In this document: piece by piece, positions 1 to 64,000 of the stretch | Layout of the letters: every line of letters begins with the position of its first letter | Position numbering within the stretch: the stretch's first letter is position 1 | Origin: Streptomyces qinzhouensis | Lineage (GTDB): Bacteria; Actinomycetota; Actinomycetes; Streptomycetales; Streptomycetaceae | Length of the DNA: 64,000 nucleotides | NCBI RefSeq assembly: GCF_007856155.1 | Contig: NZ_CP042266.1 | Location: 248,001-312,000 of the forward strand | Reading direction: 5' to 3' | Position numbers and translations under genes: made by a program | The notes under the pieces: model-generated | Databases searched by the model: none | What the model saw: the letters and a program-made list of their open reading frames with translations, nothing else | What the model was told of the DNA's origin: nothing

Positions 1-54
1 CGACGGGGGTGGTCGTCCCCGGACCGCGCGGTGCCACTCGCCGCGTTACGGCAC

Positions 55-133
55 GACGGCCTCCGGGAGTACGGTGCCGCCCGCGGGGGTACCGCGCGAC
101 GGCCTCCGGACGCACGGTGCCGCCCGCGGCGGT
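55..133. repeat. Two-copy 43-bp direct repeat at the window edge
   Basis: A block starting GACGGCCTCCGG at 55 recurs at 98. Both copies continue with ACGGTGCCGCCCGCGG, and the period is 43 bp. A few positions differ between copies. I could not assign a gene to bases 1-174 on either strand, so this is either intergenic or the edge of a gene lying outside the window. Confidence 0.5.
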
Positions 134-174
134 GCGGTGCGCCCGGGGCCGTACCCCCGCACCGCCACCGGCGG

Positions 175-672
175 TCAGGGCGTGGCCGGGATCCGGAAGC
201 GGAGTTCGGGGCGGGGCCAGGCCACCGCGGGCGGGTTGGGGGCGACGGTGCCGGTGCGTTCGGCGCCCATCGCGCGGTAGAAACCCTCGGCGGGCGGGTG
301 GGACACGACCCGGACGGAGTCCAGGCCGTGGCGGCGGGCCTCGGCGGTCATATGGCCGATCAGCAGCCGTCCGATGCCGAGGCCCTGGGCGCGGTCGGCG
401 ACGAACAGCAGGTCCAGTTCGGCGATATCGGCGAGGAGGCCGTAGAAGCCGAGCCGGGCGCCGTCGGCGTCGACGGCGACATGGACGCGCTGGGCCGCGA
501 TGTAGTCGCGGCCGACGGTGAGCCCGGCGACGACGGACGCGTAGTGCCCCTCGTAGGCGCCCGAGCCGCGCACCATCCGGGTGAGCGCCCTGGCGTCGGC
601 GTCGACGGCCCGGCGGATCCGGATGTCCGGGGCCGGGTGGCCGACCCGGTTGCCCGTCATGGGTGAACTCAT
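175..672 (-). CDS. GNAT family N-acetyltransferase
   Basis: 165-residue single-domain acetyltransferase. The acetyl-CoA pyrophosphate loop is visible as RAQGLGIGRLL (R/Q-x-x-G-x-G/A), followed by the usual helix and a terminal strand with GFYRAMGA. The substrate is unknown; GNAT enzymes of this size acetylate small amines, peptides or antibiotics. The start is the ATG opening MSSPMTG. An in-frame codon 15 residues upstream adds sequence that does not look like the fold, and neither start has a convincing Shine-Dalgarno. A strong hairpin separates it from the siderophore-interacting gene upstream on the same strand, so it is probably its own unit. Family call is firm, role unknown. Confidence 0.8.
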   Translation of the reverse strand: MSSPMTGNRVGHPAPDIRIRRAVDADARALTRMVRGSGAYEGHYASVVAGLTVGRDYIAAQRVHVAVDADGARLGFYGLLADIAELDLLFVADRAQGLGIGRLLIGHMTAEARRHGLDSVRVVSHPPAEGFYRAMGAERTGTVAPNPPAVAWPRPELRFRIPATP

Positions 673-731
673 GGAGCGAGTATTACATGCCTGGTCCGGC
701 GGCCCGTTTCCGCCCACGCTCGTACGCCGAA

Positions 732-771
732 GGGGCGGTCCGGCAACGCGGGGAGAGCGCCGGACCGCCCC
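732..771 (-). terminator. Hairpin terminator after the siderophore-interacting gene
   Basis: A perfect 13-bp stem, GGGGCGGTCCGGC (732-744) against GCCGGACCGCCCC (759-771), with a 14-nt loop. It lies just past the stop at 787 on the minus strand and before the GNAT gene. There is no U-tract, as is usual for Streptomyces. Confidence 0.75.
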
Positions 772-786
772 TCGGGGGCGGACGGT

Positions 787-1515
787 TCAGGCGGTCGCGC
801 GCCAGTATCCGAGGGCGTCGACCCGCTCCTTGGGCAGGGCGAGATTCTTGCGGGCGTACGAGGCGAGGGCCCGGGTCGTGACGGTGTCGCAGGCGATCCA
901 CACGTACGCGGTCGTGGGGTCGCCGATCAGGCCGGGCAGGGCCGCCTTCACCTCGGCGACCAGCCCGGCGCCGCCTTCGGTGCGGGGGATCGTGCGCAGC
1001 TCGTGCCGGCCGTGGTCGATACGGAACGGCAACTGCTCGTCGGACGGGTGGCCGGTCTCGAAGAAGACGGTCGCCGGGGTGGCGGGGAGGGCGTCGAGGA
1101 GGGAGTTGATCGCGGGCAGGGAGGCCGGGTCGCCGACGAGGACGAGACGGCCGGGCAGGGGGTCGGGGACGGTGTAGCCGGTTCCCTGGAGGGTCGCGTC
1201 CACCGTGTCACCGGCGCGGGCGGCCCGGGCCCAGTCGCAGGCGGGGCCGGGATGCAGGGCGAATTCGATACTGAAGGTGCCCTGTACGGGGTCGGGGTCG
1301 ACCAGGGTGTAGGCGCGCTGATGCGGTTTGCCCGCGTTGCCGAACCAGATCCGGACCCACATGGTGGGGTGGACCCCGGTCCGCGCCAGCATGCCGCCGT
1401 CGGTGAAGTGGACGCGGTGGTAGCGGTCGCCGACCGCCTCGGTCCCGGTCACGGTGAACCGGAAGTCCTTCCCCCGCATCAGCTTGAGAACCACACCCTC
1501 CCAGCCATGTCCCAC
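787..1515 (-). CDS. Siderophore-interacting protein (SIP family FAD-dependent ferric-siderophore reductase)
   Basis: 242-residue flavoreductase expected to reduce Fe(III)-siderophore in the cytosol and so release iron. The FAD-binding beta-barrel carries RAYTLVDPDP (R67-x-Y-T, the flavin phosphate/isoalloxazine motif). The C-terminal NAD(P)H-type domain has the SIP signatures LVGDPASLPAI, FFETGH and YVWIACD, and the tail ends ALGYWR as in the family. Transcription starts from the divergent region that holds an iron box at 1571-1589, so it should be switched on by iron starvation. It is divergent to a penicillin-acylase/acyltransferase pair and resembles DesF-type reductases, although no desABCD genes are in the window. 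Confidence 0.92.
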   Translation of the reverse strand: MGHGWEGVVLKLMRGKDFRFTVTGTEAVGDRYHRVHFTDGGMLARTGVHPTMWVRIWFGNAGKPHQRAYTLVDPDPVQGTFSIEFALHPGPACDWARAARAGDTVDATLQGTGYTVPDPLPGRLVLVGDPASLPAINSLLDALPATPATVFFETGHPSDEQLPFRIDHGRHELRTIPRTEGGAGLVAEVKAALPGLIGDPTTAYVWIACDTVTTRALASYARKNLALPKERVDALGYWRATA

Positions 1516-1570
1516 GCCCTACTCCTCCCTGTTCGTTCGCATTTGTTCATACGAACGTCCGTGCAGTAAC

Positions 1571-1589
1571 TTAGGCGAGCCTAACCTAA
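1571..1589. promoter_or_regulatory. Iron box (DmdR1/IdeR-type operator)
   Basis: TTAGGCGAGCCTAACCTAA; its reverse complement, TTAGGTTAGGCTCGCCTAA, differs at one base from the actinobacterial iron-box consensus TTAGGTTAGGCTCACCTAA as I remember it. It sits between the divergent SIP gene (start 1515) and the penicillin-acylase-family gene (start 1625). An Fe(II)-loaded DtxR-family repressor would be expected to silence both sides when iron is plentiful. Confidence 0.92.
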
Positions 1590-1624
1590 TTGAGGTGGGG
1601 CGTCGTCATCGAGGGGCGGGACAG

Positions 1625-3715
1625 GTGAACTTCAGGGTCTACCGGGACGACCGGGGGATTCCGCATCTGCGGGCGGCGAGCGCGGCGGAGCTCGCCCGCG
1701 CCCAGGGGTGGAACGCCGCCGTCGACCGGGCCTGGCAGATCGAGGTCGAGCGGCAGCGCTCGCAGGGCACGTCCGCCTCGTTCCTGGGCGCGTCGGCCGC
1801 GGGCTGGGACGGGTTCGCGCGGCGGTCCCTCATCGACGACACCGCACGGCGCTGCTATCTGTCACTGGACGAAGCCACCGCCGCCTGGGTGGGCCACTAC
1901 GTCGACGGGGTCAACGCCGGGCTGGCCCAGGGCGCCGGGCGCGATCCGCGGTTCGCGGCGACCGGGCTCCGGCCCCGCCCGTGGGAGCCGTGGGTGCCGC
2001 TGGGTATCTGGCTGAGCACGCATATCCTCTTCGCCGGGTTCCCCACGAAGATCTGGCGCGAGGAGGTCGCCCGGGCGCTCGGCGACGAGGCGGTCGAACT
2101 CTTCTCCGCCGAGGGCGCGAACGGTGCGGGCAGCAACGGCTGGCTGGTCGGCGCGGACCGGACGGCACACGGCGCCCCGCTGATCGCCGGGGATCCGCAC
2201 CGGGCCATTGAGGACCCGGGCGTCTATCAGCAGATACGTCTGGCCTGTGACGAGTTCGACGTGGTCGGGCTCGCCGTGCCCGGGGTGCCCGGCATCGCGC
2301 ACTTCGGCCATGCCGGGAGCGTCGCCTGGGCCATCACCAACGCCATGGCCGACTACCAGGACCTGTACCGGGAGCGGTTGCGGGAGCGTCCGGACGGCGG
2401 TCTGGAGGCGCTGGGCCCCGAGGGCTGGCGGCCCGCCCGGGTCCGTACCGAGACCGTCGAGGTCGCCGGAGGCGCGCCGGTGGACGTCGAGGTGATCGAA
2501 ACCGACCGCGGTCCGGTGGTCGTGGGCGGCCGCGGCGCCACGGAGGTACTCAGTCTGCGCACCCCGCCGCGGGTCAGCGCCGATCTGGGCTTCGCCGCGC
2601 TCCCCGCGCTGCTGCGGGCGCGCACCGTCGGCGATGTCGACCGGGCGCTGGACGGCTGGGCCGAGCCCGTGAATGTCGTCCTCGCCGCCGATACCGAGGG
2701 CGGGCTGCTGCACCGGGTCGCGGGCCGGGTGCCCCACCGGGACCGGGAGAACATGCTGCGGACCGTGCCCGCGTGGGAGTCCCGGTACGCCTGGCGCGGC
2801 TGGCGGCCGCCGCCCCGTACGGCCGTGGGCGCGGTCGCCGTGATGGCGAACGAACGCGGGCTGTCGGAGCCGCTGGGCGTGGAGTTCGCCGCACCGCACC
2901 GGGCCGCGCGGATCCGGGAACTGCTGCACGGCAGGCGGGCGTGGACGGCCGAGGGCATGGCGGCGGTCCATACGGACACCCGGATCGAATCGGCCCGCCC
3001 CCTGCTGGCGCTGCTGGCCGCGGTGGACGGGCTCAGTCCGGCCGCTTCGGCGCTGCGGGACCGGCTCGCCGGCTGGGACCTGCGGATGGACGCGGACAGC
3101 GCGGACGCCGCCCGCTATGCGGACGTCCGGTCGGCCGTGGTCCTGCGGATCGCCGCACATCCTGTTTTCAAGGGTCTCGCCACGGCCGTCGCGGACGGTG
3201 CCTGGCCGGATGAACTGCGGCCGTGGACCGCGTTCGTGCCCCGCGTCGCCTTCGCCCTCGAAGGGCTCCTCGGCTCGGCCGCGCTGCCCCGCGCCGATCT
3301 CGCCGAGGCGGCACGGGAGGCGCTGGAGGACGTCGCGACGGCCCGGGCCGGACGGTCCGAGGACGTCTGGGGGGACCGGCACCGGCTCACTCCGTGGCAG
3401 GCCCTGCCCGGCGGAGAGCACGAAGCCCCGCCGGCGGGCGGCTGGCCCGGCCTGTCGGGGGACCACGACTGCGTCCTCGCCACCACCAGCGTCCCCGGGG
3501 TCACCGATACGAGCTGGCGCGGCCCGGCCGCCCGCTATGTCTGGGACCTGTCGCGGCGCGACAACAGCCTCTGGATCGTGCCGCTGGGAGCCTCCGGAAC
3601 TCCGGGCCACCCCCACCGCCGCGACCAGCTCCCCCTGTGGCTGACGGGGGAACTCGCCCCCGTCGTCACCGACTGGAACAAGCTCACCGAGGAGAACCCG
3701 AACGATGTCCGCTGA
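1625..3715 (+). CDS. Penicillin-acylase-family Ntn hydrolase, DesG-like, no signal peptide
   Basis: About 696 residues. The protein should be autocleaved before Ser170 in GAGSNGWLVG, making a short alpha and a long beta chain whose N-terminal serine is the nucleophile. SN-x-W is the family hallmark. The start is the GTG reading VNFRVYRDDRGIPHLRA, which is already the conserved beginning of the alpha chain; the longer in-frame ORF reaches back through the iron box and is not credible. There is no signal peptide, unlike classical secreted acylases, so a cytosolic job is likely. From the literature, a penicillin-amidase homologue named DesG was proposed to put phenylacetyl groups on desferrioxamines. 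The iron box and the acyltransferase overlapping its 3' end fit that kind of siderophore-tailoring role; substrate is inferred. Confidence 0.88.
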   Translation: MNFRVYRDDRGIPHLRAASAAELARAQGWNAAVDRAWQIEVERQRSQGTSASFLGASAAGWDGFARRSLIDDTARRCYLSLDEATAAWVGHYVDGVNAGLAQGAGRDPRFAATGLRPRPWEPWVPLGIWLSTHILFAGFPTKIWREEVARALGDEAVELFSAEGANGAGSNGWLVGADRTAHGAPLIAGDPHRAIEDPGVYQQIRLACDEFDVVGLAVPGVPGIAHFGHAGSVAWAITNAMADYQDLYRERLRERPDGGLEALGPEGWRPARVRTETVEVAGGAPVDVEVIETDRGPVVVGGRGATEVLSLRTPPRVSADLGFAALPALLRARTVGDVDRALDGWAEPVNVVLAADTEGGLLHRVAGRVPHRDRENMLRTVPAWESRYAWRGWRPPPRTAVGAVAVMANERGLSEPLGVEFAAPHRAARIRELLHGRRAWTAEGMAAVHTDTRIESARPLLALLAAVDGLSPAASALRDRLAGWDLRMDADSADAARYADVRSAVVLRIAAHPVFKGLATAVADGAWPDELRPWTAFVPRVAFALEGLLGSAALPRADLAEAAREALEDVATARAGRSEDVWGDRHRLTPWQALPGGEHEAPPAGGWPGLSGDHDCVLATTSVPGVTDTSWRGPAARYVWDLSRRDNSLWIVPLGASGTPGHPHRRDQLPLWLTGELAPVVTDWNKLTEENPNDVR

Positions 3716-4337
3716 CTCCCCCGCCGCCGCGCCCGCCACGACCGCGGCCGCCGGTGCCGCCGTGCGCGAGCCGGTCCATGTGCAGAAGGTCGAAGGCTTC
3801 GGGACCGTGAGCGTCGTGACGCTCGACCCGGTCGCCGACCTCGACACCGTCCACGCCTGGGTCACGGCGGAACGCGCCCGGTTCTGGGGCATGCTCGGGC
3901 ACAGCCGCGAGCAGGTACGGGAGATCTACGCGTACGTGGACTCCCTCACCACCCACCACGCCTACCTCGTCGAGCGGGACGGCGAGCCCGCCGCGCTCTT
4001 CCAGACCTACGAGCCGGCCGCCGACCCGCTCGGCGAGTGCTACGAGGTACGGCCGGGGGACGTGGGCGTGCATCTGCTGATCGGCCCGGCGGCCGAGGGC
4101 CTGCCGGGCGGTGAACGCGGCTTCACCGCCGGGCTGATGGCCGCTCTCCTCGGATACGTGTTCGCCGACCCGGCCGCCCGGCGCATCGTCGTCGAACCCG
4201 ACGCCCGCAACGAGAAGGCGATCGGCCGGATGCTCAGCGCGGGCTTCGAGGCGGGCCCGGAGATCGACAAGCCGGAGAAGCGAGCCAGGCTCGCGTTCCT
4301 GAACCGTGAGCGCTGGGAGACCGCCGCGGGGCGCTAG
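3705..4337 (+). CDS. IucB/AlcB-type siderophore acyltransferase (GNAT fold)
   Basis: 210 residues, overlapping the acylase stop by 11 bp, so co-transcribed and probably translationally coupled. The C-terminal half has the siderophore acyltransferase pattern: GVHLLIGPA, then DPAARRIVVEPDARN, then a GF and an R-F/L-x-x-R-W ending. Family members transfer acyl groups from acyl-CoA to an N-hydroxylated amine to make the hydroxamate. The first 25 residues are Ala/Pro-rich and probably disordered. Control follows the iron box upstream of the acylase. With the acylase it may select or supply unusual acyl groups such as aryl-acetyl; that part is inference. Confidence 0.85.
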   Translation: MSADSPAAAPATTAAAGAAVREPVHVQKVEGFGTVSVVTLDPVADLDTVHAWVTAERARFWGMLGHSREQVREIYAYVDSLTTHHAYLVERDGEPAALFQTYEPAADPLGECYEVRPGDVGVHLLIGPAAEGLPGGERGFTAGLMAALLGYVFADPAARRIVVEPDARNEKAIGRMLSAGFEAGPEIDKPEKRARLAFLNRERWETAAGR

Positions 4338-4962
4338 CCCGGTTCTGCCCGGCGTGCGCCGCCGCCCGGAGGACGGGGCCCGCGGCCGGGGTGGGGTACC
4401 CCCGGCGTGCGCCGCCGCAGGCGGCGGGAGCGGGCGGAGCCGGGCGGCGGATCCCCGTACGCAGGGGGTGTCCCCGCGCCCGGCCGACCCCGGGACAGGA
4501 CTCGGGACATCCCGGCACCGCCGGGGGCGCCCGGGCCCGCAGCGCACAGCGGGACATGACACGTGCCGGGCGGGCCGGCACGGGAACGGCTCGGAGCCTT
4601 CGGCCGCTGTGCGGCCGGTGCGCGGTGCGCCGGGCGGAGGACGTACGGTCGCGGGGGCCGCCCCGGGCACTTCCTCCCGGACAGGCACCCGGGGGCCGAA
4701 AACCCTTGCGGAGGGGGTCGATCGCACGGGTGTCTTGCGCCTGTGCCTCTTCCACGCGGCGCGCCCGGCAGGGTACACAGGTGCTGATCACCCGCCGCCG
4801 CACCCGGCCCGTGCGTCCGACGACATATGCCATCGGCACCCGCTGGTCGAGTGTTGCCAAACGCCTTACGTGCCGCCGCTCCCTGTGCGACAGTCGTCAT
4901 GACCCCTTGTTCCGACCGTGTCCCAGATCTGGCCCGAGGCCACGCCCGCATCGGAGTACGAC
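4338..4962. other. Non-coding stretch with an 18-bp direct repeat
   Basis: About 625 bp with no credible gene. An 18-bp sequence, CCCGGCGTGCGCCGCCGC, occurs at 4348 and again at 4401, and the second copy can pair with GGCGG just downstream to form a small hairpin. The distal part is less GC-rich and probably holds the promoter of the phosphatase gene, but I cannot place -35/-10 elements with confidence. Confidence 0.5.
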
Positions 4963-6462
4963 ATGCCCTCCCATGTGTTCGAGGACCGTCCCGGCGACCT
5001 GCCGGAGAGCGGATCAGACACGGGCGGCGCCGTCGCCGTGGACGCGCTGATCAGCCGGGCACGCAGACTGCGGGGTGCCGTCGACGCGGTCCGCCGTGAC
5101 GCGGTGGCGAGCGACGACCATCCGGAGGGGCGGTGGCAGCGGGCCCTCTGCGATCTGGCCGTCCATCAGCTCGACGATCTCGGCGCCCATCTGGGGCAGT
5201 TGCGCCAGGGGCTCCCGGGGGAGCCGGACACCGCGGTGCCGTCACCCTTATCCGTACGGCCCGATGCCTTCGCACCCTTCGCCCCGACGTCCGGGCTCGC
5301 GGCGTACGAGGCGGACCATGCCCAGAGTTCGGGGACACTGCTCAACCGGGTGGGCAGCGCCGAGTGGAATCTGCTCACCGACGCGGTCAACTGGTCCGAC
5401 GAGCTGTACGCGATCCTCGGCCGGCCGCCCGGCAGCGGCGCCATGACCCTGGACGAGCTGCCGTCCGTCGTACACCCCGAGGACCAGACACTGCTCACCG
5501 CCCTGGTCACGGGCTGTCTGGTCGACGGCCGCCCCATCGACGCGGAGTTCCGGATCGTCCGGCCCGACCGTCAGGTCCGTACGCTCCATATGATGGGCGA
5601 GCCGGTCCTCGACGCCGACGGTTCGACGGCCTCCATGTGGGCGGTGTTCCGGGACGTCAGCGCGTTACGCCGCAGTGAACAGGCGGTCCGCGACAGCCGG
5701 GAGACGCTCCGCCGCCGGCAGCACCGGGAGCGGACCGAGCGCCGGATGGCCGTGGAGATGCAGGAGGCGGTTCTGCCGCCGTGGCGCGGTCCGCTCGCCT
5801 TCCCCCTCGGCGGTCCCACCGAACTCGATGTCGCCGCACGCTACTTCCCCGCCCACAATTCCGATCTGATCGGCGGGGACTGGTACGACGCGCTGGAACT
5901 CCCCTCGGGGGCCTGTGTCCTCAGCGTCGGCGACCTCACCGGCCACGGGGTGGCGGCCACCTCCACGATGGCCATGCTGCTGGGCGCCCTGCGCGGCATG
6001 GCGGTGGCCGGGATCACGCCCGAGGCGGTGATGGGGCATCTCAACCATCTGCTGGAGTCCGCCGTACAGCCGGCCCTCGGAAGCGCCGTGTGCTGCCGTA
6101 TCGACCCGGACCGGCGCACCCTGACCTGGGCGCAGGCGGGCCATCCCGCCCCGCTGCTGTTCCGCGGCGGGACGGGACGCGCGCTGACCCCGCCGGACGG
6201 GGTGCTCCTCGGGGCGACCTCGTCCCCCCGCTACGAACAGAACGAGGTCGAACTGCACCCCGGCGATCTGCTGGTGCTGCACACCGACGGGCTGACCCGG
6301 ACGGGCGCGGCCGAGGATTCCGCGGTCACCGGGCTGCTCGCCCTCGCCCCCCGGTTGGCGGACGCGCGGGACGCACAGGACGGCGTACGGATGGTCGCCG
6401 AGGCCTTCGGCACGGGGCGCAAGGACGACGCCTGTGTACTGGTGGCCCGGATCAGCGCCTGA
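4963..6462 (+). CDS. PAS-domain PP2C-type (SpoIIE/RsbU) protein phosphatase
   Basis: 499 residues. Residues about 1-110 have no recognised domain. Residues about 125-240 form a PAS fold (EWNLLTDAVNWSDELYAILGR ... FRIVRPD ... VFRDVSALRR). Residues about 262-498 form a SpoIIE-type PP2C domain with the metal-binding GGDWYDALEL, VGDLTGHG and KDDACVLV motifs. Such proteins dephosphorylate anti-anti-sigma factors in partner-switching pathways. I chose ATG 4963 because GGAG lies 6 nt upstream; the GTG at 4918 has no ribosome site. A TTA leucine codon at 5665-5667, inside the PAS/phosphatase junction, makes translation dependent on the bldA tRNA. No anti-sigma partner is adjacent. Confidence 0.88.
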   Translation: MPSHVFEDRPGDLPESGSDTGGAVAVDALISRARRLRGAVDAVRRDAVASDDHPEGRWQRALCDLAVHQLDDLGAHLGQLRQGLPGEPDTAVPSPLSVRPDAFAPFAPTSGLAAYEADHAQSSGTLLNRVGSAEWNLLTDAVNWSDELYAILGRPPGSGAMTLDELPSVVHPEDQTLLTALVTGCLVDGRPIDAEFRIVRPDRQVRTLHMMGEPVLDADGSTASMWAVFRDVSALRRSEQAVRDSRETLRRRQHRERTERRMAVEMQEAVLPPWRGPLAFPLGGPTELDVAARYFPAHNSDLIGGDWYDALELPSGACVLSVGDLTGHGVAATSTMAMLLGALRGMAVAGITPEAVMGHLNHLLESAVQPALGSAVCCRIDPDRRTLTWAQAGHPAPLLFRGGTGRALTPPDGVLLGATSSPRYEQNEVELHPGDLLVLHTDGLTRTGAAEDSAVTGLLALAPRLADARDAQDGVRMVAEAFGTGRKDDACVLVARISA

Positions 6463-6492
6463 ACGGTCGCAGGCGACGGAAGGCGCCGCCGT

Positions 6493-7995
6493 TCAGACGA
6501 CCAGGGACCCGCCCCGCCCGGACGGACCGTGCGGCAGCACCCGTTCCAGCTCCTCCCTGAGTCCTCCGATCGTGCCGTGGCCGGCATAGCGGCCGGTCAG
6601 CCGGTACATCTCACGGAGCCGGTCCCAGGTCCGGTGCGACGAGGTCTCGCCCATCGACACCAGCGCCAGCCGGGCGTAGCGGTCCGCCTCCTCGGGGTCG
6701 TCGGCGATGAAACAGGCCGACGCCATCGAGATGTAGTCGAAGATCTTGGACCGCTGCCGGCCGCCTTCCCGCAGCTCCAGGGCCTTTCTGGCATGGCCCT
6801 GGGCGATCGTGGCCGCCGCCGGATCGTGCTCGGCGAAGGTACGGTACGCCAGCGCCTCCATCCCGTGCAGATCGGCCTCGTCGAACATCTGCATCCAGCT
6901 CGGGGGCGGCACATCGCTCCGGTCGGAGACGAACAGCTCCTCCGCCTCCCCCAGCTTCCGCCGCATCGCCTGCCCCTGGCCCAGGGACGCCTGGGCCCAG
7001 GCCTCGATGGTGCAGAGCATCGCCCGGGTCCTCGGCAGGGTCTCGTCCCCGGATCCGGACTGGGCCAGCTTCATCAGATCGAGGGCCTCGTCGGGGCGGC
7101 CCAGATGGACCATCTGACGGGCGGCACGGGACAGTGCCTCCCCGGCCCGGGGCCGGTCACCACCCTCGCGCGCCGCATGAGCGGCGATAACGAAGTACTT
7201 CTGGGCGGTGGGTTCCAGGCCGATATCGTGCGACATCCACCCGGCGAGTACGGCGAGATTGGCGGCCACACCCCACAACCGCCGCTGGAGATGGTCGGGG
7301 TGGCGGTAGGCGAGCATTCCGCCCACCTCGTTCAACTGGCCGACGACGGCCTTGCGCTGGAGTCCGCCGCCGCGGGAGGCGTCCCAGGCCCGGAAGACCT
7401 CGACGGAACGCTCCAGTGCCTCGATTTCCTGCGACCCGATGGGGGCGGCCTCGTAGCGGTCGTACCCGGTGGGTTCGTGGTGAGCGGCGGACGTGAGAGA
7501 GGTGGGGTCGGTCACGAGTGCGGGTTCGCTGTGCAGCCAGTCGTGCATGGCGCCGGTGAGGGCGGAGCCTGCGGCGAGCGCCGCGCCCGCGCCCACCAGC
7601 CCGCGTCGGTTGAGCATGAGGTCCATTCCCGTGAATTCAGTGAGGACCGACGCCGTCCGGTCGGGCGCCCAGGGAAGGCCTTCGGGGTTCGCCGCCTGTT
7701 CCGCGGCCCGTGCGCCCTTCCGTCTGCCCGCTCTCCCGCTCCGGACGAGGCCCAGGTCCTCGGTGGTCACGACACGGCCGAGCCGCTCGGTGAAGAGGGC
7801 GGCCAGCACCCGCGGAACGGGGTCGCGCGGGGTCTCCCCCATATCGATCCACCTCCGCACCCGCGAGGTGTCGGTCGCCAGCTGCGGATGGCCCAGGGCC
7901 GCCGCCTGCCGGTTCACGAGTCTCGCCAGTTCGCCCTTGGACCAGCCGGCCATGCCGAACAGGTCACTCAGGCGGGTATTGGGTCCTCCGGTCAC
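6493..7995 (-). CDS. NsdA/NsdB-type regulator: N-terminal DNA-binding-like region plus TPR-like helices
   Basis: 500 residues, GTG start. The N-terminus (residues 1-80) has the conserved block with WSKGELARLVNRQA, DTSRVRRWIDMGE and PRVLAALFTERLGR, an HTH-like region typical of the Streptomyces NsdA group. Residues 130-155 contain a hydrophobic GAGAALAAGSAL segment, probably not a true membrane helix. The remainder is helical TPR-like sequence. NsdA was described in S. coelicolor as a negative regulator of sporulation and antibiotic production; several paralogues exist in each genome, so I do not assign the symbol. It is convergent with the PP2C gene and divergent from the APH-like gene. Confidence 0.8.
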   Translation of the reverse strand: MTGGPNTRLSDLFGMAGWSKGELARLVNRQAAALGHPQLATDTSRVRRWIDMGETPRDPVPRVLAALFTERLGRVVTTEDLGLVRSGRAGRRKGARAAEQAANPEGLPWAPDRTASVLTEFTGMDLMLNRRGLVGAGAALAAGSALTGAMHDWLHSEPALVTDPTSLTSAAHHEPTGYDRYEAAPIGSQEIEALERSVEVFRAWDASRGGGLQRKAVVGQLNEVGGMLAYRHPDHLQRRLWGVAANLAVLAGWMSHDIGLEPTAQKYFVIAAHAAREGGDRPRAGEALSRAARQMVHLGRPDEALDLMKLAQSGSGDETLPRTRAMLCTIEAWAQASLGQGQAMRRKLGEAEELFVSDRSDVPPPSWMQMFDEADLHGMEALAYRTFAEHDPAAATIAQGHARKALELREGGRQRSKIFDYISMASACFIADDPEEADRYARLALVSMGETSSHRTWDRLREMYRLTGRYAGHGTIGGLREELERVLPHGPSGRGGSLVV

Positions 7996-8225
7996 GTAAG
8001 CCCCCAGGTTCTCGGCTGAGTTGACAGTAGCCCCGCACCAGGGGGGTGGCGACTATTCGCCAGGGTTCGCCAGGGTCCGCCAGATGGTGTGCCACCCGTG
8101 CGCTGGTGTGACGTAGGAACGCGTCACCCCGGCCCGGCGGGCGGTCGCACTCCCCAGGGTGCGGGGGCCGTGAGGCCGGGGCGGCGCACGCTTTCCGTCG
8201 GCGCACGAAGGGATCTGTCACCCCC

Positions 8226-9344
8226 ATGTACGCAGCATCGTCCTCCGTGTCCGCCCCGCTCCGGCCGCAGCGTCCAGCCGTGCCGGCCGGTTCCGGACCG
8301 TATCTCGAACCCAAACCCGCGAACCGGCTGCGCCGGCCGCCCGTACCGGTGGCGGGCCAGCAGCTCAGCGGCAGAATCGATCTCTCCGGGCCGCAGGGCG
8401 CCCAGTTGCGGATGGCGGTGGCATCGGTGCACCGGATCTGCCCGGAGTTCCATCCGGTGCAGGTGCTGCGCCGCAGCGGCCGCTCCGTACTGATCGTCGG
8501 CACCACCGGGCGGACCACGGCCGTGGCCAAGTGCCTGCTCGACCACTCCCCCGTCTGGAAGGAAAGGTTCCGCCACGAAATAGCGGTCTACCGCACCTTC
8601 GTCCGGCACCGTCCCCAGGACGTCCGGGTGCCGCGGCTGGTGGCCGCGGACCCGGAGAACTGCACCCTGGTGATCGAACGGATGCCGGGGAGGGCTGCGG
8701 CGCTGGCCCGGCACCCCGCGGAGGCCCCGCCGCGGGCGGATGTGCGGGCGGCGGTGGGCGCGGTGACCCGGCTCAACGACTGGCGGCCGCCCGCCGGGCT
8801 GTTCGACGCCCCGCTGGACTACTCGTCCCGGCTCTCCCGCTACCACGAGCTGGGCCTGTTCACCGATCGCGATCTGGGCGACCTCCGGCAGCTGTTGCGG
8901 GGCCCGGGGTCCGCGGGCGGGCGCGGCGCCGTCCGGGAGTTCTGCCACGGCGACGCACTGCTGTCGAACATGCTGCTGTCCCCGGCCGGGCCGGTACTGG
9001 TCGACTGGGAGCACGCGGGCTGGTACCTGCCGGGGTACGACCTGGCGACCCTCTGGGCGGTACTCGGGGACGCCCCCGCCGAGCGGCGGCGGATCAGTCA
9101 GCTCGCGACCCGGAAGGGACCCGCGGCCCGGGACGCGTTCCTGGTGAATCTGATGCTGGTGCTGACCCGGGAGATCCGTACCTATGAGACGGCCGTCCAG
9201 CGGACCATGCGGGAGGCGCCGTCGGTGAGCGGTGCGACCGGCGGGCCGTCCACCGGTGAGCAGCAGCGGCTGCTGCTGCGGCGGCTGCACGACGACTGCG
9301 CGATGGCGCGGCGGGCCGTCCGGGCCGCGGTGGGGACGCGCTGA
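8226..9344 (+). CDS. APH/choline-kinase-fold phosphotransferase
   Basis: 372 residues with an aminoglycoside-phosphotransferase/choline kinase fold: a nucleotide-binding N-lobe ([11 protein letters not shown] with the ATP lysine), the catalytic loop [12 protein letters not shown] near residue 240 and the metal-binding DWEHAGW near 260. A proline-rich segment of about 50 residues precedes the N-lobe. The natural substrate is not predictable from sequence; such genes near regulators in Streptomyces are often unrelated to resistance. It stands alone, bounded downstream by a strong terminator and upstream by a divergent NsdA-like gene. Confidence 0.82.
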
Positions 9345-9361
9345 GCCGAAGGAAGCCGCAG

Positions 9362-9403
9362 GCCGTGGTCCCGGTGCCGGAGCACCGGGACCACGGCGTT
9401 TTC
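9362..9403 (+). terminator. Strong intrinsic terminator after the APH-like gene
   Basis: A perfect 16-bp stem, GCCGTGGTCCCGGTGC (9362-9377) and its complement (9382-9397), closed by a 4-nt loop CGGA and followed by GTTTTCG. It isolates geoA from readthrough. Confidence 0.92.
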
Positions 9404-9499
9404 GCGCACGGCGACCGAGCATCGATTCGTACGGACAGGCGTTCGACTCTTCTACCCTGCGGGTGGCATTACCGTATGACTCATCGGATCGGAGCGTAG

Positions 9500-11749
<2,250 letters not shown>

Positions 11750-11770
11750 CCCGTACCGTCCGGGAACGGC

Positions 11771-11808
11771 GGCGCGCCGCGTGATCCACCGTGGTCATGC
11801 GGCGCGCC
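11771..11808. terminator. Bidirectional hairpin between geoA and a convergent gene
   Basis: A 10-bp perfect stem, GGCGCGCCGC (11771-11780) and GCGGCGCGCC (11799-11808), with further partial pairing TGA/TCA inside. It lies in the gap between two convergent stop codons, so it can end transcripts from both sides. Confidence 0.8.
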
Positions 11809-11825
11809 GGAGGGTACGGAAGCGG

Positions 11826-12326
11826 TCAGCCCTGCTGGAACAGCTCCGCGGGCAGCGGCTTGAGCAGGGCGTACAGATCGTCCGTGATGGGCCGGTCCCA
11901 GCTGGCGATGGTGACCAGGACCTGATCGCTGCGGTCGAACTGGACGCAGGAGATCCGGCTCTCGGAGAGCTTCAGCCGCCGGACGATCAGCAGATTGTCG
12001 CCCTGCATCACCGGAACGTCCTCCGAGCCGGTGACCTCGACGGGCTCGTCGTTCTCCAGGGCCAGCAGCAGCTGGGCGACCTCGAAGGGGATCTGGCCCT
12101 CCTCCAGCTCCCGCGCCGGGGAGCCCTCGGGCAGATTACCGATGATCATCGCGGGGCCCCGGCCGCCGAACAGGTCGTACCGGAGGAAGACCCCCTGGCA
12201 GGTGCCGTCGGGCGCGGGCAGCAGCCCGGCGCCGAGATTTCCGGGCCAGTCCCCCGGGTCCATGGCCAGGACGTCGAAGTCCGGGCCCGCGGGGGTGGCG
12301 GCGCTGCGGCGGCGGAGGAAGGACAT
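11826..12326 (-). CDS. Conserved Streptomyces protein of unknown function
   Basis: 166 residues starting MSFLRRRSA. The longer in-frame ORF runs beyond this into sequence without coding character, and the ATG here is followed at once by a compact acidic protein. No signal peptide, no membrane segment and no motif I recognise. The sequence has the look of a soluble alpha/beta protein (FLRYDLFGGRGPAMIIGN, VPVMQGDNLLIVRRL). Convergent with geoA, no functional link evident. Confidence 0.7.
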   Translation of the reverse strand: MSFLRRRSAATPAGPDFDVLAMDPGDWPGNLGAGLLPAPDGTCQGVFLRYDLFGGRGPAMIIGNLPEGSPARELEEGQIPFEVAQLLLALENDEPVEVTGSEDVPVMQGDNLLIVRRLKLSESRISCVQFDRSDQVLVTIASWDRPITDDLYALLKPLPAELFQQG

Positions 12327-12388
12327 ACGGCCATGGTACGTGGCCGGGCGCACGGCCCGGACGCCGGGCGGCGGGCCCTCGGGCCCGC

Positions 12389-13564
12389 TCACCCGGCCGG
12401 GGGTTCGGCGCCGACGACCCACATCGCGAAGAACTGGGACCCTCCCCCGTAGGCGTGCCCCAGCGCCCGGCGGGCCCCGTCGATCTGGTGCTCCCCGGCC
12501 GCGCCCCGTACCTGCTGGGCCGCCTCGGCGAAGCGGATCATGCCGGAGGCGCCGATCGGATTGGTGGAAAGCACCCCGCCCGAGGGGTTCACCGGCAGAT
12601 CGCCGTCGAGTCCGGTGGCCCCGGACTCGGTCAGCTTCCAGCCCTCGCCCTCGGCGGCGAAGCCCAGGTTCTCCAGCCACATCGGCTCGTACCAGGAGAA
12701 GGGCACGTACAGCTCGGCCGTGTCGATCTCCCGGCGGGGGTCGGTGATCCCGGCCTGCCGGTAGACGTCGGCCGCGCAGTCCCGCCCGGCCCGGGGGGAG
12801 ACGAAGTCCTTGCCCGCGAAGAGCGTCGGCTCGCTGCGCATGGCGCCGCCGTGCAGCCAGGCCGGCGGCCGGGGGGCCCGGGCGGCGCCCGCCCGGCCGG
12901 TCAGCACCATCGCACAGGCGCCGTCGGACGAAGGGCAGGTCTCGGAGTAGCGGATCGGGTCCCAGAGCATGGGGGACGAGCGGACCTTCTCCAGGGTGAG
13001 GCCGTGTTCATGGAGATGGGCGTACGGGTTCTTCAGGGCGTTGCACCGGTCTTTGTGGGCGACGAGGGTCCCGGTGGTGTCGGGGGCGCCGCTGCGCCTG
13101 ATGTAGGCGCGGACATGGGGGGCGAAGAATCCGCCCGCCCCGGCGAGCAGCGGCTGCTGGAACGGCACGGGCAGGGACAGGCCCCACATGGCGTTGGACT
13201 CGGACTGTTTCTCGAAGGCGAGGGTCAGCACGGTCGGATGCACTCGGGCGGCCACGAGCTGGGCGGCGACCAGCGCCGTGGAGCCGCCGACGGAGCCCGC
13301 GGTGTGCACCCGCATCAGCGGTTTGCCGACCGCGCCGAGGGCGTCGGCGAGATACAGCTCCGGCATCATCACGCCCTCGAAGAAGTCGGGGGCCTTGCCG
13401 ATGACGACGGCGTCGATGTCCGCCCAGGTCAGTTCGGCGTCCGCGAGGGCGTTCAGGGCGGCCTCGCGGACCAGCCCGGCGATGGAGACATCGCGGCGGG
13501 CGGCGGTGTGCACGGTCTGGCCGACGCCGACGACGGCGACGGGTTCCTTCGACACCCGGGGCAT
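12389..13564 (-). CDS. Thiolase-fold protein, Ltp3-like (lipid-transfer/SCP-x thiolase family)
   Basis: 391 residues, last gene of a four-gene minus-strand operon. It has the thiolase layout (VVGVGQTVH at the N-terminus, NPSGGVLSTNPIGASG and LGHAYGGG near the C-terminus), but the nucleophilic cysteine position reads HTAGSVGGS, with no Cys. A classical thiolytic reaction is therefore unlikely. Mycobacterial Ltp proteins of this group pair with DUF35 partners and can work as retro-aldolases on steroid acyl-CoAs. Length and order match Mtb Rv3523 as I remember it. The start ATG overlaps the previous stop by one base (TGATG). Confidence 0.85.
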   Translation of the reverse strand: MPRVSKEPVAVVGVGQTVHTAARRDVSIAGLVREAALNALADAELTWADIDAVVIGKAPDFFEGVMMPELYLADALGAVGKPLMRVHTAGSVGGSTALVAAQLVAARVHPTVLTLAFEKQSESNAMWGLSLPVPFQQPLLAGAGGFFAPHVRAYIRRSGAPDTTGTLVAHKDRCNALKNPYAHLHEHGLTLEKVRSSPMLWDPIRYSETCPSSDGACAMVLTGRAGAARAPRPPAWLHGGAMRSEPTLFAGKDFVSPRAGRDCAADVYRQAGITDPRREIDTAELYVPFSWYEPMWLENLGFAAEGEGWKLTESGATGLDGDLPVNPSGGVLSTNPIGASGMIRFAEAAQQVRGAAGEHQIDGARRALGHAYGGGSQFFAMWVVGAEPPAG

Positions 13565-14625
13565 CAGGTTTCCCCTTCCAGGACGGTGACCAGGTTCTGC
13601 TGGAGGCAGGGGCCGGAGGTGGCGTGGGCCAGCGCGCGGCCGGCCTCGCCGCGGTGGATCGCGGCGGCGGCTTCGCCGATCCGGACGAGTCCGGCGGCCA
13701 TCACGGGGTTGGCGGCGAGGGCTCCGCCGGACGGATTGACCCTGACCCTCGTGTCGAGGTCGAGGGCGCGCCTGAGCACCACTTCCTGGGAGGTGAAGGG
13801 GGCGTGCAGTTCGGCCAGGTCGAGGGGGCGTTCGAAGACTCCGGCGCGTTCGGCGGCGAGCCGGGTGGAAGGCGAATCGGTGAGATCGCGGACACCGAGG
13901 GCATGGGCTTCGGTGCGGTGGTCGGCGCCGGTGATCCACGCGGGGCGGGCGCACAGTTCGCGGGCCCGGTCCCCGGCGGCGAGGATCAGGGCGGCGGCCC
14001 CGTCGCCGACGGGCGGGCAGTCCCCGGTGTGCAGCGGGTGGACGACCGGATCGCCGTGGGCGACGGCACCGCGCAGTTGTGCGTACGGGTTGGCGGCGGC
14101 GTCGGCGCGGCTGCGGGCGGCGATCGCGGCGAGGGCGGGTCCTGTGGTGTGCCCGGCGTCGATCAGGGCCCGGGCCTGGAGTGCGGCCAGGGCGACGGAG
14201 TCGGGCCAGAGGGGGGCGGTGTAGTAGGGGTCGAGCTGGCGGCTGAGGACATCCCTGAGTTCACCGGCGGAGGAGGTGCCGTACGCGTACACCAGGGCGG
14301 TGTCGGTCTCGCCGGTGAGGAGTTTCACCCAGGCCTCGTAGAAGGCCCAGGCGCCGTCGGTCTCCACATGGGACTCGGAGATCGGGGGCCAGGCGCCGAC
14401 GCCGTCGAGGGCGAGGGTGAAGGAGAAGGCCCGGCCTGCGAGGTAGTCGGAGGAGCCCGAGCAGGTGAAGCCGATGTCACCGGTGCGCAGTCCGGTGGCG
14501 GCCAGCACCTCGTGGAGGACGGGCATCAGCATCTCGGCCTCGGACAGTTCGTCGGTGCGCCGCCGGTGGACGGTCTGGGCGAAGGCCACGACCGCGACGG
14601 GGACGGTGCCGGCGGGCGGTGTCAC
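13564..14625 (-). CDS. Thiolase-fold protein, Ltp4-like
   Basis: 353 residues. Thiolase-like N-terminus (VVAFAQTVHRR) and the C-terminal block RVNPSGGALAANPVMAAG. The usual cysteine region reads SHVETDGAWAFYEAW, again without the nucleophile. GTG start overlaps the DUF35 stop (GTGA), so translation is coupled. Size and position directly after a DUF35 gene and before a second thiolase-fold gene match the Mtb Rv3521-Rv3522-Rv3523 order. Possible role: aldol cleavage or CoA-ester binding in side-chain degradation of a sterol-like or branched substrate (inference). Confidence 0.83.
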   Translation of the reverse strand: MTPPAGTVPVAVVAFAQTVHRRRTDELSEAEMLMPVLHEVLAATGLRTGDIGFTCSGSSDYLAGRAFSFTLALDGVGAWPPISESHVETDGAWAFYEAWVKLLTGETDTALVYAYGTSSAGELRDVLSRQLDPYYTAPLWPDSVALAALQARALIDAGHTTGPALAAIAARSRADAAANPYAQLRGAVAHGDPVVHPLHTGDCPPVGDGAAALILAAGDRARELCARPAWITGADHRTEAHALGVRDLTDSPSTRLAAERAGVFERPLDLAELHAPFTSQEVVLRRALDLDTRVRVNPSGGALAANPVMAAGLVRIGEAAAAIHRGEAGRALAHATSGPCLQQNLVTVLEGET

Positions 14626-15596
14626 AGCAGCTCCCGGTAGGTGTCGTAGTCGGCGTCGGGTTCGCCGGTGGGGCGGTAGTGGTCGGGGTGGCGGGAGCCG
14701 TCGGTCCAGACGGGCTCGACCCGCAGTCCCATCCGCACCTCGTCGTACGGAATGCCGCCGATGCGTCCGTGGAGGGGGAGATCGGCGCCGTCGAGGGCGA
14801 TATGGGCGTAGACGTACGGCACCTCGATATCGAGGTTGCGGGCCTTGATATTGACGATGCAGAAGGTGGTGACGGTGCCGCGGGGGCCGACCTCGACCTG
14901 TCCGGCGGTGGCGACGCCGCAGGTGGGGCAGGCGCCGCGGGGCGGGACATAGACCTTGTCGCAGGAGGGGCAGCGTTCACCGGTGATCCGGCGTCCGCCG
15001 AGGGCCTGGAGATAGCGGGTCTGGGCGCGGCCGGGGGTGTGGGTGTAGTCGAGGCGGGCGGGGGTGACGATGCCGGTGACGGGGTTGTCGAAGGTGCCGT
15101 GGTGGGCGCGGACGGTTCGGGGCGCGGCGGGCGGGGAGTCGTCGGGTTCGAAGCAGGCGATGTCGGTGATCGCGCCGTCGCGTTCGGCGGCCCAGCGGAT
15201 CCTGACCCGCATTCCGGTGCGGACGGCCTCGGGGCCGGGGGCGTCGAGGACGTGCAGCAGGGCGGTGTCGGCGCCGTCGAGCCGGACCAGGACCCAGGCG
15301 AAGGGGGAGGCGAGGGGCTGGTGGGGGCGGGGGCGGGAATTCCAGGCCCAGGTGGTGACGGTGCCGCTGGTGCCGACCTGGACGAGTTCGCGCAGTTCGG
15401 CGGCGGTCGCGGGGTCGTATTCGACGGGTGGGACGAGGATTCCGGCGCCGCTGGCGCGTACGCCGAGGACGATGCGTTCGCGCAGTCCGGTGAGGAAGGC
15501 GCTCTGGACGGGGCCGAGGGAGCGGGTGAAGGGGAACTCCACGGTCAGCGGGGCGGTCAGCGGACTCGCTCCGGGCGCCCCGGGTGCGGTGGTCAT
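14622..15596 (-). CDS. DUF35 OB-fold protein with rubredoxin-like zinc ribbon
   Basis: 324 residues built as two DUF35-like halves. The second half has the zinc ribbon C209-x2-C212 ... C223-x2-C226 followed by an OB fold. The first half (1-150) looks like an OB fold that lacks the zinc cysteines. DUF35 proteins are obligate partners of thiolase-fold enzymes, and in steroid degradation they form Ltp2-ChsH2 type aldolase complexes. The gene directly precedes two such thiolase-fold genes with overlapping codons, so a complex with one or both is likely. Confidence 0.88.
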   Translation of the reverse strand: MTTAPGAPGASPLTAPLTVEFPFTRSLGPVQSAFLTGLRERIVLGVRASGAGILVPPVEYDPATAAELRELVQVGTSGTVTTWAWNSRPRPHQPLASPFAWVLVRLDGADTALLHVLDAPGPEAVRTGMRVRIRWAAERDGAITDIACFEPDDSPPAAPRTVRAHHGTFDNPVTGIVTPARLDYTHTPGRAQTRYLQALGGRRITGERCPSCDKVYVPPRGACPTCGVATAGQVEVGPRGTVTTFCIVNIKARNLDIEVPYVYAHIALDGADLPLHGRIGGIPYDEVRMGLRVEPVWTDGSRHPDHYRPTGEPDADYDTYRELL

Positions 15597-15623
15597 ACGG
15601 GCTCCGTAAGGGGTCGGGGCAGG

Positions 15624-16580
15624 TCAGCGGCGGCGGTAGACGGGGGCGCGCTTCTCGGCGAAGGCGCGGGCGCCCTCCGCGGCGTCCTCGGTGTCGAAGA
15701 CGGGTCCGCCACGGGCCAGTTCGGCGGCGAGACCGTCCGCTTCGGAGCGGTCGGCGGTCTCGTAGACGGACGCTTTGACGGCTTCGACGGCGAGCGGTCC
15801 GCAGGCGTTGACGGCGGCGGCGATCTCCAGGGCCGCGGCGAGGGCGGTGCCGTCGGGGACGACCCGGCCGATCAGTCCGATGTCCCGGGCTTCGGCGGCG
15901 CTGTAGGGGCGGCCGGTGAGCAGCATCTCCAGGGCGTGGGTCCGGGGGATCTGGCGCGGCAGGCGTACGGTCGAGCCGCCGATGGGGAAGAGGCCGCGGC
16001 GGACCTCGAAGAGTCCGAAGACGGCGCTCTCGCCCGCGACCCGGATATCGGTGCCCTGGAGGATCTCGGTGCCGCCCGCGACACAGGGGCCCTCGACGGC
16101 GGCGATCACCGGTTTACGGGGGCGGTGGTGACGGAGCATCGCCTTCCAGTGCAGATCGGGGTCCGCCTTCAGCCGGTCGCGGTATTCCGGTCCGGCCATC
16201 CCGCGCCCGGCGAGGGCCTTGAGGTCCATCCCGGCGCAGAAGGCGCCGCCCGCGCCGGTGAGGACGATCGAGCGGACGGAGTCGTCGGCGTCGGCGGCCA
16301 GCCAGCCGTCGTGGAGGCCGACGAGCATGGGCAGGGAGAGGGCGTTCTTCGCCTGGGGGCGGTCGAGGGTGAGGATCAGGGTGGCGCCCTCGCGGGTCAC
16401 GGTCAGATGTTCGGTACCGGGGCCGTTCCCGCCGTTCCTGTCCTTCGTGCCTCTCGTGTCCCTCGTGTCCCCCGCGCCCTTCCCGCCGGCCGCGCCGCTC
16501 TCGCCGGCCGCGTCGGGCTCGCTGTTCCTGCCGTCTCCGGTGCCGGTCTCGTGCTGCGGTGTCTCGCCGTGCCGTGTCAT
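15624..16580 (-). CDS. Enoyl-CoA hydratase/isomerase (crotonase), EchA19-like
   Basis: 318 residues. Crotonase core from about residue 58: oxyanion-hole segment FCAGMDLKALAGRGM and VEGPCVAGGTEIL, with a catalytic glutamate in GGTE. Start at ATG 16580 has GGAGG seven nt upstream. The first 57 residues are an unusual Gly/Asp/Thr/Glu-rich low-complexity extension not seen in typical crotonases, so a downstream start cannot be fully excluded. First gene of the minus-strand catabolic operon; its promoter region contains a 17-bp palindrome shared with the fadD/NMO pair near 37.8 kb. Confidence 0.88.
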   Translation of the reverse strand: MTRHGETPQHETGTGDGRNSEPDAAGESGAAGGKGAGDTRDTRGTKDRNGGNGPGTEHLTVTREGATLILTLDRPQAKNALSLPMLVGLHDGWLAADADDSVRSIVLTGAGGAFCAGMDLKALAGRGMAGPEYRDRLKADPDLHWKAMLRHHRPRKPVIAAVEGPCVAGGTEILQGTDIRVAGESAVFGLFEVRRGLFPIGGSTVRLPRQIPRTHALEMLLTGRPYSAAEARDIGLIGRVVPDGTALAAALEIAAAVNACGPLAVEAVKASVYETADRSEADGLAAELARGGPVFDTEDAAEGARAFAEKRAPVYRRR

Positions 16581-16646
16581 CCGCTGGCCTCCCGTCGTGG
16601 ACCGGGGGAACAGGTTGCAGGAGCCCGGCGGCCGGTTCAATAGTCT

Positions 16647-16663
16647 TCTGACACTTAGTCAGA
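16647..16663. promoter_or_regulatory. Palindromic operator TCTGA-N7-TCAGA in the crotonase/fadD divergent promoter
   Basis: TCTGACACTTAGTCAGA, arms of 6 bp around 5 bp, in an AT-rich pocket of an otherwise GC-rich region. The same TCTGA-N7-TCAGA arrangement, followed by TA, occurs at 37816-37832 upstream of the NMO/FadD pair. The size and symmetry suit a TetR-family acyl-CoA-responsive repressor; none is encoded in the window. Confidence 0.65.
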
Positions 16664-16855
16664 TATTTTGGCGGCCCCTCTTCCCAGTTCCCGCGGCGGG
16701 CGCTCTAATGACCGCCTGAGCGCCTCGCCGAGCGTTCGTCCGGTGCGCGCCCCGGCGTCCGTCCCGGGCGCCGGGTCGCGCGGCCGGACCCCGGCGAGCC
16801 GCTCGGACCGAGTCCGCCGCGCCGCGCGGGACGCGCCCAGGGGTCAGGAGGAACG

Positions 16856-18481
16856 GTGGAGTACAACCTTGCCGACCTGTTCGAGTCCGTCGTCGACGCG
16901 GTACCCGACCGGGAGGCACTGGTCTATGCCGACCATCCGGGGACGGGGGCGGAGCGCAGGCTGACGTACGCGGAGCTGGACGCGGCCGCCAACCGGGTGG
17001 CGCACCATCTGGCCGGGGCCGGGATCCGGCCCGGCGAGCACCTCGGGCTGCATCTGTACAACGGCGTGGAGTACCTCCAGACCGTCCTGGGCGCCCTGAA
17101 GGCCCGGATCGTGCCGGTGAACGTCAACTACCGGTATGTGGAGGAGGAGCTGGTCTATCTCTACCGGGACGCGGATCTCGCGGCGCTGGTCTTCGACACC
17201 GAGTTCGGCGGGCGGGTGGCGGGTGCGCTGCCGCGGACGGAGAAGCTCCGGCATCTGCTGCGGGTCGGGGAGCCGGGCCCGGACGCGGACGCGGTGCCGG
17301 GCGCGGTGGACTTCGCCGCGGCGACGGCCGCCGCTTCGCCGGAGCGCGGCTTCCCCACCCGGTCGGCGGACGACCAGTTCATCGTCTACACCGGCGGTAC
17401 GACCGGAATGCCCAAGGGCGTGATGTGGCGCCAGGAGGACCTCTTCTTCTCCGGGCTCGGCGGCGGCGCACCGACCGGGGTGCCGGTGAGCCGGCCGGAG
17501 GAGCTGGCCGAACGGGTGGCCGCGGGCGGCGACGGGCTCACCTTCTTCCCCACTCCCCCGCTGATGCACGGCACCTCCACACTGACCGCGTTCATCGGTT
17601 TCAACTTCGGCCAGCGGGTGGTGCTGCACCGCCGGTTCACGGCCGACGAGGTACTCCGTACGGTGGAGAGGGAGCGGGTCAGCACGGTGTCGCTGGTCGG
17701 CGACGCCATGCTCCGGCCGTTGATCGACGCGCTGTCCGGGCCGATGAAGGGCACGGATCTGTCGTCGCTGTTCAGCGTCTCCTCGTCCGGGGCGATCATG
17801 TCGGAGACGGTACGGGCGCAGTTCGCGGCGCTGGCGCCGCATGTCCTGCTGCTGAACAACTTCGGCTCGTCGGAGTCGGGTTTCAACGGGACGGCCACCG
17901 AGGACTCGGGGCCGGAGCGGGGCTTCCGGCTGCGGGTCAACGAGCGGACCGCGGTGGTCGACCCGGTGACGTACGAACCGGTCGCGGTGGGTGAGCCGGG
18001 CCGGATCGCGCAGCGCGGCCATGTGCCGCTGGGCTACTACAACGATCCGGCCAAGACCGCGGAGACCTTCTTCCGGCGGGGCGGCGAGCGATGGGTGCTG
18101 CTCGGCGATATGGCGACCGTGGACGAGGACGGGGTGGTCACGGTTCTGGGCCGGGGTTCGCAGTGCATCAACACCGGTGGGGAGAAGGTGTATCCGGAGG
18201 AGGTCGAGCAGGCTCTGAAGGCCCATCCGGATGTGTACGACGCCCTGGTCGCCGGGGTGCCCGACGCCCGGTGGGGGCATCGGGTCGCGGCCGTGGTCCA
18301 GGTGCGCGACGGGGTGCCGGCGCCCACTCTGGACGAGATCCGGGAGCACTGCCGGGACCGGCTCGCCGGATACAAGCTCCCCCGCCAGTTGGTGGTGGCG
18401 GCGGAGATCCGGCGCTCCCCGAGCGGTAAGGCGGACTACCGCTGGGCCCGGTCGGTGGCTTCGGGGGCCGCGGCGGGTTGA
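16856..18481 (+). CDS. Acyl-CoA synthetase, FadD19-like (ANL superfamily)
   Basis: 541 residues, GTG start with AGGAGGAAC just upstream. ATP/AMP motif YTGGTTGMPKGVMWR near residue 180, GDMATVDEDG and the hinge VLGRGSQCINTGGEKVYPEE, and the C-terminal catalytic lysine region SPSGKADYRWA. The pattern is very like Mtb FadD19, which activates the C25-type steroid side chain, but substrates in this family drift easily. Divergent from the crotonase/DUF35/thiolase operon and presumably co-regulated by the palindrome between them. Its 3' end overlaps the convergent FAD/Fe-S gene by 46 bp. Confidence 0.9.
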   Translation: MEYNLADLFESVVDAVPDREALVYADHPGTGAERRLTYAELDAAANRVAHHLAGAGIRPGEHLGLHLYNGVEYLQTVLGALKARIVPVNVNYRYVEEELVYLYRDADLAALVFDTEFGGRVAGALPRTEKLRHLLRVGEPGPDADAVPGAVDFAAATAAASPERGFPTRSADDQFIVYTGGTTGMPKGVMWRQEDLFFSGLGGGAPTGVPVSRPEELAERVAAGGDGLTFFPTPPLMHGTSTLTAFIGFNFGQRVVLHRRFTADEVLRTVERERVSTVSLVGDAMLRPLIDALSGPMKGTDLSSLFSVSSSGAIMSETVRAQFAALAPHVLLLNNFGSSESGFNGTATEDSGPERGFRLRVNERTAVVDPVTYEPVAVGEPGRIAQRGHVPLGYYNDPAKTAETFFRRGGERWVLLGDMATVDEDGVVTVLGRGSQCINTGGEKVYPEEVEQALKAHPDVYDALVAGVPDARWGHRVAAVVQVRDGVPAPTLDEIREHCRDRLAGYKLPRQLVVAAEIRRSPSGKADYRWARSVASGAAAG

Positions 18482-21444
18482 GTGCCGTCGCCGGTTTCGA
18501 GGGCGGCGCGGATCAGCTGGACGGGGTGCCAGGCGGTGCGTTCGGTGCCGTGGAAGATCTGCTGGCGGCAGGAGACCCCGGTGGCGACGATGACGGTGTC
18601 GTCGCCCTCGGCCCGTACCGCGGGGAAGAGGCGGTCCTCGCCGACGGTCAGGGACACCTCGTAGTGCTCCGACTCGAAACCGAAGGAGCCCGCCATTCCG
18701 CAGCAGCCGGCGTCCACCTCGACCACCTCGGCGCCCGGGATGCGGCGCAGCATTTCGAGGGTGGCGGCGGTGCCGACCTCCGCCTTCTGATGACAGTGGC
18801 CGTGGTAGAGGAGGCGCCGGCCGGCCGGCCAGGTGTCGGCGCCGAGTGTGAGCCTGCCGTCGTCGATGGCCGCGGTGACGAGCTCTTCGACCTGCTGGAC
18901 CCGGCCCGCGATGTCCTCGACGGCCGAGTCGCCGGGGAGCAGGGCGCGGTGTTCGTCGCGCAGGGTCATCAGACAGGAGGGTTCGCAGCCGACGACGGGT
19001 GAGCCCGGTGGAGTGGATTCGGCGAGCAGGTGCACCAGGGCGAACGCCTTGTTCGCGGCGTCTTCCACCAGCCCCTTGGAGAGGCTGGAGCGGCCGCAGC
19101 AGCCCCCGCTCTCCAGCCGGACGTCCCAGCCGGCGCGTTCCAGCAGTTCGATGGCGGCCCGGCCGATCTCGGGTTCGGTATAGGTGGTGAAGGAGTCGGC
19201 GAGATAGGTGAGGACGCCCTGGCCGCCGGGTGCGGCGGCGGTGGTCCGCCGGTGGCGGCGGAACCAGCGGACCAGATTGCGGTGGGCGAAGCGGGGCAGC
19301 GGGCGGGCCGGGGCGATACCGAGCAGTCGGTCCATCAGCTTCCGTACGGGTCCGATCCGGCCGGGCAGATTCGACAGGGGTGCGGTGGCGGAGCCCAGCC
19401 GGTTCAGAAAGCGGATCGCGCCGAAGACCCGGGAGCGCAGCGGGGTGCCGTGCAGATCGTGGTGGTGGGAGAGGGCCTCGGCCTTGAGGGTGGCCATGTC
19501 GACGCCGAGCGGGCATTCGCTCTTGCACGCCTTGCACATCAGACAGAGGTCGAGGACCTCGTGGAGGCGTTCGTCGCCGAGCGCCTTGCGGGGGTCGGGT
19601 TCGGAGAGCGCCTTGACCAGGGCGCCCGCCCGGCCGCGGGTGGAGTCCTCCTCGTTGCGGGTGGCCATGTAGGAGGGGCACATGGTGCCGGTGCCGCTTT
19701 TGCGGCAGACGCCGATGTTCATACAGCGGTCGGCGGCGCCGCGCATTCCGCCGAGCACCTCGAAGTCGAGGCGGGTGCGGAGTTCGGGGGCGGGCGGCAG
19801 GGCGGGGTCGCGCAGATGGTCGGTCATCGCGGGGGCGTCGACGATCTTGCCGGGGTTCATCCGGTCGTCGGGGTCGAAGACGCGTTTGACCTGGCGCATC
19901 GCCTCGTAGAGCGTATCGCCGAAGATTTCCCGGTTGAACTCGCTGCGGGCGAGTCCGTCGCCGTGCTCGCTGGAGTTGACTCCGCCGTACTCGGTGACCA
20001 GGTCCTTGATCTCCTCGGCGACGGTCCGCATGGTCGCGATCTGACCGGGGTCGGTGAGGTCGAGGAAGGGCCGGATGTGGAGGCAGCCGACGGAGCAGTG
20101 TCCGTAGAACCCGGCGGTCAGGCCGTGGGTGTCGAGGACCTCCTTGAACCGGGCGGTGTACTCGGCGAGGTGGACCGGGTCGACGGCGGTGTCCTCCACG
20201 AAGGCCAGCGGGCGCCGGGTGCCCTCGCCCGCCGCCATCAGCAGCCCCAGTCCGGCCTTGCGCACCTTCAGCAGGGCGGTCTGTTCGGCCGGGGTGACGG
20301 CCTGGAGGGTGTGGTAGCCGTGGCCCTCGGCCCGCCACAGGGCGGCCAGCCTGCCGAGCCGGTCCTTCAGTTCGGCCTCGTCGTCGCCGGTGAAGGCGGT
20401 GAAGAGCAGGGCCTCGGGCTCGCCTTCGAGGAGGGCGCCGAGGGAGGCGTACTCGATCTTCCGGCGGGACAGGTCGAGGATCGTCCGGTCCATCAGCTCC
20501 ACGGCCGACGGATCGAGGGAGAGTGCGGACTCGGTGGCGCCGATGGCACCGGCGACCGAGGTGAAGTGGCCGACGGCGAAGACGGTGTGCCGGGGTTTGG
20601 GCACCAGTTCCACCAGCGCCCGGGTGGTGATCACCAGGGTGCCTTCCGAGCCGACGACGAACTTGGCCAGGTCGAAGGGGGTGTCCGTACGGGCGAGCCG
20701 GTCCAGGCGGTAGCCGCAGGCGCGCCGCCAGAAGCGGGGGAAGCCCTCGGCGATCGCGTCGGCGTTGGCCCGGACGATCTCGGGGAGTTCGCGGTAGATC
20801 CGGCCTTCGAGCGTGGCGCGTCCGGCGCGCCGGGCGCGTTCGGTCTCGTCGACGGGTTCGAAGCGGGCCGTGGTGGCGTCGGAGAGGACGACGTCCAGGG
20901 CGCGGACGTGGTCGATGGTCATTCCATGGCGCAGTGAGCCGCTGCCCGCGGAGTTGTTGCCGATCATTCCGCCGAGGGTGGCGCGGTTGCTGGTGGAGGT
21001 GTCGGGTCCGAACATCAGACCGTGGGGGGCGGCGGCGCGGTTGAGCCGGTCCTGGACGACGCCGGGTTCCACCAGCGCGGTGCGGGAGCCGGGGTCGAGT
21101 TCGATGATCCGGTTCATGTGGCGGGACAGGTCGAGGACGAGACCGGGGCCGACGGTCTGCCCGGCGAGGCTGGTGCCGGCGCCTCGGGGCAGTACGGGGA
21201 TGCCGTACTCGGCGGCCGCGGCGACGGTGGCCCGGATATCGTCCTCGTGGCGGGGGAAGACGACTCCGCGCGGTGTGATGGCGTACATGCTGGCGTCGCG
21301 GGAGAACAGATGGCGGGTGTAGTCGTCGAAGGCGACCTCGCCGTCCAGTTCGCGGCGCAGGCGGTGTTCGAGATCGCGGTCGGCGGCGGGGGTCTCGGCC
21401 GGGGCCGGGGGCACGGCTCCGGGGGTGGGGTGGACGGACGTCAT
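18436..21444 (-). CDS. FAD/Fe-S 2-hydroxyacid dehydrogenase, YdiJ-like
   Basis: 1002 residues. The N-terminal half is a VAO/PCMH-type FAD domain (VLPRGAGTSLAGQTVGPGL, GGMIGNNSAGSGS) with the FAD-oxidase C-terminal region (GFYGHCSVGCLHIRPFLD). Then come two 4Fe-4S motifs (first with C-x-x-x-x-x-C and MCPSYM; second CLMCKACKSECP) and cysteine-rich CCG modules (GCCGRSS, GCCGMAG). This fused layout is that of E. coli YdiJ and D-lactate/D-2-hydroxyglutarate dehydrogenases, which feed electrons to the respiratory chain. It follows the serine-glyoxylate aminotransferase by 40 bp and should be its operon partner, so glycolate or another 2-hydroxyacid is a reasonable substrate guess. Confidence 0.87.
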   Translation of the reverse strand: MTSVHPTPGAVPPAPAETPAADRDLEHRLRRELDGEVAFDDYTRHLFSRDASMYAITPRGVVFPRHEDDIRATVAAAAEYGIPVLPRGAGTSLAGQTVGPGLVLDLSRHMNRIIELDPGSRTALVEPGVVQDRLNRAAAPHGLMFGPDTSTSNRATLGGMIGNNSAGSGSLRHGMTIDHVRALDVVLSDATTARFEPVDETERARRAGRATLEGRIYRELPEIVRANADAIAEGFPRFWRRACGYRLDRLARTDTPFDLAKFVVGSEGTLVITTRALVELVPKPRHTVFAVGHFTSVAGAIGATESALSLDPSAVELMDRTILDLSRRKIEYASLGALLEGEPEALLFTAFTGDDEAELKDRLGRLAALWRAEGHGYHTLQAVTPAEQTALLKVRKAGLGLLMAAGEGTRRPLAFVEDTAVDPVHLAEYTARFKEVLDTHGLTAGFYGHCSVGCLHIRPFLDLTDPGQIATMRTVAEEIKDLVTEYGGVNSSEHGDGLARSEFNREIFGDTLYEAMRQVKRVFDPDDRMNPGKIVDAPAMTDHLRDPALPPAPELRTRLDFEVLGGMRGAADRCMNIGVCRKSGTGTMCPSYMATRNEEDSTRGRAGALVKALSEPDPRKALGDERLHEVLDLCLMCKACKSECPLGVDMATLKAEALSHHHDLHGTPLRSRVFGAIRFLNRLGSATAPLSNLPGRIGPVRKLMDRLLGIAPARPLPRFAHRNLVRWFRRHRRTTAAAPGGQGVLTYLADSFTTYTEPEIGRAAIELLERAGWDVRLESGGCCGRSSLSKGLVEDAANKAFALVHLLAESTPPGSPVVGCEPSCLMTLRDEHRALLPGDSAVEDIAGRVQQVEELVTAAIDDGRLTLGADTWPAGRRLLYHGHCHQKAEVGTAATLEMLRRIPGAEVVEVDAGCCGMAGSFGFESEHYEVSLTVGEDRLFPAVRAEGDDTVIVATGVSCRQQIFHGTERTAWHPVQLIRAALETGDGTQPAAAPEATDRAQR

Positions 21445-21484
21445 GGGTGCGGCTCCCGGGGGGATGCGGTCGGGCGGCGGGGCG

Positions 21485-22651
21485 TCACGGGGTGCTCAGC
21501 ACCTCCAGCGCGGCGGGGAGTCCGGCCGGGTCGGCGGGGACCCCTGCGAGGGTGAGGCCCATCTGCACACCGGCGAGGGTTCCGGCGAGGGTGAGGTCGT
21601 TGAAGTGGCCGAGGTGCCCGATCCGGAAGACCTTGCCGGCGAGCCTGCCCAGACCGGCGCCGAGGGACATGTCGAACCGCTCCAGGACGATCTTGCGGAC
21701 CTTGTCGGCGTCGTGGCCGTCGGGCAGCAGTACGGCGGTGAGCGAACCGGAGTGTTCGCGCTCGTCGGCGCAGAGGACTTCGAGGCCCCAGCCCCGGACG
21801 GCCGCCCGGGTCGCCTCGGCGTGCCGGGCGTGCCGGGCGTACACCTGGGGCAGTCCTTCGGCGGTCAGCATCTCCACGGCCTCGGCCAGCCCGTAGAGCA
21901 GGTTCGTGGCCGGGGTGTAGGGGTACATGCCGCGGCGGTTGGCGGCCAGGATCGGGATCCAGTCCCAGTACGAGCGCGACAGCCCGGCCCGCTCACGGGC
22001 GGCGAGCGCCTTGGCGCTGACGGCGTTGAAGCCCAGCCCGGGCGGCAGCATCAGGCCCTTCTGCGAACAGGAGACGGTGACGTCGACGCCCCAGGCGTCG
22101 TGGCGGTAGTCGATGGACCCCAGTGAGGAGATGGTGTCGACCAGCAGCAGGGCGGGGTGGCCGGCTTCGTCGATGGCCCGGCGGATCTCCGCGATGCGGC
22201 TGGTGACGCCGGTGGACGTCTCGTTGTGGACGACACAGACCGCCTTGACGGCGTGGTCGGTGTCGGCGGCGAGACGGCGGGCCAGCTCCTCGGGGTCGGC
22301 GCCGTGCCGCCAGTCGCCGGGGACGACTTCGGTGCGCAGTCCGAGGGAGCGGGCCATCTCCTCCCAGAGCGTGGAGAAGTGACCGGTTTCGAAGCAGAGC
22401 ACCCGGTCGCCGGGGCTGAGGGTGTTGACCAGGGCGGCTTCCCAGGCCCCGGTGCCGGAGGAGGGGTAGATCACGACGGGTCCCGAGGTGCCGAAGACCG
22501 GTTTGATCACCTCCAGAAGACGGGTGGTCAGGGCGGCGAACTCGGGGCCCCGGTGGTCCATCGTGGCGGCGGACATGGCGCGGAGCACCTGGTCGGGGAC
22601 GTTGGTGGGGCCGGGGATCTGAAGGAAGTGGCGGCCGGTGCGAACGGTCAT
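21485..22651 (-). CDS. Serine-glyoxylate aminotransferase family (class V, PLP)
   Basis: 388 residues starting MTVRTGRHFLQIPGP. PLP lysine in SCSQKGLMLPPG; other family marks are YPSSGTGAWEAAL, VHNETSTGV and VDTISSLGSIDY, which match SgaA-type serine-glyoxylate or alanine-glyoxylate aminotransferases. It would convert glyoxylate to glycine. The longer in-frame ORF runs through the tandem operators and is rejected. First gene of the unit with the YdiJ-like dehydrogenase; divergent from the IclR gene with two tandem palindromes in between. Confidence 0.9.
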   Translation of the reverse strand: MTVRTGRHFLQIPGPTNVPDQVLRAMSAATMDHRGPEFAALTTRLLEVIKPVFGTSGPVVIYPSSGTGAWEAALVNTLSPGDRVLCFETGHFSTLWEEMARSLGLRTEVVPGDWRHGADPEELARRLAADTDHAVKAVCVVHNETSTGVTSRIAEIRRAIDEAGHPALLLVDTISSLGSIDYRHDAWGVDVTVSCSQKGLMLPPGLGFNAVSAKALAARERAGLSRSYWDWIPILAANRRGMYPYTPATNLLYGLAEAVEMLTAEGLPQVYARHARHAEATRAAVRGWGLEVLCADEREHSGSLTAVLLPDGHDADKVRKIVLERFDMSLGAGLGRLAGKVFRIGHLGHFNDLTLAGTLAGVQMGLTLAGVPADPAGLPAALEVLSTP

Positions 22652-22675
22652 GGGAGGGACTCCTCCAAAGAACTT

Positions 22676-22712
22676 GTGCCGTGTAGCGGCACGTTGTACC
22701 GTGTGATGGCAC
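22676..22712. promoter_or_regulatory. Tandem 17-bp palindromes, probable IclR operators
   Basis: GTGCCGTGTAGCGGCAC (22676-22692) and GTACCGTGTGATGGCAC (22696-22712) are near-identical inverted repeats (GTRCC-N7-GGCAC) whose starts are 20 bp apart, about two helical turns. They lie between the divergent aminotransferase and IclR genes. Cooperative binding of an IclR tetramer to two operators would explain the spacing. Confidence 0.75.
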
Positions 22713-22748
22713 GGGGAGAATGACACGGCCCGACCCTGGAGTCAATGC

Positions 22749-23501
22749 ATGCAGAACGTTCTCAATGCGCTGCGCACCCTCGAAGAGGTCGCCGAGCGGC
22801 AGCCGGCCGGGGTCGCCGAGCTGGCGCGGGCACTGGGCCTGCCGAAGAGCTCCGTCCAGCGGGCCCTGGTCACCCTGCACGAGGCGGGGTGGATCCGGCC
22901 GGCCCCCGGCACCCCCACCCGATGGACCGTCACCACCAAGGCGCTGCACGTCGGACGGCATGCGACGGGCGAACTGGGGTTGCGTGACATCGCGGTGCCG
23001 GTGATGGAGGAGCTGCGCCGGCGCACCGACGAGACGGTGCATCTGGCCGTCCCGGAGGGCGGCAAGGTGGTGCTGGTCGAACGGCTGGAGACCAGCAAGC
23101 CGGTACGGATCGTGCTTCCGCTCGGCCATGTGCTGTCCGCGCACGCGTCGGCGAACGGAAAGGCCCTGCTGGCGGCGGGCCCGCCGGAGATCGCGGAACG
23201 GCTGATCGCCAAGGGCCTGGAGCGGTTCACGGAGGCGTCGATCACCGATCCCGACGCGCTCCGCGCCGAACTGGCCGCGATCCGCGAGCGGGGGTACGCG
23301 ACCAACGGCGGCGAGTGGCGGACGGATGTCTCGGCGGTGGCGGCGGCGGTGCTCGACGCCTCGGACACCCCGGTGGCGAGCATCAGCGTCAATGTTCCGA
23401 GCAGCCGGATGACGGACGGGTCCCGGGCGGCCCTGGGCGCGGCGGTCCGGGATGCGGCACGGTTGGTGGGCGAGGCGCTGGGGCGGCCCCCGGGGCGCTG
23501 A
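22749..23501 (+). CDS. IclR-family transcriptional regulator
   Basis: 250 residues. Winged-helix HTH in the first 70 residues (LRTLEEVAERQPAGVAELAR ... LPKSSVQRALVTL) and the IclR effector domain after it (LPLGHVLSAHASANGKALLA, ITDPDALRAELAAIRERGYA, INVPSSRM). Divergent from the glyoxylate aminotransferase/dehydrogenase operon and upstream of a MatC-like carrier, so it most likely controls uptake and oxidation of a small organic acid and its own expression through the tandem palindromes. Confidence 0.92.
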   Translation: MQNVLNALRTLEEVAERQPAGVAELARALGLPKSSVQRALVTLHEAGWIRPAPGTPTRWTVTTKALHVGRHATGELGLRDIAVPVMEELRRRTDETVHLAVPEGGKVVLVERLETSKPVRIVLPLGHVLSAHASANGKALLAAGPPEIAERLIAKGLERFTEASITDPDALRAELAAIRERGYATNGGEWRTDVSAVAAAVLDASDTPVASISVNVPSSRMTDGSRAALGAAVRDAARLVGEALGRPPGR

Positions 23502-23878
23502 CGAGCCCGCGGGGCGGAGCAGGGCGGAACCGCGAGGCAGAACGGCAGGGCAGGACGGCGGGGCGGCGGGGCGGGGCGGAACCTCGGGGCAGGACGGCGG
23601 GGCGGGCGGGGAACGGGAATCCCCGGGAGTCTCTGAGGGAGCCCCTGGGGGAGTCTCCGGGGGAATCTCTGTCCGACCTCTTGACTCGGCCGGGATACGG
23701 GGCCTTCCATACTCCCCATCGCGGAACTCAAGTTCCAAATGGCGGAATTCACTGATGCGTGGGGACAACGCGTCACGGACCGCCCCTCCCCCGGCACCGT
23801 CATCCCCCTCGGGCGCTTCCGCATGCCCGGCGGTGCCGTCACCCGCAGCGACTCATCGACCGAAGGCGAGGAAGCCTC
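23502..23878. other. Non-coding stretch: low-complexity GC repeats followed by a promoter-like region
   Basis: The first 140 bp are degenerate repeats of GGGGC/AGGACGGCGGGGC followed by GGGAGTCTC-type units. They read open in several frames but show no coding character. Bases from about 23680 are less GC-rich and contain TTGACT at 23690, CATACT and a perfect palindrome at 23723, and look like the promoter of the MatC-like carrier. Confidence 0.55.
23723..23736. promoter_or_regulatory. Palindrome GGAACTCAAGTTCC upstream of the carrier gene
   Basis: Perfect 6-bp arms around CA, preceded by GC and followed 7 bp later by GCGGAATTCA, a near copy of the left half. It is about 140 bp before the carrier start. 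Possible operator; which regulator binds is unknown, and the sequence differs from the tandem IclR-type sites at 22676. Confidence 0.45.
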
Positions 23879-25255
23879 GTGTCCGATCACGTCCTGGCCA
23901 TCATTGCCCTGGCCATAGTTTTCACCGTCGCCACCGTCACCTCGGTGCATATGGGGGCCCTCGCCATCGTGGCCGCCTTCGTCACCGGATCCCTCTTCTT
24001 CGGCCAGTCGGCGGACGATCTCTTCGGGGGCTTCCCCGGGGATCTCTTCGTCGTCCTGGTCGGCGTCACCTTCCTGTTCGCCATCGCCCGGAACAACGGA
24101 ACCGTGGACTGGCTGGTCCACGCCTCGACCCGGGCCGTACGCGGCCGGATCGCGCTGATTCCCTGGGTACTGTTCCTGGTCACCGCCACCCTCACGGCCG
24201 TGGGCGCGGTAGTGCCCGCCGCGGTCGCGATCGTCGCGCCCATCGGTGCCGGATTCGCCGCCCGCCACCGGATCAACCCCGTACTGATGGGCCTGTTCAT
24301 CATCAACGGGGCCAGCGCGGGCGGCTTCTCGCCCATCAGCGTCTTCGGCAGCATCACCAACGGCGTGGTCTCCCGCAACGGGATCCCGGGCAACCCCGCG
24401 CTGCTCTTCGCCGCCTCCTTCGTCTTCAACGTCCTGCTCTGCGTCGTGGTCTTCGCGCTCTTCGGCGGGCGGGCGCTGCTGGGGCACCGGGTGGGCGACG
24501 AGGGCGCCGCGGTACCCCCGCCGGCCGGGACCGGCGGCCCGGCCCCCTCCTCACCTCCCTCGGGTTCCGCGTCCGCCGCGGCCGGAGCACCGGGCGGCGG
24601 GGGCGCGGTCGCCCTGGCGCCCGCACCTGCCGTCTCCGCCGCCGAGCCGGAGATCCGGCTCGACGGGGTACGCGCCCTGACCCTGCTGGGACTGCTCACC
24701 CTGGTCCTCGGGGCACTCCTCTTCGACCTGCACGTCGGGCTGCTCGCCCTGACCGTCACCGTGGTCCTTTCGCTGCTCTCCCCGGAGTCGGCGAAGGGGG
24801 CCGTGGACCGCTGCGCCTGGTCCACGGTCCTGCTGGTCTGCGGCATCGTCACCTTCGTGGCGATGATGGAGCGGATCGGCACCATCTCGTATCTGGGCAC
24901 CGAGGTCGCCGGGATCGGAACACCCCTGCTGGGTGCCCTGCTGATCTGCGCCATCGGCGCCGTGGTGTCCGCATTCGCCTCCACGACCGGCATCCTCGGG
25001 GCACTGATCCCGCTGGCGGTGCCGTTCCTGCTGGCCGGTGAGGTGGGCGCGGTGGGTCTGGTCGTCGCGCTGGCGATCTCCTCGTCGGTGGTGGACTCCT
25101 CGCCCGTCTCCACCAGTGGAGCCCTGGTGACGGCGAGTGTGCCGGAGAGCGAGCGGGAGACGGTCTTCCGCACGCTGATGGTCTGGGGATTCAGCATGGC
25201 GGTGGTGGCACCGCCGGTGACGTGGCTGCTGTTCGTCGCCCCCGGGTGGCTCTGA
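23879..25255 (+). CDS. MatC-like dicarboxylate carrier (SLC13/ArsB-like permease)
   Basis: 458 residues, GTG start with GAGGAAG 5 nt upstream; the longer frame before it is arginine/proline-rich noise. The N-terminal MatC_N-type domain is clear (MGALAIVAAFVTGSLFFG, DLFVVLVGVTFLFAIARNNGT). Two hydrophobic halves of about five or six helices are joined by a Gly/Pro/Ala-rich linker at about 215-255. Family members import malonate or related dicarboxylates. The position downstream of IclR suggests it supplies the substrate for the neighbouring oxidation genes. Confidence 0.82.
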   Translation: MSDHVLAIIALAIVFTVATVTSVHMGALAIVAAFVTGSLFFGQSADDLFGGFPGDLFVVLVGVTFLFAIARNNGTVDWLVHASTRAVRGRIALIPWVLFLVTATLTAVGAVVPAAVAIVAPIGAGFAARHRINPVLMGLFIINGASAGGFSPISVFGSITNGVVSRNGIPGNPALLFAASFVFNVLLCVVVFALFGGRALLGHRVGDEGAAVPPPAGTGGPAPSSPPSGSASAAAGAPGGGGAVALAPAPAVSAAEPEIRLDGVRALTLLGLLTLVLGALLFDLHVGLLALTVTVVLSLLSPESAKGAVDRCAWSTVLLVCGIVTFVAMMERIGTISYLGTEVAGIGTPLLGALLICAIGAVVSAFASTTGILGALIPLAVPFLLAGEVGAVGLVVALAISSSVVDSSPVSTSGALVTASVPESERETVFRTLMVWGFSMAVVAPPVTWLLFVAPGWL

Positions 25256-25671
25256 ATTCACGCCGCCCGGCCCGGGGTCCGCACACCCCGTCGCCGGGCC
25301 GTTCCCGGCCCGCCGCAGCCGCCGGTACGGGCCCGGAACGGCCCGGCGGCGGGCGTTCGCGTACCACGAGAACCGCGCCGCCGCTCCCGTACCGCACTCC
25401 CCCGCGAAAACCCCAACTCCCGCTCCACAAGGCTTACTTGACCTCATCCACCACCGGACCCCCCGGGGTCTCACGAGCCCCCCGATTCCCACTTATTACC
25501 GGTGGGTCACATTCCGGCCCTGTATTCAGGCCACCGCTCCCCCGCCGCCGGGCCGTATTAGTCATTTCGTCAGTGGTGCGCGTTTCAACCGTGCTGAACT
25601 GGTGAACAGTGGCGCACAGCGCGTAGTGCATCCGCGCTGTGGATGCGCAGCCACGAATGAAGGAGCATCAC
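25256..25671. other. Intergenic region holding the carrier terminator and the LuxR-gene promoter
   Basis: About 415 bp without a gene. Bases 25293-25347 form a strong terminator hairpin. From 25430 on the composition drops in GC (TTACTTGACC, CTTATTACC, GTATTAGTCATTTCG), as expected for a regulated promoter, with a small inverted repeat GGCCTGTATTCAGGCC-like near 25525. I see no other gene. Confidence 0.5.
25293..25347 (+). terminator. Terminator hairpin after the MatC-like carrier
   Basis: Long stem: GCCGGGCCGTTCC-C-GGCCCG (25293-25312) pairs with CGGGCC-C-GGAACGGCCCGGC (25328-25347), a 19-bp duplex with one C-C mismatch and a 15-nt loop, 38 bp past the stop codon. Confidence 0.85.
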
Positions 25672-26277
25672 ATGACGACGGTTCTGCTGGTCCACGCGGT
25701 GTCGCTGTGGCGGGCCTCGCTGGCCTGTCTGCTGAGCAAGGACGAGAGCCTCGACGTACGCGCCACCGACAAGGGCGGCGTGCGGAGCGCCGTCCAGGAG
25801 TGTCCACCGGACGTGATCGTCACCGATCTCGAGTGTCCGCACTCCATGGAGGTGCTCACCTTCATGGAGTCCTTACGCGGTGCCGAGGAGTCGGGTCCCG
25901 GTCTGGTGGTCCTGGCCCGGGCGGACCGGGCGGGTGATCTGCGCCGGGCCGGGGACGCCGGGGCCATGGGGTACGTCGACAAGCTCGGCCCCGTGGACAG
26001 CCTCGGCGACGCGGTCGGGAAGGTGGCGGCGGGCGGGCGGCATATCGACGAGTCGCTCGCCTTCGGTCTGCTCAACGCCTCCGAGGTTCCGCTGTCCCCC
26101 AGAGAGTTACGGGTGCTGGAACTGGCCGCCGAGGGCGAGTCGGTGACATCGATCGCCAGCGCGCTGCATCTGGCGAGCGGGACCGTGCGCAACTATCTGG
26201 CCGCGGCGATACGGAAGACCGGTGGCCGGAACCGGCTGGACGCGATACGGCTGTCGCGGGACTTCGGCTGGCTCTGA
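25672..26277 (+). CDS. RamR/AmfR-like LuxR-family orphan response regulator
   Basis: 201 residues, ATG with AAGGAG 8 nt upstream. The receiver domain (1-120) keeps the phospho-acceptor aspartate D52 (VIVTDLE), but the acidic pair normally in strand 1 is missing (VLLVHAVS), so phosphorylation may not drive it. The C-terminal LuxR HTH is at 140-201 (LSPRELRVLELAAEGESV). Two TTA codons (25873-25875, 26107-26109) make it bldA-dependent. It faces the SapB-type lanthipeptide operon tail to tail, the same arrangement I recall for ramR/amfR, and is the likely activator of that operon. Confidence 0.85.
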   Translation: MTTVLLVHAVSLWRASLACLLSKDESLDVRATDKGGVRSAVQECPPDVIVTDLECPHSMEVLTFMESLRGAEESGPGLVVLARADRAGDLRRAGDAGAMGYVDKLGPVDSLGDAVGKVAAGGRHIDESLAFGLLNASEVPLSPRELRVLELAAEGESVTSIASALHLASGTVRNYLAAAIRKTGGRNRLDAIRLSRDFGWL

Positions 26278-26370
26278 CGGCCTGACGGCCGAGGCCCCCG
26301 TGGGGCACGCCGACCGATCCGGGCCGGCCCTTCGAGGAATCGTCCCCGTGCGCCCGGGGTCCGGCGGGGC

Positions 26371-28224
26371 TCAGCCGGATCCGGAGGGAAGACCCTGACC
26401 TGACCGGGTCGCCCGGGCCGCCGCCGGCTCCACGAGCGGCGGCGGGGCCCAGCTGCCGGTCAGTTCGCGGAAGAGCGCGGAGCGGGTGAGCAGTTCGTCC
26501 GGGGTGCCTTCCTCGGTCCGGGTGCCGTCCATGACCAGGACGCGCGCGGCGCGCCGGGCGGACGACAGCCGGTGCGCGACCACGACGAGGGTGTCGGCGC
26601 GGGCCGCGAGCGCGGTCTCCGCGCGGGCCTCGGCCGCCGGGTCGAGATGGCTGGTCGCCTCGTCGAGGACGAGGAGCGGCGCGGTCGCCACATGGGCCCG
26701 GCCCAGGGCGATCAGTTGCCGCTCCCCCTGGGAGAGCCGCCGGGGGTCGAGGGGCGCGTCCAGTCCGCCGAGGCGTTCCGCCAGGGCGTCGAGGCCGATC
26801 GCGGTGACGGCGGCCATGAGGTCGCCGTCGGGCGCGCCGGGCCGCAGATAGCGAAGGTTGTCCCGGAGTGTGCCGGTGAAGACGTACGGCTGCTGGGGCA
26901 GCAGGGTGCGGACGGCGGTGGGTTCCTGTCCGGCGGCCGGGCGGCCCAGCCAGCGCACTTCCCCCGCGGTCGGCCGGGCCAGTCCGGCGAGTACGGCGAC
27001 GAGCGTGGACTTGCCGCTGCCGCTGGGGCCGACGACCGCGAGATGGTCGCCCGGGAGCAGCCGCAGGTCGAGCCGGTCGAGGACCGGACGGGCCCGGGGG
27101 CCGTACGCGAACGACACCTGCCGCAGTTCGGCGCGGGCGGCCGGGGCGGGGGTGCCTCCCCCGGCGCCTCCCCCGGTGTTCCCCGAGGCGTGGGCGGCCG
27201 GGGCGGGGGGCAGTTCGGCGCGCTCGGTGAACCGGTCGAGGACGACGAGGAGCCGGCCCCCCGCCGTGCCCAGGGCGGCCAGCAGGGCGTTGAGCGCGGG
27301 CGCGAGAGAGGTCGTCAGATAGGTGAAGGCGCCGATGAGTCCGCCGGTGGTCAGCCCGTGGTCCATCAGCCGGGGCGCGGCCGCCAGCAGCAGGACCGGG
27401 GGCAGCCGTTCGCCGATGGCGAGGGCCGTGATCCGCAGGGCCGACCAGCGGGCGAGGGAGCGGGCGGCCACGGTCTGCGCTTCGGCGAGTTCCCGGGTGC
27501 GCTCGGCCATCGGCCCGGCCGCCCCGGTGGCGGCGATATCGCGGAGGGCGGCCGTGGCCCGGCCGGTGTGGGCGGCGAAGGCCTCGTCGGCGTCGAGATA
27601 GTCGCGCTGCCGGGCACCCATCGGCACCAGGGTGGCCAGAAACAGTCCGATGCCCAGGAGCAGCGGCGGCAGCACGACGACGAGCAGCAGCGGGGAGAGT
27701 GCGGCGAGCCCGGCGAGCGCCCCGGCGGAGGTGAAGACGAAACCCCGGAGCGCCAGGACCAGTCCGGCCCAGCCGTCACGGGCGATCTCGCTCTGGTGGG
27801 TGACCCGGGAGACGGCGCCGGTGCCCGCGGCCGGGTTGCCCGCTTCCGTCGTCAGGGCGTGGGCGGTGGCCCGCCGTACCAGCCCGTCCCGCAGGGGCTC
27901 GACGAGGTCGGCGAGGCCCGCGAAGACCCCGCGCTGGGCGAGGAAGGCGGGCACGACCGCGACGGCGGCCAGGGCCAGCCAGAGCATTCCGGTGGCGGTC
28001 TCGCCGGCGAGGAAACCGTCGTCGAGGGCGCGGGCCACGGCGTATCCGCCCGCGAAGGTCTGCGCGAACTCCAGCAGGGACCAGCCGAGCAGCCCCCGGA
28101 GCACCCGGGCGCGGGCCCGGAGGAACGGCAGGCCCTCGGCGGCGACCCGGCGCAGTGCGGCCCGTTCCCTCCGGGGCCCCGCGCCGTCGGAAAGCGCGGA
28201 TACGGGGGCGGGGGCCCGGGTCAT
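26371..28224 (-). CDS. ABC transporter, fused membrane and ATPase domains (RamB/AmfA-like exporter half)
   Basis: 617 residues. Exporter-type membrane domain (about 20-330) and ATPase domain with Walker A GPSGSGKSTLV, signature LSQGERQLIALGRA and Walker B LLVLDEATS. The ATG overlaps the stop of the upstream ABC gene (ATGA), so both halves should be made together and form a heterodimer. Context after a lanthipeptide precursor and LanKC points to export of the SapB-like peptide. A Gly/Pro-rich segment lies between the two domains. Last gene of the operon. Confidence 0.88.
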   Translation of the reverse strand: MTRAPAPVSALSDGAGPRRERAALRRVAAEGLPFLRARARVLRGLLGWSLLEFAQTFAGGYAVARALDDGFLAGETATGMLWLALAAVAVVPAFLAQRGVFAGLADLVEPLRDGLVRRATAHALTTEAGNPAAGTGAVSRVTHQSEIARDGWAGLVLALRGFVFTSAGALAGLAALSPLLLVVVLPPLLLGIGLFLATLVPMGARQRDYLDADEAFAAHTGRATAALRDIAATGAAGPMAERTRELAEAQTVAARSLARWSALRITALAIGERLPPVLLLAAAPRLMDHGLTTGGLIGAFTYLTTSLAPALNALLAALGTAGGRLLVVLDRFTERAELPPAPAAHASGNTGGGAGGGTPAPAARAELRQVSFAYGPRARPVLDRLDLRLLPGDHLAVVGPSGSGKSTLVAVLAGLARPTAGEVRWLGRPAAGQEPTAVRTLLPQQPYVFTGTLRDNLRYLRPGAPDGDLMAAVTAIGLDALAERLGGLDAPLDPRRLSQGERQLIALGRAHVATAPLLVLDEATSHLDPAAEARAETALAARADTLVVVAHRLSSARRAARVLVMDGTRTEEGTPDELLTRSALFRELTGSWAPPPLVEPAAARATRSGQGLPSGSG

Positions 28225-29999
28225 GACGGCTCCTCGGCCGTGGCGAGGGACCGGGCGGGAAGGCCGCCCGGGTCGGTGGGGTCGGGGGGGTCGGGGGTGC
28301 TGAAGACCGCGCGGTACTCCGGATCGCGCCACAGTTCGGCGTGGCTGCCGGTCGCGCGCAGCCGGCCGCCGTCCAGCCAGACCACCCGGTCGGCGGCGGC
28401 CGCGGTGGCGATGCGATGGGCGACCACCAGCCGGGTGCAGGTCCCGGCGCGGCGGGACAGGGCCTGCTGGATACGGGCCTCGGTGACCGTGTCGAGGCTG
28501 GACGTGGCGTCGTCGAGGACGAGGAGGCGGGCGGAGCGGACGAACGCCCGGGCGAGTCCGAGGCGCTGGTACTCGCCGCCGGACAGGGGTGCCTCGGCGA
28601 GCGGGGTCCGGGCTCCGGCGGGCAGCAGGGCGATGAACCCGTCGGCGCTGGCGTCGCGCAGCGCCGTATCGACGGCGTCGGATCCCGGCCGGTCGGGGCC
28701 GAGGGCGACGGCGTCCTCGACGGTGGTGCCGAGCAGGGCGGGGCGGGCGAAGGCGTAGGTCACATCGTGCCGGAGCCGGACCGGGTCGGTGCCGTCCAGC
28801 GGGACACCGTCGACGGCGACGGTGCCGGTGTCGGGGTCGGTGAGCCGGCCGGCGACGGCGGCGAGCAGGGACTTCCCGGCGCCGGAGCGGCCGACAACGG
28901 CCGCCGAGGTGCCGCCGGGCACGGTGAACGTGATGCCCTGCAGCAGGGTCCGGCCGTCGCGGACCATGCCGACGTTCCGGAGTTCGAGGGTGCCGGGGCC
29001 GCCGGGCGGCAGCCCGAGGGAGCGGTGCGGTACGGGGGCGAGGGCGAGCAGCGGGTCCAGTCGGGCGGCGGCGGCGCGGCCCCGGGCCAGGGCGCCGAGG
29101 GCGCTGGTGAGGACGCCGAGGCCGAGGGCGAGGACCGCGTACCGCGAGACGGCGAGGAGATCGCCGACCGTGATCGCGTCCGCGGCGAGCCGGGTGCCCG
29201 CGACGGCGAGGACGACCACGGTGAGCAGCGGCATCAGGACGGCTGCCTGGCCGGTGGCGGTGCCCTGGATGCGCCAGGTGCGGCGGCCGTGGGCGGCGAG
29301 CCGGCCCAGGGGTTCGGTGATCCTGGTGTGCTCACGGGCCGCGGTACCGGCCGCGCGGACGGTGGCGATGCCGTCGAGCGCCTCCGTCAGCCGGGTCGCG
29401 ACGAGGGCCTGTTCGCGCTGGTACTCGGCGGCGGCGTCGGCGCTGCGCCGCAGCAGGGCCCGGAGCAGGAGGACGGCGGCGGGCAGTCCGGCGAGCAGGG
29501 CGAGGCCGGTCCAGGGGTCGATGAGGAGCAGGGCGACGGCCGCGCCGATGGGCAGCAGCGCGCCCGGTACGGCCGTCGCGGCCGTGACGGGGACGGAGGC
29601 GGCGTCGGCGGTGTTGGCGGTGACCCTGGTGGTGAGGTCCCCGGGCGGCAGGGCCCCGGCGTCCCGCGGGGCCGCGCGGAGCAGCCGGTCCAGGACCTCG
29701 GTGCGCAGCCGGGCCGTGCGGGTGGCGGTGCTGGTGCCGCCGAGCAGGGCGACGAGTGCGTCGAGCCCCGCGTCGGCGGCGGTCAGTGCGGCGCAGAGCG
29801 CCAGTCCGGCCCAGGGGATCCCGCCCCCGGTCACCGCCCGGTCCAGGGTCCGGCCGAGCGCGGCGGGCAGGGCGACGGCGGCGAGGGCGCCCGCGGTGCT
29901 GCACAGGACGAGGAGGGCGATCAGGGCCCGGCCCGGCCGGGGCGGGGACGGCCGCGGCGGGGACGGCCGCGGCGGGGCGGTGGTGCGTATGTGCGTCAT
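28221..29999 (-). CDS. ABC transporter, fused membrane and ATPase domains (RamA/AmfB-like exporter half)
   Basis: 592 residues. Six-helix exporter domain, then Walker A GRSGAGKSLLA, signature LSGGEYQRLGLARAF and a variant Walker B LLVLDDATSS where Asp replaces the catalytic Glu. That change suggests this half has a degenerate ATP site and depends on the partner encoded just downstream. It follows the precursor gene by 194 bp, which include a stable hairpin. The N-terminus is proline-rich. Probable role: export of the morphogenetic lanthipeptide. Confidence 0.87.
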   Translation of the reverse strand: MTHIRTTAPPRPSPPRPSPPRPGRALIALLVLCSTAGALAAVALPAALGRTLDRAVTGGGIPWAGLALCAALTAADAGLDALVALLGGTSTATRTARLRTEVLDRLLRAAPRDAGALPPGDLTTRVTANTADAASVPVTAATAVPGALLPIGAAVALLLIDPWTGLALLAGLPAAVLLLRALLRRSADAAAEYQREQALVATRLTEALDGIATVRAAGTAAREHTRITEPLGRLAAHGRRTWRIQGTATGQAAVLMPLLTVVVLAVAGTRLAADAITVGDLLAVSRYAVLALGLGVLTSALGALARGRAAAARLDPLLALAPVPHRSLGLPPGGPGTLELRNVGMVRDGRTLLQGITFTVPGGTSAAVVGRSGAGKSLLAAVAGRLTDPDTGTVAVDGVPLDGTDPVRLRHDVTYAFARPALLGTTVEDAVALGPDRPGSDAVDTALRDASADGFIALLPAGARTPLAEAPLSGGEYQRLGLARAFVRSARLLVLDDATSSLDTVTEARIQQALSRRAGTCTRLVVAHRIATAAAADRVVWLDGGRLRATGSHAELWRDPEYRAVFSTPDPPDPTDPGGLPARSLATAEEPS

Positions 30000-30141
30000 G
30001 GAAGGGGCCGGATCCGGTACGGGCCCGTGCGGGCCGGGTTCCCGGGGGCCGGGAACCGGGTGCGGCGGGTCGTCATGCGGACGGTCCTTCCGGGGTGCGG
30101 GGTCCGGCGGAGTCCGGCCGGGGAGGCGCGGCCGGACGGAC

Positions 30142-30178
30142 CGGACCGGCCCCGGGCCGAAGGCCCGGAACCGGTCCG
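30142..30178 (-). terminator. Hairpin between precursor peptide and transporter genes, likely attenuator
   Basis: CGGACCGG and CCGGGCC pair with GGCCCGG and CCGGTCCG around a GAA loop (30142-30178), giving a 15-bp stem with one small internal loop. It starts 16 bp past the precursor stop. As there is no promoter-like sequence before the ABC genes, it may attenuate rather than end the transcript and so raise precursor mRNA over transporter mRNA. Confidence 0.65.
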
Positions 30179-30193
30179 TACGCCGAGGGGGCG

Positions 30194-30322
30194 TCAGCAG
30201 GCCAGCAGGCTCAGGTTGCTGTGGTGGCCACAGGAGAGCAGGCTCAGGGAGCTGCCCGTCTCGACGTCGCCGAAAGCCTCGTCCTCGGTGATCTCAAGGG
30301 CCTGAAGGTCGAGAAGCGCCAT
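30194..30322 (-). CDS. SapB/AmfS-type class III lanthipeptide precursor
   Basis: 42-residue precursor. Leader MALLDLQALEITEDEAFG contains the LLDLQ helix motif that class III synthetases recognise and is nearly the AmfS leader start. The predicted core begins at the TG of VETG and is 21 residues, the same length as SapB. It holds two S-x-x-S-x3-C units (SSLSLLSC and SNLSLLAC), the signature for lanthionine or labionin rings. AGGAG lies 7 nt before the ATG. The product should be a secreted amphipathic peptide that lowers surface tension for aerial hyphae. Located directly after the LanKC gene. Confidence 0.93.
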   Translation of the reverse strand: MALLDLQALEITEDEAFGDVETGSSLSLLSCGHHSNLSLLAC

Positions 30323-30333
30323 GATTTTCTCCT

Positions 30334-32949
30334 TCATCGTGGGGACGGTCGGTGGTGCGCGGCCCCTGGCTGGGGCCGGTCTGTGGGCCGCGGACGCGGC
30401 GGGAGGAACGGCAGGGCGGCCGGGGTGTCCCCGTAGGCGCTGCCGAGGGCGAGCAGCACACCGGCGGTACCGGTGGCGAGGTCCATGGACCGGCGCATCA
30501 TCTGCTCGCCGGGGAAGGCGAGATCGCCTCGGTAGGGGGTGGCCTGGAGGCCGAGGAGCCGGGTGTGGCGTTCGACGGCGCGGCGCCGCTCCGCGGGGTC
30601 TCCGACGGGAGTGCGGGCGAGGTGCAGGACGAGTCCGGCGATGCCCCGGTAGAGCCCGGGCTGGACGTAGAAGGCGGCGCGCAGAGCGGGCGCGATCGTG
30701 TCGCGGGCGGCTTCGAACCGTTCGTCGGGGCGGTGGGCCAGATACTCGTCGAGTACGAGGGCGATTCCGGCGCTGCCCGCGCCGAGGTAGGGCATCAGCC
30801 GTTTGCCCTCGACGACCATCAGCTCCCCGGACTTGCCCGGCTTGCAGCGGTCCAGATCGCGGGCGAGCGCGGTCCTGGCGAGTTCGAGCAGGGCCGGATC
30901 GCCGGTGGACTCGTATCTCCGTACGAAGAGGAGCGCGAGCCCGGTGGCGCCGTGCAGCAGTCCGGTACGGGGCGAGGGGCGTCCTTCGGTGAGGGACCGG
31001 GCGGCGTGGGCGGCGCAGCGGTCGGCCGCCGCGGCGAACGCGGTGGCGTCGGCGCCGGAGGCGTCCCGGGCCAGCTCGTCGAAGGCGAGGGCGATTCCGG
31101 CCTGCCCGCTGTGCAGGTCGGCGGTGAGCCGGTCGAGGGGCTGTTCGGTCACGAGATGGGCGAGTTCGGCGGCCCGGTCCCGGTGGCCGAGGCGGTTGAG
31201 GGTCCAGGCGATGCCCGCGAGTCCGTCGTGGAAGCCGGGCGGGGTGCCGGGCGCGACGGTCTTGGTCCGGGTCAGCAGCCACTCCACGGCCTCCGGGCAG
31301 GGCGGTGCGCCGGTCTCGTGGAGGGCGTGGAGGACTCCGGCGGCGCCGGTGCCGAAGCACTGGCCCCCGACGGGGGTGGCGAACTGGGTGATGTCACCCG
31401 GGAAGCAGCGGTCCTCGCGTTCGGGGGTGAAGGAGGCGGCGATCGCCCGGGCCATGGAGTCCCGGCTCCAGGGCCAGTCGCCCGGTTCGGGGACGGCGGG
31501 TTCGGGGGCGTGCTCGCCGGGCATGCCGCGGACGATCTCGCGGACGGCGGGGACGAGGGCCGCCTCGTCGGTGCCGAAGAGGCGGGCCGTGTCGCGGGCC
31601 ATCCGGGGCGCCCGGCCGCGGTCGATGAAGAAGAGGGTGGTCAGCGGCGCGAGCAGGGCGATCCGCAGACAGGCGAGTGCGTAGCGGTCGATCCCGGTGC
31701 CGGTGCGGTCGGCGGGTGCGACGAACGCCGGGTTGGCGACGACCTGCCGGCGGCCCTCGTCGGCGGCCGGGAAGGCGGCCTCGAAGTCGAGGAGGACGAC
31801 CCGGGACTCGTCCTCGCTGACCATGATGTTGTTCATATGGAGGTCGCTGAAGACGAGGCCGCGACCGTGGATCCGGCGGACGGCGTCCTCGACCAGGCCG
31901 TGGATGCGCTCCACCCAGGCGGCGTGCTCGGCGAGGGCGTCGGGCGACGGATCGGGGGCGGAGAGCGGATAGCGCCGGGCGAGGAGGGTGTTGAGGGTGT
32001 TGCCCTCGATGTACTCCAGGGCCAGGAAGTGGTGGCCGCCGAGGTCGAAGGCCTCGCGGACGGCGGGGACGCAGTCGAGTCCGGCGAGTTGCTCCAGAGC
32101 GGTGCGCTCGGACTCCAGCCGGGCGACGGCGTCGGCGCCGTCGGCGGCGAGTCCGGCGTGCGGCCGGGCCTCCTTGAGGACGACGGTCTCGCCGCTGCGG
32201 CTGTCACGGGCCCGGTAGACACCGCCGCCGTTGGAGAAGTGCAGGGCGGACTCGATCTCGTACGGTGTCCCGGTCGTGCCGAGGGCCGCGCGGGCTTCGA
32301 GGTGCGGGCCGAGGAAGCCGGGCGGGGTGACCCAGCCGGGTATGCGCAGGAAGGGGCCGCGCGGGTCGGGGACGAGGGTCCCCTCGGGGTTCGCGACGGC
32401 GGGAACGGGGCGGCCGTCGGCGCCGAGGCAGTAGCGGGCGGCGAAGGCTCCGTACCGTACGTAGACCGGTCCTTCACCGAGCCGCAGATCGCTCAGGACA
32501 TAGGGCCCGTGCTCACCTTCGAGCATCGCGGCCAGTGCCTCGCAGATCTCCTGGAAGGCGTCCTCGGCGGGCGGGTAGACGGTGATGAACTTGCCGCTGC
32601 CGGCCCGGTCGGCGTACTTGGCGTTGCGGACGTGGAGCAGGCGCGGGGCGGGGACGAACTTGTGCGGGACCCCGTGGGTCAGGCAGTAGTCGTGGACCCG
32701 CCGGAGCACGGACGCGGCATTGTCGGCCGCCGCCGATACGTGGATCTTCCAGCCCTGGGCGGGCAGTTCGGCGTCAACGGGGTGGAAGCTCAGCCAGTCG
32801 CCGCTGCGGTGGGTCTCCCAGCCTTCGGGGGCGGGGTCGCGGGCGGGCTCGAAGAGGGAGGCGTCCGGGGTCGCGGTGCCGTCGGCGCGGTGGGGTGCGT
32901 CGTAGAAGTCACCGTCCGTCTGGCAGTACACGCCGTACTCCGGATTCAC
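30334..32949 (-). CDS. Class III lanthipeptide synthetase (LanKC, RamC/AmfT-like)
   Basis: 871 residues, GTG start (VNPEYGVYCQ) with AAGGAGG upstream. Three parts: N-terminal phospho-Ser/Thr lyase-like region (1-215); protein-kinase domain (about 231-500) with ATP lysine in VVLKEA, catalytic loop FSDLHMNN (D369) and DFE (D388); and a LanC-like cyclase (530-871) with HDGLAGI, HGATGL, RGIAGL and TGTAG repeats but no zinc Cys/His ligands, as is normal for class III. It phosphorylates, dehydrates and cyclises the precursor encoded 11 bp downstream. Upstream DNA has 11-bp-spaced repeats that suit the RamR-like activator. Confidence 0.93.
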   Translation of the reverse strand: MNPEYGVYCQTDGDFYDAPHRADGTATPDASLFEPARDPAPEGWETHRSGDWLSFHPVDAELPAQGWKIHVSAAADNAASVLRRVHDYCLTHGVPHKFVPAPRLLHVRNAKYADRAGSGKFITVYPPAEDAFQEICEALAAMLEGEHGPYVLSDLRLGEGPVYVRYGAFAARYCLGADGRPVPAVANPEGTLVPDPRGPFLRIPGWVTPPGFLGPHLEARAALGTTGTPYEIESALHFSNGGGVYRARDSRSGETVVLKEARPHAGLAADGADAVARLESERTALEQLAGLDCVPAVREAFDLGGHHFLALEYIEGNTLNTLLARRYPLSAPDPSPDALAEHAAWVERIHGLVEDAVRRIHGRGLVFSDLHMNNIMVSEDESRVVLLDFEAAFPAADEGRRQVVANPAFVAPADRTGTGIDRYALACLRIALLAPLTTLFFIDRGRAPRMARDTARLFGTDEAALVPAVREIVRGMPGEHAPEPAVPEPGDWPWSRDSMARAIAASFTPEREDRCFPGDITQFATPVGGQCFGTGAAGVLHALHETGAPPCPEAVEWLLTRTKTVAPGTPPGFHDGLAGIAWTLNRLGHRDRAAELAHLVTEQPLDRLTADLHSGQAGIALAFDELARDASGADATAFAAAADRCAAHAARSLTEGRPSPRTGLLHGATGLALLFVRRYESTGDPALLELARTALARDLDRCKPGKSGELMVVEGKRLMPYLGAGSAGIALVLDEYLAHRPDERFEAARDTIAPALRAAFYVQPGLYRGIAGLVLHLARTPVGDPAERRRAVERHTRLLGLQATPYRGDLAFPGEQMMRRSMDLATGTAGVLLALGSAYGDTPAALPFLPPRPRPTDRPQPGAAHHRPSPR

Positions 32950-33084
32950 CTGGCCTCCTTCACGGATCGTCGGTGCTGTGCGGGCTGCCGCCCCGGGGTC
33001 CGCCGCGGTTGCGGCTCTTCCACCGGGGCTCCGTGGCGTGACAGAGGTTTCCATCCGGGCGGCGCGGCGGAACAGTCATTGATG

Positions 33085-33110
33085 TCATGACTCGTTCATG
33101 CGCCGTTCAC
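33085..33110. promoter_or_regulatory. Three TCAT/TCAC direct repeats at 11-bp spacing upstream of lanKC
   Basis: TCA occurs at 33085, 33096 and 33107, each followed by T or C and with GT/TT before it; GTTCA repeats exactly at 33095-33098 and 33106-33109. One-turn phasing on one face of the helix is typical of LuxR-type activators that bind as multimers. It lies about 140 bp before the LanKC start. Assignment to the RamR-like protein is inference. Confidence 0.5.
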
Positions 33111-33173
33111 AAACGCGGTGTGTGCGTTGCACACGCGCCGCCCATGCCCCGGAGGGCGGGGCGGCGCGCGGTG

Positions 33174-33743
33174 CTACTTCGCGGAAGCCGCCGGTACGCC
33201 GGTGGGCCGGGGTGCGCGGTGGTTGTCCGGCCACTTTCGGCGATGGTTGTCCAGCCACTTTCGCCCGTCCGCGCCCGCAGCGCGCCAGTCGGCCCAGCGG
33301 TCCCCCGACACCGCGGCGAGCAGGTCGAAGACCTCGCCGACCCGGTCGACCGCGACGGCCGGCGCGCACAACCGGTCCACCAGGGCCGGATCCGGGTCAC
33401 CGGCGGCGGCCGTCGTGTGCGGGGCCCGTACCAGAGCGACGGTGGCGGCGACGCGCTCCGGTCCGGACAGGTCCCCGGTGAGCGGCCCGTCGAGCGCCTC
33501 CGTGGTGGCGGGAAATGCGGCGATGTGCAGCAGCGGGCGCAGTTCGGCGGCGTCCTGGGCGGGCAGCCGGTCCAGGAACCGCTGCCGCCGTCCGGCGTCG
33601 AGGCGGGTGAGGGTGTTCAGTACGGCCCATCGCTCGTTCTCCGGGCGCCGGGCGCCCGGCGCGGTGGGGACGGTCAGCGGTTCGGGCTCCGCGCCGAGCA
33701 GCTCCGCGGCCGGCGCCAGGTTGACCCGCCGTGGGATCCGCAC
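33174..33743 (-). CDS. Hypothetical protein, possibly real
   Basis: 189 residues beginning MRIPRRVNLAPAAELLG. No domain I recognise, no signal peptide or membrane segment. The body is a plausible helical soluble protein (RRQRFLDRLPAQDAAELRPLL). The C-terminus contains an 8-residue duplication, RKWLDNHR/RKWPDNHR, produced by a 24-bp tandem repeat. It may be the first gene read toward the lanthipeptide locus but lies upstream of its promoter region. Other frames here are also open, so confidence is moderate. Confidence 0.5.
   Translation of the reverse strand: MRIPRRVNLAPAAELLGAEPEPLTVPTAPGARRPENERWAVLNTLTRLDAGRRQRFLDRLPAQDAAELRPLLHIAAFPATTEALDGPLTGDLSGPERVAATVALVRAPHTTAAAGDPDPALVDRLCAPAVAVDRVGEVFDLLAAVSGDRWADWRAAGADGRKWLDNHRRKWPDNHRAPRPTGVPAASAK
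33221..33263. repeat. 24-bp tandem repeat, two copies
   Basis: GGTTGTCC-G/A-GCCACTTTCG at 33221-33239 and 33245-33263, one mismatch over 19 bp. It lies inside the 3' end of the hypothetical gene and encodes the RKW-x-DNH duplication. Confidence 0.8.
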
Positions 33744-33825
33744 CGGGCGACGGCGTGAACGGCACCCTGGAGGCTGCCTCCGACAGCCGGGCCGGGGGCA
33801 GGGGGCCCGTGGACCCGAAGGGGCC

Positions 33826-34926
33826 TCAGGGGCTGAAGGAGAGGAAGACGAAGGCCGCGAAGATCACCAGATGCACGCCGCCCTGAAGGAGGGTGGCCCG
33901 GCCCGGCACCACGGTCAGCGCGCTCACCACGGCGGTCAGGGCCAGCAGCACCATATTGGTCGGCCCCTCGCCGAGGATCAGGGGGCCGGACAGCCAGATA
34001 CTGGCCAGGGCGATGACCGGAATGGTCAGTCCGATACTGGCCATGGAGGAGCCGTAGGCGAGATTGAGGCTGGTCTGCATCCGGCCACTGCGGGCGGCCC
34101 GGACCGCCGCCAGGGTCTCCGGCAGCAGCACCATCAGGGCGATGACGACCCCGACGGCGGCGGTGGGCAGTCCGGCCGAATCGACGCCCCGTTCGATGGA
34201 GGGCGAGATCAGCTTGGCATTGCCGACGACCCCCACCAGCGCCACGACCAGCAGGATCAGACTGGTCAGGGTTTCCCGGTCGGTCGGCGGCTCCGCGTGC
34301 TCGTCGGGACCGCACGGGGAGCCGTCGGACCGTACCGGCAGGAAGTAGTCGCGGTGGCGTACGGTCTGAACGCCGATGAACAGCCCGTACAGCAGCAACG
34401 AGGCCACCGCGGCGAAGGCGAGCTGACCGCCGGTGAACTCGGGGCCCGGCTTGCCGGTGGTGAAGGTCGGCACCACGAGCGTCAGCGTGGCCAGCGCACA
34501 ACCGGTGGCGACGGCACCGCCGGAGCCCTCCGCGTTGAAGAAGGCGACCCGGTTGCGCAGGGTGGCGACGAGCAGGGAGATGCCGACGATCCCATTGCAG
34601 GTGATCATGACGGCGGCGAAGACGGTGTCCCGGGCGTAGGTGGAGGCCTTGTCCCCGCCGCCGATCATCAGCATGACGATCAGTCCGACCTCGATGACGG
34701 TCACCGCGACGGCCAGCACGATCGACCCGAAGGGCTCGCCGAGGCGGTGGGCGACGACCTCCGCGTGATGGACCGCGGCGAGTACGGCCGCGAACAGGCA
34801 GATCGCCAGAATCGCCACCACGAATCCGGGCAGCTGCCGCCCCCAGGCGGCGGCGAGGGCAATCACCGCGAGCACCGGCGCCAGGGTGGTCCACTGGGAC
34901 AGAAGCGCTGGTGTGCCCGATTTCAT
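33826..34926 (-). CDS. ChaA-type Ca2+(Na+)/H+ antiporter (CaCA superfamily)
   Basis: 366 residues with 10-11 membrane helices in two homologous halves. The two exchanger repeats show the acidic motifs: AVTVIEVGLIVMLM and TVFAAVMITCNGIVG in the first, LLPETLAAVRAARSGRMQTSLNLAYGSSMASIGLTIP (read as PETLAA and GSSMASIGL) in the second. A hydrophilic loop of about 30 residues joins them. Predicted to expel Ca2+ or Na+ in exchange for protons at the plasma membrane. Monocistronic, no obvious link to neighbours. Confidence 0.88.
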   Translation of the reverse strand: MKSGTPALLSQWTTLAPVLAVIALAAAWGRQLPGFVVAILAICLFAAVLAAVHHAEVVAHRLGEPFGSIVLAVAVTVIEVGLIVMLMIGGGDKASTYARDTVFAAVMITCNGIVGISLLVATLRNRVAFFNAEGSGGAVATGCALATLTLVVPTFTTGKPGPEFTGGQLAFAAVASLLLYGLFIGVQTVRHRDYFLPVRSDGSPCGPDEHAEPPTDRETLTSLILLVVALVGVVGNAKLISPSIERGVDSAGLPTAAVGVVIALMVLLPETLAAVRAARSGRMQTSLNLAYGSSMASIGLTIPVIALASIWLSGPLILGEGPTNMVLLALTAVVSALTVVPGRATLLQGGVHLVIFAAFVFLSFSP

Positions 34927-35013
34927 GAGGCCACGCTGCCACCGCGGGGGCGGGGGCGCGCGCGGGGTTGCGCCAACGGTGGCACGGTGTACGGGGCCGG
35001 GACAGCGGTAGGT

Positions 35014-35043
35014 CCGGGCGGCCCCGGCCCCGGGGTGCCCGGG
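35014..35043 (-). terminator. Hairpin just past the FadD-like stop codon
   Basis: CCGGGC-GG-CCCC near 35014-35025 pairs with GGGG-T-GCCCGG at 35032-35042. Ten pairs with a small bulge, immediately after the stop at 35044 in the minus direction. Confidence 0.5.
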
Positions 35044-36651
35044 TCACAGCGGCCGGTCGTGGCCTTCCCAGTACGGGTCCCGCAGCCTGCGCTTGTACAG
35101 CTTGCCGTTGGGGTCGCGGGGCAGGGCCGCCGTGAAGTCGATGCTGCGGGGGCGTTTGTACGCGGCCAGCAGCCCGGCGCAGTGCGCGAGCAGCTCCCCG
35201 GCCAGGCCTTCGCCGAAACCCTCGTCGGCGGGCTCGACGACGGCCTTGACCTCCTCGCCCCAGTCCGGGTGCGGGACGCCGAAGACGGCGGCATCGGCCA
35301 CCGCCGGATGGGCGAGCAGCGCGGCCTCGATCTCGGCGGGGTAGATATTGACCCCACCCGAGATGATCATGTCGATCTTGCGGTCGCGCAGGAAGAGGAA
35401 GCCGTCCTCGTCGAGCAGTCCGAGGTCACCGACGGTGAACCAGTCCCCGATGCGGTTCCGCTCGGTCTTCTCGTCGTCCCGGTGGTAGCGGAAGCCGCCC
35501 GTACGCATCGTCATGTAGACGGTCCCGACGGTACCGGGCGGCAGGACGTTCCCGTCGTCGTCGAAGACCGCGATCTCGCTGATGGGCCAGGCCCTGCCGA
35601 CGGTTCCGGGCTTCCTCAGCCAGTCCTCGGCGCCGGCGAACGTACCGCCGCCCTCACTCGCGGCGTAGTACTCCTCCACACAGTGGCCCCACCAGTCGAT
35701 CATCGCTCGTTTGACCTGTTCGGGGCAGGGGGCGGCGCCGTGGACGGCGTGGCGCAGCGAGGAGACGTCGTAACGGGCCTTCACCTCGTCGGGCAGGGCG
35801 AGGAGCCGGTGGAACTGGGTGGGGACCATATGGGTGTGGGTGCAGCGGTGGTCCGCGATCAGGCGCAGCATCTCCTCGGGTGTCCATTTGTCCATCAGGA
35901 CCAGGGGGTGGCCGATGTGCAGGGACGCGGCCGCGAACTGGAGCACGGCGGTGTGGTAGAGCGGTGAGCAGACCAGATGAACGTGTCCGCCGAAGGGCTG
36001 GATGCCGAAGAAGCGGAGGAATCCGCCGAGATGGGCCTCCTCGGGGGGTTTTCCGCTCAGCGGGCGGCGGATACCGCGGGGCCGTCCGGTGGTTCCGGAG
36101 GTGTAGTTCATCACCCAGCCGAGGCGGCGGTCGCCGGGCGGGGTGTCCGGCTGTCCTTCGAGGAGCCGGGGGTACGGGCGGAAGCCGTCGATCGCGCCGA
36201 CGGCATGGCGGGCGGCGGGCGGCAGGCCCGCCAGCTCGGCCGCCTCGGCGACCGGTCCGGCGAACCGTTCGTGGGCGATGAGCACCCGGGCGCCGGAGTC
36301 GGTGAGGATATGCGCGATCTCGGGGGCGACGAGGTGATGGTTGACGGGGACGAGGTACATCCCGGCCTGGGTGGCGGCGAGCTGGGCGGTCAGCAGTTCG
36401 GCCCCGTTGGGGAGGACGGCGGCGAAGGCGTCGCCGTGGGTCAGCCCGGCGGCGCGCAGTCCGTGGACGAGCCGGTTGGCGGCGCCGTGGAGCCGTCCGG
36501 CCGTCCAGGTCTCGCCGTCGGGGGCGACGAGGACGGTACGGCCGGGGTCGGCGGCGGCCTGGGCCCAGAAGCCGTTCGGGGCGGCCGGGTCCGGCGGGGT
36601 CACCGGGGGCCGGGCGGCCGGGTCCGGCGGGCCGGCGGGGGTGCGGGGCAT
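35044..36651 (-). CDS. Acyl-CoA synthetase (ANL superfamily, FadD-like)
   Basis: 535 residues. AMP-binding motif NYTSGTTGRPRGI, YYAASEGGG, and the hinge FLRDRKIDMIISGGVNIYPAEIEAALLAHP, with the C-terminal catalytic region DPNGKLYKRRLRDPYW. A Pro/Ala-rich stretch forms the first 20 residues. Start codon overlaps the stop of the upstream NMO gene by one base (TGATG), so the two are translationally coupled. The pair shares an operator-like palindrome with the FadD19/crotonase divergon, which suggests one regulon for activation of a lipid-like acid. Substrate unknown. Confidence 0.88.
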   Translation of the reverse strand: MPRTPAGPPDPAARPPVTPPDPAAPNGFWAQAAADPGRTVLVAPDGETWTAGRLHGAANRLVHGLRAAGLTHGDAFAAVLPNGAELLTAQLAATQAGMYLVPVNHHLVAPEIAHILTDSGARVLIAHERFAGPVAEAAELAGLPPAARHAVGAIDGFRPYPRLLEGQPDTPPGDRRLGWVMNYTSGTTGRPRGIRRPLSGKPPEEAHLGGFLRFFGIQPFGGHVHLVCSPLYHTAVLQFAAASLHIGHPLVLMDKWTPEEMLRLIADHRCTHTHMVPTQFHRLLALPDEVKARYDVSSLRHAVHGAAPCPEQVKRAMIDWWGHCVEEYYAASEGGGTFAGAEDWLRKPGTVGRAWPISEIAVFDDDGNVLPPGTVGTVYMTMRTGGFRYHRDDEKTERNRIGDWFTVGDLGLLDEDGFLFLRDRKIDMIISGGVNIYPAEIEAALLAHPAVADAAVFGVPHPDWGEEVKAVVEPADEGFGEGLAGELLAHCAGLLAAYKRPRSIDFTAALPRDPNGKLYKRRLRDPYWEGHDRPL

Positions 36652-37772
36652 CAGCGGTCCCTCCCCGCGATGCGGTTGACGCGGTCGACGGCCGTCTCGA
36701 ACTCCCTGGTCAGCTCATCGAGTATCTGCCGTACGGACCGTTCGGTGGTCATCCGGCCGACGATCTGTCCGACGGGCGTGCCCAGCAGCGGGGCGACCTC
36801 GTACTTCTGTATCCGGGACACGGCTTCGGCGACCAGCAGCCCCTGGAGAGGCATGGGCAGCGGTCCGGGTCCGGCCGGATCGTCCCAGGCGTCGGTCCAC
36901 ACGGTGCGCAACTGGCGGGCCGGTTTGCCGGTCAGGGCGCGGGAGCGGACGGTGTCGCCGGAGCCGGCCGCGAGGAGTTTCGCGGTGAGGGCGCGGGAGT
37001 GCAGATCGGCCTCCGTGGTGGTGAGCCAGAGCGATCCGAGCCACACGCCCTGGGCGCCGAGCGCCAGGGCGGCGGCGATCTGCCGTCCGCTGCCGATGCC
37101 ACCGGCGGCCAGGACGGGCAGCGGGTCGACGGCGTCGACGACCTCGGGGGTGAGCACCATGGTGGCGATCTCGCCGGTGTGGCCGCCCGCCTCGTACCCC
37201 TGGGCGACGACGACATCGATCCCGGCGTCGGCGTGGTGGCGGGCGTGGCGGGCGCTGCCGGCGAGCGCGGCGACCCGGATGCCCAGGTCGTGGGCGCGGG
37301 CGACGACATCGGCCGGCGGCGAGCCCAGTGCGTTGGCGAGCAGTCGGATCGGATAGTCGAAGGCGACGTCGAGCTGGCCGCGGGCGACCTGCTCCATCCA
37401 GCCGGTGATCCGCCAGCCCGATGCCTCGCCCTCGGGGAGTCCGGGGACGTCGTGGCGGGCGAGTACTTCGTCAACGAAGTGCCGGTGCCCCTCGGGGATC
37501 AGCGCCTCGACCTCGGCCTCGGTGAGCGTCTTGTTGCCGGGGGCCTCGGCGGCCTTGGCGGGCATCACGACGTCGAGCCCGTAGGGCTTTCCGTCGGTGT
37601 GCTTCGCCATCCAGTCCAGATCGCGCCGAAGGTCGTCGGGGGCGGTGTAGCGGACGGCGCCGAGGACGCCGAATCCGCCGGCCCGGGTGAGGGCGGCGGC
37701 CACCGCGGGGAACGGCGTGAAGCCGAAGATGGCGTGTTCGACGCCGAGGGATGTGCTCAGCTCCGTCTCCAT
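36651..37772 (-). CDS. Nitronate-monooxygenase-family FMN enzyme
   Basis: 373 residues, TIM-barrel flavoprotein of the NMO/2-nitropropane dioxygenase group. FMN phosphate-binding region: VVVAQGYEAGGHTG and LPVLAAGGIGSGRQIAAALALGAQGVWLGS (given here as its parts AAGGIGSG and GAQGVWLGS). The catalytic-type histidine lies in GGHTG. In actinobacterial lipid and steroid catabolism, members such as IpdC act as flavin reductases rather than nitronate oxidases, so the physiological reaction is open. First gene of a two-gene unit with FadD; a 17-23 bp palindrome is 40 bp upstream. Confidence 0.87.
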   Translation of the reverse strand: METELSTSLGVEHAIFGFTPFPAVAAALTRAGGFGVLGAVRYTAPDDLRRDLDWMAKHTDGKPYGLDVVMPAKAAEAPGNKTLTEAEVEALIPEGHRHFVDEVLARHDVPGLPEGEASGWRITGWMEQVARGQLDVAFDYPIRLLANALGSPPADVVARAHDLGIRVAALAGSARHARHHADAGIDVVVAQGYEAGGHTGEIATMVLTPEVVDAVDPLPVLAAGGIGSGRQIAAALALGAQGVWLGSLWLTTTEADLHSRALTAKLLAAGSGDTVRSRALTGKPARQLRTVWTDAWDDPAGPGPLPMPLQGLLVAEAVSRIQKYEVAPLLGTPVGQIVGRMTTERSVRQILDELTREFETAVDRVNRIAGRDR

Positions 37773-37812
37773 GGGACGCAGGATGCCGCAGCGGCACGGA
37801 GACCGGAAGACG

Positions 37813-37835
37813 TTATCTGATGCCGCGTCAGATAA
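37813..37835. promoter_or_regulatory. Palindromic operator TTATCTGA-N7-TCAGATAA upstream of the NMO/FadD pair
   Basis: Perfect 8-bp arms around TGCCGCG. The inner TCTGA-N7-TCAGA (37816-37832) has the same 17-bp geometry and outer bases as the palindrome at 16647-16663. It is 41 bp before the NMO start codon. A TetR-family repressor encoded elsewhere is the most likely ligand. Confidence 0.7.
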
Positions 37836-37965
37836 TTACCGGGCGGGCGGGCCGGGCGGACGGCACCCGGCGGCGACGGGACAGTGACGGGGCAGCGACG
37901 GGACGGCCCGGCCGGTTGACAGCGACAACACGCTGGAAAAACGTTTCATTGCCGGTCGGTAAAGC

Positions 37966-37978
37966 GAAAGATACTTTC
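37966..37978. promoter_or_regulatory. Palindrome GAAAG-ATA-CTTTC before the serine hydrolase gene
   Basis: Perfect 5-bp arms around ATA, in an AT-rich patch about 50 bp before the hydrolase start. GAAA/TTTC inverted repeats are common for RpiR/SIS-type and some GntR-type regulators of amino-sugar genes; the regulator is not in the window. Confidence 0.45.
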
Positions 37979-38027
37979 AACGGCACATGTGTTCGGCTAC
38001 GCGGAGACGCAGGGACGAGGCGCGCGG

Positions 38028-39860
38028 GTGACGAAGGACGCGGCGGCGGACGGCAGCGGGATCAGCCGGCGGAGACTGAGCGGCGGGGTGCTGGCGCTGG
38101 GGGGCGCCCTGGCGCTCGGGCCCGTCCCGTTCGCCCGGGCGGCCCCGGCACCGGCACCGGCCGGTTCGGGCCCGGCCGGTTCGGGCTCCGCCTTTCGCCG
38201 GGCCCGGGCCACGCTGCGGCGCGGCAGCCCCGCCCGGGCCGGGCTGATCGCCGCCCGCCTCGACGCGCTCGTCGCCGAAGCCGAGTCGTATCTCCTCCCC
38301 TCCCCCACCCGCCCCCGCCCCTGGTACGCGGGGGCCGTACTGCTCGCCGGGCGCGGTGACACGGTCGCGCTGCACCGGCCGATCGGGCTGGCCCGGCGGT
38401 ACGCCGCGTACGACGAGAAGACCGACACGGCGGTGGAGCTGCCGCCGCGGGAGCGGATCCCGATGGCCGAGGACACCGTCTTCGACCTGGCCTCGGTCTC
38501 CAAGCTGTTCACGTCGATCCTCGCGGTGCAGCTCGTCGAGCGTGACGCGCTGGAGCTGGACGAGAAGGTGGCCGCGTATCTGCCCGAGTTCGGGGCGGCG
38601 GGCAAGGAGGCCGTCACCGTACGGCAGTTGCTGACCCACACCTCGGGATTCCGGTCATGGATCCCGCTCTACCGGGAGCCCACCCGGGAGGGGAAGCTGC
38701 GGATGCTGTGGGCCGAGCGCCCGGCGACCGCGCCCGGTTCGGCGTACCTCTACTCCGATCTCAATCTGATCTCCCTCCAGCTGATCCTGGAGAAGCTCAC
38801 AGGGCGTCCGCTGGACCTCCTGCTCCACGACGAGATCACCGCTCCCCTCGGGATGCGCCGTACCCGCTTCAACCCGCCGCTCTCCTGGCGTCCGAAGACC
38901 GCGGCGACCGAGGACTCCCGCCCGCCGTGGTCGGGTCTGGACCGGGGCATGGTGTGGGGCGAGGTCCACGACGAGAACGCCTACTCCTTCGGCGGTGTCG
39001 CGGGGCACGCGGGTGTCTTCTCCTGCGCCTGGGACCTGGCCGTGCTGGCCCGGACCCTCCTCAACGGCGGTTCCTACGGCCGGGCCCGGATTCTGCGCCC
39101 CGACTCCGTCGAGCTGATGTTCACCGACTTCAACACCGCGTTCCCCGGGGACGAGCACGGTCTCGGCTTCGAGCTGAACCAGCACTGGTACATGGGCGCC
39201 ATGGCCACGCCCCGGACCGCCGGACATACCGGTTTCACCGGTACGAGCCTCGTCCTGGACCCGACGACGGACTCCTTCCTGATCGTTCTCGGCAACTCCG
39301 TGCACCCGGTGCGCACCTGGCGCTCCGGCAGCGCTCCCCGGGTCGCGGCGGCCGACGGGCTGGCGCGGGCGGTCGCCGTACGCCCGGCCCACGGCCGTAC
39401 CGCGTGGTTCTCCGGTATGGCGTCCGGCACGACCGCCACCCTCGCACTGCCCGCCCTCACGGCGGGCGCCTCACGGCTGCGCTGCTCCCTGTGGTGGGAC
39501 ACCGAACCGTCGGCGGACACGCTCTTCCTGGAGGCCTCCCCGGACGGCGGCACCACCTGGGCGCCCGTTCCGTTCCGCACGGCCCGCCCCGGGGCACCGG
39601 ACCGCGAGCACCCGGCGGGCACGGCGACCGGCTTCTCCGGCCGGCGCTGGCACCGGATGACCGCGGATCTCTCCCCCTGGGACGGCGCCGAGGGTCTGCG
39701 GATCCGCTGGCGGTACACCACCGACCGGCGTTATGTGGGGCGGGGGGTGTACGTGGACGGGATACGGGTCGAGGACGGGCACCGGACGGTCTTCGACGAG
39801 GCGAGAGCGCGGGACGCGGCCCGGATCGAGGCGAACGGCTGGACACCGTCGGAGGACTGA
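38028..39860 (+). CDS. Exported serine hydrolase (beta-lactamase/CubicO class C fold) with C-terminal beta-sandwich
   Basis: 610 residues. A Tat signal is visible near the start: SRRRLSGGVLALGGALALG then an ARAAPAPAP cleavage region. The penicillin-binding-type catalytic set is present: S156-V-S-K159, Y242-S-D244 in place of YxN, and H400-T-G. Residues about 455-610 form a separate beta-rich, MAM/immune-inhibitor-like domain (LRCSLWWDTEPSADTLFLEASPDGG, read as a jelly roll) that may bind carbohydrate or protein. I chose GTG 38028; an alternative GTG at 37989 adds 13 residues. Likely acts on cell-wall peptides or D-amino-acid esters outside the cell. Convergent with an SDR gene. Confidence 0.85.
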   Translation: MTKDAAADGSGISRRRLSGGVLALGGALALGPVPFARAAPAPAPAGSGPAGSGSAFRRARATLRRGSPARAGLIAARLDALVAEAESYLLPSPTRPRPWYAGAVLLAGRGDTVALHRPIGLARRYAAYDEKTDTAVELPPRERIPMAEDTVFDLASVSKLFTSILAVQLVERDALELDEKVAAYLPEFGAAGKEAVTVRQLLTHTSGFRSWIPLYREPTREGKLRMLWAERPATAPGSAYLYSDLNLISLQLILEKLTGRPLDLLLHDEITAPLGMRRTRFNPPLSWRPKTAATEDSRPPWSGLDRGMVWGEVHDENAYSFGGVAGHAGVFSCAWDLAVLARTLLNGGSYGRARILRPDSVELMFTDFNTAFPGDEHGLGFELNQHWYMGAMATPRTAGHTGFTGTSLVLDPTTDSFLIVLGNSVHPVRTWRSGSAPRVAAADGLARAVAVRPAHGRTAWFSGMASGTTATLALPALTAGASRLRCSLWWDTEPSADTLFLEASPDGGTTWAPVPFRTARPGAPDREHPAGTATGFSGRRWHRMTADLSPWDGAEGLRIRWRYTTDRRYVGRGVYVDGIRVEDGHRTVFDEARARDAARIEANGWTPSED

Positions 39861-39876
39861 GTGCCGGCCGGGCGCC

Positions 39877-40653
39877 TCAGGCGAGGGCGTCGAGGGACTC
39901 GGGAAGCGTCTGGCCTCCGTCGACGGTCAGGGTCTGACCGGTGATGAACGCGGCCTCGTCGGAGGCGAGGAACAGCACCGCGTGCGCGATATCGGCGGTC
40001 TCACCGAGCCTGCCGGCCGGAATCGAGGCGGTCATCCGCCGTAGATAGTCCTCGCCCAGTCCGGCCAGTCCCTCGGTGCGTACGTTGCCGGGCAGGACGG
40101 CGTTGACCGTGATCCCGGCCGGTGCCAGCTCCAGTGCCGCGCTCCGCAGGAATCCGAGCTGGCCGGCCTTGCTCGCCCCGTAGTGGGACCAGCCGCTGTA
40201 GCCGGTGACGGGGCCGGTGATGGAGGAGGTCAGCACGATCCGGCCGTGCCCGGCACGTTCCATGGCGGGCAGGAACGCCTTCGTCACCAGGATCGACCCG
40301 CGCAGATTCACGGCCAGGACCTCGTCCACATCGGCGGCCGTCATCTCCCGCAATCGCTTCTCCGGGAAGACCCCGGCATTGGCGCAGACCACATCCACAT
40401 GCCCGTGCCGCCGTTCGGCCTCCGCGGCCAACGCCTCGATGGCGTCCGGATCCCGCAGGTCGAGACCGATTCCGGTGACCCGGCCGCCCGTGGCGGCGGC
40501 GAGTTCCTCGGCGGCTTTCCCGGCGGTCGCCTCGTCCCGGCCGGTGACGGCCACCGCCGCACCCCGGGCGGCGAACAACTCCGCGATACCCCGCCCGATA
40601 CCCCGAGTCGCACCCGTCACCACCACGGACCGTGCCCGCCAGTCAGTACCCAT
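39877..40653 (-). CDS. Short-chain dehydrogenase/reductase, FabG-like
   Basis: 258 residues starting MGTDWRARSVVVTG. Rossmann motif TGATRGIGRG, CANAG, catalytic S in LTSSITG and Y-x-x-x-K in YGASK, and the C-terminal FITGQTLTVDGGQT typical of 3-oxoacyl-ACP reductase annotations. The true alcohol/ketone substrate cannot be told from sequence. The in-frame extension upstream (MMIMVGSV...) lacks a ribosome site. It is about 130 bp downstream of the FAD oxidoreductase stop on the same strand and might share its transcript. Confidence 0.88.
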   Translation of the reverse strand: MGTDWRARSVVVTGATRGIGRGIAELFAARGAAVAVTGRDEATAGKAAEELAAATGGRVTGIGLDLRDPDAIEALAAEAERRHGHVDVVCANAGVFPEKRLREMTAADVDEVLAVNLRGSILVTKAFLPAMERAGHGRIVLTSSITGPVTGYSGWSHYGASKAGQLGFLRSAALELAPAGITVNAVLPGNVRTEGLAGLGEDYLRRMTASIPAGRLGETADIAHAVLFLASDEAAFITGQTLTVDGGQTLPESLDALA

Positions 40654-40779
40654 CTGCCACACCTTCGCTCGCTCGACTGCCCACGCGCCCGCCGCGACGG
40701 ACCCGACCATGATCATCACGGTAGGGGACCCTGGTCCGGCATCGGACGGGAACAGGGCAGGACGACCGGAAAGAGCGGC

Positions 40780-42315
40780 TCAGCGGCCGAGTGCCGCCAT
40801 GGCCGCGTTATGGCCCGGGATCCCGCTGACCCCGCCGCCGCGCACCGCGCCCGCCCCGCACAGCAGGACATTGGCGTGCCCGGTCTCCACGCCCCAGCGG
40901 CCGGTCTCCTCGGTGGCGTACGGGAAGGACAGCTCCCGGTGGAAGATGTGCCCGCCCGGCATCCCGACCTCCCGCTCCACGTCCAGCGGGGTCTTCGCCT
41001 CGATGCACGGCGCGCCGTCGGCATCGGCGGCGAGACAGTCCGCGAGGGGCTCGGCGAGATGGGCGTCCAGCTCGGCGAGGGTGCGGGCGAGGAGTTCGGC
41101 GCGGGTGCGGTCGTTGTCCCCGGCGAACAGGCGCGCGGGCGTGTGCAGGCCGAAGAGGGTGAGTGTGTGGTGTCCGCGGGCGGCGAGTCCCGGCCCGAGG
41201 ATGGAGGGGTCGGTCAGCGAGTGACAGTAGATCTCCGACGGGGGCGCGCCCGGCAGCAGCCCGGCCGACGCCTCCCGGTAGGCGGTCGCGAGCTGTTCGT
41301 ACCCCTCGGAGACATGGAACGTGCCCGCGAAGGCCTCGCGGGGGTCGACCGACGCGTCCTTCAGCGCGGGCAGCCTGCGCAGCAGCATGTTCACCTTGAA
41401 CTGCGCGCCTTCGGGGGCCGGTGCGGGCGGCTCCTCGCCCAGCAGCCGGGCGAGTTCGCCGGGCGCGGCGTTCACCAGGACATGGCGGGCGGCGACCGTA
41501 CCGTCCCCGCCGTCCGCGGCCCAGCCGATCTCGGCGGTGGTGCCGTCGGTGTCGATCCGGGTGACCTCGTGGCCGGTCAGCAGTTCGGCGCCCGCGGACC
41601 GGGCGGCCGTGGCGAGGGCGTCGGTGAGCGCGCCCATACCGCCGACGGGGACGTCCCAGTCGCCGGTGCCGCCGCCGATGACGTGGTAGAGGAAGCAGCG
41701 GTTCTGGACCAGACCGGGGTCGTGGGCGTCCGCGAACGTTCCGATCAGGGCGTCCGTCAGGACCACGCCCCGGACCAGGTCGTGCCGGAACCGCTCCTCG
41801 ACGGCGAATCCGACGGGTTCTTCGAAGAGCGTGCGCCAGGCCGTTTCGTCGTCGATGCGGGCCCGGAGTTCCGCCCGGGTCGGCAGCGGTTCGGTCATGG
41901 TGGGGAACACCCGCCCGGCGACCCGGCCGGTCATCGCGTAGAACGCGCGCCACGCCTCGTACTCGCGGTCGCCGCCGGTCAGCGCGGCGAACGAGTCCCG
42001 GGTCCGGCCGGCCCCGACGAGGAGACCGCCGGTGCCGTGCGGGGTGTAGGAGGAGACGGTCCGCTTCCGTACGGCGAAGTCGATGCCGAGGTCGCGCACG
42101 ATCGTGCCGGGGAGGAGGGACACGAGGTACGAGTAGCGCGAGAGGCGGGCGTCCACCCCGGTGAAGGGCCGGGTGGAGACGGCGGCCCCGCCGGTGACCG
42201 GGGCCCGTTCGAGAAGGAGTACGGAGCGGCCCGCGCGGGCCAGGTAGGCGGCGGCGACCAGGCCGTTGTGGCCGCCACCGACAATCACGGCATCGTACGA
42301 GATCTGTGCGGGCAT
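40780..42315 (-). CDS. FAD-dependent CrtI/CrtO-like oxidoreductase
   Basis: 511 residues. N-terminal dinucleotide fold YDAVIVGGGHNGLVAAAYLA with the second-strand acidic residue in LLLERA, and the C-terminal FAD-contact LLCGAGAVRGGGVSGIPGHNAA. The layout is that of the phytoene desaturase/CrtO/PYROXD2 group, which oxidise polyenes or other hydrophobic substrates. No other carotenoid gene is nearby. Its start lies only 15 bp from a 152-bp inverted-repeat element that now forms its upstream region, and no good ribosome site precedes the ATG, so expression may have been changed by insertion. Confidence 0.82.
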   Translation of the reverse strand: MPAQISYDAVIVGGGHNGLVAAAYLARAGRSVLLLERAPVTGGAAVSTRPFTGVDARLSRYSYLVSLLPGTIVRDLGIDFAVRKRTVSSYTPHGTGGLLVGAGRTRDSFAALTGGDREYEAWRAFYAMTGRVAGRVFPTMTEPLPTRAELRARIDDETAWRTLFEEPVGFAVEERFRHDLVRGVVLTDALIGTFADAHDPGLVQNRCFLYHVIGGGTGDWDVPVGGMGALTDALATAARSAGAELLTGHEVTRIDTDGTTAEIGWAADGGDGTVAARHVLVNAAPGELARLLGEEPPAPAPEGAQFKVNMLLRRLPALKDASVDPREAFAGTFHVSEGYEQLATAYREASAGLLPGAPPSEIYCHSLTDPSILGPGLAARGHHTLTLFGLHTPARLFAGDNDRTRAELLARTLAELDAHLAEPLADCLAADADGAPCIEAKTPLDVEREVGMPGGHIFHRELSFPYATEETGRWGVETGHANVLLCGAGAVRGGGVSGIPGHNAAMAALGR

Positions 42316-42329
42316 GCCCGCACTGGGTC

Positions 42330-42481
42330 GCTTCTTATGGATCTTGCCGGGCTCGCGCGCCCTGGCACGCCCGCTCGCTGCGTTGTCGTCAGTCGCCGAC
42401 GCTCCGCGTGGACTTCTTCCTCCGCCTTGCGATCGAACGCACCAGACCCCGCTCACTGATCCGGCCTGATCCATAAGAAAC
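42330..42481. mobile_element. MITE-like element, 152 bp with 21-bp imperfect terminal inverted repeats
   Basis: Left end (42330-42350) and right end (42461-42481) match as inverted repeats at 18 of 21 positions, including an uninterrupted 12-bp core TTCTTATGGATC / GATCCATAAGAA and GCCGG/CCGGC. No transposase is encoded. The internal sequence (GACGCTCCGCG, CGCTCGCTGCG) resembles the ends of Streptomyces insertion sequences. It fills the whole gap between a LysR stop codon (3 bp away) and the oxidoreductase start (14 bp away). I found no clear target-site duplication. Confidence 0.65.
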
Positions 42482-42484
42482 TCC

Positions 42485-43462
42485 CTAACCGGCCGGGGCC
42501 GGGCGCGGGATCCTCGGACCGGCGGTGCGGGGACGCTCCACCGGGCGCCGCGCGGTTCTGCGTTCGGTGCCGCGGGGAGCGGTGTCGCGCAGGGCGTCGA
42601 GCAGGAACGGCAGGGCCGGATGCCCGCCGGGTGCCGTCCGCAGCGCGGCGTGGACCGGCCGGACCGGCTCCGGGTTGCGGACCCGGCGGACGACGACCCC
42701 GGGATGCCGGGTGCCGAGTCCGAGGAGCGGGGTGAGCGCGATACCGAGACCCGCGGCGACCAGGCTCTGCACGGTGGCCTGGTCCTCGCCGGTCACCACG
42801 ATGTCGGGGCCCGGGGTGACGGCGGCCCGGGCGTGGCGCAGTGCGTCGGGCCCCGGTTCGCCGGAGCTGATCCACGGTTCGCCGGCGAGTTCGTCGAGGT
42901 CCACGACGCGGCGGGCGGCGAGCGGATGCCCGGCGGGCAGGACGGCCCGGTAGGCGTCGTCCATCAGATGCTCCAGCCGCACCCCGTCCGGTACGCCGTC
43001 GGGCGGGCCCGGCAGCCGGGTGACGACGGCGAGGTCGGCCGGCCCCCGGGCGACCTCGGCGAGCGCGGCCTCGTCGTCCGCGGGCCCGAGGTCGACCCGT
43101 ACATCGGGATACCCGGCCCGCAGCAGGGCCACGGCGGGCGCGACGAGCCCGGCGCCGGAGCCGGGTGCGTACCGTACGACGAGCCGCCCGGTCCGTCCGG
43201 CGCGCAGATCGGCGAGCGCGGCCTCCGCCTCGGCGATCTGCCGCCCGATGAGCACGGCGTGCTCCGCGAGCAACCGCCCCGCGGCGGTGGGCCGCACCCC
43301 TCGTCCGACCCGCTCCAGCAGGGCCGTCCCGGTCTGCCGCTCCAGCGCCGCCACCTGCTGGCTGACGGCGGACGGCGTGTACCCCAGCCGGGCGGCCGCC
43401 GCGGTGACCGATCCTCCTGCGACCACAGCGCAGAGGACCCACATACGCCTCACGTCGAGCAC
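42485..43462 (-). CDS. LysR-family transcriptional regulator
   Basis: 325 residues from the GTG reading VLDVRRMWVLCAV. Winged HTH in the first 60 residues (GSVTAAAARLGYTPSAVSQQVAALERQTG), then the substrate-binding domain (GRLVVRYAPGSGAGL ... VAAGLGIALTPLLGL). The last 30 residues are Arg/Pro-rich and unusual, running up to the edge of the MITE-like element, so the original C-terminus may have been altered. Target and effector unknown; the neighbouring FAD oxidoreductase is in the same direction rather than divergent. Confidence 0.87.
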   Translation of the reverse strand: MLDVRRMWVLCAVVAGGSVTAAAARLGYTPSAVSQQVAALERQTGTALLERVGRGVRPTAAGRLLAEHAVLIGRQIAEAEAALADLRAGRTGRLVVRYAPGSGAGLVAPAVALLRAGYPDVRVDLGPADDEAALAEVARGPADLAVVTRLPGPPDGVPDGVRLEHLMDDAYRAVLPAGHPLAARRVVDLDELAGEPWISSGEPGPDALRHARAAVTPGPDIVVTGEDQATVQSLVAAGLGIALTPLLGLGTRHPGVVVRRVRNPEPVRPVHAALRTAPGGHPALPFLLDALRDTAPRGTERRTARRPVERPRTAGPRIPRPAPAG

Positions 43463-43700
43463 ACGGCAGAGCTTAGGCCCCCGGAGCCCCCGGCGCACGA
43501 ATCCGGGTCCGTGGCGGCGGCAGCAGGCCACCGGAGGCCGTACGGCGTTACGGGGGTGGGGAGTTCGCCCCGGGAAACCCCGCCGATCCGGACCCTCCGG
43601 CTCCGTCCCGGGAGCCCCGTCCGTGCGGGGAACTTCCTCAACCCATGGGCCTGGTGGAGTGCCGGCACTCAGAACGGCGCGGCGCTCCCGGGGGTGTGTG

Positions 43701-44027
43701 TCACATCCGGGATGCCAGGATCAGGATCAGCGCGGCGGGTGGAGCCAGCATCGTGGTTACGTGGGTGAAGAGAGCCCGGGTCATGCCCAGTGAGGCGAAC
43801 ACCAGCAGCCCGCCCGCGAGCCAGTAGCCGAAGACTCGGCCGGCCTGCTTCTGCGCGGCGGATTCCCGCTCCCGGGTATCGGGCTCGAAGCCCGGCACCA
43901 GGCCGACCGCTATCGCCGCCAGTGCGGCGAGCAGCAGCAGGTTCCCGATCGCGACGGCGGCGGCGGCCGGTCTGTCGGCCCGGCGCATGCGTCGCCGGAA
44001 CTGCAGGACGGCGTTCACGGCGTTCAT
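43701..44027 (-). CDS. Small membrane protein of unknown function
   Basis: 108 residues from ATG 44027 (a GTG two codons earlier is possible). Three hydrophobic segments: AAVAIGNLLLLAALAAIAVGL, GRVFGYWLAGGLLVFASLG (read as helix two) and TMLAPPAALILILA. A charged loop with RERESAAQKQ separates the first two. It begins 13 bp after the Ser/Thr kinase stop, so it is in the kinase transcript and may be a membrane partner. No family recognised. Confidence 0.65.
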   Translation of the reverse strand: MNAVNAVLQFRRRMRRADRPAAAAVAIGNLLLLAALAAIAVGLVPGFEPDTRERESAAQKQAGRVFGYWLAGGLLVFASLGMTRALFTHVTTMLAPPAALILILASRM

Positions 44028-44039
44028 GGGCACGGCAGC

Positions 44040-46247
44040 CTAGTGGCTCCGGCGGTCTCTCAGGGACGCCACCCTCCGGTACAGCTCCACGGCCTCGTCG
44101 TGCCGGCCCAGCTGTTCCAGGCAGTGGGCCTCGTCGTTGCGGGCGGCCAGGGCGTCCGGGTGGTCCGGGCCCTGGACGCGGTCGCGGGTGGTGGCCACCG
44201 ATGTGTAGATCGTCAGCGCTTCGGACCAGCGGCCGAGCCAGCCCAGGGCGACGGCGACTTCACGACGGCTCACCAGAGTGTCGGGGTGGTCAGGGCCCAG
44301 GGCCCGGCTGCGGCGGGTGCTGATGTCGTGGGCCTGGTCGAGGGCCTCCGGCCAGCGGCCCGTACGGCCGAGGTTGACGCCGAGGCCGTGGCGGGCGCGG
44401 AGCGTCTCGGGGTCGTCGGGGCCCGACAGGCGGGTGCGGTCGGCGATCAGGTCCGTGTAGAGGTCGAGCGCCTCGGCGGCACGGCCGAGGCGGCCCAGGC
44501 TGATCCCGACCTCGTAGCGGGCGGCCAGGGTGTCGGGGTGGTCCCCGCCGAGTGAGCGGGTGCGGGCGGCGGCGACCTCGCGGTAGGTGGTCAGGGCCTC
44601 GGTCCAGCGGCCCAACTGGCCGAGGGCGTAGGCCACCTCGTACCGGGTGACGAGCGTGTCCGGATGGTCGGCGCCCAGGACCCGGGCGCGGACCTCGGCG
44701 ACGTCGCAGACCATGCGGAAGGAGTCCTCGAGCCGGCCGAGCCTGCTCAGGTTGAACGCGAGGTTGTGGCGGCAGCGCAGGGTGTCGGGGTGGTCCGGGC
44801 CCATGATGCGTTCCCGGGCGGTGAGCACCTCCGTGTAGCGGTCGTGGGCCTCCAGATGGCGGCCGAGCCGGCCGAGGACGTAGGCCGTCTCCTGGCGGGC
44901 GGCCAGGGTGTCGGGGTGGTCCGCGCCCAGGGCGCGCTCGCGGCCGTCGGCGACCCGGCGGAAGCCTTCGAGCGCGTCCTCGGCGCGGCCGGTGCGGCTG
45001 AGGGTGAAGGCGACCTCGTAGCGGCTGGCGAGGGTGTCGGGGTGGTCGGGGCCCAGGGCGTGTTCGCGTTCGGCGGCGACCGCGCGATGGACCTCGCCCG
45101 CCTCCTCCCAGCGCCCGAGGCGGCCGAGGCTGAGCCCGGCGCTGTGGCGGCCGGCGAGGACGGCCAGTGCCTCCGGCGACGGGGTCGGGCGCTCGCGCCG
45201 TACCGGCTGCCGGACGAGCGCGGGACGCACGGCGGTGCCGGTGGTCCATTCGCCGGTCAGCCCGGCGGTGTGGTCGGGCAGGACGGGCCGGAGCGCGGTG
45301 GCCGTGGCACGGTGGCCGCCGGTCATCCGCCGGCCCCAGACGGGCAGCGGCGCCGGCGCGACGGGCAGGGCCGCGGCCCGGGCCGGAGCCATCGGCAGAC
45401 CCTGGGGACCCGTCATCCGGAGGCGCAGGTCGCGGGCGTCGGCGGGGCGGCCGTCGGGGGTCTTGGCGAGCAGGTCGAGCACGGTCTGCTGAACGTGTTC
45501 GGGGATCTCGGGCCGGTGGACCCGGAGCGGCTGCGGAACGGTGTCGCGGTGCCCGACGAGGACCGCCCAGGCGTCCTCGTCGTCGAACGGCGGGACACCG
45601 GTGGCGATCTCGTACAGGACACAGCCCAGGGAGTACAGATCGCTGCGGTGGTCGACATGGCCGCCGCCGATCTGTTCGGGCGACATGTAGTGGGGGGTGC
45701 CCATGGCGATGCCGGTGCCGGTCAGCCGGGACGAGGTGCCGATGTTCTCGCCGAGGCGCGCTATGCCGAAATCGCAGATCTTCACCGTACCGTCGGTGAG
45801 GCGGACGATGTTGGCGGGTTTGAGATCGCGGTGCACGATGCCGCGTTCATGGGTGTACGCGAGGGCGTCGGCGACCTGGACGGCGATCTCGACGACATCG
45901 TCGACGGGTAGCGGCTCGTGGGCGTTCTCCTCCAGCAGCTGGCTGAGGTTGCGTCCGTCGAGCAGCTCCATGACCAGGAACAGCACACCTTCGTACTCGC
46001 CGAAGTCATGGACGACGGTCACTCCGCGGTGCTGCAGCGCGGCGGCGACCCGCGCCTCGCGGCGGAAGCGTTCGCGCAGGACGGTGGAGAAGGAGGCATC
46101 GTGGTGAAGGCCCACGGGTTTGAGGCATTTGACCGCGACGCTGCGTCCCAGGGACTCGTCCACGGCCCGCCACACCTCGCCCATGCCGCCGCGCCCGATC
46201 ACCTCCTGCAACCGGTACCGGCCCTGAATCAGCGTGGATTCCGCCAT
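44040..46247 (-). CDS. Ser/Thr protein kinase with C-terminal tetratricopeptide array
   Basis: 735 residues. Hanks-type kinase at 11-280: glycine loop GRGGMGEVW, ATP lysine K40, catalytic HRDLKPAN (139-146), DFG (159-161) and activation segment with GTPHYMSPEQ. A proline/alanine linker follows, then from about 360 eight TPR-like repeats of about 42 residues with the recurring GPDHPDTL-x-x-R core, as in kinesin-light-chain-type TPRs. No membrane helix, so cytosolic unless the small downstream membrane protein recruits it. The longer in-frame ORF upstream is antisense to the B12 gene and is rejected. Confidence 0.9.
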   Translation of the reverse strand: MAESTLIQGRYRLQEVIGRGGMGEVWRAVDESLGRSVAVKCLKPVGLHHDASFSTVLRERFRREARVAAALQHRGVTVVHDFGEYEGVLFLVMELLDGRNLSQLLEENAHEPLPVDDVVEIAVQVADALAYTHERGIVHRDLKPANIVRLTDGTVKICDFGIARLGENIGTSSRLTGTGIAMGTPHYMSPEQIGGGHVDHRSDLYSLGCVLYEIATGVPPFDDEDAWAVLVGHRDTVPQPLRVHRPEIPEHVQQTVLDLLAKTPDGRPADARDLRLRMTGPQGLPMAPARAAALPVAPAPLPVWGRRMTGGHRATATALRPVLPDHTAGLTGEWTTGTAVRPALVRQPVRRERPTPSPEALAVLAGRHSAGLSLGRLGRWEEAGEVHRAVAAEREHALGPDHPDTLASRYEVAFTLSRTGRAEDALEGFRRVADGRERALGADHPDTLAARQETAYVLGRLGRHLEAHDRYTEVLTARERIMGPDHPDTLRCRHNLAFNLSRLGRLEDSFRMVCDVAEVRARVLGADHPDTLVTRYEVAYALGQLGRWTEALTTYREVAAARTRSLGGDHPDTLAARYEVGISLGRLGRAAEALDLYTDLIADRTRLSGPDDPETLRARHGLGVNLGRTGRWPEALDQAHDISTRRSRALGPDHPDTLVSRREVAVALGWLGRWSEALTIYTSVATTRDRVQGPDHPDALAARNDEAHCLEQLGRHDEAVELYRRVASLRDRRSH

Positions 46248-46363
46248 TGCCTTCCGCCGCCCCCGTCGATGTGCTCCGCCCTCCCCGGCACATCCAGTAT
46301 GGCGGGGCGGCCGGACAGTTTGTACGGGCCGGTCCGCGCGGCGGGCCCTGAGCGGACGGAAGG

Positions 46364-46393
46364 CGGGCCCGGGGTGGTGCGGCCCCGGGCCCG
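46364..46393 (-). terminator. Terminator hairpin after the secreted B12-regulated gene
   Basis: Perfect 11-bp stem CGGGCCCGGGG (46364-46374) with CCCCGGGCCCG (46383-46393) and an 8-nt loop, 10 bp past the stop codon at 46403 in the minus direction. It separates this gene from the kinase. Confidence 0.8.
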
Positions 46394-46402
46394 GGCGGGA
46401 TG

Positions 46403-47839
46403 TCAGGAGCCGTAGCGCAGGGCGATGGTGTCGCCGACGCCGATCACCCGGGCGCGGCCCGCGGTGGTGAAGGCGGAGCCGTCGACGCTCGCCCGCCAGG
46501 TGGCGGTGCCGCTGTTGGCGGTGCCGTTGACCGCGGTGATGGTCCCGGTGCCGGCGGCCGGGGTCACGGAGGTGACGCAGCCCGCCGGGGTCGCGGCCGT
46601 GGCCGCCGCGTCCAGTACGGCGCCGAGGGTCGTCGTGCCGGCGGTGGGCGTGAAGGCGACCGAGCAGACCTTGAGGGCACCCGTACCGTCGTCGACGGTG
46701 AGGGCGAGTTCGGTGGCGGTGCCGGGGGTGAACGCGCTCTGGGCGACCCAGCGCGGGGCACCGGCGGAGGGCAGGGGCGGTGCGGCGGTGAAGCCGCCGC
46801 CCGCGACGGCGCGCAGGGCGTCGGTGGAGGAGTAGGCGGACGGAGCGTTGTCGCCGGGCTGGTAGCGGAAGCCGCCGCCGGGGTTGAACTGCTGGGCGAT
46901 GAGGAAGTCGACCGGGGTCTTCCCGGCGGGGGTGAGGAAGTCGCCGGTCTGGGGGTTGATGCCGCAGGCGTTGAGGCCGGAGACGGCCCAGCCGTTGGAG
47001 CTGGAGTTGATGCCGTACATGGCGTCGAAGGCACCGGAGTTGTTGACCAGCTTGCCCTTGAGGAAGGTGCGGGCCTGCACGATGTCGGGGTCGGTGGCGG
47101 GGACTCCGGCGGCGCAGAGCGCGGCCATGGACGCACCGGTCATGTCGACGTCGCCGGGGGCGGCCAGCCGGACCGGGTCGCCCTCGGCCTTCTGGTAGTC
47201 CCAGCCGCCGTCGTTGTGCTGGTTGGCCCGGATGCGGGTGGTGATCCGGTCGAGGAGGGCCTGCGGGACGCGCTGTGCGCCGGCCTGGGTTCTGGCTCCG
47301 GCGAGCGCGAGGCCCGCGAAGACGGTGCCGTTGTAGTTGGCGGAGCTGCCGAAGTAGCCGGCCTCCGCGGTCTGCCAGTAGCTGTAGATGTCGCCGATGA
47401 GGTTGCGGGAGGCGGAGACCCGGGCCGGGTCGATGCCGGCGGCGTAGGCGTTGAGGGTGGCGCGCTCGTAGTCGGTGACGACCGGGGTGGCGGACGGCCA
47501 GGCGGCGGTGGCGAGGAGGTTGCGGTAGACGGTCCGGGCGTTCTTGGTGGTGTCGCCGCCCGGGGCGACGTCCACGGCGGCCGTTCCGGCGGCGGCGAAG
47601 GCGCTGAACGCCCACTCGTTGGAGAGCCCGGAGCCCGCGTAGGAGCCGTCGGGGGCCTGGAGGGTCCTCAGATAGGCCGCGCCGTTGGTCTTGGAGGTCG
47701 CTATCTGGGCCGGGGTCGAGGTCGCGGACGCGGGCAGGGCGCCCGCGGCGAGCGCCGCGGCCGCGGCGGTGACGACGAGCGCGCGCAGCCGGGTGCGGGA
47801 CGCCGGGGCGGCGGTCCGGGTGTGGGGAGTACGGGACAT
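46403..47839 (-). CDS. Secreted transcobalamin-like protein: alpha/alpha repeats plus DUF4430-like beta domain
   Basis: 478 residues. Sec signal peptide at 1-40 with an ASA/TS cleavage site. Residues about 45-360 show prenyltransferase/squalene-oxidase-type alpha/alpha repeats with NDGGWDY, GGGFRYQ and regularly placed helices. Residues about 370-478 look like DUF4430: TTLGAVLDAA, then W-R-A-S-V-D-G, then GDTIALRYG at the very end. This is the domain order of intrinsic factor and transcobalamin, where cobalamin is held between barrel and beta domain. A cobalamin riboswitch controls it. No anchor is present, so it should diffuse. AGGAG precedes the ATG. B12 binding is inferred, not shown. Confidence 0.82.
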   Translation of the reverse strand: MSRTPHTRTAAPASRTRLRALVVTAAAAALAAGALPASATSTPAQIATSKTNGAAYLRTLQAPDGSYAGSGLSNEWAFSAFAAAGTAAVDVAPGGDTTKNARTVYRNLLATAAWPSATPVVTDYERATLNAYAAGIDPARVSASRNLIGDIYSYWQTAEAGYFGSSANYNGTVFAGLALAGARTQAGAQRVPQALLDRITTRIRANQHNDGGWDYQKAEGDPVRLAAPGDVDMTGASMAALCAAGVPATDPDIVQARTFLKGKLVNNSGAFDAMYGINSSSNGWAVSGLNACGINPQTGDFLTPAGKTPVDFLIAQQFNPGGGFRYQPGDNAPSAYSSTDALRAVAGGGFTAAPPLPSAGAPRWVAQSAFTPGTATELALTVDDGTGALKVCSVAFTPTAGTTTLGAVLDAAATAATPAGCVTSVTPAAGTGTITAVNGTANSGTATWRASVDGSAFTTAGRARVIGVGDTIALRYGS

Positions 47840-47964
47840 ATGGCCTGCTCCTGGGATGAGGGACGCCGGCCGGGCGCGGTCACCGACCCGGACGAGCCCG
47901 GGCCGTGAGGCGCTGGCCGCCGTCCGAACGCGAGGTAACGGCTTCCTGGGTGGTGCTCGCCGCA

Positions 47965-48066
47965 CGGGCATTCGGACTCGGTCCGGCCCCGGGCCGTGTC
48001 CGGCCCCGCCGTCCCTCACCGCTGCGCGTCAGTTCCGGATTCTCACCGGATTCCCCCATGTGACAG
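47965..48066 (-). promoter_or_regulatory. Cobalamin riboswitch (minus strand)
   Basis: On the minus strand the leader reads GGGGAATCCGGTGAGAATCC, then GGAACTGACGCGCAGCGGTGA, and ends CGAGTCCGAATGCCC, all conserved parts of the adenosylcobalamin riboswitch (B12 box, junction and the AG-CCGAA-ACC distal arm). About 125 nt separate it from the ATG at 47839. It should reduce expression of the secreted protein when B12 is plentiful. Confidence 0.93.
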
Positions 48067-48189
48067 CCCTGGACGGTACCCGAGGAGCAACTTCCGCGCC
48101 ACTGCCCGCCGTTCACGGTCCGCCGTTGACGGGCCGGTGGCGCCCGGGGCCGTCTTGACGGCCACTTCGGTCATATGTTCCAATCCGCC

Positions 48190-48310
48190 TGTTACATGCT
48201 CATGTCCAGGGGAAGCCGGTGGGAATCCGGCGCTGACCCGCAACCGTGAGTCCGCCGCGCGGCGGACGAGTCGGACCGCCTGGAGTGGGTGCTCGATCAG
48301 CGAGAAGCGC
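48190..48310 (+). promoter_or_regulatory. Cobalamin riboswitch (plus strand)
   Basis: Canonical B12 riboswitch core: GGGGAAGCCGGTGGGAATCC, GCTGACCCGCAACCGTGAG, a GC-rich variable hairpin (CCGCCGCGCGGCGG) and GAGTCGGACCGCCTGG. It precedes the LAATG protein and the ECF transporter operon. The aptamer is back to back with the minus-strand one, with about 120 bp in between for two divergent promoters. Confidence 0.96.
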
Positions 48311-48416
48311 CGTCGCGGACTACGGCGTGGTCGACCGGCCTCCGGTGGGGTGTATCCCGCCGTGCGGGGCCGCCCCGCCACGTGCCGTGCCCGCGCGGAC
48401 GACACGAGGGGCCGTG

Positions 48417-51209
48417 GTGGGGACGATCCGACGGACAGACCGGCGTGGCGGCGGACGGTGGAGCCCGGGCTCCCCGGCGGCCGTACTGACGGCACTGCTG
48501 ACGCTGTTGATGCTCGGTACGGGCGGGCTGTCCGCCACCGCGGCACCGGCCACCGCCGGCTCGGCGGCCGATACGCCGGCCGCGGCCGACGCGCCCGAGA
48601 AGTGCACCGCGGCCAAGGGCGCGATCGTGGCGGTCGACTTCGGTGCCTTCGACGGACCGGTCGTACGGGGCTGCGATACGACCCCGACGACCGGGTACGA
48701 GCTGCTGCGGACGGGCGGTTTCGGCACCGCCGGGACCCAGCACGACGGTCCGGCGTTCATCTGCCGGATCGGTCATCCCTCGGCGCCCGGCGGCAAGCAG
48801 TATCCGACGCCCGACAAGGAACAGTGCAAGAACACCCCGTCCGCCGGTGCCTACTGGTCGTACTGGGTGGCGGCGAAGGGCGCCAAGGACTGGCGGTACA
48901 GCAGCTTCGGGGCGATGTCCCGGACTCTGCGGCCGGGCGATGCGGATGCCTGGGTGTTCGGCGCCACGGAGATCGGGGGCGCGGGCGGGAAGCCGTCGTT
49001 CACCCCGGACCAGGTGCGGGCCGGGGCCGGCCTCGACGAGATCCGTACCAGGGCCGTGGGGAGTTGGGCGCAGCAGCGGCTGACCGGCGGCGAGCGGGTG
49101 GAGACCGCACCGGGCGAGCCCAGTGATCTGCTCACCGTGAAGGCCGCGTACGCCCTGGCCGCGACCGTGGGCAAGGGTGCCGCCCTGGACCGGGTGACGG
49201 CCTATCTCCGTTCCCGTACCACCGCATACGCCTATCCGCGGGGCGCTGACCAGGCGCCGGATCCCACGGCCGCCGCACAGCTCGCGCTGCTGGCGGAGAT
49301 CACCGAGAAGGATCCGCGGGATTTCGGCGGCCATGATCTGGCGGGCGATCTGCTGAAGACCGTATGCCCCGAGCCGACGCCCGAGGCGCCCGAGCCCGGC
49401 TGCTCGGCCGCGGGTGACTTCCGGGGCGCGGGCACCACCGAGGCACAGGCGCAGTCCGTGCTCGCGCTGGTCCGCGCCGGTCTGACGGTCCCGGAGGCGG
49501 CCGTCGCCCGGCTGACCCGGCTGGACTGCCCCGGCGGCGGCCACGGCGGAATGCTGAACCCGCCCGGACAGCGCTGCGACGGCGAACCGGGCGCCACGGC
49601 GTGGATCGCGCTCGCCCTGCACGCGGCCGGAGGATACGAGGGGGCGCTGGCCGAGACCGTCGCGGAGCTGAAGGAGCAGCAGCGGACGGACGGCTCGTTC
49701 CCCGTCTATACCGGGAGCACCGGGTACGCCGATGTCGGGACGACCGCCCTGGCCGCCCAGGTACTAAGGGCGCTGGGTGACCGGGACCGGGCGGACCGGG
49801 CCGTCGCCTGGCTGGCCCGTCAGCAGTTCCCGCTCGGTGGTTTCAGCTCGGACGAACTGGCGCTCGAACCGCATCTGTATCCGACGGAGGCCGCCGCGCT
49901 CGCCGGGGCCGACGCCGATCTGCTGACGCTGGTCGCGAAGGTGATCCCGCCGGAGCCCGCCAATCCGAGTGAGCCAGGGCCCGGCGATCCGGGCGGTCCG
50001 GGTGAGCCGGGCGAGGGCCGGGGGCCCGATCTGAAGAAGGGCGTGGCCTATCTCACCGGCGCCGGACGGCTGCTGCGCGGCCGTTACTACGCCGACGCGC
50101 CGGGTTCGCCGCGCGCCGATTTCGGGCTGACCGTCGACGGCGCCTTCGCGCTCGCCGCCACCGGGCACAACAACGCCAAGCTCCGCGGCATGGTGGACTT
50201 CCTCGACCAGGGGGGCGAGGACGGCGCGGGCCGCGCCCTGCACGACTGGACCAAGGCGGGCACGGAGTATGTCGTGGGCGGGGCGGTCGGCAAGGCGGCG
50301 GTGCTCGCCCATTCGGTCGGCCGCGATCCGCGGAACTTCGGCGGGCGCGATCTGATCGCCGTGCTGGAGAAGGAGACCTGCACGGGCCCGGGCGAGGGGT
50401 GCGACGCCAAGGGCAACTACCGGAACGCGACCTCCGTGTTCGGCCAGTCGCTGGGCATCATCGCGCAGCTGCGGGCCGGTGAGCGGGCGGCGGCGGCCGA
50501 GCCGGTGGCGTATCTCCTCTCCCTCCAGAAGGAATCCGGCGCCTTTCCGAGCGTGATCCCGGCGAAGGACCCGCTGGACCAGGAGGTGGACTCCACGGCG
50601 ATGGCCGCGATGGCCATCGCCCTGGCCGGCGGGGAGAAGGCGGACGCGGCCGTGGCGCGGGCCCTGGAGTGGATCGCGGAACGGCAGCTCGCCGACGGTG
50701 GTTTCCCGGGCGCGTCGGGGAATTCGGTCAACTCGGCGGCGCTGGCGGTCCAGGGGCTGTCGCTGGACGCGCCGGAGTACCGTGACCGGATCGCGAGGGC
50801 CCGGCTGTTCCTCGCCGGGCAGCAGAACGCCGACGGCGGCTTCAATGTCGCGAAGGACGAGCAGCCGGGTTCGGACGTCCGGGCCTCCGCGCAGGCGGTC
50901 GGCGGTGCCAACGGTATCTCGTTCGCGGTGCTGGAGCGGAGCCTCGCGGGGACATCCCCGCAGCCGGACCCCGGACCGGATCCGTCGGGGCCGCCGCCGC
51001 GGATCGTCACCCCCGGTGACCCGGGCGGGGCCGCGGGCTCCGGCGGCGCGGCGGGATCGGCCGGCTCCGGCGGGGGCGGGCTGGCCGCCACCGGCACCGA
51101 TGTGCTCGGCCTCGCCGGAACCGCCGCCGCCCTGCTGGCGGCCGGCGCGGCCGCGGTCGCCGTGGTGGCCGTGGCCCGCCGCCGTACGTCCGCGGGGAGG
51201 CAGGGGTGA
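48417..51209 (+). CDS. Cell-wall-sorted B12-regulated protein: beta domain, two alpha/alpha-repeat regions, LAATG signal
   Basis: 930 residues from GTG 48417 (GAGGGG five nt upstream); the longer frame starts inside the riboswitch. Signal peptide about 1-45. Residues about 55-190 form a DUF4430-like beta domain (GAIVAVDF, GYELLRTGG, GPAFICRIG, AYWSYWVA, W-RYSSFGA). Two alpha/alpha-repeat regions follow, about 210-500 and 535-850, with QQRTDGSFP, QQFPLGGF, RQLADGGFP and QQNADGGF. The end is a Gly/Pro linker, sortase motif L889-A-A-T-G893, a membrane helix and an RRR tail, typical of class E sortase substrates. Operon head before the ECF transporter, so a wall receptor for cobalamin is the likely role. 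Confidence 0.82.
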   Translation: MGTIRRTDRRGGGRWSPGSPAAVLTALLTLLMLGTGGLSATAAPATAGSAADTPAAADAPEKCTAAKGAIVAVDFGAFDGPVVRGCDTTPTTGYELLRTGGFGTAGTQHDGPAFICRIGHPSAPGGKQYPTPDKEQCKNTPSAGAYWSYWVAAKGAKDWRYSSFGAMSRTLRPGDADAWVFGATEIGGAGGKPSFTPDQVRAGAGLDEIRTRAVGSWAQQRLTGGERVETAPGEPSDLLTVKAAYALAATVGKGAALDRVTAYLRSRTTAYAYPRGADQAPDPTAAAQLALLAEITEKDPRDFGGHDLAGDLLKTVCPEPTPEAPEPGCSAAGDFRGAGTTEAQAQSVLALVRAGLTVPEAAVARLTRLDCPGGGHGGMLNPPGQRCDGEPGATAWIALALHAAGGYEGALAETVAELKEQQRTDGSFPVYTGSTGYADVGTTALAAQVLRALGDRDRADRAVAWLARQQFPLGGFSSDELALEPHLYPTEAAALAGADADLLTLVAKVIPPEPANPSEPGPGDPGGPGEPGEGRGPDLKKGVAYLTGAGRLLRGRYYADAPGSPRADFGLTVDGAFALAATGHNNAKLRGMVDFLDQGGEDGAGRALHDWTKAGTEYVVGGAVGKAAVLAHSVGRDPRNFGGRDLIAVLEKETCTGPGEGCDAKGNYRNATSVFGQSLGIIAQLRAGERAAAAEPVAYLLSLQKESGAFPSVIPAKDPLDQEVDSTAMAAMAIALAGGEKADAAVARALEWIAERQLADGGFPGASGNSVNSAALAVQGLSLDAPEYRDRIARARLFLAGQQNADGGFNVAKDEQPGSDVRASAQAVGGANGISFAVLERSLAGTSPQPDPGPDPSGPPPRIVTPGDPGGAAGSGGAAGSAGSGGGGLAATGTDVLGLAGTAAALLAAGAAAVAVVAVARRRTSAGRQG

Positions 51210-52132
51210 CGAGGGGCAGGCTCGCCCGTGCGGCCGCCGCGCTCGGCCTGACGGCCGCCGGGCTGGGGGCGGCGGTATCGCCCGCCGCCGCGGATCCCCA
51301 GCCGATGGGGCGGTGCACCACCTCGTCCGGTGCGGTGCTCGCGGTCGACTTCAGCTCGTGGGGCGGGCCGGTCTACCGCTCCTGCGGTACGACCCCGACC
51401 ACCGGCTACGAACTGCTGAACCAGGGCGGCTGGCGGACCGCGGGCACCGGGCACGACGGTCCGGCGTTCATCTGCCGCATCGGCTACAGCGGGCACCGGG
51501 GCGGGAAACTGTTCCCGCCGCCGGACCAGGAGGACTGCGTCCTCACTCCCCCGGCCTCCGCCTACTGGTCGTACTGGCACGCGGATCCGGGCGAGAACAC
51601 CTGGGAGTACAGCACGCTCGGCGCCATGCTCTACAAGCCGAAGCCCGGCAGCGTCGACCTGTGGATCTTCGGCGGGACGAACATCGGCGGGACGAAGGGG
51701 CGGCCGAAGGTGACCCCCGACCAAGTGCGGGCGCACAACGCCCGGCCGGTGGGCGGCGCACCGTCGCCGGCCGGGAAGGCGCCGGTGGTCCCGCCGGGTA
51801 CGGACACCGGCCCGGCGCCGGTCCGTTCCACCGCTCCCACCCGGCCCCCGAAGCCTGCGCCCGGGCCTTCGGTGACGCCGTCCCCCGCGGCACCGGTGAG
51901 TGCCGCACCGTCCCCGTCCCCTTCCGCCGCAGCGCCGTCGGTCTCCGCGTCCGCACCGGGCGCGGTGGCCGCGGCGAGCGGCGCGCCGAAGGTCGTGGAC
52001 GCGGCCCCGGCCGCCGACGCGGCCCGGGACCCGGGTTCGGCGGTGCCGGTGCTGGCGACGGTGGGACTGGTCGTGGTGCTCGGCGGGGCGGCCGTGGTCA
52101 CGGTCCGGCGCCGCCGACGCCGTACGGATTAG
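51206..52132 (+). CDS. Membrane-tethered protein with a lone DUF4430-like beta domain
   Basis: 308 residues, GTG overlapping the preceding stop (GTGA). Signal peptide 1-29 (ends SPAAADP). Residues about 33-170 repeat the beta domain of the upstream protein: GAVLAVDFSSW, GYELLNQGGW, GPAFICRIGY, AYWSYWHADPG, W-EYSTLGA, GSVDLWIFGG. A Pro/Ala/Ser-rich stalk of about 100 residues follows, then a single membrane helix and RRRRRR at the C-terminus. There is no alpha/alpha barrel and only a degenerate sorting motif (LATVG), so it is probably held in the membrane. It could pass ligand from wall receptor to ECF transporter (inference). Confidence 0.8.
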   Translation: MTRGRLARAAAALGLTAAGLGAAVSPAAADPQPMGRCTTSSGAVLAVDFSSWGGPVYRSCGTTPTTGYELLNQGGWRTAGTGHDGPAFICRIGYSGHRGGKLFPPPDQEDCVLTPPASAYWSYWHADPGENTWEYSTLGAMLYKPKPGSVDLWIFGGTNIGGTKGRPKVTPDQVRAHNARPVGGAPSPAGKAPVVPPGTDTGPAPVRSTAPTRPPKPAPGPSVTPSPAAPVSAAPSPSPSAAAPSVSASAPGAVAAASGAPKVVDAAPAADAARDPGSAVPVLATVGLVVVLGGAAVVTVRRRRRRTD

Positions 52133-52146
52133 CCGGAGCCGCCCCC

Positions 52147-53337
52147 ATGTCGCGTACCGTTTCCGGACCCGCGCCGGACCCGGGCGGCCGGAGGCTGCCC
52201 CGGACCCTGCATCCCGTCGCCTGGTGGATCTGGGCGCTGGCGCTGGCCACCGCGGTCAGCCGGACGAACAATCCACTGCTGCTCCTCCTGGTTCTGGCGG
52301 TCCTCGGCTATGTCGTCACCGTGCGCCGTACCGAGGCGCCGTGGGCCCGGGGCTTCCACTACTACCTCGGTCTGGCCCTGGTCGTGATCGCGATCAGGGT
52401 GGTGTTCCGGGCCGTGTTCGGGACCGGCATCACCCCCGACGACCATTTCCTGTTCTCGCTGCCCACGATCCCGACGCCCGACTGGTACGCGGGCATCCGG
52501 ATCGGCGGTCCGGTATCGCTGGAGGCGCTGCTGTCGGCGGCGACCGAGGGGCTGCGCCTCGCCTGCATGCTGTGCTGCATCGGGGCGGCGAACACGCTGG
52601 CCAATCCGAAGCGGGCGCTGCGGGTGCTGCCGGGTGCGCTGTACGAGCTGGGGGTCGCCGTCACGGTGTCCATCAGCGTCGCGCCCCAGTTGGTGCAGAG
52701 CGTCCGGCGGGTGCACCGGGCCCGCAGGCTGCGGGCGGGGCGGACGAAGGGACTCCGGGCGCTGCGCGGGATCGTGGTGCCGGTGCTGGAGGACGCCCTG
52801 GAGCGGTCGCTGAGGCTGGCCGCCGCGATGGACTCGCGCGGCTACGGCCGGGCCGGGTCGGCGACGCGCCGTTCGCGGCGGCTGACGGGGGCGCTGATGC
52901 TGCTGGGCATGTGCGGTCTCTGTGCGGGGGCGTACGGGCTCCTCGACGCGACGGCCCCGAAGCCGCTGGGGCTGCCCGCGCTGGCCGTCGGCGCACTCCT
53001 CTGCCTGGGGGGACTGCGGCTGGGCGGCCGCCGGGTGACGCGTACGGTCTACCGGCCCGATCCCTGGCGGCTGCCGGAGTGGGCGGTCGCCGGATGCGGG
53101 GTGCTCTCGGCGGTCCTGCTGTTCAGCGGGGCCGGCTTCGACGCGGCGGAGCTGAACGCGTCGCTGTATCCGCTGGGCTGGCCCGCGCTGCCACCGGTCC
53201 CGGCCGCGGCGATCCTGCTGGCCGGGGCCGCCGGATTCCTTTCCCCGCCGCCCTCCGCCGTACCCGTTCGCGGCGTACCGGCTGCCGAATCCGCTTCGCG
53301 CGCCGCCGCGCGCCGCACCGAGGACTCCGCCCTGTGA
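52147..53337 (+). CDS. ECF transporter T component (EcfT/CbiQ family)
   Basis: 396 residues, multi-helix membrane protein. Two coupling-helix type motifs are seen: ARRLRAGRTKG and, further on, AMDSRGYGRAG, which match the conserved Ala-Arg-Gly signatures that contact the ATPases. Helices near 25-75, 105-135, 165-190 and four more in the C-terminal half. The C-terminal part is longer than in a minimal CbiQ. It would transmit ATP hydrolysis to the substrate-binding S component. The stop overlaps the ATPase start. Confidence 0.9.
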   Translation: MSRTVSGPAPDPGGRRLPRTLHPVAWWIWALALATAVSRTNNPLLLLLVLAVLGYVVTVRRTEAPWARGFHYYLGLALVVIAIRVVFRAVFGTGITPDDHFLFSLPTIPTPDWYAGIRIGGPVSLEALLSAATEGLRLACMLCCIGAANTLANPKRALRVLPGALYELGVAVTVSISVAPQLVQSVRRVHRARRLRAGRTKGLRALRGIVVPVLEDALERSLRLAAAMDSRGYGRAGSATRRSRRLTGALMLLGMCGLCAGAYGLLDATAPKPLGLPALAVGALLCLGGLRLGGRRVTRTVYRPDPWRLPEWAVAGCGVLSAVLLFSGAGFDAAELNASLYPLGWPALPPVPAAAILLAGAAGFLSPPPSAVPVRGVPAAESASRAAARRTEDSAL

Positions 53338-54986
53338 TCACCTTCGACGAGGTCTCCGTCGTCTACGACGACCGGTCCGAACCCGTACTGCGCGATGTGG
53401 ATGTGACGGTGGAGGAGGGCGAGCTGTGCCTGGTCACCGGGCTCACGGGGGTCGGGAAGTCGACTCTGCTGGGGGCCGTGAACGGGCTGGTGCCGCATTT
53501 CACCGGCGGCACACTGCACGGCCGGGTGGTCGTCGACGGCCGGGACACCGCGCACCATCCGCCGCGGGAGCTGGCCGATGTGGTGGGGGTGGTGGGCCAG
53601 GATCCCCTGGACGGTTTCGTCACCGACACGGTGGAGGAGGAGCTGGCGTACGCCATGGAGCAGTTGGCGGTGCCGCCCGCGGTCATGCGCAAGCGGGTGG
53701 AGGAGACCCTCGATCTGCTGGGCCTGGCGGATCTGCGCCACCGGCCGCTGTACCAGCTGTCCGGCGGGCAGCAGCAGCGGGTCGCGATCGGTTCGGTGCT
53801 GACGGCCCATCCGCGGGTGCTCGTCCTCGACGAGCCGACGTCGGCGCTGGACCCGACGGCGGCCGAGGAGGTGCTGGCGGCCGTCACCCGACTCGTACAC
53901 GATCTGGGTGTGACGGTGCTGGTCGCGGAGCACCGGCTGGAGCGGGTGGTGCAGTACGCGGACCGGGTGCTGCATCTGCCGGGTGACGGACGGGTGGTGT
54001 CGGGGCCGCCCGCCGAGGTGTTCCGGGACTCCGGTGTGGCGCCGCCGGTGGTGGATCTGGGCCGGGTGGCGGGCTGGTCGCCGCTGCCGCTGTCGATCCG
54101 TGACGCGCGCCGGGCGGCGGCCCCGCTGCGGGCCGGGCTCGCGGACGTGGTGCCGCCGCCGGCCAGGCCCGTTACCCCGGCGCACGGCCCCACGGTACTG
54201 ACGGCGCGCGGTGTGACGGTGAAGCACCGGGGGGTGCCCGCCGTGCGAGAGGTCGGTCTGGAGCTGCGGGCGGGTGAGGTGACGGCGCTGATGGGCCGCA
54301 ACGGCTCGGGAAAGTCGTCGCTGCTGTGGGCGCTCCAGGGGTCGGGGCCGCGGCAGAACGGGACCGTGCACGTCGCATCGGACGGCGCGGTCGGGGCCGA
54401 TCCGAAGGGACTCCCGGCGGCGCTGGCACGGCGGCTGGTGGGGCTGGTGCCGCAGACGGCGACGGACCTGCTCTATCTGGAGAGCGTGGCACAGGAGCTG
54501 GCGCAGGCGGACCGCGAGTCGGCGCCGGAGGCGGCGGGTGCGACCGTGCCCGCGCGGGAGATCCTCGACCGGCTGGTGCCGGGCGTGGTGGGGAGTGTGC
54601 ACCCCCGGGATCTGTCCGAGGGTCAGAAGCTCGCCCTGGTACTGGCGATCCAGCTCGCCGCGGCGCCGCCGGTGGTGCTGCTGGACGAGCCGACGCGGGG
54701 GCTGGACTACCGGGCGAAGGAGCAGTTGACCGGGATCGTGGACGGGCTGGCGCGGGAGGGCCGTGCGGTGGTGGTCGCCACGCACGACGTCGAGTTCGTG
54801 GCCCGGGCGGCGGACCGGGTGGTGGTGATGGCGGAGGGGGACATCGTCGCGGACGGGCCGACGCCGGAGGTGATCACGGCGTCTCCGGTGTTCGCCCCGC
54901 AGGTCGCGAAGGTGGTGGCGCCACTGCCGTATCTGACGGTGGCACAGGTGGCGGCGGTGCTGGCGGGTCCGGGGAGGAAGGCGTGA
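53334..54986 (+). CDS. ECF transporter ATPase, A and A' domains fused
   Basis: 550 residues, GTG overlapping the T-component stop (GTGA). First ATPase: Walker A TGLTGVGKSTLL (K42), Q-loop VGQDP, signature LSGGQQQRVAIG, Walker B VLVLDEPTSALD, switch His in VAEHRLE. Second: Walker A GRNGSGKSSLL (K327), signature LSEGQKLALVLA, Walker B VVLLDEPTRGLD, His in ATHDVEF. The fusion guarantees an A-A' heterodimer. It powers the ECF complex at the inner face of the membrane. Confidence 0.94.
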   Translation: MITFDEVSVVYDDRSEPVLRDVDVTVEEGELCLVTGLTGVGKSTLLGAVNGLVPHFTGGTLHGRVVVDGRDTAHHPPRELADVVGVVGQDPLDGFVTDTVEEELAYAMEQLAVPPAVMRKRVEETLDLLGLADLRHRPLYQLSGGQQQRVAIGSVLTAHPRVLVLDEPTSALDPTAAEEVLAAVTRLVHDLGVTVLVAEHRLERVVQYADRVLHLPGDGRVVSGPPAEVFRDSGVAPPVVDLGRVAGWSPLPLSIRDARRAAAPLRAGLADVVPPPARPVTPAHGPTVLTARGVTVKHRGVPAVREVGLELRAGEVTALMGRNGSGKSSLLWALQGSGPRQNGTVHVASDGAVGADPKGLPAALARRLVGLVPQTATDLLYLESVAQELAQADRESAPEAAGATVPAREILDRLVPGVVGSVHPRDLSEGQKLALVLAIQLAAAPPVVLLDEPTRGLDYRAKEQLTGIVDGLAREGRAVVVATHDVEFVARAADRVVVMAEGDIVADGPTPEVITASPVFAPQVAKVVAPLPYLTVAQVAAVLAGPGRKA

Positions 54987-55816
54987 CCGGCGGGGATCGC
55001 GAGGGCGGCGGGCCGGTGGCGATCAGGATCGGTCCGCGGGCCGGGGTCGTCATCGTCCTGGCGGCGGCGCTCGGCCTCGTCGCCTTCTTCTGGCCGTTCG
55101 TCGTCGCCCCGGGCACCTTCGCCTCGCACTACGCTCCCCCGCTGATCTTCGGGGTGCTGCTGGTCCTGGTGCTGTGTGTGGTGATCTCCGAGATCGCCGA
55201 GGGCGGGATCGACTCCAAGGCGCTGGCGATGCTCGGTGTCCTGTCGGCCGTGAACGCGGCGCTGCGCCCGTTGGGTGCGGGCACGGCGGGGGTGGAGACG
55301 GTGTTCTTCGTCCTGGTCCTGGCGGGCCGGGTGTACGGGCCGGGCTTCGGCTTCACCCTGGGCTGTACGTCGCTGTTCGCGTCGGCGCTGATCACGGGCG
55401 GGGTCGGCCCGTGGATGCCGTACCAGATGTTCGGCTGTGCCTTCGTCGGCATGCTGGCCGGGTTTCTGCCGAGGGCCTCGGGCCGCCGGGAGGTGCTGAT
55501 GCTCGCCGTCTACGGCTCGTTCTCCGGTTATCTCTTCGGCTTTCTGCTCAATCTGTCCTTCTGGCCGTTCTCCGTCGACCCGGGCAGTTCGATCGCCTAT
55601 CTGCCGGGGCTGCCGTTCACCGAGCAGTGGCAGCGCTATCTCGCGTTCGACGTGGCGACATCGCTGGGCTGGGACACCGGCCGGGCGGTCACCAACTTCG
55701 TCTGCATCCTGCTGGCGGGCCCGGCGGTCCTGACGGTCTTCCGCCGTGCGGCCCGGCGGGCCCGTTTCCGGGCACCGATACGGTTCGCACCGCCGCGGGG
55801 GCGCGGCCCGGGGTAA
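54983..55816 (+). CDS. ECF transporter S component, probable cobalamin binder (CbrT-like role)
   Basis: 277 residues, GTG overlapping the ATPase stop (GTGA). Six or seven helices; the internal block GRVYGPGFGFTLGCTSLFASALITGGVGPWMPYQMFG (seen as GRVYGPGFGF and GVGPWMPYQM) is the typical S-component loop before helix 4. Substrate specificity is taken from the cobalamin riboswitch at the head of the operon, not from sequence. Last gene of the plus-strand B12 operon. The C-terminus is basic and probably cytosolic. Confidence 0.85.
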   Translation: MTGGDREGGGPVAIRIGPRAGVVIVLAAALGLVAFFWPFVVAPGTFASHYAPPLIFGVLLVLVLCVVISEIAEGGIDSKALAMLGVLSAVNAALRPLGAGTAGVETVFFVLVLAGRVYGPGFGFTLGCTSLFASALITGGVGPWMPYQMFGCAFVGMLAGFLPRASGRREVLMLAVYGSFSGYLFGFLLNLSFWPFSVDPGSSIAYLPGLPFTEQWQRYLAFDVATSLGWDTGRAVTNFVCILLAGPAVLTVFRRAARRARFRAPIRFAPPRGRGPG

Positions 55817-55970
55817 GCGGACACGGGTGCCGCCTGCTCATCGCCCGCGCTCGCCCGCACTCGCCCACGCGAACCAAAAAGCCGCACGGAGACGCCGAGA
55901 AGCCGCGTCCTGCGCCGTCCCGGGGGTGAACGCGGCCACAATGGCCGCCCCGGCATCGAGGAGAACCATC

Positions 55971-56378
55971 ATGGCGAAGTATCTGCTGATCAAGCACTAC
56001 CGCGGCGCTCCGGCAGCGGTGAACGACGTGCCCATGGAGCAGTGGACCCCGGCGGAGATCACCGCGCATGTGCAGTACATGAACGACTTCGCGGCGCGGC
56101 TGACGGGGACCGGCGAGTTCGTCGACGGTCAGGCGCTCGCCCCGGAAGGGATGTGGGTCCGGTACGACGGGGAGGGGCGGCCGCCGGTCACCGACGGGCC
56201 GTTCGCGGAGTCGAAGGATCTGATCGCCGGCTGGATGGTGATCGACGTCGACGGTGACGAACGCGCCGTCGAGCTGGCCGGGGAGCTGTCGGCCGCTCCC
56301 GGGGCGGGCGGGAGGCCGATCCACGAGTGGCTGGAGGTCCGTCCCTTCCTGACCACGCCGCCCACCGGCACCGAGTGA
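55971..56378 (+). CDS. YCII-related (DGPF) domain protein
   Basis: 135 residues starting MAKYLLIKHYRG with GAGGAGA before the ATG. The YCII/PhnB-like fold is marked by the VTDGPFAESKDLIAGWMVIDV segment (DGPF). In actinobacteria such proteins are often near ECF sigma factors of the SigJ/ECF41 type, but none is adjacent here. Function unknown; soluble, monocistronic. Confidence 0.85.
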   Translation: MAKYLLIKHYRGAPAAVNDVPMEQWTPAEITAHVQYMNDFAARLTGTGEFVDGQALAPEGMWVRYDGEGRPPVTDGPFAESKDLIAGWMVIDVDGDERAVELAGELSAAPGAGGRPIHEWLEVRPFLTTPPTGTE

Positions 56379-56467
56379 CCTTCCCGGTGGACGAAGCCGG
56401 CTCCGAGAGCACCCGCCGGGTGTGACCGGCGTCCTCGGCCGCCGCGGGCACGGGGCTCCGCGCCGGA

Positions 56468-57304
56468 TCACGGCCGTCCGCCGCTCTCGGCCCCCGTGGC
56501 ACCGAAGCGCGTCAGGGCCAGCGCTCCCGTCACGGCGGCCGCGAATCCCGTGACGGCGAGCCATTCGAGACCCGTGCGCGGCCGGTCGCCCAGCCAGACG
56601 ATGCCGACGACCGCGGGTCCGGCCGATTCGGCGAGGATCATGCCCGCCGTCGCCACGATCACCGAGCCGCGCTGGAACGCGGAGGTGAGCAGGAGGAACC
56701 CGGCGGCTCCCCCGAGCGCCAGTGCGTAGAGGGCGGGGTTGCCGAGGAGCCGGGGAAGGGCGAGGGAGTCGATCAGCCGGACCGCGACGGCCACCACGCC
56801 GAAACCCGCGCCCGCGCCGACGCCCAGCAGCAAGGCGCGCGGTCCGGGCGGAAGCCGGCCGGCGAGCCCGCCGACGACGAGCACGAGCAGGGCGGCGCCG
56901 AGCAGACACCAGCGCAGAACGGCCGGGCCGGCCCGGTTTCCCTCCGCCCCCGAGGCGAGGGCGATCATCGCCAGACCCGCGCAGACCGCGGCCACCGCGC
57001 TCCACTCCGCCGGGGTCAGCCGGGTCTTGAGCAGCCAGGCGGCGACGACGGCGGTGACCGCGAGGCCGGCCGCGAGCGAGGCGCCCACCGCGTACAGGGG
57101 AATCGACCGCAGGGCGATGATCTGGAGAACGAATCCGACGCAGTCGAGGCCGAGGCCCGCGACATAGGGCCCATGGCGCAGGGCGCGCAGCGGAAGGACC
57201 GGGTCCACGCCCGGGCCGGTGTCGGTCTTCACCGAGCGGGCCCCGATGGCCTGGAGGACGGAGGCCGTACCGTAGCAGCAGGTCGCAGCGAGTGCGCACA
57301 CCAT
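56468..57304 (-). CDS. DMT-superfamily membrane transporter
   Basis: 278 residues with about nine or ten membrane helices (CALAATCCYGTASVLQAIGARS, AVGASLAAGLAVTAVVAAWLLKTRL and others) in the arrangement of DMT/EamA-like permeases. The start is uncertain: ATG 57304 gives the compact family length, while a GTG at 57316 or 57382 would add basic residues. Substrate unknown. No operon partner. Confidence 0.75.
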   Translation of the reverse strand: MVCALAATCCYGTASVLQAIGARSVKTDTGPGVDPVLPLRALRHGPYVAGLGLDCVGFVLQIIALRSIPLYAVGASLAAGLAVTAVVAAWLLKTRLTPAEWSAVAAVCAGLAMIALASGAEGNRAGPAVLRWCLLGAALLVLVVGGLAGRLPPGPRALLLGVGAGAGFGVVAVAVRLIDSLALPRLLGNPALYALALGGAAGFLLLTSAFQRGSVIVATAGMILAESAGPAVVGIVWLGDRPRTGLEWLAVTGFAAAVTGALALTRFGATGAESGGRP

Positions 57305-57587
57305 CCCCAGGGACACGAGACGGACTGTAGGCCAGGGCGCGGCGAAGAACCGGGGGCAGGGCCGACGGCGGGGCGGGGCCACCCGTACGGGCGCCCGCGC
57401 ATCCGTCCGCCGGGCCCGCCGGCACTCGTCAGGCCGTACGCCCCGGGCCCGCCCGGGCCCCGGAGCGCTTCACAGCTCGGAGTACGGGTGGACCAGGTCG
57501 TTGACGATTGCGACGTGGTCGCCACCCTGTTCTCCCGCGGCCGGCCGGGCCGGCCGCGGGAGAGCGCCGTCTACCGGGCGGGGGCGG

Positions 57588-58385
57588 TCATGCGCTGAGG
57601 CCCTGGCCGAACCCGCCGTCCACGGGCAGTTCCACGCCGGTGGTGAAGGTGGCCTCGGCCGCCAGGTACAGCGCGGCGGCGGCGACCTCTTCCACGGTGC
57701 CTCCTCGGCCCATCGGCGTGGAGGCGTTGCCCTGTTCGATGAACTCGGCGCGTTGCTCGTCGGTCAGCTCGGCGACGCCCATGGTGGGGGTGAGGATGAA
57801 GCCCGGGGCGATCGCATTGACGCGGATCTTGCGGGGGAGCAGTTCGGCGGCGAGCACCTTCGTGAAGGCGGCGACGGCCTCCTTCGCCCCGGAGTAGGCG
57901 CTGAGACCGGGAAAGATACGGTCGTTGGAGACGGTGGTGAACACGATCGAACCACCTTCGGAAATCAGCGGTATCAGTCGCTGGACGGTGAAGAAGGCGC
58001 CCTTGGCGTTGACGTCGAAGATACGGTCCCACGATTCTTCGGTGACCTCTTCGAGCGTCTGGAACTCGGCGATGCCCTGGTTGATGAACAGGTAGTCGAT
58101 GCGGCCGAGGCGGTCGGCGACCTGATCGCTCAGATCGGCGATGGCGTTGGCGTCAGTGGCATCGGAGCGCACCGGGTGGGCCAGCGGGGTGTCGAGTGCC
58201 GCCTGTGCCTCGGCGAGTCGCCGGTCGCTGCGTCCGGTGTACACCACTTCGGCACCACGGTCGGTCAGGGCTTGGACAATGGCCCGGCCCATGCCGATGG
58301 TGCCGCCGGTGACAACAGCCCTTCTGCCTGCCAGGGGCTTCGGATCGATGGTCGAACTTGCCTGGGTGCTGTGGTTCGTTGGCAT
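57588..58385 (-). CDS. SDR-family oxidoreductase under MerR-type control
   Basis: 265 residues starting MPTNHSTQASS. Rossmann TGGTIGMGRA, NQG in place of NAG, catalytic TTVSNDR and Y-x-x-x-K in YSGAK, C-terminal ELPVDGGFGQG. The promoter has a 19-bp spacer and sits between this gene and a divergent MerR gene, so expression is presumably switched on by the MerR effector, as in oxidant or electrophile responses. Physiological substrate unknown. Confidence 0.87.
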   Translation of the reverse strand: MPTNHSTQASSTIDPKPLAGRRAVVTGGTIGMGRAIVQALTDRGAEVVYTGRSDRRLAEAQAALDTPLAHPVRSDATDANAIADLSDQVADRLGRIDYLFINQGIAEFQTLEEVTEESWDRIFDVNAKGAFFTVQRLIPLISEGGSIVFTTVSNDRIFPGLSAYSGAKEAVAAFTKVLAAELLPRKIRVNAIAPGFILTPTMGVAELTDEQRAEFIEQGNASTPMGRGGTVEEVAAAALYLAAEATFTTGVELPVDGGFGQGLSA

Positions 58386-58393
58386 GGCAGCTA

Positions 58394-58424
58394 AGCTAAA
58401 CCTTGACGTCAATGTCAGAGTCAA
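58394..58424 (-). promoter_or_regulatory. MerR-type promoter with 19-bp spacer
   Basis: On the minus strand TTGACT (-35, 58419-58424) and TTAGCT (-10, 58394-58399) are exactly 19 bp apart, and the spacer and flanks contain the inverted repeat TTGAC ... GTCAA. Over-long spacers with an internal dyad are the mark of MerR-activated promoters. The divergent MerR gene starts 20 bp away. Confidence 0.7.
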
Positions 58425-58444
58425 ACCTCTGTGCCGGGAGTCAC

Positions 58445-58825
58445 ATGTTCATCGGCGAGTTGTCGAAGCGGGCCGGCGTCAGCACCAGGAGCCTGCGGTA
58501 CTACGAGCAGCAAGGGTTGCTGCGACCACAGCGGCGGGCCAGCGGCTACCGCGAGTTCGGCGAGTCCGATGTGGCCGCCGTGCGCCGGGTCCGCATCCTG
58601 CTCGCGGCCGGGCTGAAGACCGACCTGATCCGGGAGGTGCTGCCCTGCATGACCGAGGAGGGAGCCGTCCTGGCGCCGACCTGCGAGGAAATGGCCCAGG
58701 ACCTCAAGAGCGAACGCGAGCGCCTGAGCCGCTCCATCGAACAGCTCCAGGAGGCCCGCGCCGTACTCAGCTCGATCATCCACGCAGGGGAAGCGATCAC
58801 CGCCGGCGCAGGGGCCACGGAATGA
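58445..58825 (+). CDS. MerR-family transcriptional regulator
   Basis: 126 residues, ATG with GGGAG five nt upstream. Winged HTH at 2-70 (IGELSKRAGVSTRSLRYYEQQGLL, the canonical MerR start), then a long coiled-coil helix (SERERLSRSIEQLQEARAVL). Cysteines C68 and C80 flank the hinge and might sense thiol-reactive compounds or metal. Divergent from the SDR gene whose promoter it should remodel. Confidence 0.93.
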   Translation: MFIGELSKRAGVSTRSLRYYEQQGLLRPQRRASGYREFGESDVAAVRRVRILLAAGLKTDLIREVLPCMTEEGAVLAPTCEEMAQDLKSERERLSRSIEQLQEARAVLSSIIHAGEAITAGAGATE

Positions 58826-58977
58826 TGTGAAGCCCTGAGGAGAGGGCGTGCGCGGACGGGCGAGGCAGGCCCCCTGCCCGAGGCCGCGCGCTTGCTTCGG
58901 GCGGTCGGGGATGCCCCGTACGAGGCGGACGAGGCCGGAGACGTGCGGTTCTGCCGGACGTCTCGTCGACCATCAGG

Positions 58978-60729
58978 TCAATGTGCTCGGCGCGGCCGCT
59001 TCGCCGGTCCCGGCGTCTGCAGGAAGCCCTCGGCGCGGGCGCTCGCGATGCCGATGCGGAGCAGGTCGGTGCTCTGGTCGTACAGCAGGAAGCGGGGCTC
59101 CCAGACGGGCCGGTACTTGGCGTTGGCCCGGTACAGCGATTCGATCTGCCACCAGCGGGAGAAGAAGCTCAGCAGCGACCGCCACAGCCGCAGCACCGGG
59201 CCCGCGCCGAGCCGCGAACCGCGTTCGAAGACCGAGCGGAACATCGCGAAGTTCAGCGATACCCGCGTGATGCCGAGTTCGCCCGCGTGCCGGACCAGTT
59301 CCAGCACCATGAACTCGAAGAGTCCGTTCTCCGCGTCCCGGTCGCGGCGCATCAGGTCCAGGGAGAGCCCCCGCGTTCCCCAGGGTACGAAGCTCAGCAG
59401 GGCCCGCGGCCGTCCGCCGGCATCGCGGCAGACCAGCATCATGCACTGTCCGTCCCGGGGATCGCCGAGCCGTCCCAGCGCCATGGAGAAGCCGCGTTCC
59501 GTGACCCCGCCGCGCCAGTCGTCGGCGAGTTCGGCCAGCCGGGCGAGCTCGTTCGCGGACAGTTCGCCGTGCCGGCTGAAGCCGATGGTGTACCCGGCGC
59601 GTTCGATCCGGTGGTGAGCCTGGCGGACACTCCGCATCGCACGGCCGTCGAGGCTGAAGCCGGAGATGTCGATGATCGCCTCGTCGCCCAGCTCCAGCGC
59701 GTTGAGGCCGTGCCGGACATAGACGGTCCCGCCCTCCTCGCTCGCCCCGATCACGGATGGTGTCCAGCCGTGCTCATGGGCCTGGGTCAGCCAGCGGTCG
59801 ATCGCCGCGGGCCATTCCTCCGGGTCGCCGATCGGATCTCCGGAGGCGAGGGAGACACCGCCGACCACCCGGTAGACAACCGCCGCTCCGGCCGACGGCG
59901 ACCAGATGGCGGCCTTGTCCCGGCGCAGGGCGAAGTAGCCGAGAGAGTCCCGGTCCCCGTAGCGGGCCAGCAGGGCGCGCAGCCGTTCCTCGTCGTCCCC
60001 GGTGATCGGGTCGACGGCGCGCCGGGCTCTGAACGCGGCGTAGAGGACCAGCAGGATCAGTGCCGTACTCATCAGGTTGATGAGCACATTGGCCCAGCCG
60101 GGGGTGGTGATGCCCCGGAAGTGAAGGTCGTCATGGGCGAGGGAGAACATCCGGAAGACGCCGTAGCGCCAGCGTTCCGAGAAGTCGGAGCGCCCGGGGT
60201 GGGAGTCGGCGTTGGTCACCGTGACCATGGCGGCGGCGAGCAGCGAGCCCACCAGCAGCCCGCCCACGCCGACCGCCGCCGCGAGACCGGGGTTGGCGCG
60301 ATCCCCCTTCGCCCGGAACTCGCGCCGCCCCGCCACCAGGGCGGCGACGAAGAGCGCGGTCACCAGGGCCGCCAGCCAGTTCTCGGCGTGCTGCCGGTAC
60401 ACCGGTCGCGCCAGGGCCAGGGCGCTGAGCAGCAGAGTCGAACCGCTGAGCACGAGATTGAGAATCCACGCGGCCCGTTTGCGGCGCCGCATGGTGACCG
60501 CGAGGAACAGGGAGAAGAAGCCCGAGAAGAAGCCGGGGGTCAGCAGATAGGGGGTGAAGAACTCGTCGTCGTTGTGCCGTCTGATGTCGCTCCCGAAGGA
60601 GATCCACACGGCGCCGAGGAAGTCGAGGAACGCGATCGTGCGCAGATACCAGACGGCGAAGGCGTACGAACGCCGCGGCAGCCTGCCGTGCTCTGCGGCC
60701 CCCTGCGGGCTCGGCGGGATGCGCCCCAT
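58978..60729 (-). CDS. MprF-like phosphatidylglycerol aminoacyltransferase (DUF2156)
   Basis: 583 residues. About six membrane helices in the first 240 residues, then a cytosolic double-GNAT DUF2156 domain from about 255 (GYFALRRDKAAIWSP, GDPIGDPEEWPAAI, and near the end FLLYDQSTDLLRIGIASARAEGFL). Such enzymes transfer an aminoacyl group from aminoacyl-tRNA to phosphatidylglycerol and make the membrane less anionic. No LysS domain is fused, unlike LysX. Start at the first ATG. Divergent from the rhomboid-like gene. Confidence 0.87.
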   Translation of the reverse strand: MGRIPPSPQGAAEHGRLPRRSYAFAVWYLRTIAFLDFLGAVWISFGSDIRRHNDDEFFTPYLLTPGFFSGFFSLFLAVTMRRRKRAAWILNLVLSGSTLLLSALALARPVYRQHAENWLAALVTALFVAALVAGRREFRAKGDRANPGLAAAVGVGGLLVGSLLAAAMVTVTNADSHPGRSDFSERWRYGVFRMFSLAHDDLHFRGITTPGWANVLINLMSTALILLVLYAAFRARRAVDPITGDDEERLRALLARYGDRDSLGYFALRRDKAAIWSPSAGAAVVYRVVGGVSLASGDPIGDPEEWPAAIDRWLTQAHEHGWTPSVIGASEEGGTVYVRHGLNALELGDEAIIDISGFSLDGRAMRSVRQAHHRIERAGYTIGFSRHGELSANELARLAELADDWRGGVTERGFSMALGRLGDPRDGQCMMLVCRDAGGRPRALLSFVPWGTRGLSLDLMRRDRDAENGLFEFMVLELVRHAGELGITRVSLNFAMFRSVFERGSRLGAGPVLRLWRSLLSFFSRWWQIESLYRANAKYRPVWEPRFLLYDQSTDLLRIGIASARAEGFLQTPGPAKRPRRAH

Positions 60730-60915
60730 GAGGCGAGCCTAGAAGGGCCGGGGGTGTTCGTCTCGGCAGGGAGGAACGGGGGGCGTGCCGTCGCGGACGG
60801 AGACGGCGGCGGCGCTTCACCCGAATGCCGGATCGGGCGGTCTTCCGTCGGGCGTTCCCCGAGCGGGCGGTGCTGTCGTCGACCTCGGTGAACTGCCCGT
60901 TCAGGGAGCGCGTCG

Positions 60916-61692
60916 GTGGCCGAAGCATGGGGAAATCGGGTTATGAGCGTCTTTTCCCGCCTCCTCTCGACCCGCCGGGCCAGGGCCCTGGACAGCGCCG
61001 TCCGTAGCTGTGCCGCCCGTGCCTGGGCTTATGTGCGCAGCGCGCCGGGCACGTATATCTGGCTGGCCGTTCTGCTGGTCACCACCGTTCTGGTGCATTT
61101 CATGTCGCCGGATTTCGAGAGCGATTTCCTGCGGCAGCGTTCGACCAATATCGAACAGCTGTCGAAGGATCCGGTACGGGTTCTGGTCTCCAGCGCCCTG
61201 TGGATCGACGGGGGCGGCTGGCTCTCCTACGCGGTGCTGTACTCCGTCTTCCACGCACCGGCCGAACGCTGGCTGGGCACCCTCCGCTGGGCTGTGGTCG
61301 CCGTCGCCGCGCATGTGCTGGCCACGTTCGCCAGTGAGGGCGCTCTGCTGTGGGCGATCCGTCACGGTCTGGCGCCGCACTCCGCGGTCGACACTCTGGA
61401 CATCGGGGTGAGCTATGCGCTCGCGGGTGTCATCGGCGTGCTCACGTACCACATCGCGGCTCCCTGGCGGTACGGGTATCTGGCGGTGGTCCTGGTCGTC
61501 TACGGCCTCCCCTTGGTGACCGGGCGCACCTTCACGGACCTCGGTCACTTCACCTCCGTGCTCATCGGTCTGGCCTGTTGGCCGCTGACCCGGGGGCGGG
61601 GGCCGGTGTGGAATCCGATGGACACACTCCGGCGGGGGCGGGAGCGTTTGCGCCGCCGGAGGGAGCCCGGCGAGGGCGGGGTGGGCGGTTGA
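60916..61692 (+). CDS. Rhomboid-like membrane protein
   Basis: 258 residues, GTG start with GGGAG seven nt upstream (an ATG nine codons later is the alternative). About six membrane helices. Candidate catalytic dyad: S166 in GVSYALAG (G-x-S) and H211 in LGHFTSVLIGL in the last helix, both at the expected places for a rhomboid protease, although the first loop lacks the usual WR motif. The tail is strongly basic (RRGRERLRRRR). Whether it is an active protease is open. The 3' end overlaps a convergent XRE gene by 131 bp. Confidence 0.68.
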   Translation: MAEAWGNRVMSVFSRLLSTRRARALDSAVRSCAARAWAYVRSAPGTYIWLAVLLVTTVLVHFMSPDFESDFLRQRSTNIEQLSKDPVRVLVSSALWIDGGGWLSYAVLYSVFHAPAERWLGTLRWAVVAVAAHVLATFASEGALLWAIRHGLAPHSAVDTLDIGVSYALAGVIGVLTYHIAAPWRYGYLAVVLVVYGLPLVTGRTFTDLGHFTSVLIGLACWPLTRGRGPVWNPMDTLRRGRERLRRRREPGEGGVGG

Positions 61693-62584
61693 CCGGTGCC
61701 GGTACACCGCCGGGCTCCCGGCCCTGACCCGGGACGCCGTCGCCGTGCCGGAGGAGCGCGATGGCCTCCTCGGACGAAGATCCCGCGGGGGTGGTGCATA
61801 CGACGAGCGTCTGCTCCGGTGAACGGGCGATCGACAGTGTCTGCTGTGTCACCGTCACCGTGCCGACGACGGGATGGCGCAGCTCGTAGGCCGCGGCGTC
61901 GCACGGCGCCGCCCGGTGGTCTCCCCACAGGGCGACGAACACCGGGCTCTTCATCGTCAGCTCGCCGATCAACTCCGCGAGCAGCGGATCATCCGGGTGC
62001 CTGCCGACGGCGATGCGCAGGCTGCCGACCACCGCGCGGGTCTTGCGCTGCCAGTCCGCGTACAGCTCCCGGCAGTGCGGGTCCAGGAAGAGCAACCGGC
62101 TCATGTTCGGGCGTCGCGCGGGGTCGTCCGGGCCGAGGAAGTCCAGATGACCGGCGAGCAGGGCGTGCCCGAGGTGGTTCCAGGCCAGTACGTCCGCACG
62201 GCGGCCGAGCACGATCGCCGGGACGCCGTCGACGGCGCGGAGGAGGTCGCGTGTTCCGTCGCTGAGTTTCTCGGGCCGCGGGCGGCGCGGCCGGGGCGCG
62301 TGGCGGGCGGCGTCGGCGAGCCGGCCGAGGTGCTCGCGCTCGTGGTCGTCGAGCAGGAGAGCACGGGCGATCGCATCGAGCACCTCGGCCGAGGCTCCGC
62401 GCGACTGCCCCTGTTCCAGCCGTGCGTAGTACGAGACGCTGACGCCCGCCAGCTGGGCCAGTTCCTCGCGCCGGAGCCCGATCACCCGCCTGCGGGGGCC
62501 GAGTTCACGCAGGCCGACGTCCTCGGGGCGCAGCCGCGCCCGGCGGGCTTGGAGGAAGGCCCCGAGTGGGCCGGGTCCGTTCAT
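61562..62584 (-). CDS. XRE-family regulator with MmyB-like ligand-binding domain
   Basis: 340 residues starting MNGPGPLGAFLQARRARL. HTH at about 30-80 (LRREELAQLAGVSVSYYARLEQG), then the MmyB-like PAS-type sensor domain (VLAWNHLGHALLAG, NMSRLLFLDPHCRELYADW). The family normally ends near SSSEEAIALLRHG; here about 60 low-complexity Pro/Ala/Gly residues follow, read antisense to the rhomboid-like gene. That extension may be non-functional. Divergent from the MBL-fold hydrolase gene, which is the probable target. Confidence 0.86.
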   Translation of the reverse strand: MNGPGPLGAFLQARRARLRPEDVGLRELGPRRRVIGLRREELAQLAGVSVSYYARLEQGQSRGASAEVLDAIARALLLDDHEREHLGRLADAARHAPRPRRPRPEKLSDGTRDLLRAVDGVPAIVLGRRADVLAWNHLGHALLAGHLDFLGPDDPARRPNMSRLLFLDPHCRELYADWQRKTRAVVGSLRIAVGRHPDDPLLAELIGELTMKSPVFVALWGDHRAAPCDAAAYELRHPVVGTVTVTQQTLSIARSPEQTLVVCTTPAGSSSEEAIALLRHGDGVPGQGREPGGVPAPVNRPPRPRRAPSGGANAPAPAGVCPSDSTPAPAPGSAANRPDR

Positions 62585-62722
62585 CACCCCAGTATTCGGT
62601 GCGCGGTCCGCTCCCAGCCACACCCTGCGCGGGGTAGGAAAGCCCGGGAGTGGTACGGGTCCGTCCGGATGTCCAGACTCGGTCTCATGCGGCGAGTCGC
62701 CCCGGACCAGAGGACGGACCAT

Positions 62723-63640
62723 ATGGATCAGAGCCCCGAGCAGATCATCCTCGGTGATGTCACGGTCACCCGTATCAAGGAGTTTTACGGCCCGTCAGGG
62801 TTGTCTCCGGGCCAGTTCTTCCCGGACAGCCCCCAAGGCTCGTGGGAAGAGCACCGCGAGTGGCTGGCACCCGAGTTCTGGAACCCGCGGACGGACGAGT
62901 GCATGACGGCGATCCAGTCCTGGCTGTTGCGCAGCGAGGGGCGCACGATCCTCGTGGACACCGGTGTGGGCAACCACAAGGACCGGCCCTACATGCCGGC
63001 GTGGAGCCGGATGGACACGGACTTTCTCGACCAACTCGCCGCCGCCGGGGTGCGGCCCGAGGACATCGACATCGTGGTCAACACCCACCTGCACCTGGAC
63101 CACGTCGGCTGGAACACCCGCCTGGACGGCCGGACCTGGGTCCCGACCTTCCCGAACGCCACCTATCTGATGCCCCGGCCGGACTTCGACTTCTGGGACC
63201 CGGCCAACGAGAACAAGACCGTGCTCGGCCGGGCGAACCAGAACGTCTTCGAGGACAGCGTCACGCCGGTCCACCGGGCGGGACTCACCTACCTGTGGGA
63301 CGGAACGTACCGGATCGACAGGAACCTGCGTCTCGATCTCGCTCCCGGGCACACCCCCGGCTCGTCCGTACTCACCCTGGAATCCGGCGGCGATCGTGCC
63401 GTGTTCGTCGGGGACCTGATACACACCGGGCTGCAGATCGCCGAGCCGGCCATCAATTCCTGCTTCTGCGAGGACCCGGCGGAGTCCCGCGCCACCCGGC
63501 ACAAGGTCCTCGGCCGGGCCGCCGAGAACAACGCACTGGTCTTCCCGGCGCACTTCGGCGGCCGGAGCGCCGTGGAGGTCGCGCGCAACGGCTCGAAGTT
63601 CATGATCAAGGAGTGGGCGGACCTCTCCCCCATCTCCTGA
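62723..63640 (+). CDS. MBL-fold metallo-hydrolase
   Basis: 305 residues starting MDQSPEQIILGD with GAGG nine nt upstream. Zinc motif NTHLHLDHVGW (H-x-H-x-D-H), further ligands in APGHTPGSS and VFVGDLIHTG, and the terminal VFPAHFGG. The layout is like N-acyl-homoserine-lactonase-type and related hydrolases. No signal peptide, so cytosolic. Divergent from the XRE/MmyB regulator with about 140 bp between, a pair commonly seen in Streptomyces in which the regulator controls the hydrolase. Confidence 0.88.
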   Translation: MDQSPEQIILGDVTVTRIKEFYGPSGLSPGQFFPDSPQGSWEEHREWLAPEFWNPRTDECMTAIQSWLLRSEGRTILVDTGVGNHKDRPYMPAWSRMDTDFLDQLAAAGVRPEDIDIVVNTHLHLDHVGWNTRLDGRTWVPTFPNATYLMPRPDFDFWDPANENKTVLGRANQNVFEDSVTPVHRAGLTYLWDGTYRIDRNLRLDLAPGHTPGSSVLTLESGGDRAVFVGDLIHTGLQIAEPAINSCFCEDPAESRATRHKVLGRAAENNALVFPAHFGGRSAVEVARNGSKFMIKEWADLSPIS

Positions 63641-63813
63641 GTGACCCTCCGGCCAGGAAGCGAGCCCTCGCCCCGGCCGTCGGACCCGGTCGTCGAAACC
63701 CCGGCGGGCGCCGGGCGCCATCCGTGACGGGTCCGGCGAGCAGTACCGCGCCCTGCCCTGCCCGCCGGGGACCCGGGCCCGCCGTCGTGATGTGCGCGGT
63801 TCTTCCGCGTGGG

Positions 63814-64000
63814 TCAGTACTTGACGCCGCTGATCTCGTTGGGCGCCGCGGGCAGGGTGGCGGAGGCGAGTTCCTTACCCGTCTCGATGTCGATGGCGTG
63901 GATCTTCTTGGTGGTGGGATCGGTGACGTAGGCGGTGTGCTCGCGGACGAAGAGGGCGGGGCGCGGCTGCTGCCACTCCAGAGGTTCCCGCCAGGCGCCG
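63814..64000 (-). CDS. Partial gene: C-terminus of an AztD-like beta-propeller protein
   Basis: The last 61 codons of a minus-strand gene whose start lies beyond the window. Readable pieces are REPLEWQQPRPALFVREHTA, YVTDPTTKKIHAIDIETGKE and APNEISGVKY then stop. The VTDPTTKKIHAIDIETGK repeat is a propeller blade, and the WQQPRP and APNEI features resemble the C-terminus of AztD, a periplasmic or extracellular zinc chaperone of the AztABC uptake system. The call rests on a short segment only. Confidence 0.6.
   Translation of the reverse strand, partial: GAWREPLEWQQPRPALFVREHTAYVTDPTTKKIHAIDIETGKELASATLPAAPNEISGVKY

Follow-up and report, generated by a model that had tools for sequence, protein, structure and literature searches.

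Known and predicted systems for cobalamin capture and import

Bacterial proteins related to the animal cobalamin carriers were predicted by Burroughs et al. in 2007. In the accessible text of their article, toroid and transcobalamin-like B12 scavengers are placed beside CbiO/CbiQ, mainly in low-GC Gram-positives (PMC1796856). In this transcobalamin-like SLBB clade, a secreted or anchored beta-grasp domain occurs with an alpha/alpha toroid, either as a fusion or as a separate partner; there is also a second paralogue, and the genes lie in operons with CbiO/CbiQ-type genes, for which B12 scavenging was proposed (PMC1796856). The hosts named are low-GC Gram-positives, planctomycetes and euryarchaea, and are usually devoid of B12 synthesis; the SLBB alignment also lists two actinobacteria, which the accessible text does not name for the transcobalamin-like clade (PMC1796856). 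Our literature search for such a system found the design described in this article only. The sequence-only reading of the locus presented here had stated that no pathway of this design was described, a claim contradicted by the 2007 prediction.

Three other systems may be compared. In the animal cobalamin carriers, the beta domain is packed on the toroid and B12 is held between them. BtuG and similar B12 lipoproteins on the surface of Bacteroides capture the vitamin ahead of the transporter; BtuG is a beta-propeller and works in an outer-membrane setting. Finally, import by an energy-coupling factor transporter has been studied with ECF-CbrT of Lactobacillus delbrueckii (6FNP), where the ECF module serves other S components as well and no extracellular proteins are needed (PMC5997447).

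Organization of the locus

The window analysed here is a stretch of 64,000 nucleotides from Streptomyces qinzhouensis. It contains a gene for a protein named A, divergent from an operon B-C-EcfT-EcfAA'-EcfS, with two back-to-back cobalamin riboswitches in between (Table 1). We consider it likely that the six genes serve the uptake of cobalamin or of a closely related corrinoid, with A, B and C as feeders of a CbrT-type ECF importer, and we put the probability of this reading at about three in four. The locus has a DUF4430-type beta domain, toroids and a CbiO/CbiQ-type operon like the SLBB clade, the beta domain of B and C being recognized by a widened profile only. Compared with the 2007 prediction, the new elements would be an actinobacterial branch, riboswitch control, a CbrT-type S component and a predicted set of secreted, wall and membrane proteins. 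In the accessible text of PMC1796856, riboswitches (0 occurrences) and a CbrT S component are not mentioned, and a double-toroid LAxTG protein such as B is not described. As compared with Bacteroides BtuG, the operon has no propeller gene and its proteins have a different fold.

Table 1. Features of the locus, in positions of the window
Feature	Positions	Strand	Size or score	Basis and remarks
Protein A	46403..47839	-	478 aa	ORF list, predicted structure, Foldseek, DUF4430 profile comparison, hydropathy
Cobalamin riboswitch 5' of A	47946..48098	-	RF00174, 35.1 bits	107 bases to A start codon
Cobalamin riboswitch 5' of operon	48151..48298	+	RF00174, 34.7 bits	119 bases to B start
Protein B	48417..51209	+	930 aa	ORF list, predicted structure, toroid matches, LAATG
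Beta domain of B	48588..49031	+		Low-confidence model; 58% identity to C beta domain; widened profile
Toroid 1 of B	49032..49934	+		Predicted structure, model residues about 146-449
Toroid 2 of B	50001..50918	+		Predicted structure, model residues 472-777
LAATG sorting motif of B	51081..51095	+		Read from sequence
Protein C	51206..52132	+	308 aa	ORF list; beta domain about 51272-51745
EcfT (transmembrane coupling protein)	52147..53337	+	PF02361, 45 bits	Probable start ATG 52147
Fused EcfA-EcfA' ATPase	53334..54986	+	PF00005, two stretches	Start GTG overlaps EcfT stop
EcfS substrate-binding component, CbrT relative	54983..55816	+	PF12822, 33.5 bits

A reading-frame artefact was rejected, since identical frames recur in other genomes. 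GTGA overlaps join B to C, EcfT to the ATPase and the ATPase to EcfS. The linkage by overlapping codons noted earlier thus holds at these three junctions and fails between C and EcfT, where TTA stands at 52129 and 14 bases separate the C stop from the first EcfT start codon. The Pfam matches to EcfT, to both ATPase stretches and to EcfS bear out the complete ECF transporter. As a whole, the parts of the locus listed by the sequence-only reading are confirmed, and its interpretation is partly supported.

Both riboswitches, already recognized from the sequence, exceed the Rfam RF00174 gathering score of 31.5, and their printed alignments show the conserved core. This identification is supported by the covariance model and by recurrence, because plain minimum-energy folds of the two elements were no better than those of shuffles. 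A regular expression for the core was abandoned, as it failed to find most of the known elements. Scans of further loci placed a riboswitch in the A/B gap in 7 cases out of 8, and one upstream of the toroid/C genes in 8 out of 8. Chance riboswitches were rejected, both elements being over the threshold and recurrent in these loci. Cobalamin riboswitches of this type have been described as off-switches (PMC11477304).

Protein A

Signal peptides were assessed by eye and by hydropathy. Protein A begins with a hydrophobic stretch (residues ~1-40), from which secretion is predicted, followed by an alpha/alpha toroid (~43-348, bases 47713-46796) and a C-terminal DUF4430-type beta domain (~360-478, bases 46762-46406), with no membrane tail. 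The order, toroid then DUF4430-type domain, is that of animal transcobalamin, intrinsic factor and haptocorrin (2BB5, 2PMV, 4KKI); it is found in A and not in B.

The structure of A was predicted with a pLDDT of 92.0 and a pTM of 0.89. When this model was compared by Foldseek with 350,542 PDB chains, the best 14 matches were all transcobalamin, intrinsic factor or haptocorrin, which supports the view that the best full-length structural neighbours of modelled A are the animal B12 carriers. The likeness to transcobalamin suspected beforehand is borne out by this ranking but not by superposition, the full-length rmsd being 19.2-20.3 Å at 11-15% identity for a ligand-free model. Such values suggest that the domains of the model are packed differently from those of transcobalamin. 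The failure of the model to superpose as one body counts against a strict likeness, as does the low confidence of the modelled B beta domain, and A further differs from the animal carriers in that its gene sits with an importer and riboswitches.

The expected likeness to PF01122 and PF14478 was not recovered by Pfam: neither profile matches A, B or C of the window up to an E value of 10, and PF14478 is absent from the whole genome at the profile cut-off of 23.8 bits. Since these proteins have no such match, the label DUF4430-like relies on fold and on profile comparison. The beta domain of A matched the DUF4430 profile better than all shuffles (0 of 150 as good), and 22 of 74 rows of the A family match PF14478 when E values up to 1 are admitted. 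The description of A as an alpha/alpha-repeat protein ending in a DUF4430-like domain is upheld by model, Foldseek and profile. Sequence searches of the PDB with the A and B profiles returned cyclases, prenyltransferases and complement toroids, and no B12 carrier.

Proteins B and C

A sortase substrate of the LAxTG type carries this motif, a membrane helix and a basic tail. B is built of an N-terminal beta domain, two toroids, LAATG, a membrane helix and a basic tail, and the genome carries nine sortase matches (PF04203). B is the only protein of the set with this combination; no LAxTG-type motif was seen by eye in A or C. Among the best 120 of 341 relatives of B, 119 have the membrane tail and 115 the LAxTG motif. 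The two modelled toroids and the sorting motif agree with the earlier description of B as a protein predicted to be wall-sorted, with a beta domain and two alpha/alpha-repeat regions, the beta domain being modelled at low confidence (pLDDT mostly 37-76). C comprises an N-terminal signal-like stretch, a beta domain, a Pro/Ala-rich linker, a membrane helix and six arginines; its beta domain and the hydropathy of its tail fit the membrane-tethered beta-domain protein predicted earlier.

The beta domain common to B and C matches DUF4430 only with a widened profile, the first comparisons, made before widening, being not significant. Likewise, 49 of 150 shuffles were as good as the true comparison between the beta domains of A and B/C, a figure that fell to 1 of 200 when the profile was widened. 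A Pfam scan of ten divergent beta proteins found no DUF4430.

It may be asked whether the toroid proteins are rather extracellular enzymes, either terpene cyclases or glycan-acting alpha/alpha toroids, incidentally controlled by B12. Pfam indeed names B a squalene-hopene cyclase (35.8 bits, cut-off 26.2), and the VIA lists are topped by cyclases, GH76 mannanases and epimerases. The acid motif of class II terpene cyclases, DxDD, occurs in 11 of the best 120 of 341 B relatives and in 12 of 51 Patulibacter-type A relatives; however, it is absent from A and B of the window and from all of the best 120 of 659 A orthologues, and DxDDT is found in a single one of the same 120 B relatives. As the association of the toroids with DUF4430-type domains, fused or encoded separately, and with CbrT-type ECF genes fits a carrier, we hold an enzymatic role to be extremely improbable.

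The same genome has a housekeeping locus of the SCO2321/SCO2322 type (NCBIfam names), preceded by a cobalamin riboswitch. This streptomycete locus shares with the window a toroid membrane protein, a beta protein, EcfT, EcfAA' and EcfS, but has a single toroid and no A. B and C score under the NCBIfam cut-offs of the two families (112.7 of 300 bits for B; 22.3 of 85 for C against SCO2322_fam).

The ECF transporter and its probable cargo

The importer resembles L. delbrueckii ECF-CbrT by a homologous S component, EcfT and two ATPase domains (PMC5997447). It differs in being a dedicated one-operon module with fused ATPases and, as predicted, three extracellular proteins alongside. A profile of seven relatives of the S component, searched against the PDB, had 6fnp_A as its sole match at E up to 10 (E 4.9e-12), which supports at the sequence level the assignment of EcfS as a relative of the S component in 6FNP. 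Cobalt uptake was rejected: EcfT is CbiQ-like, but EcfS is CbrT-like, and no CbiM or CbiN was recognized by Pfam among the six proteins.

The same machinery might carry an incomplete or non-cobalamin corrinoid, such as cobinamide or other cobamides from neighbours, cobalamin being only the regulatory signal in a cell that makes B12 and salvages. Unlike the SLBB hosts, this genome encodes CobN, CobD and CobQ, each behind a cobalamin riboswitch, as salvage in a B12-making cell would have it; the CbrT of Lactobacillus accepts both cobinamide and cobalamin, in binding and in transport (PMC5997447), and Burroughs et al. left the cargo undecided between B12 and its precursors (PMC1796856). Set against this, the fold of A resembles carriers of whole cobalamin. 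The present data do not separate corrinoids, and we regard this alternative as unlikely.

Proposed function

Uptake of cobalamin or a close corrinoid by the six-gene set may be envisaged as follows. At low intracellular cobalamin, both riboswitches would open and all six genes would be made. A, which is unanchored, would leave the cell and, as its fold predicts, bind cobalamin through its toroid and beta domain. B would sit in the wall thanks to its sortase signal, and C would be held on the membrane beside the importer. The vitamin would then pass to EcfS and be imported by the action of EcfT and EcfA/A', as shown for Lactobacillus ECF-CbrT (PMC5997447). The order of hand-over, from A to B, C and EcfS, is suggested by anchoring alone.

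Considerably more tentative is the idea that A is a soluble transcobalamin-like "corrinophore" bringing soil B12 back to streptomycetes: B would act as a double-toroid receptor fixed in the wall, C would hold its beta domain at the membrane, and a dedicated CbrT-type importer would receive the vitamin. This Gram-positive relay would parallel the haptocorrin/intrinsic factor/transcobalamin chain, would be kept despite B12 synthesis genes, and would belong to the bacterial stock ancestral to the animal carriers.

If this is true, a transcobalamin architecture would be at hand, along with its regulation and importer, in an easily grown and engineered genus, and the 2007 prediction on bacterial B12 carriers would become directly testable. 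Many proteins annotated as "prenyltransferase/squalene oxidase repeat" or "SCO2321/SCO2322 family" would gain a function, an ECF importer could have extracellular feeders, and Actinomycetota would join the bacteria weighed as the source of the animal B12 carriers.

Recurrence in other genomes

Several comparisons support a recurrent association of the riboswitch with toroid, beta-domain and ECF genes. Among 62 complete named loci, C-T-AA-S are found in this order in 61, together with the toroid gene in 58 and also with a divergent A in 53; A was absent from the fetched flank of 5 of the 58 loci having toroid and ECF genes. This distribution bears on the possibility that A lies outside import, as a released, haptocorrin-like protein sequestering B12 to starve competitors, the importer being made of B, C and the ECF genes. 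The five loci are in line with such a role, as are the own riboswitch of A and the lack of an anchor (membrane tail in none of the best 120 of 659 relatives). On the other hand, A stands divergent to the importer in the 53 loci, and a cell short enough of B12 to open the riboswitch could presumably ill afford to lose the vitamin bound to A. We consider starvation of competitors very improbable and keep A as a likely feeder of the importer.

All 15 distant Actinomycetota operons have the ATPase gene next to the toroid gene, and 13 of the 15 encode a DUF4430 protein; a cobalamin riboswitch was found in 7 of the 10 scanned. PF14478 exceeds its cut-off of 23.8 bits in three related operons, L103, L108 and L101 (62.7, 66.1 and 51.6 bits, respectively). 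L103 and L108 open with a gene for a PQQ-type beta-propeller protein.

Organization of the locus

The window covers positions 248001-312000 of the genome, a single contig of 8.15 Mb. In it, the gene of protein A (predicted toroid plus DUF4430-type beta domain) stands divergent to an operon encoding protein B (beta domain and two toroids), protein C (beta domain), EcfT (PF02361), a fused EcfA-EcfA' ATPase (two PF00005 stretches) and EcfS (PF12822), with two cobalamin riboswitches (RF00174) in between. The sequence-only reading had described the genes as linked by overlapping codons. This holds for the B/C, EcfT/ATPase and ATPase/EcfS junctions, each with a GTGA overlap, and fails at C/EcfT, separated by 14 bases. 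A gene for a YCII-family protein (PF03795, 31.1 bits; 55953-56378, plus strand), seemingly unrelated, lies 3' of the operon.

Coordinates of the locus and of related features (gathering score of the cobalamin riboswitch, 31.5 bits; L-numbers designate loci with internal coordinates)
Feature	Locus	Position	Strand	Remarks
A, riboswitches, B, C, EcfT, EcfA-EcfA', EcfS	window	46403-55816	A minus; B to EcfS plus	whole gene set
Cobalamin riboswitch, A side	window	47946-48098	minus	35.1 bits
Cobalamin riboswitch, operon side	window	48151-48298	plus	34.7 bits; divergent to the minus-strand riboswitch
Housekeeping toroid/beta/ECF locus, own genome	L069	3128-9149		at 2.03 Mb; riboswitch of 38.2 bits ahead
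Cobalamin riboswitch ahead of MetE-like gene	L080			gene assigned by eye
Cobalamin riboswitch ahead of CobD/CobQ	L081
Cobalamin riboswitch ahead of Peripla_BP_2/FecCD pair	L082			BtuF/BtuC-type
Cobalamin riboswitch ahead of CobN	L083
Further cobalamin riboswitch, own genome	L084
PQQ-type beta-propeller protein	L103	948-3494		PF13360, 75.8 bits
PQQ-type beta-propeller protein	L108	13300-15921		PF13360, 81.5 bits

The closest database relatives of protein A are Streptomyces proteins (87 and 92% identity). Protein A has a hydrophobic N-terminus, no membrane tail according to hydropathy, and is predicted to be secreted. Protein B ends with an LAATG motif followed by a membrane helix and then a basic tail, and its sorting to the wall is predicted; nine sortase matches occur in the genome. 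Protein C, a predicted tethered protein, ends with a membrane helix and six arginines. Signal peptides of the three proteins were called from hydropathy and by eye.

Proposed link to cobalamin

The strongest link to the ligand comes from the S component, followed by the riboswitches and then by the predicted toroid-plus-beta fold of A. A profile of seven S components (the window, the housekeeping copy and five others) matched a single PDB chain at E ≤10, 6fnp_A (E 4.9e-12, residues 9-179 of 182). 6FNP is the structure of ECF-CbrT, an importer from Lactobacillus for which transport of both cobalamin and cobinamide was demonstrated (PMC5997447). The 182-residue chain, labelled 'Membrane protein', is taken to be CbrT because of its size. 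In the proposed model, cobalamin would shut both riboswitches, and the extracellular proteins would bind corrinoid and deliver it to EcfS following a putative order of hand-over between them. Eight cobalamin riboswitches were found in the whole genome. Because some of them precede CobN, CobD/CobQ and the BtuF/BtuC-type pair, the cell probably combines its own corrinoid synthesis with import.

Beta domain and toroids

The model of protein B (residues 58-868, alignment of 52 sequences) has a mean pLDDT of 81.7 and a pTM of 0.49, with both toroids good and the beta domain poorly predicted. Its Foldseek list is headed by terpene cyclases, transcobalamin first appearing at rank 28 (E 1.5e-5). The beta domain is common to B and C (58% identity). 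An initial profile comparison of this domain with DUF4430 (PF14478) gave a non-significant score, equalled by 14 of 150 shuffles. Once the profile had been widened by 11 divergent relatives, taken from further genomes of the class, its score was 30.4 across 77 columns (E 1.3e-4, probability 53%), a value reached by none of 200 shuffles (best, 17.8). Pfam did not find DUF4430 in ten of the divergent beta-domain proteins. By strict membership, the system lies outside the animal cobalamin-binding family, because its proteins do not match PF01122, but its mode of action is probably similar.

Relation to predicted systems

The sequence-only reading knew of no pathway of this design described for a Gram-positive cell envelope. 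The kind was in fact predicted by Burroughs et al. (2007; PMC1796856), of which the system of the window is a variant. In the accessible text of that study, a transcobalamin-like SLBB clade is defined, with fusions to alpha/alpha toroids (in both orders) and to a beta-propeller, Gram-positive anchors, pairs of paralogues and operons that include CbiO/CbiQ genes. A role in scavenging B12 or its precursors was proposed, as well as a bacterial source for the toroid-plus-SLBB protein of animals. The hosts named there for the clade are low-GC Gram-positives, planctomycetes and euryarchaea; two actinobacteria, possibly of this clade, figure in the alignment. With respect to this text, the present system adds an Actinomycetota branch, control by riboswitches on the two strands, an S component related to CbrT and a double-toroid LAxTG protein. 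Moreover, the hosts described usually lack B12 synthesis genes, whereas the present one has them. A literature search, with subscription papers mostly outside its reach, returned no experiments on these proteins.

Occurrence in the genus, class and phylum

Among 61 same-genus genomes, own included, protein A is present in six; for protein B, 18 genomes give a match of any length and six a long one. In one of the six (G012; L071, L072, L027), the system is scattered over three distant chromosome places: A is accompanied by a B-type beta domain in one, the toroids by C in another, and T-AA-S (EcfT, ATPase, EcfS) forms the remaining one. An EcfS relative occurs in 57 of the 61, mostly as the housekeeping locus, which in the own genome comprises a cobalamin riboswitch, a single-toroid membrane protein, an SCO2322-like beta protein and T-AA-S. 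The riboswitch reaches the gathering score in three of eight such loci scanned (L069, L078 and L079 among L069 and L073-L079). In the first eight relatives scanned, it lies ahead of A or the operon in L022, L024, L026 and L028, elsewhere in L021, and was not found in L023, L025 and L027. Small ORFs past EcfS (L021 4966-5687, L023 3906-4850, L024 4556-5077) score weakly with the DUF4430 profile (E 0.001-0.02); the L021 riboswitch (5615-5687) directly precedes one of them.

A search of genome contigs with the beta domain yielded 310 relatives, and 76 loci were retained, belonging to Streptomyces, Kitasatospora, Actinacidiphila, Dactylosporangium, Catellatospora, Micromonospora, Hamadaea and metagenome bins. 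The order C-T-AA-S is found in 61 of the 62 loci with full flanks; 58 of these have an upstream toroid gene, 53 of them with a divergent A. Two sets of eight loci (n=16) were scanned with Rfam. The riboswitch lies within the A/B gap in 7/8 of the first set (exception, L138), on both strands in four, and upstream of the toroid/C genes, at variable distance, in 8/8 of the second. Within the class, 128 of 296 genomes (55 of 105 genera) carry the beta domain, and three of eight divergent loci scanned have a B12 riboswitch. L202 (7980-8706) comes from a genome of 1.2 Mb and has a single beta-domain protein of 175 aa behind an AdoCbl riboswitch (59.7 bits); no ECF gene was found within the 17.5 kb stretch. 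In L205, T-AA-S is flanked by one beta-domain protein on each side (8664-9497 and 13165-13884).

In the phylum, 17 of 346 genomes, own included, contain a match to protein A, and long stretches were analysed for 15 of the 16 other loci. All 15 contain an ECF ATPase, 12 an EcfS (BLAST) and 13 a DUF4430 protein, three of the latter being seeds of the DUF4430 profile; in the remaining two, the contig starts just before the ATPase gene. The riboswitch was found in seven of ten loci scanned with Rfam (64-116 bits); L105 and L112 have no upstream region, and L107 has no riboswitch within the stretch scanned. L103 and L108 share the order riboswitch, PQQ-type beta-propeller protein, DUF4430 protein (62.7 and 66.1 bits, respectively), T, AA, S and toroid membrane protein. 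The beta-propeller gene comes first behind a B12 riboswitch of >100 bits, and its product is perhaps another surface B12 binder. Finally, the plan of the window recurs in L101 and L102, where the A proteins are assigned to Patulibacter. Both loci have two divergent B12 riboswitches (7311-7806); one strand encodes a toroid-plus-beta protein, and the opposite strand encodes a beta protein, a toroid protein, a DUF4430 protein (51.6 bits in L101) and the ATPase. In L102, the divergent riboswitches overlap on opposite strands.
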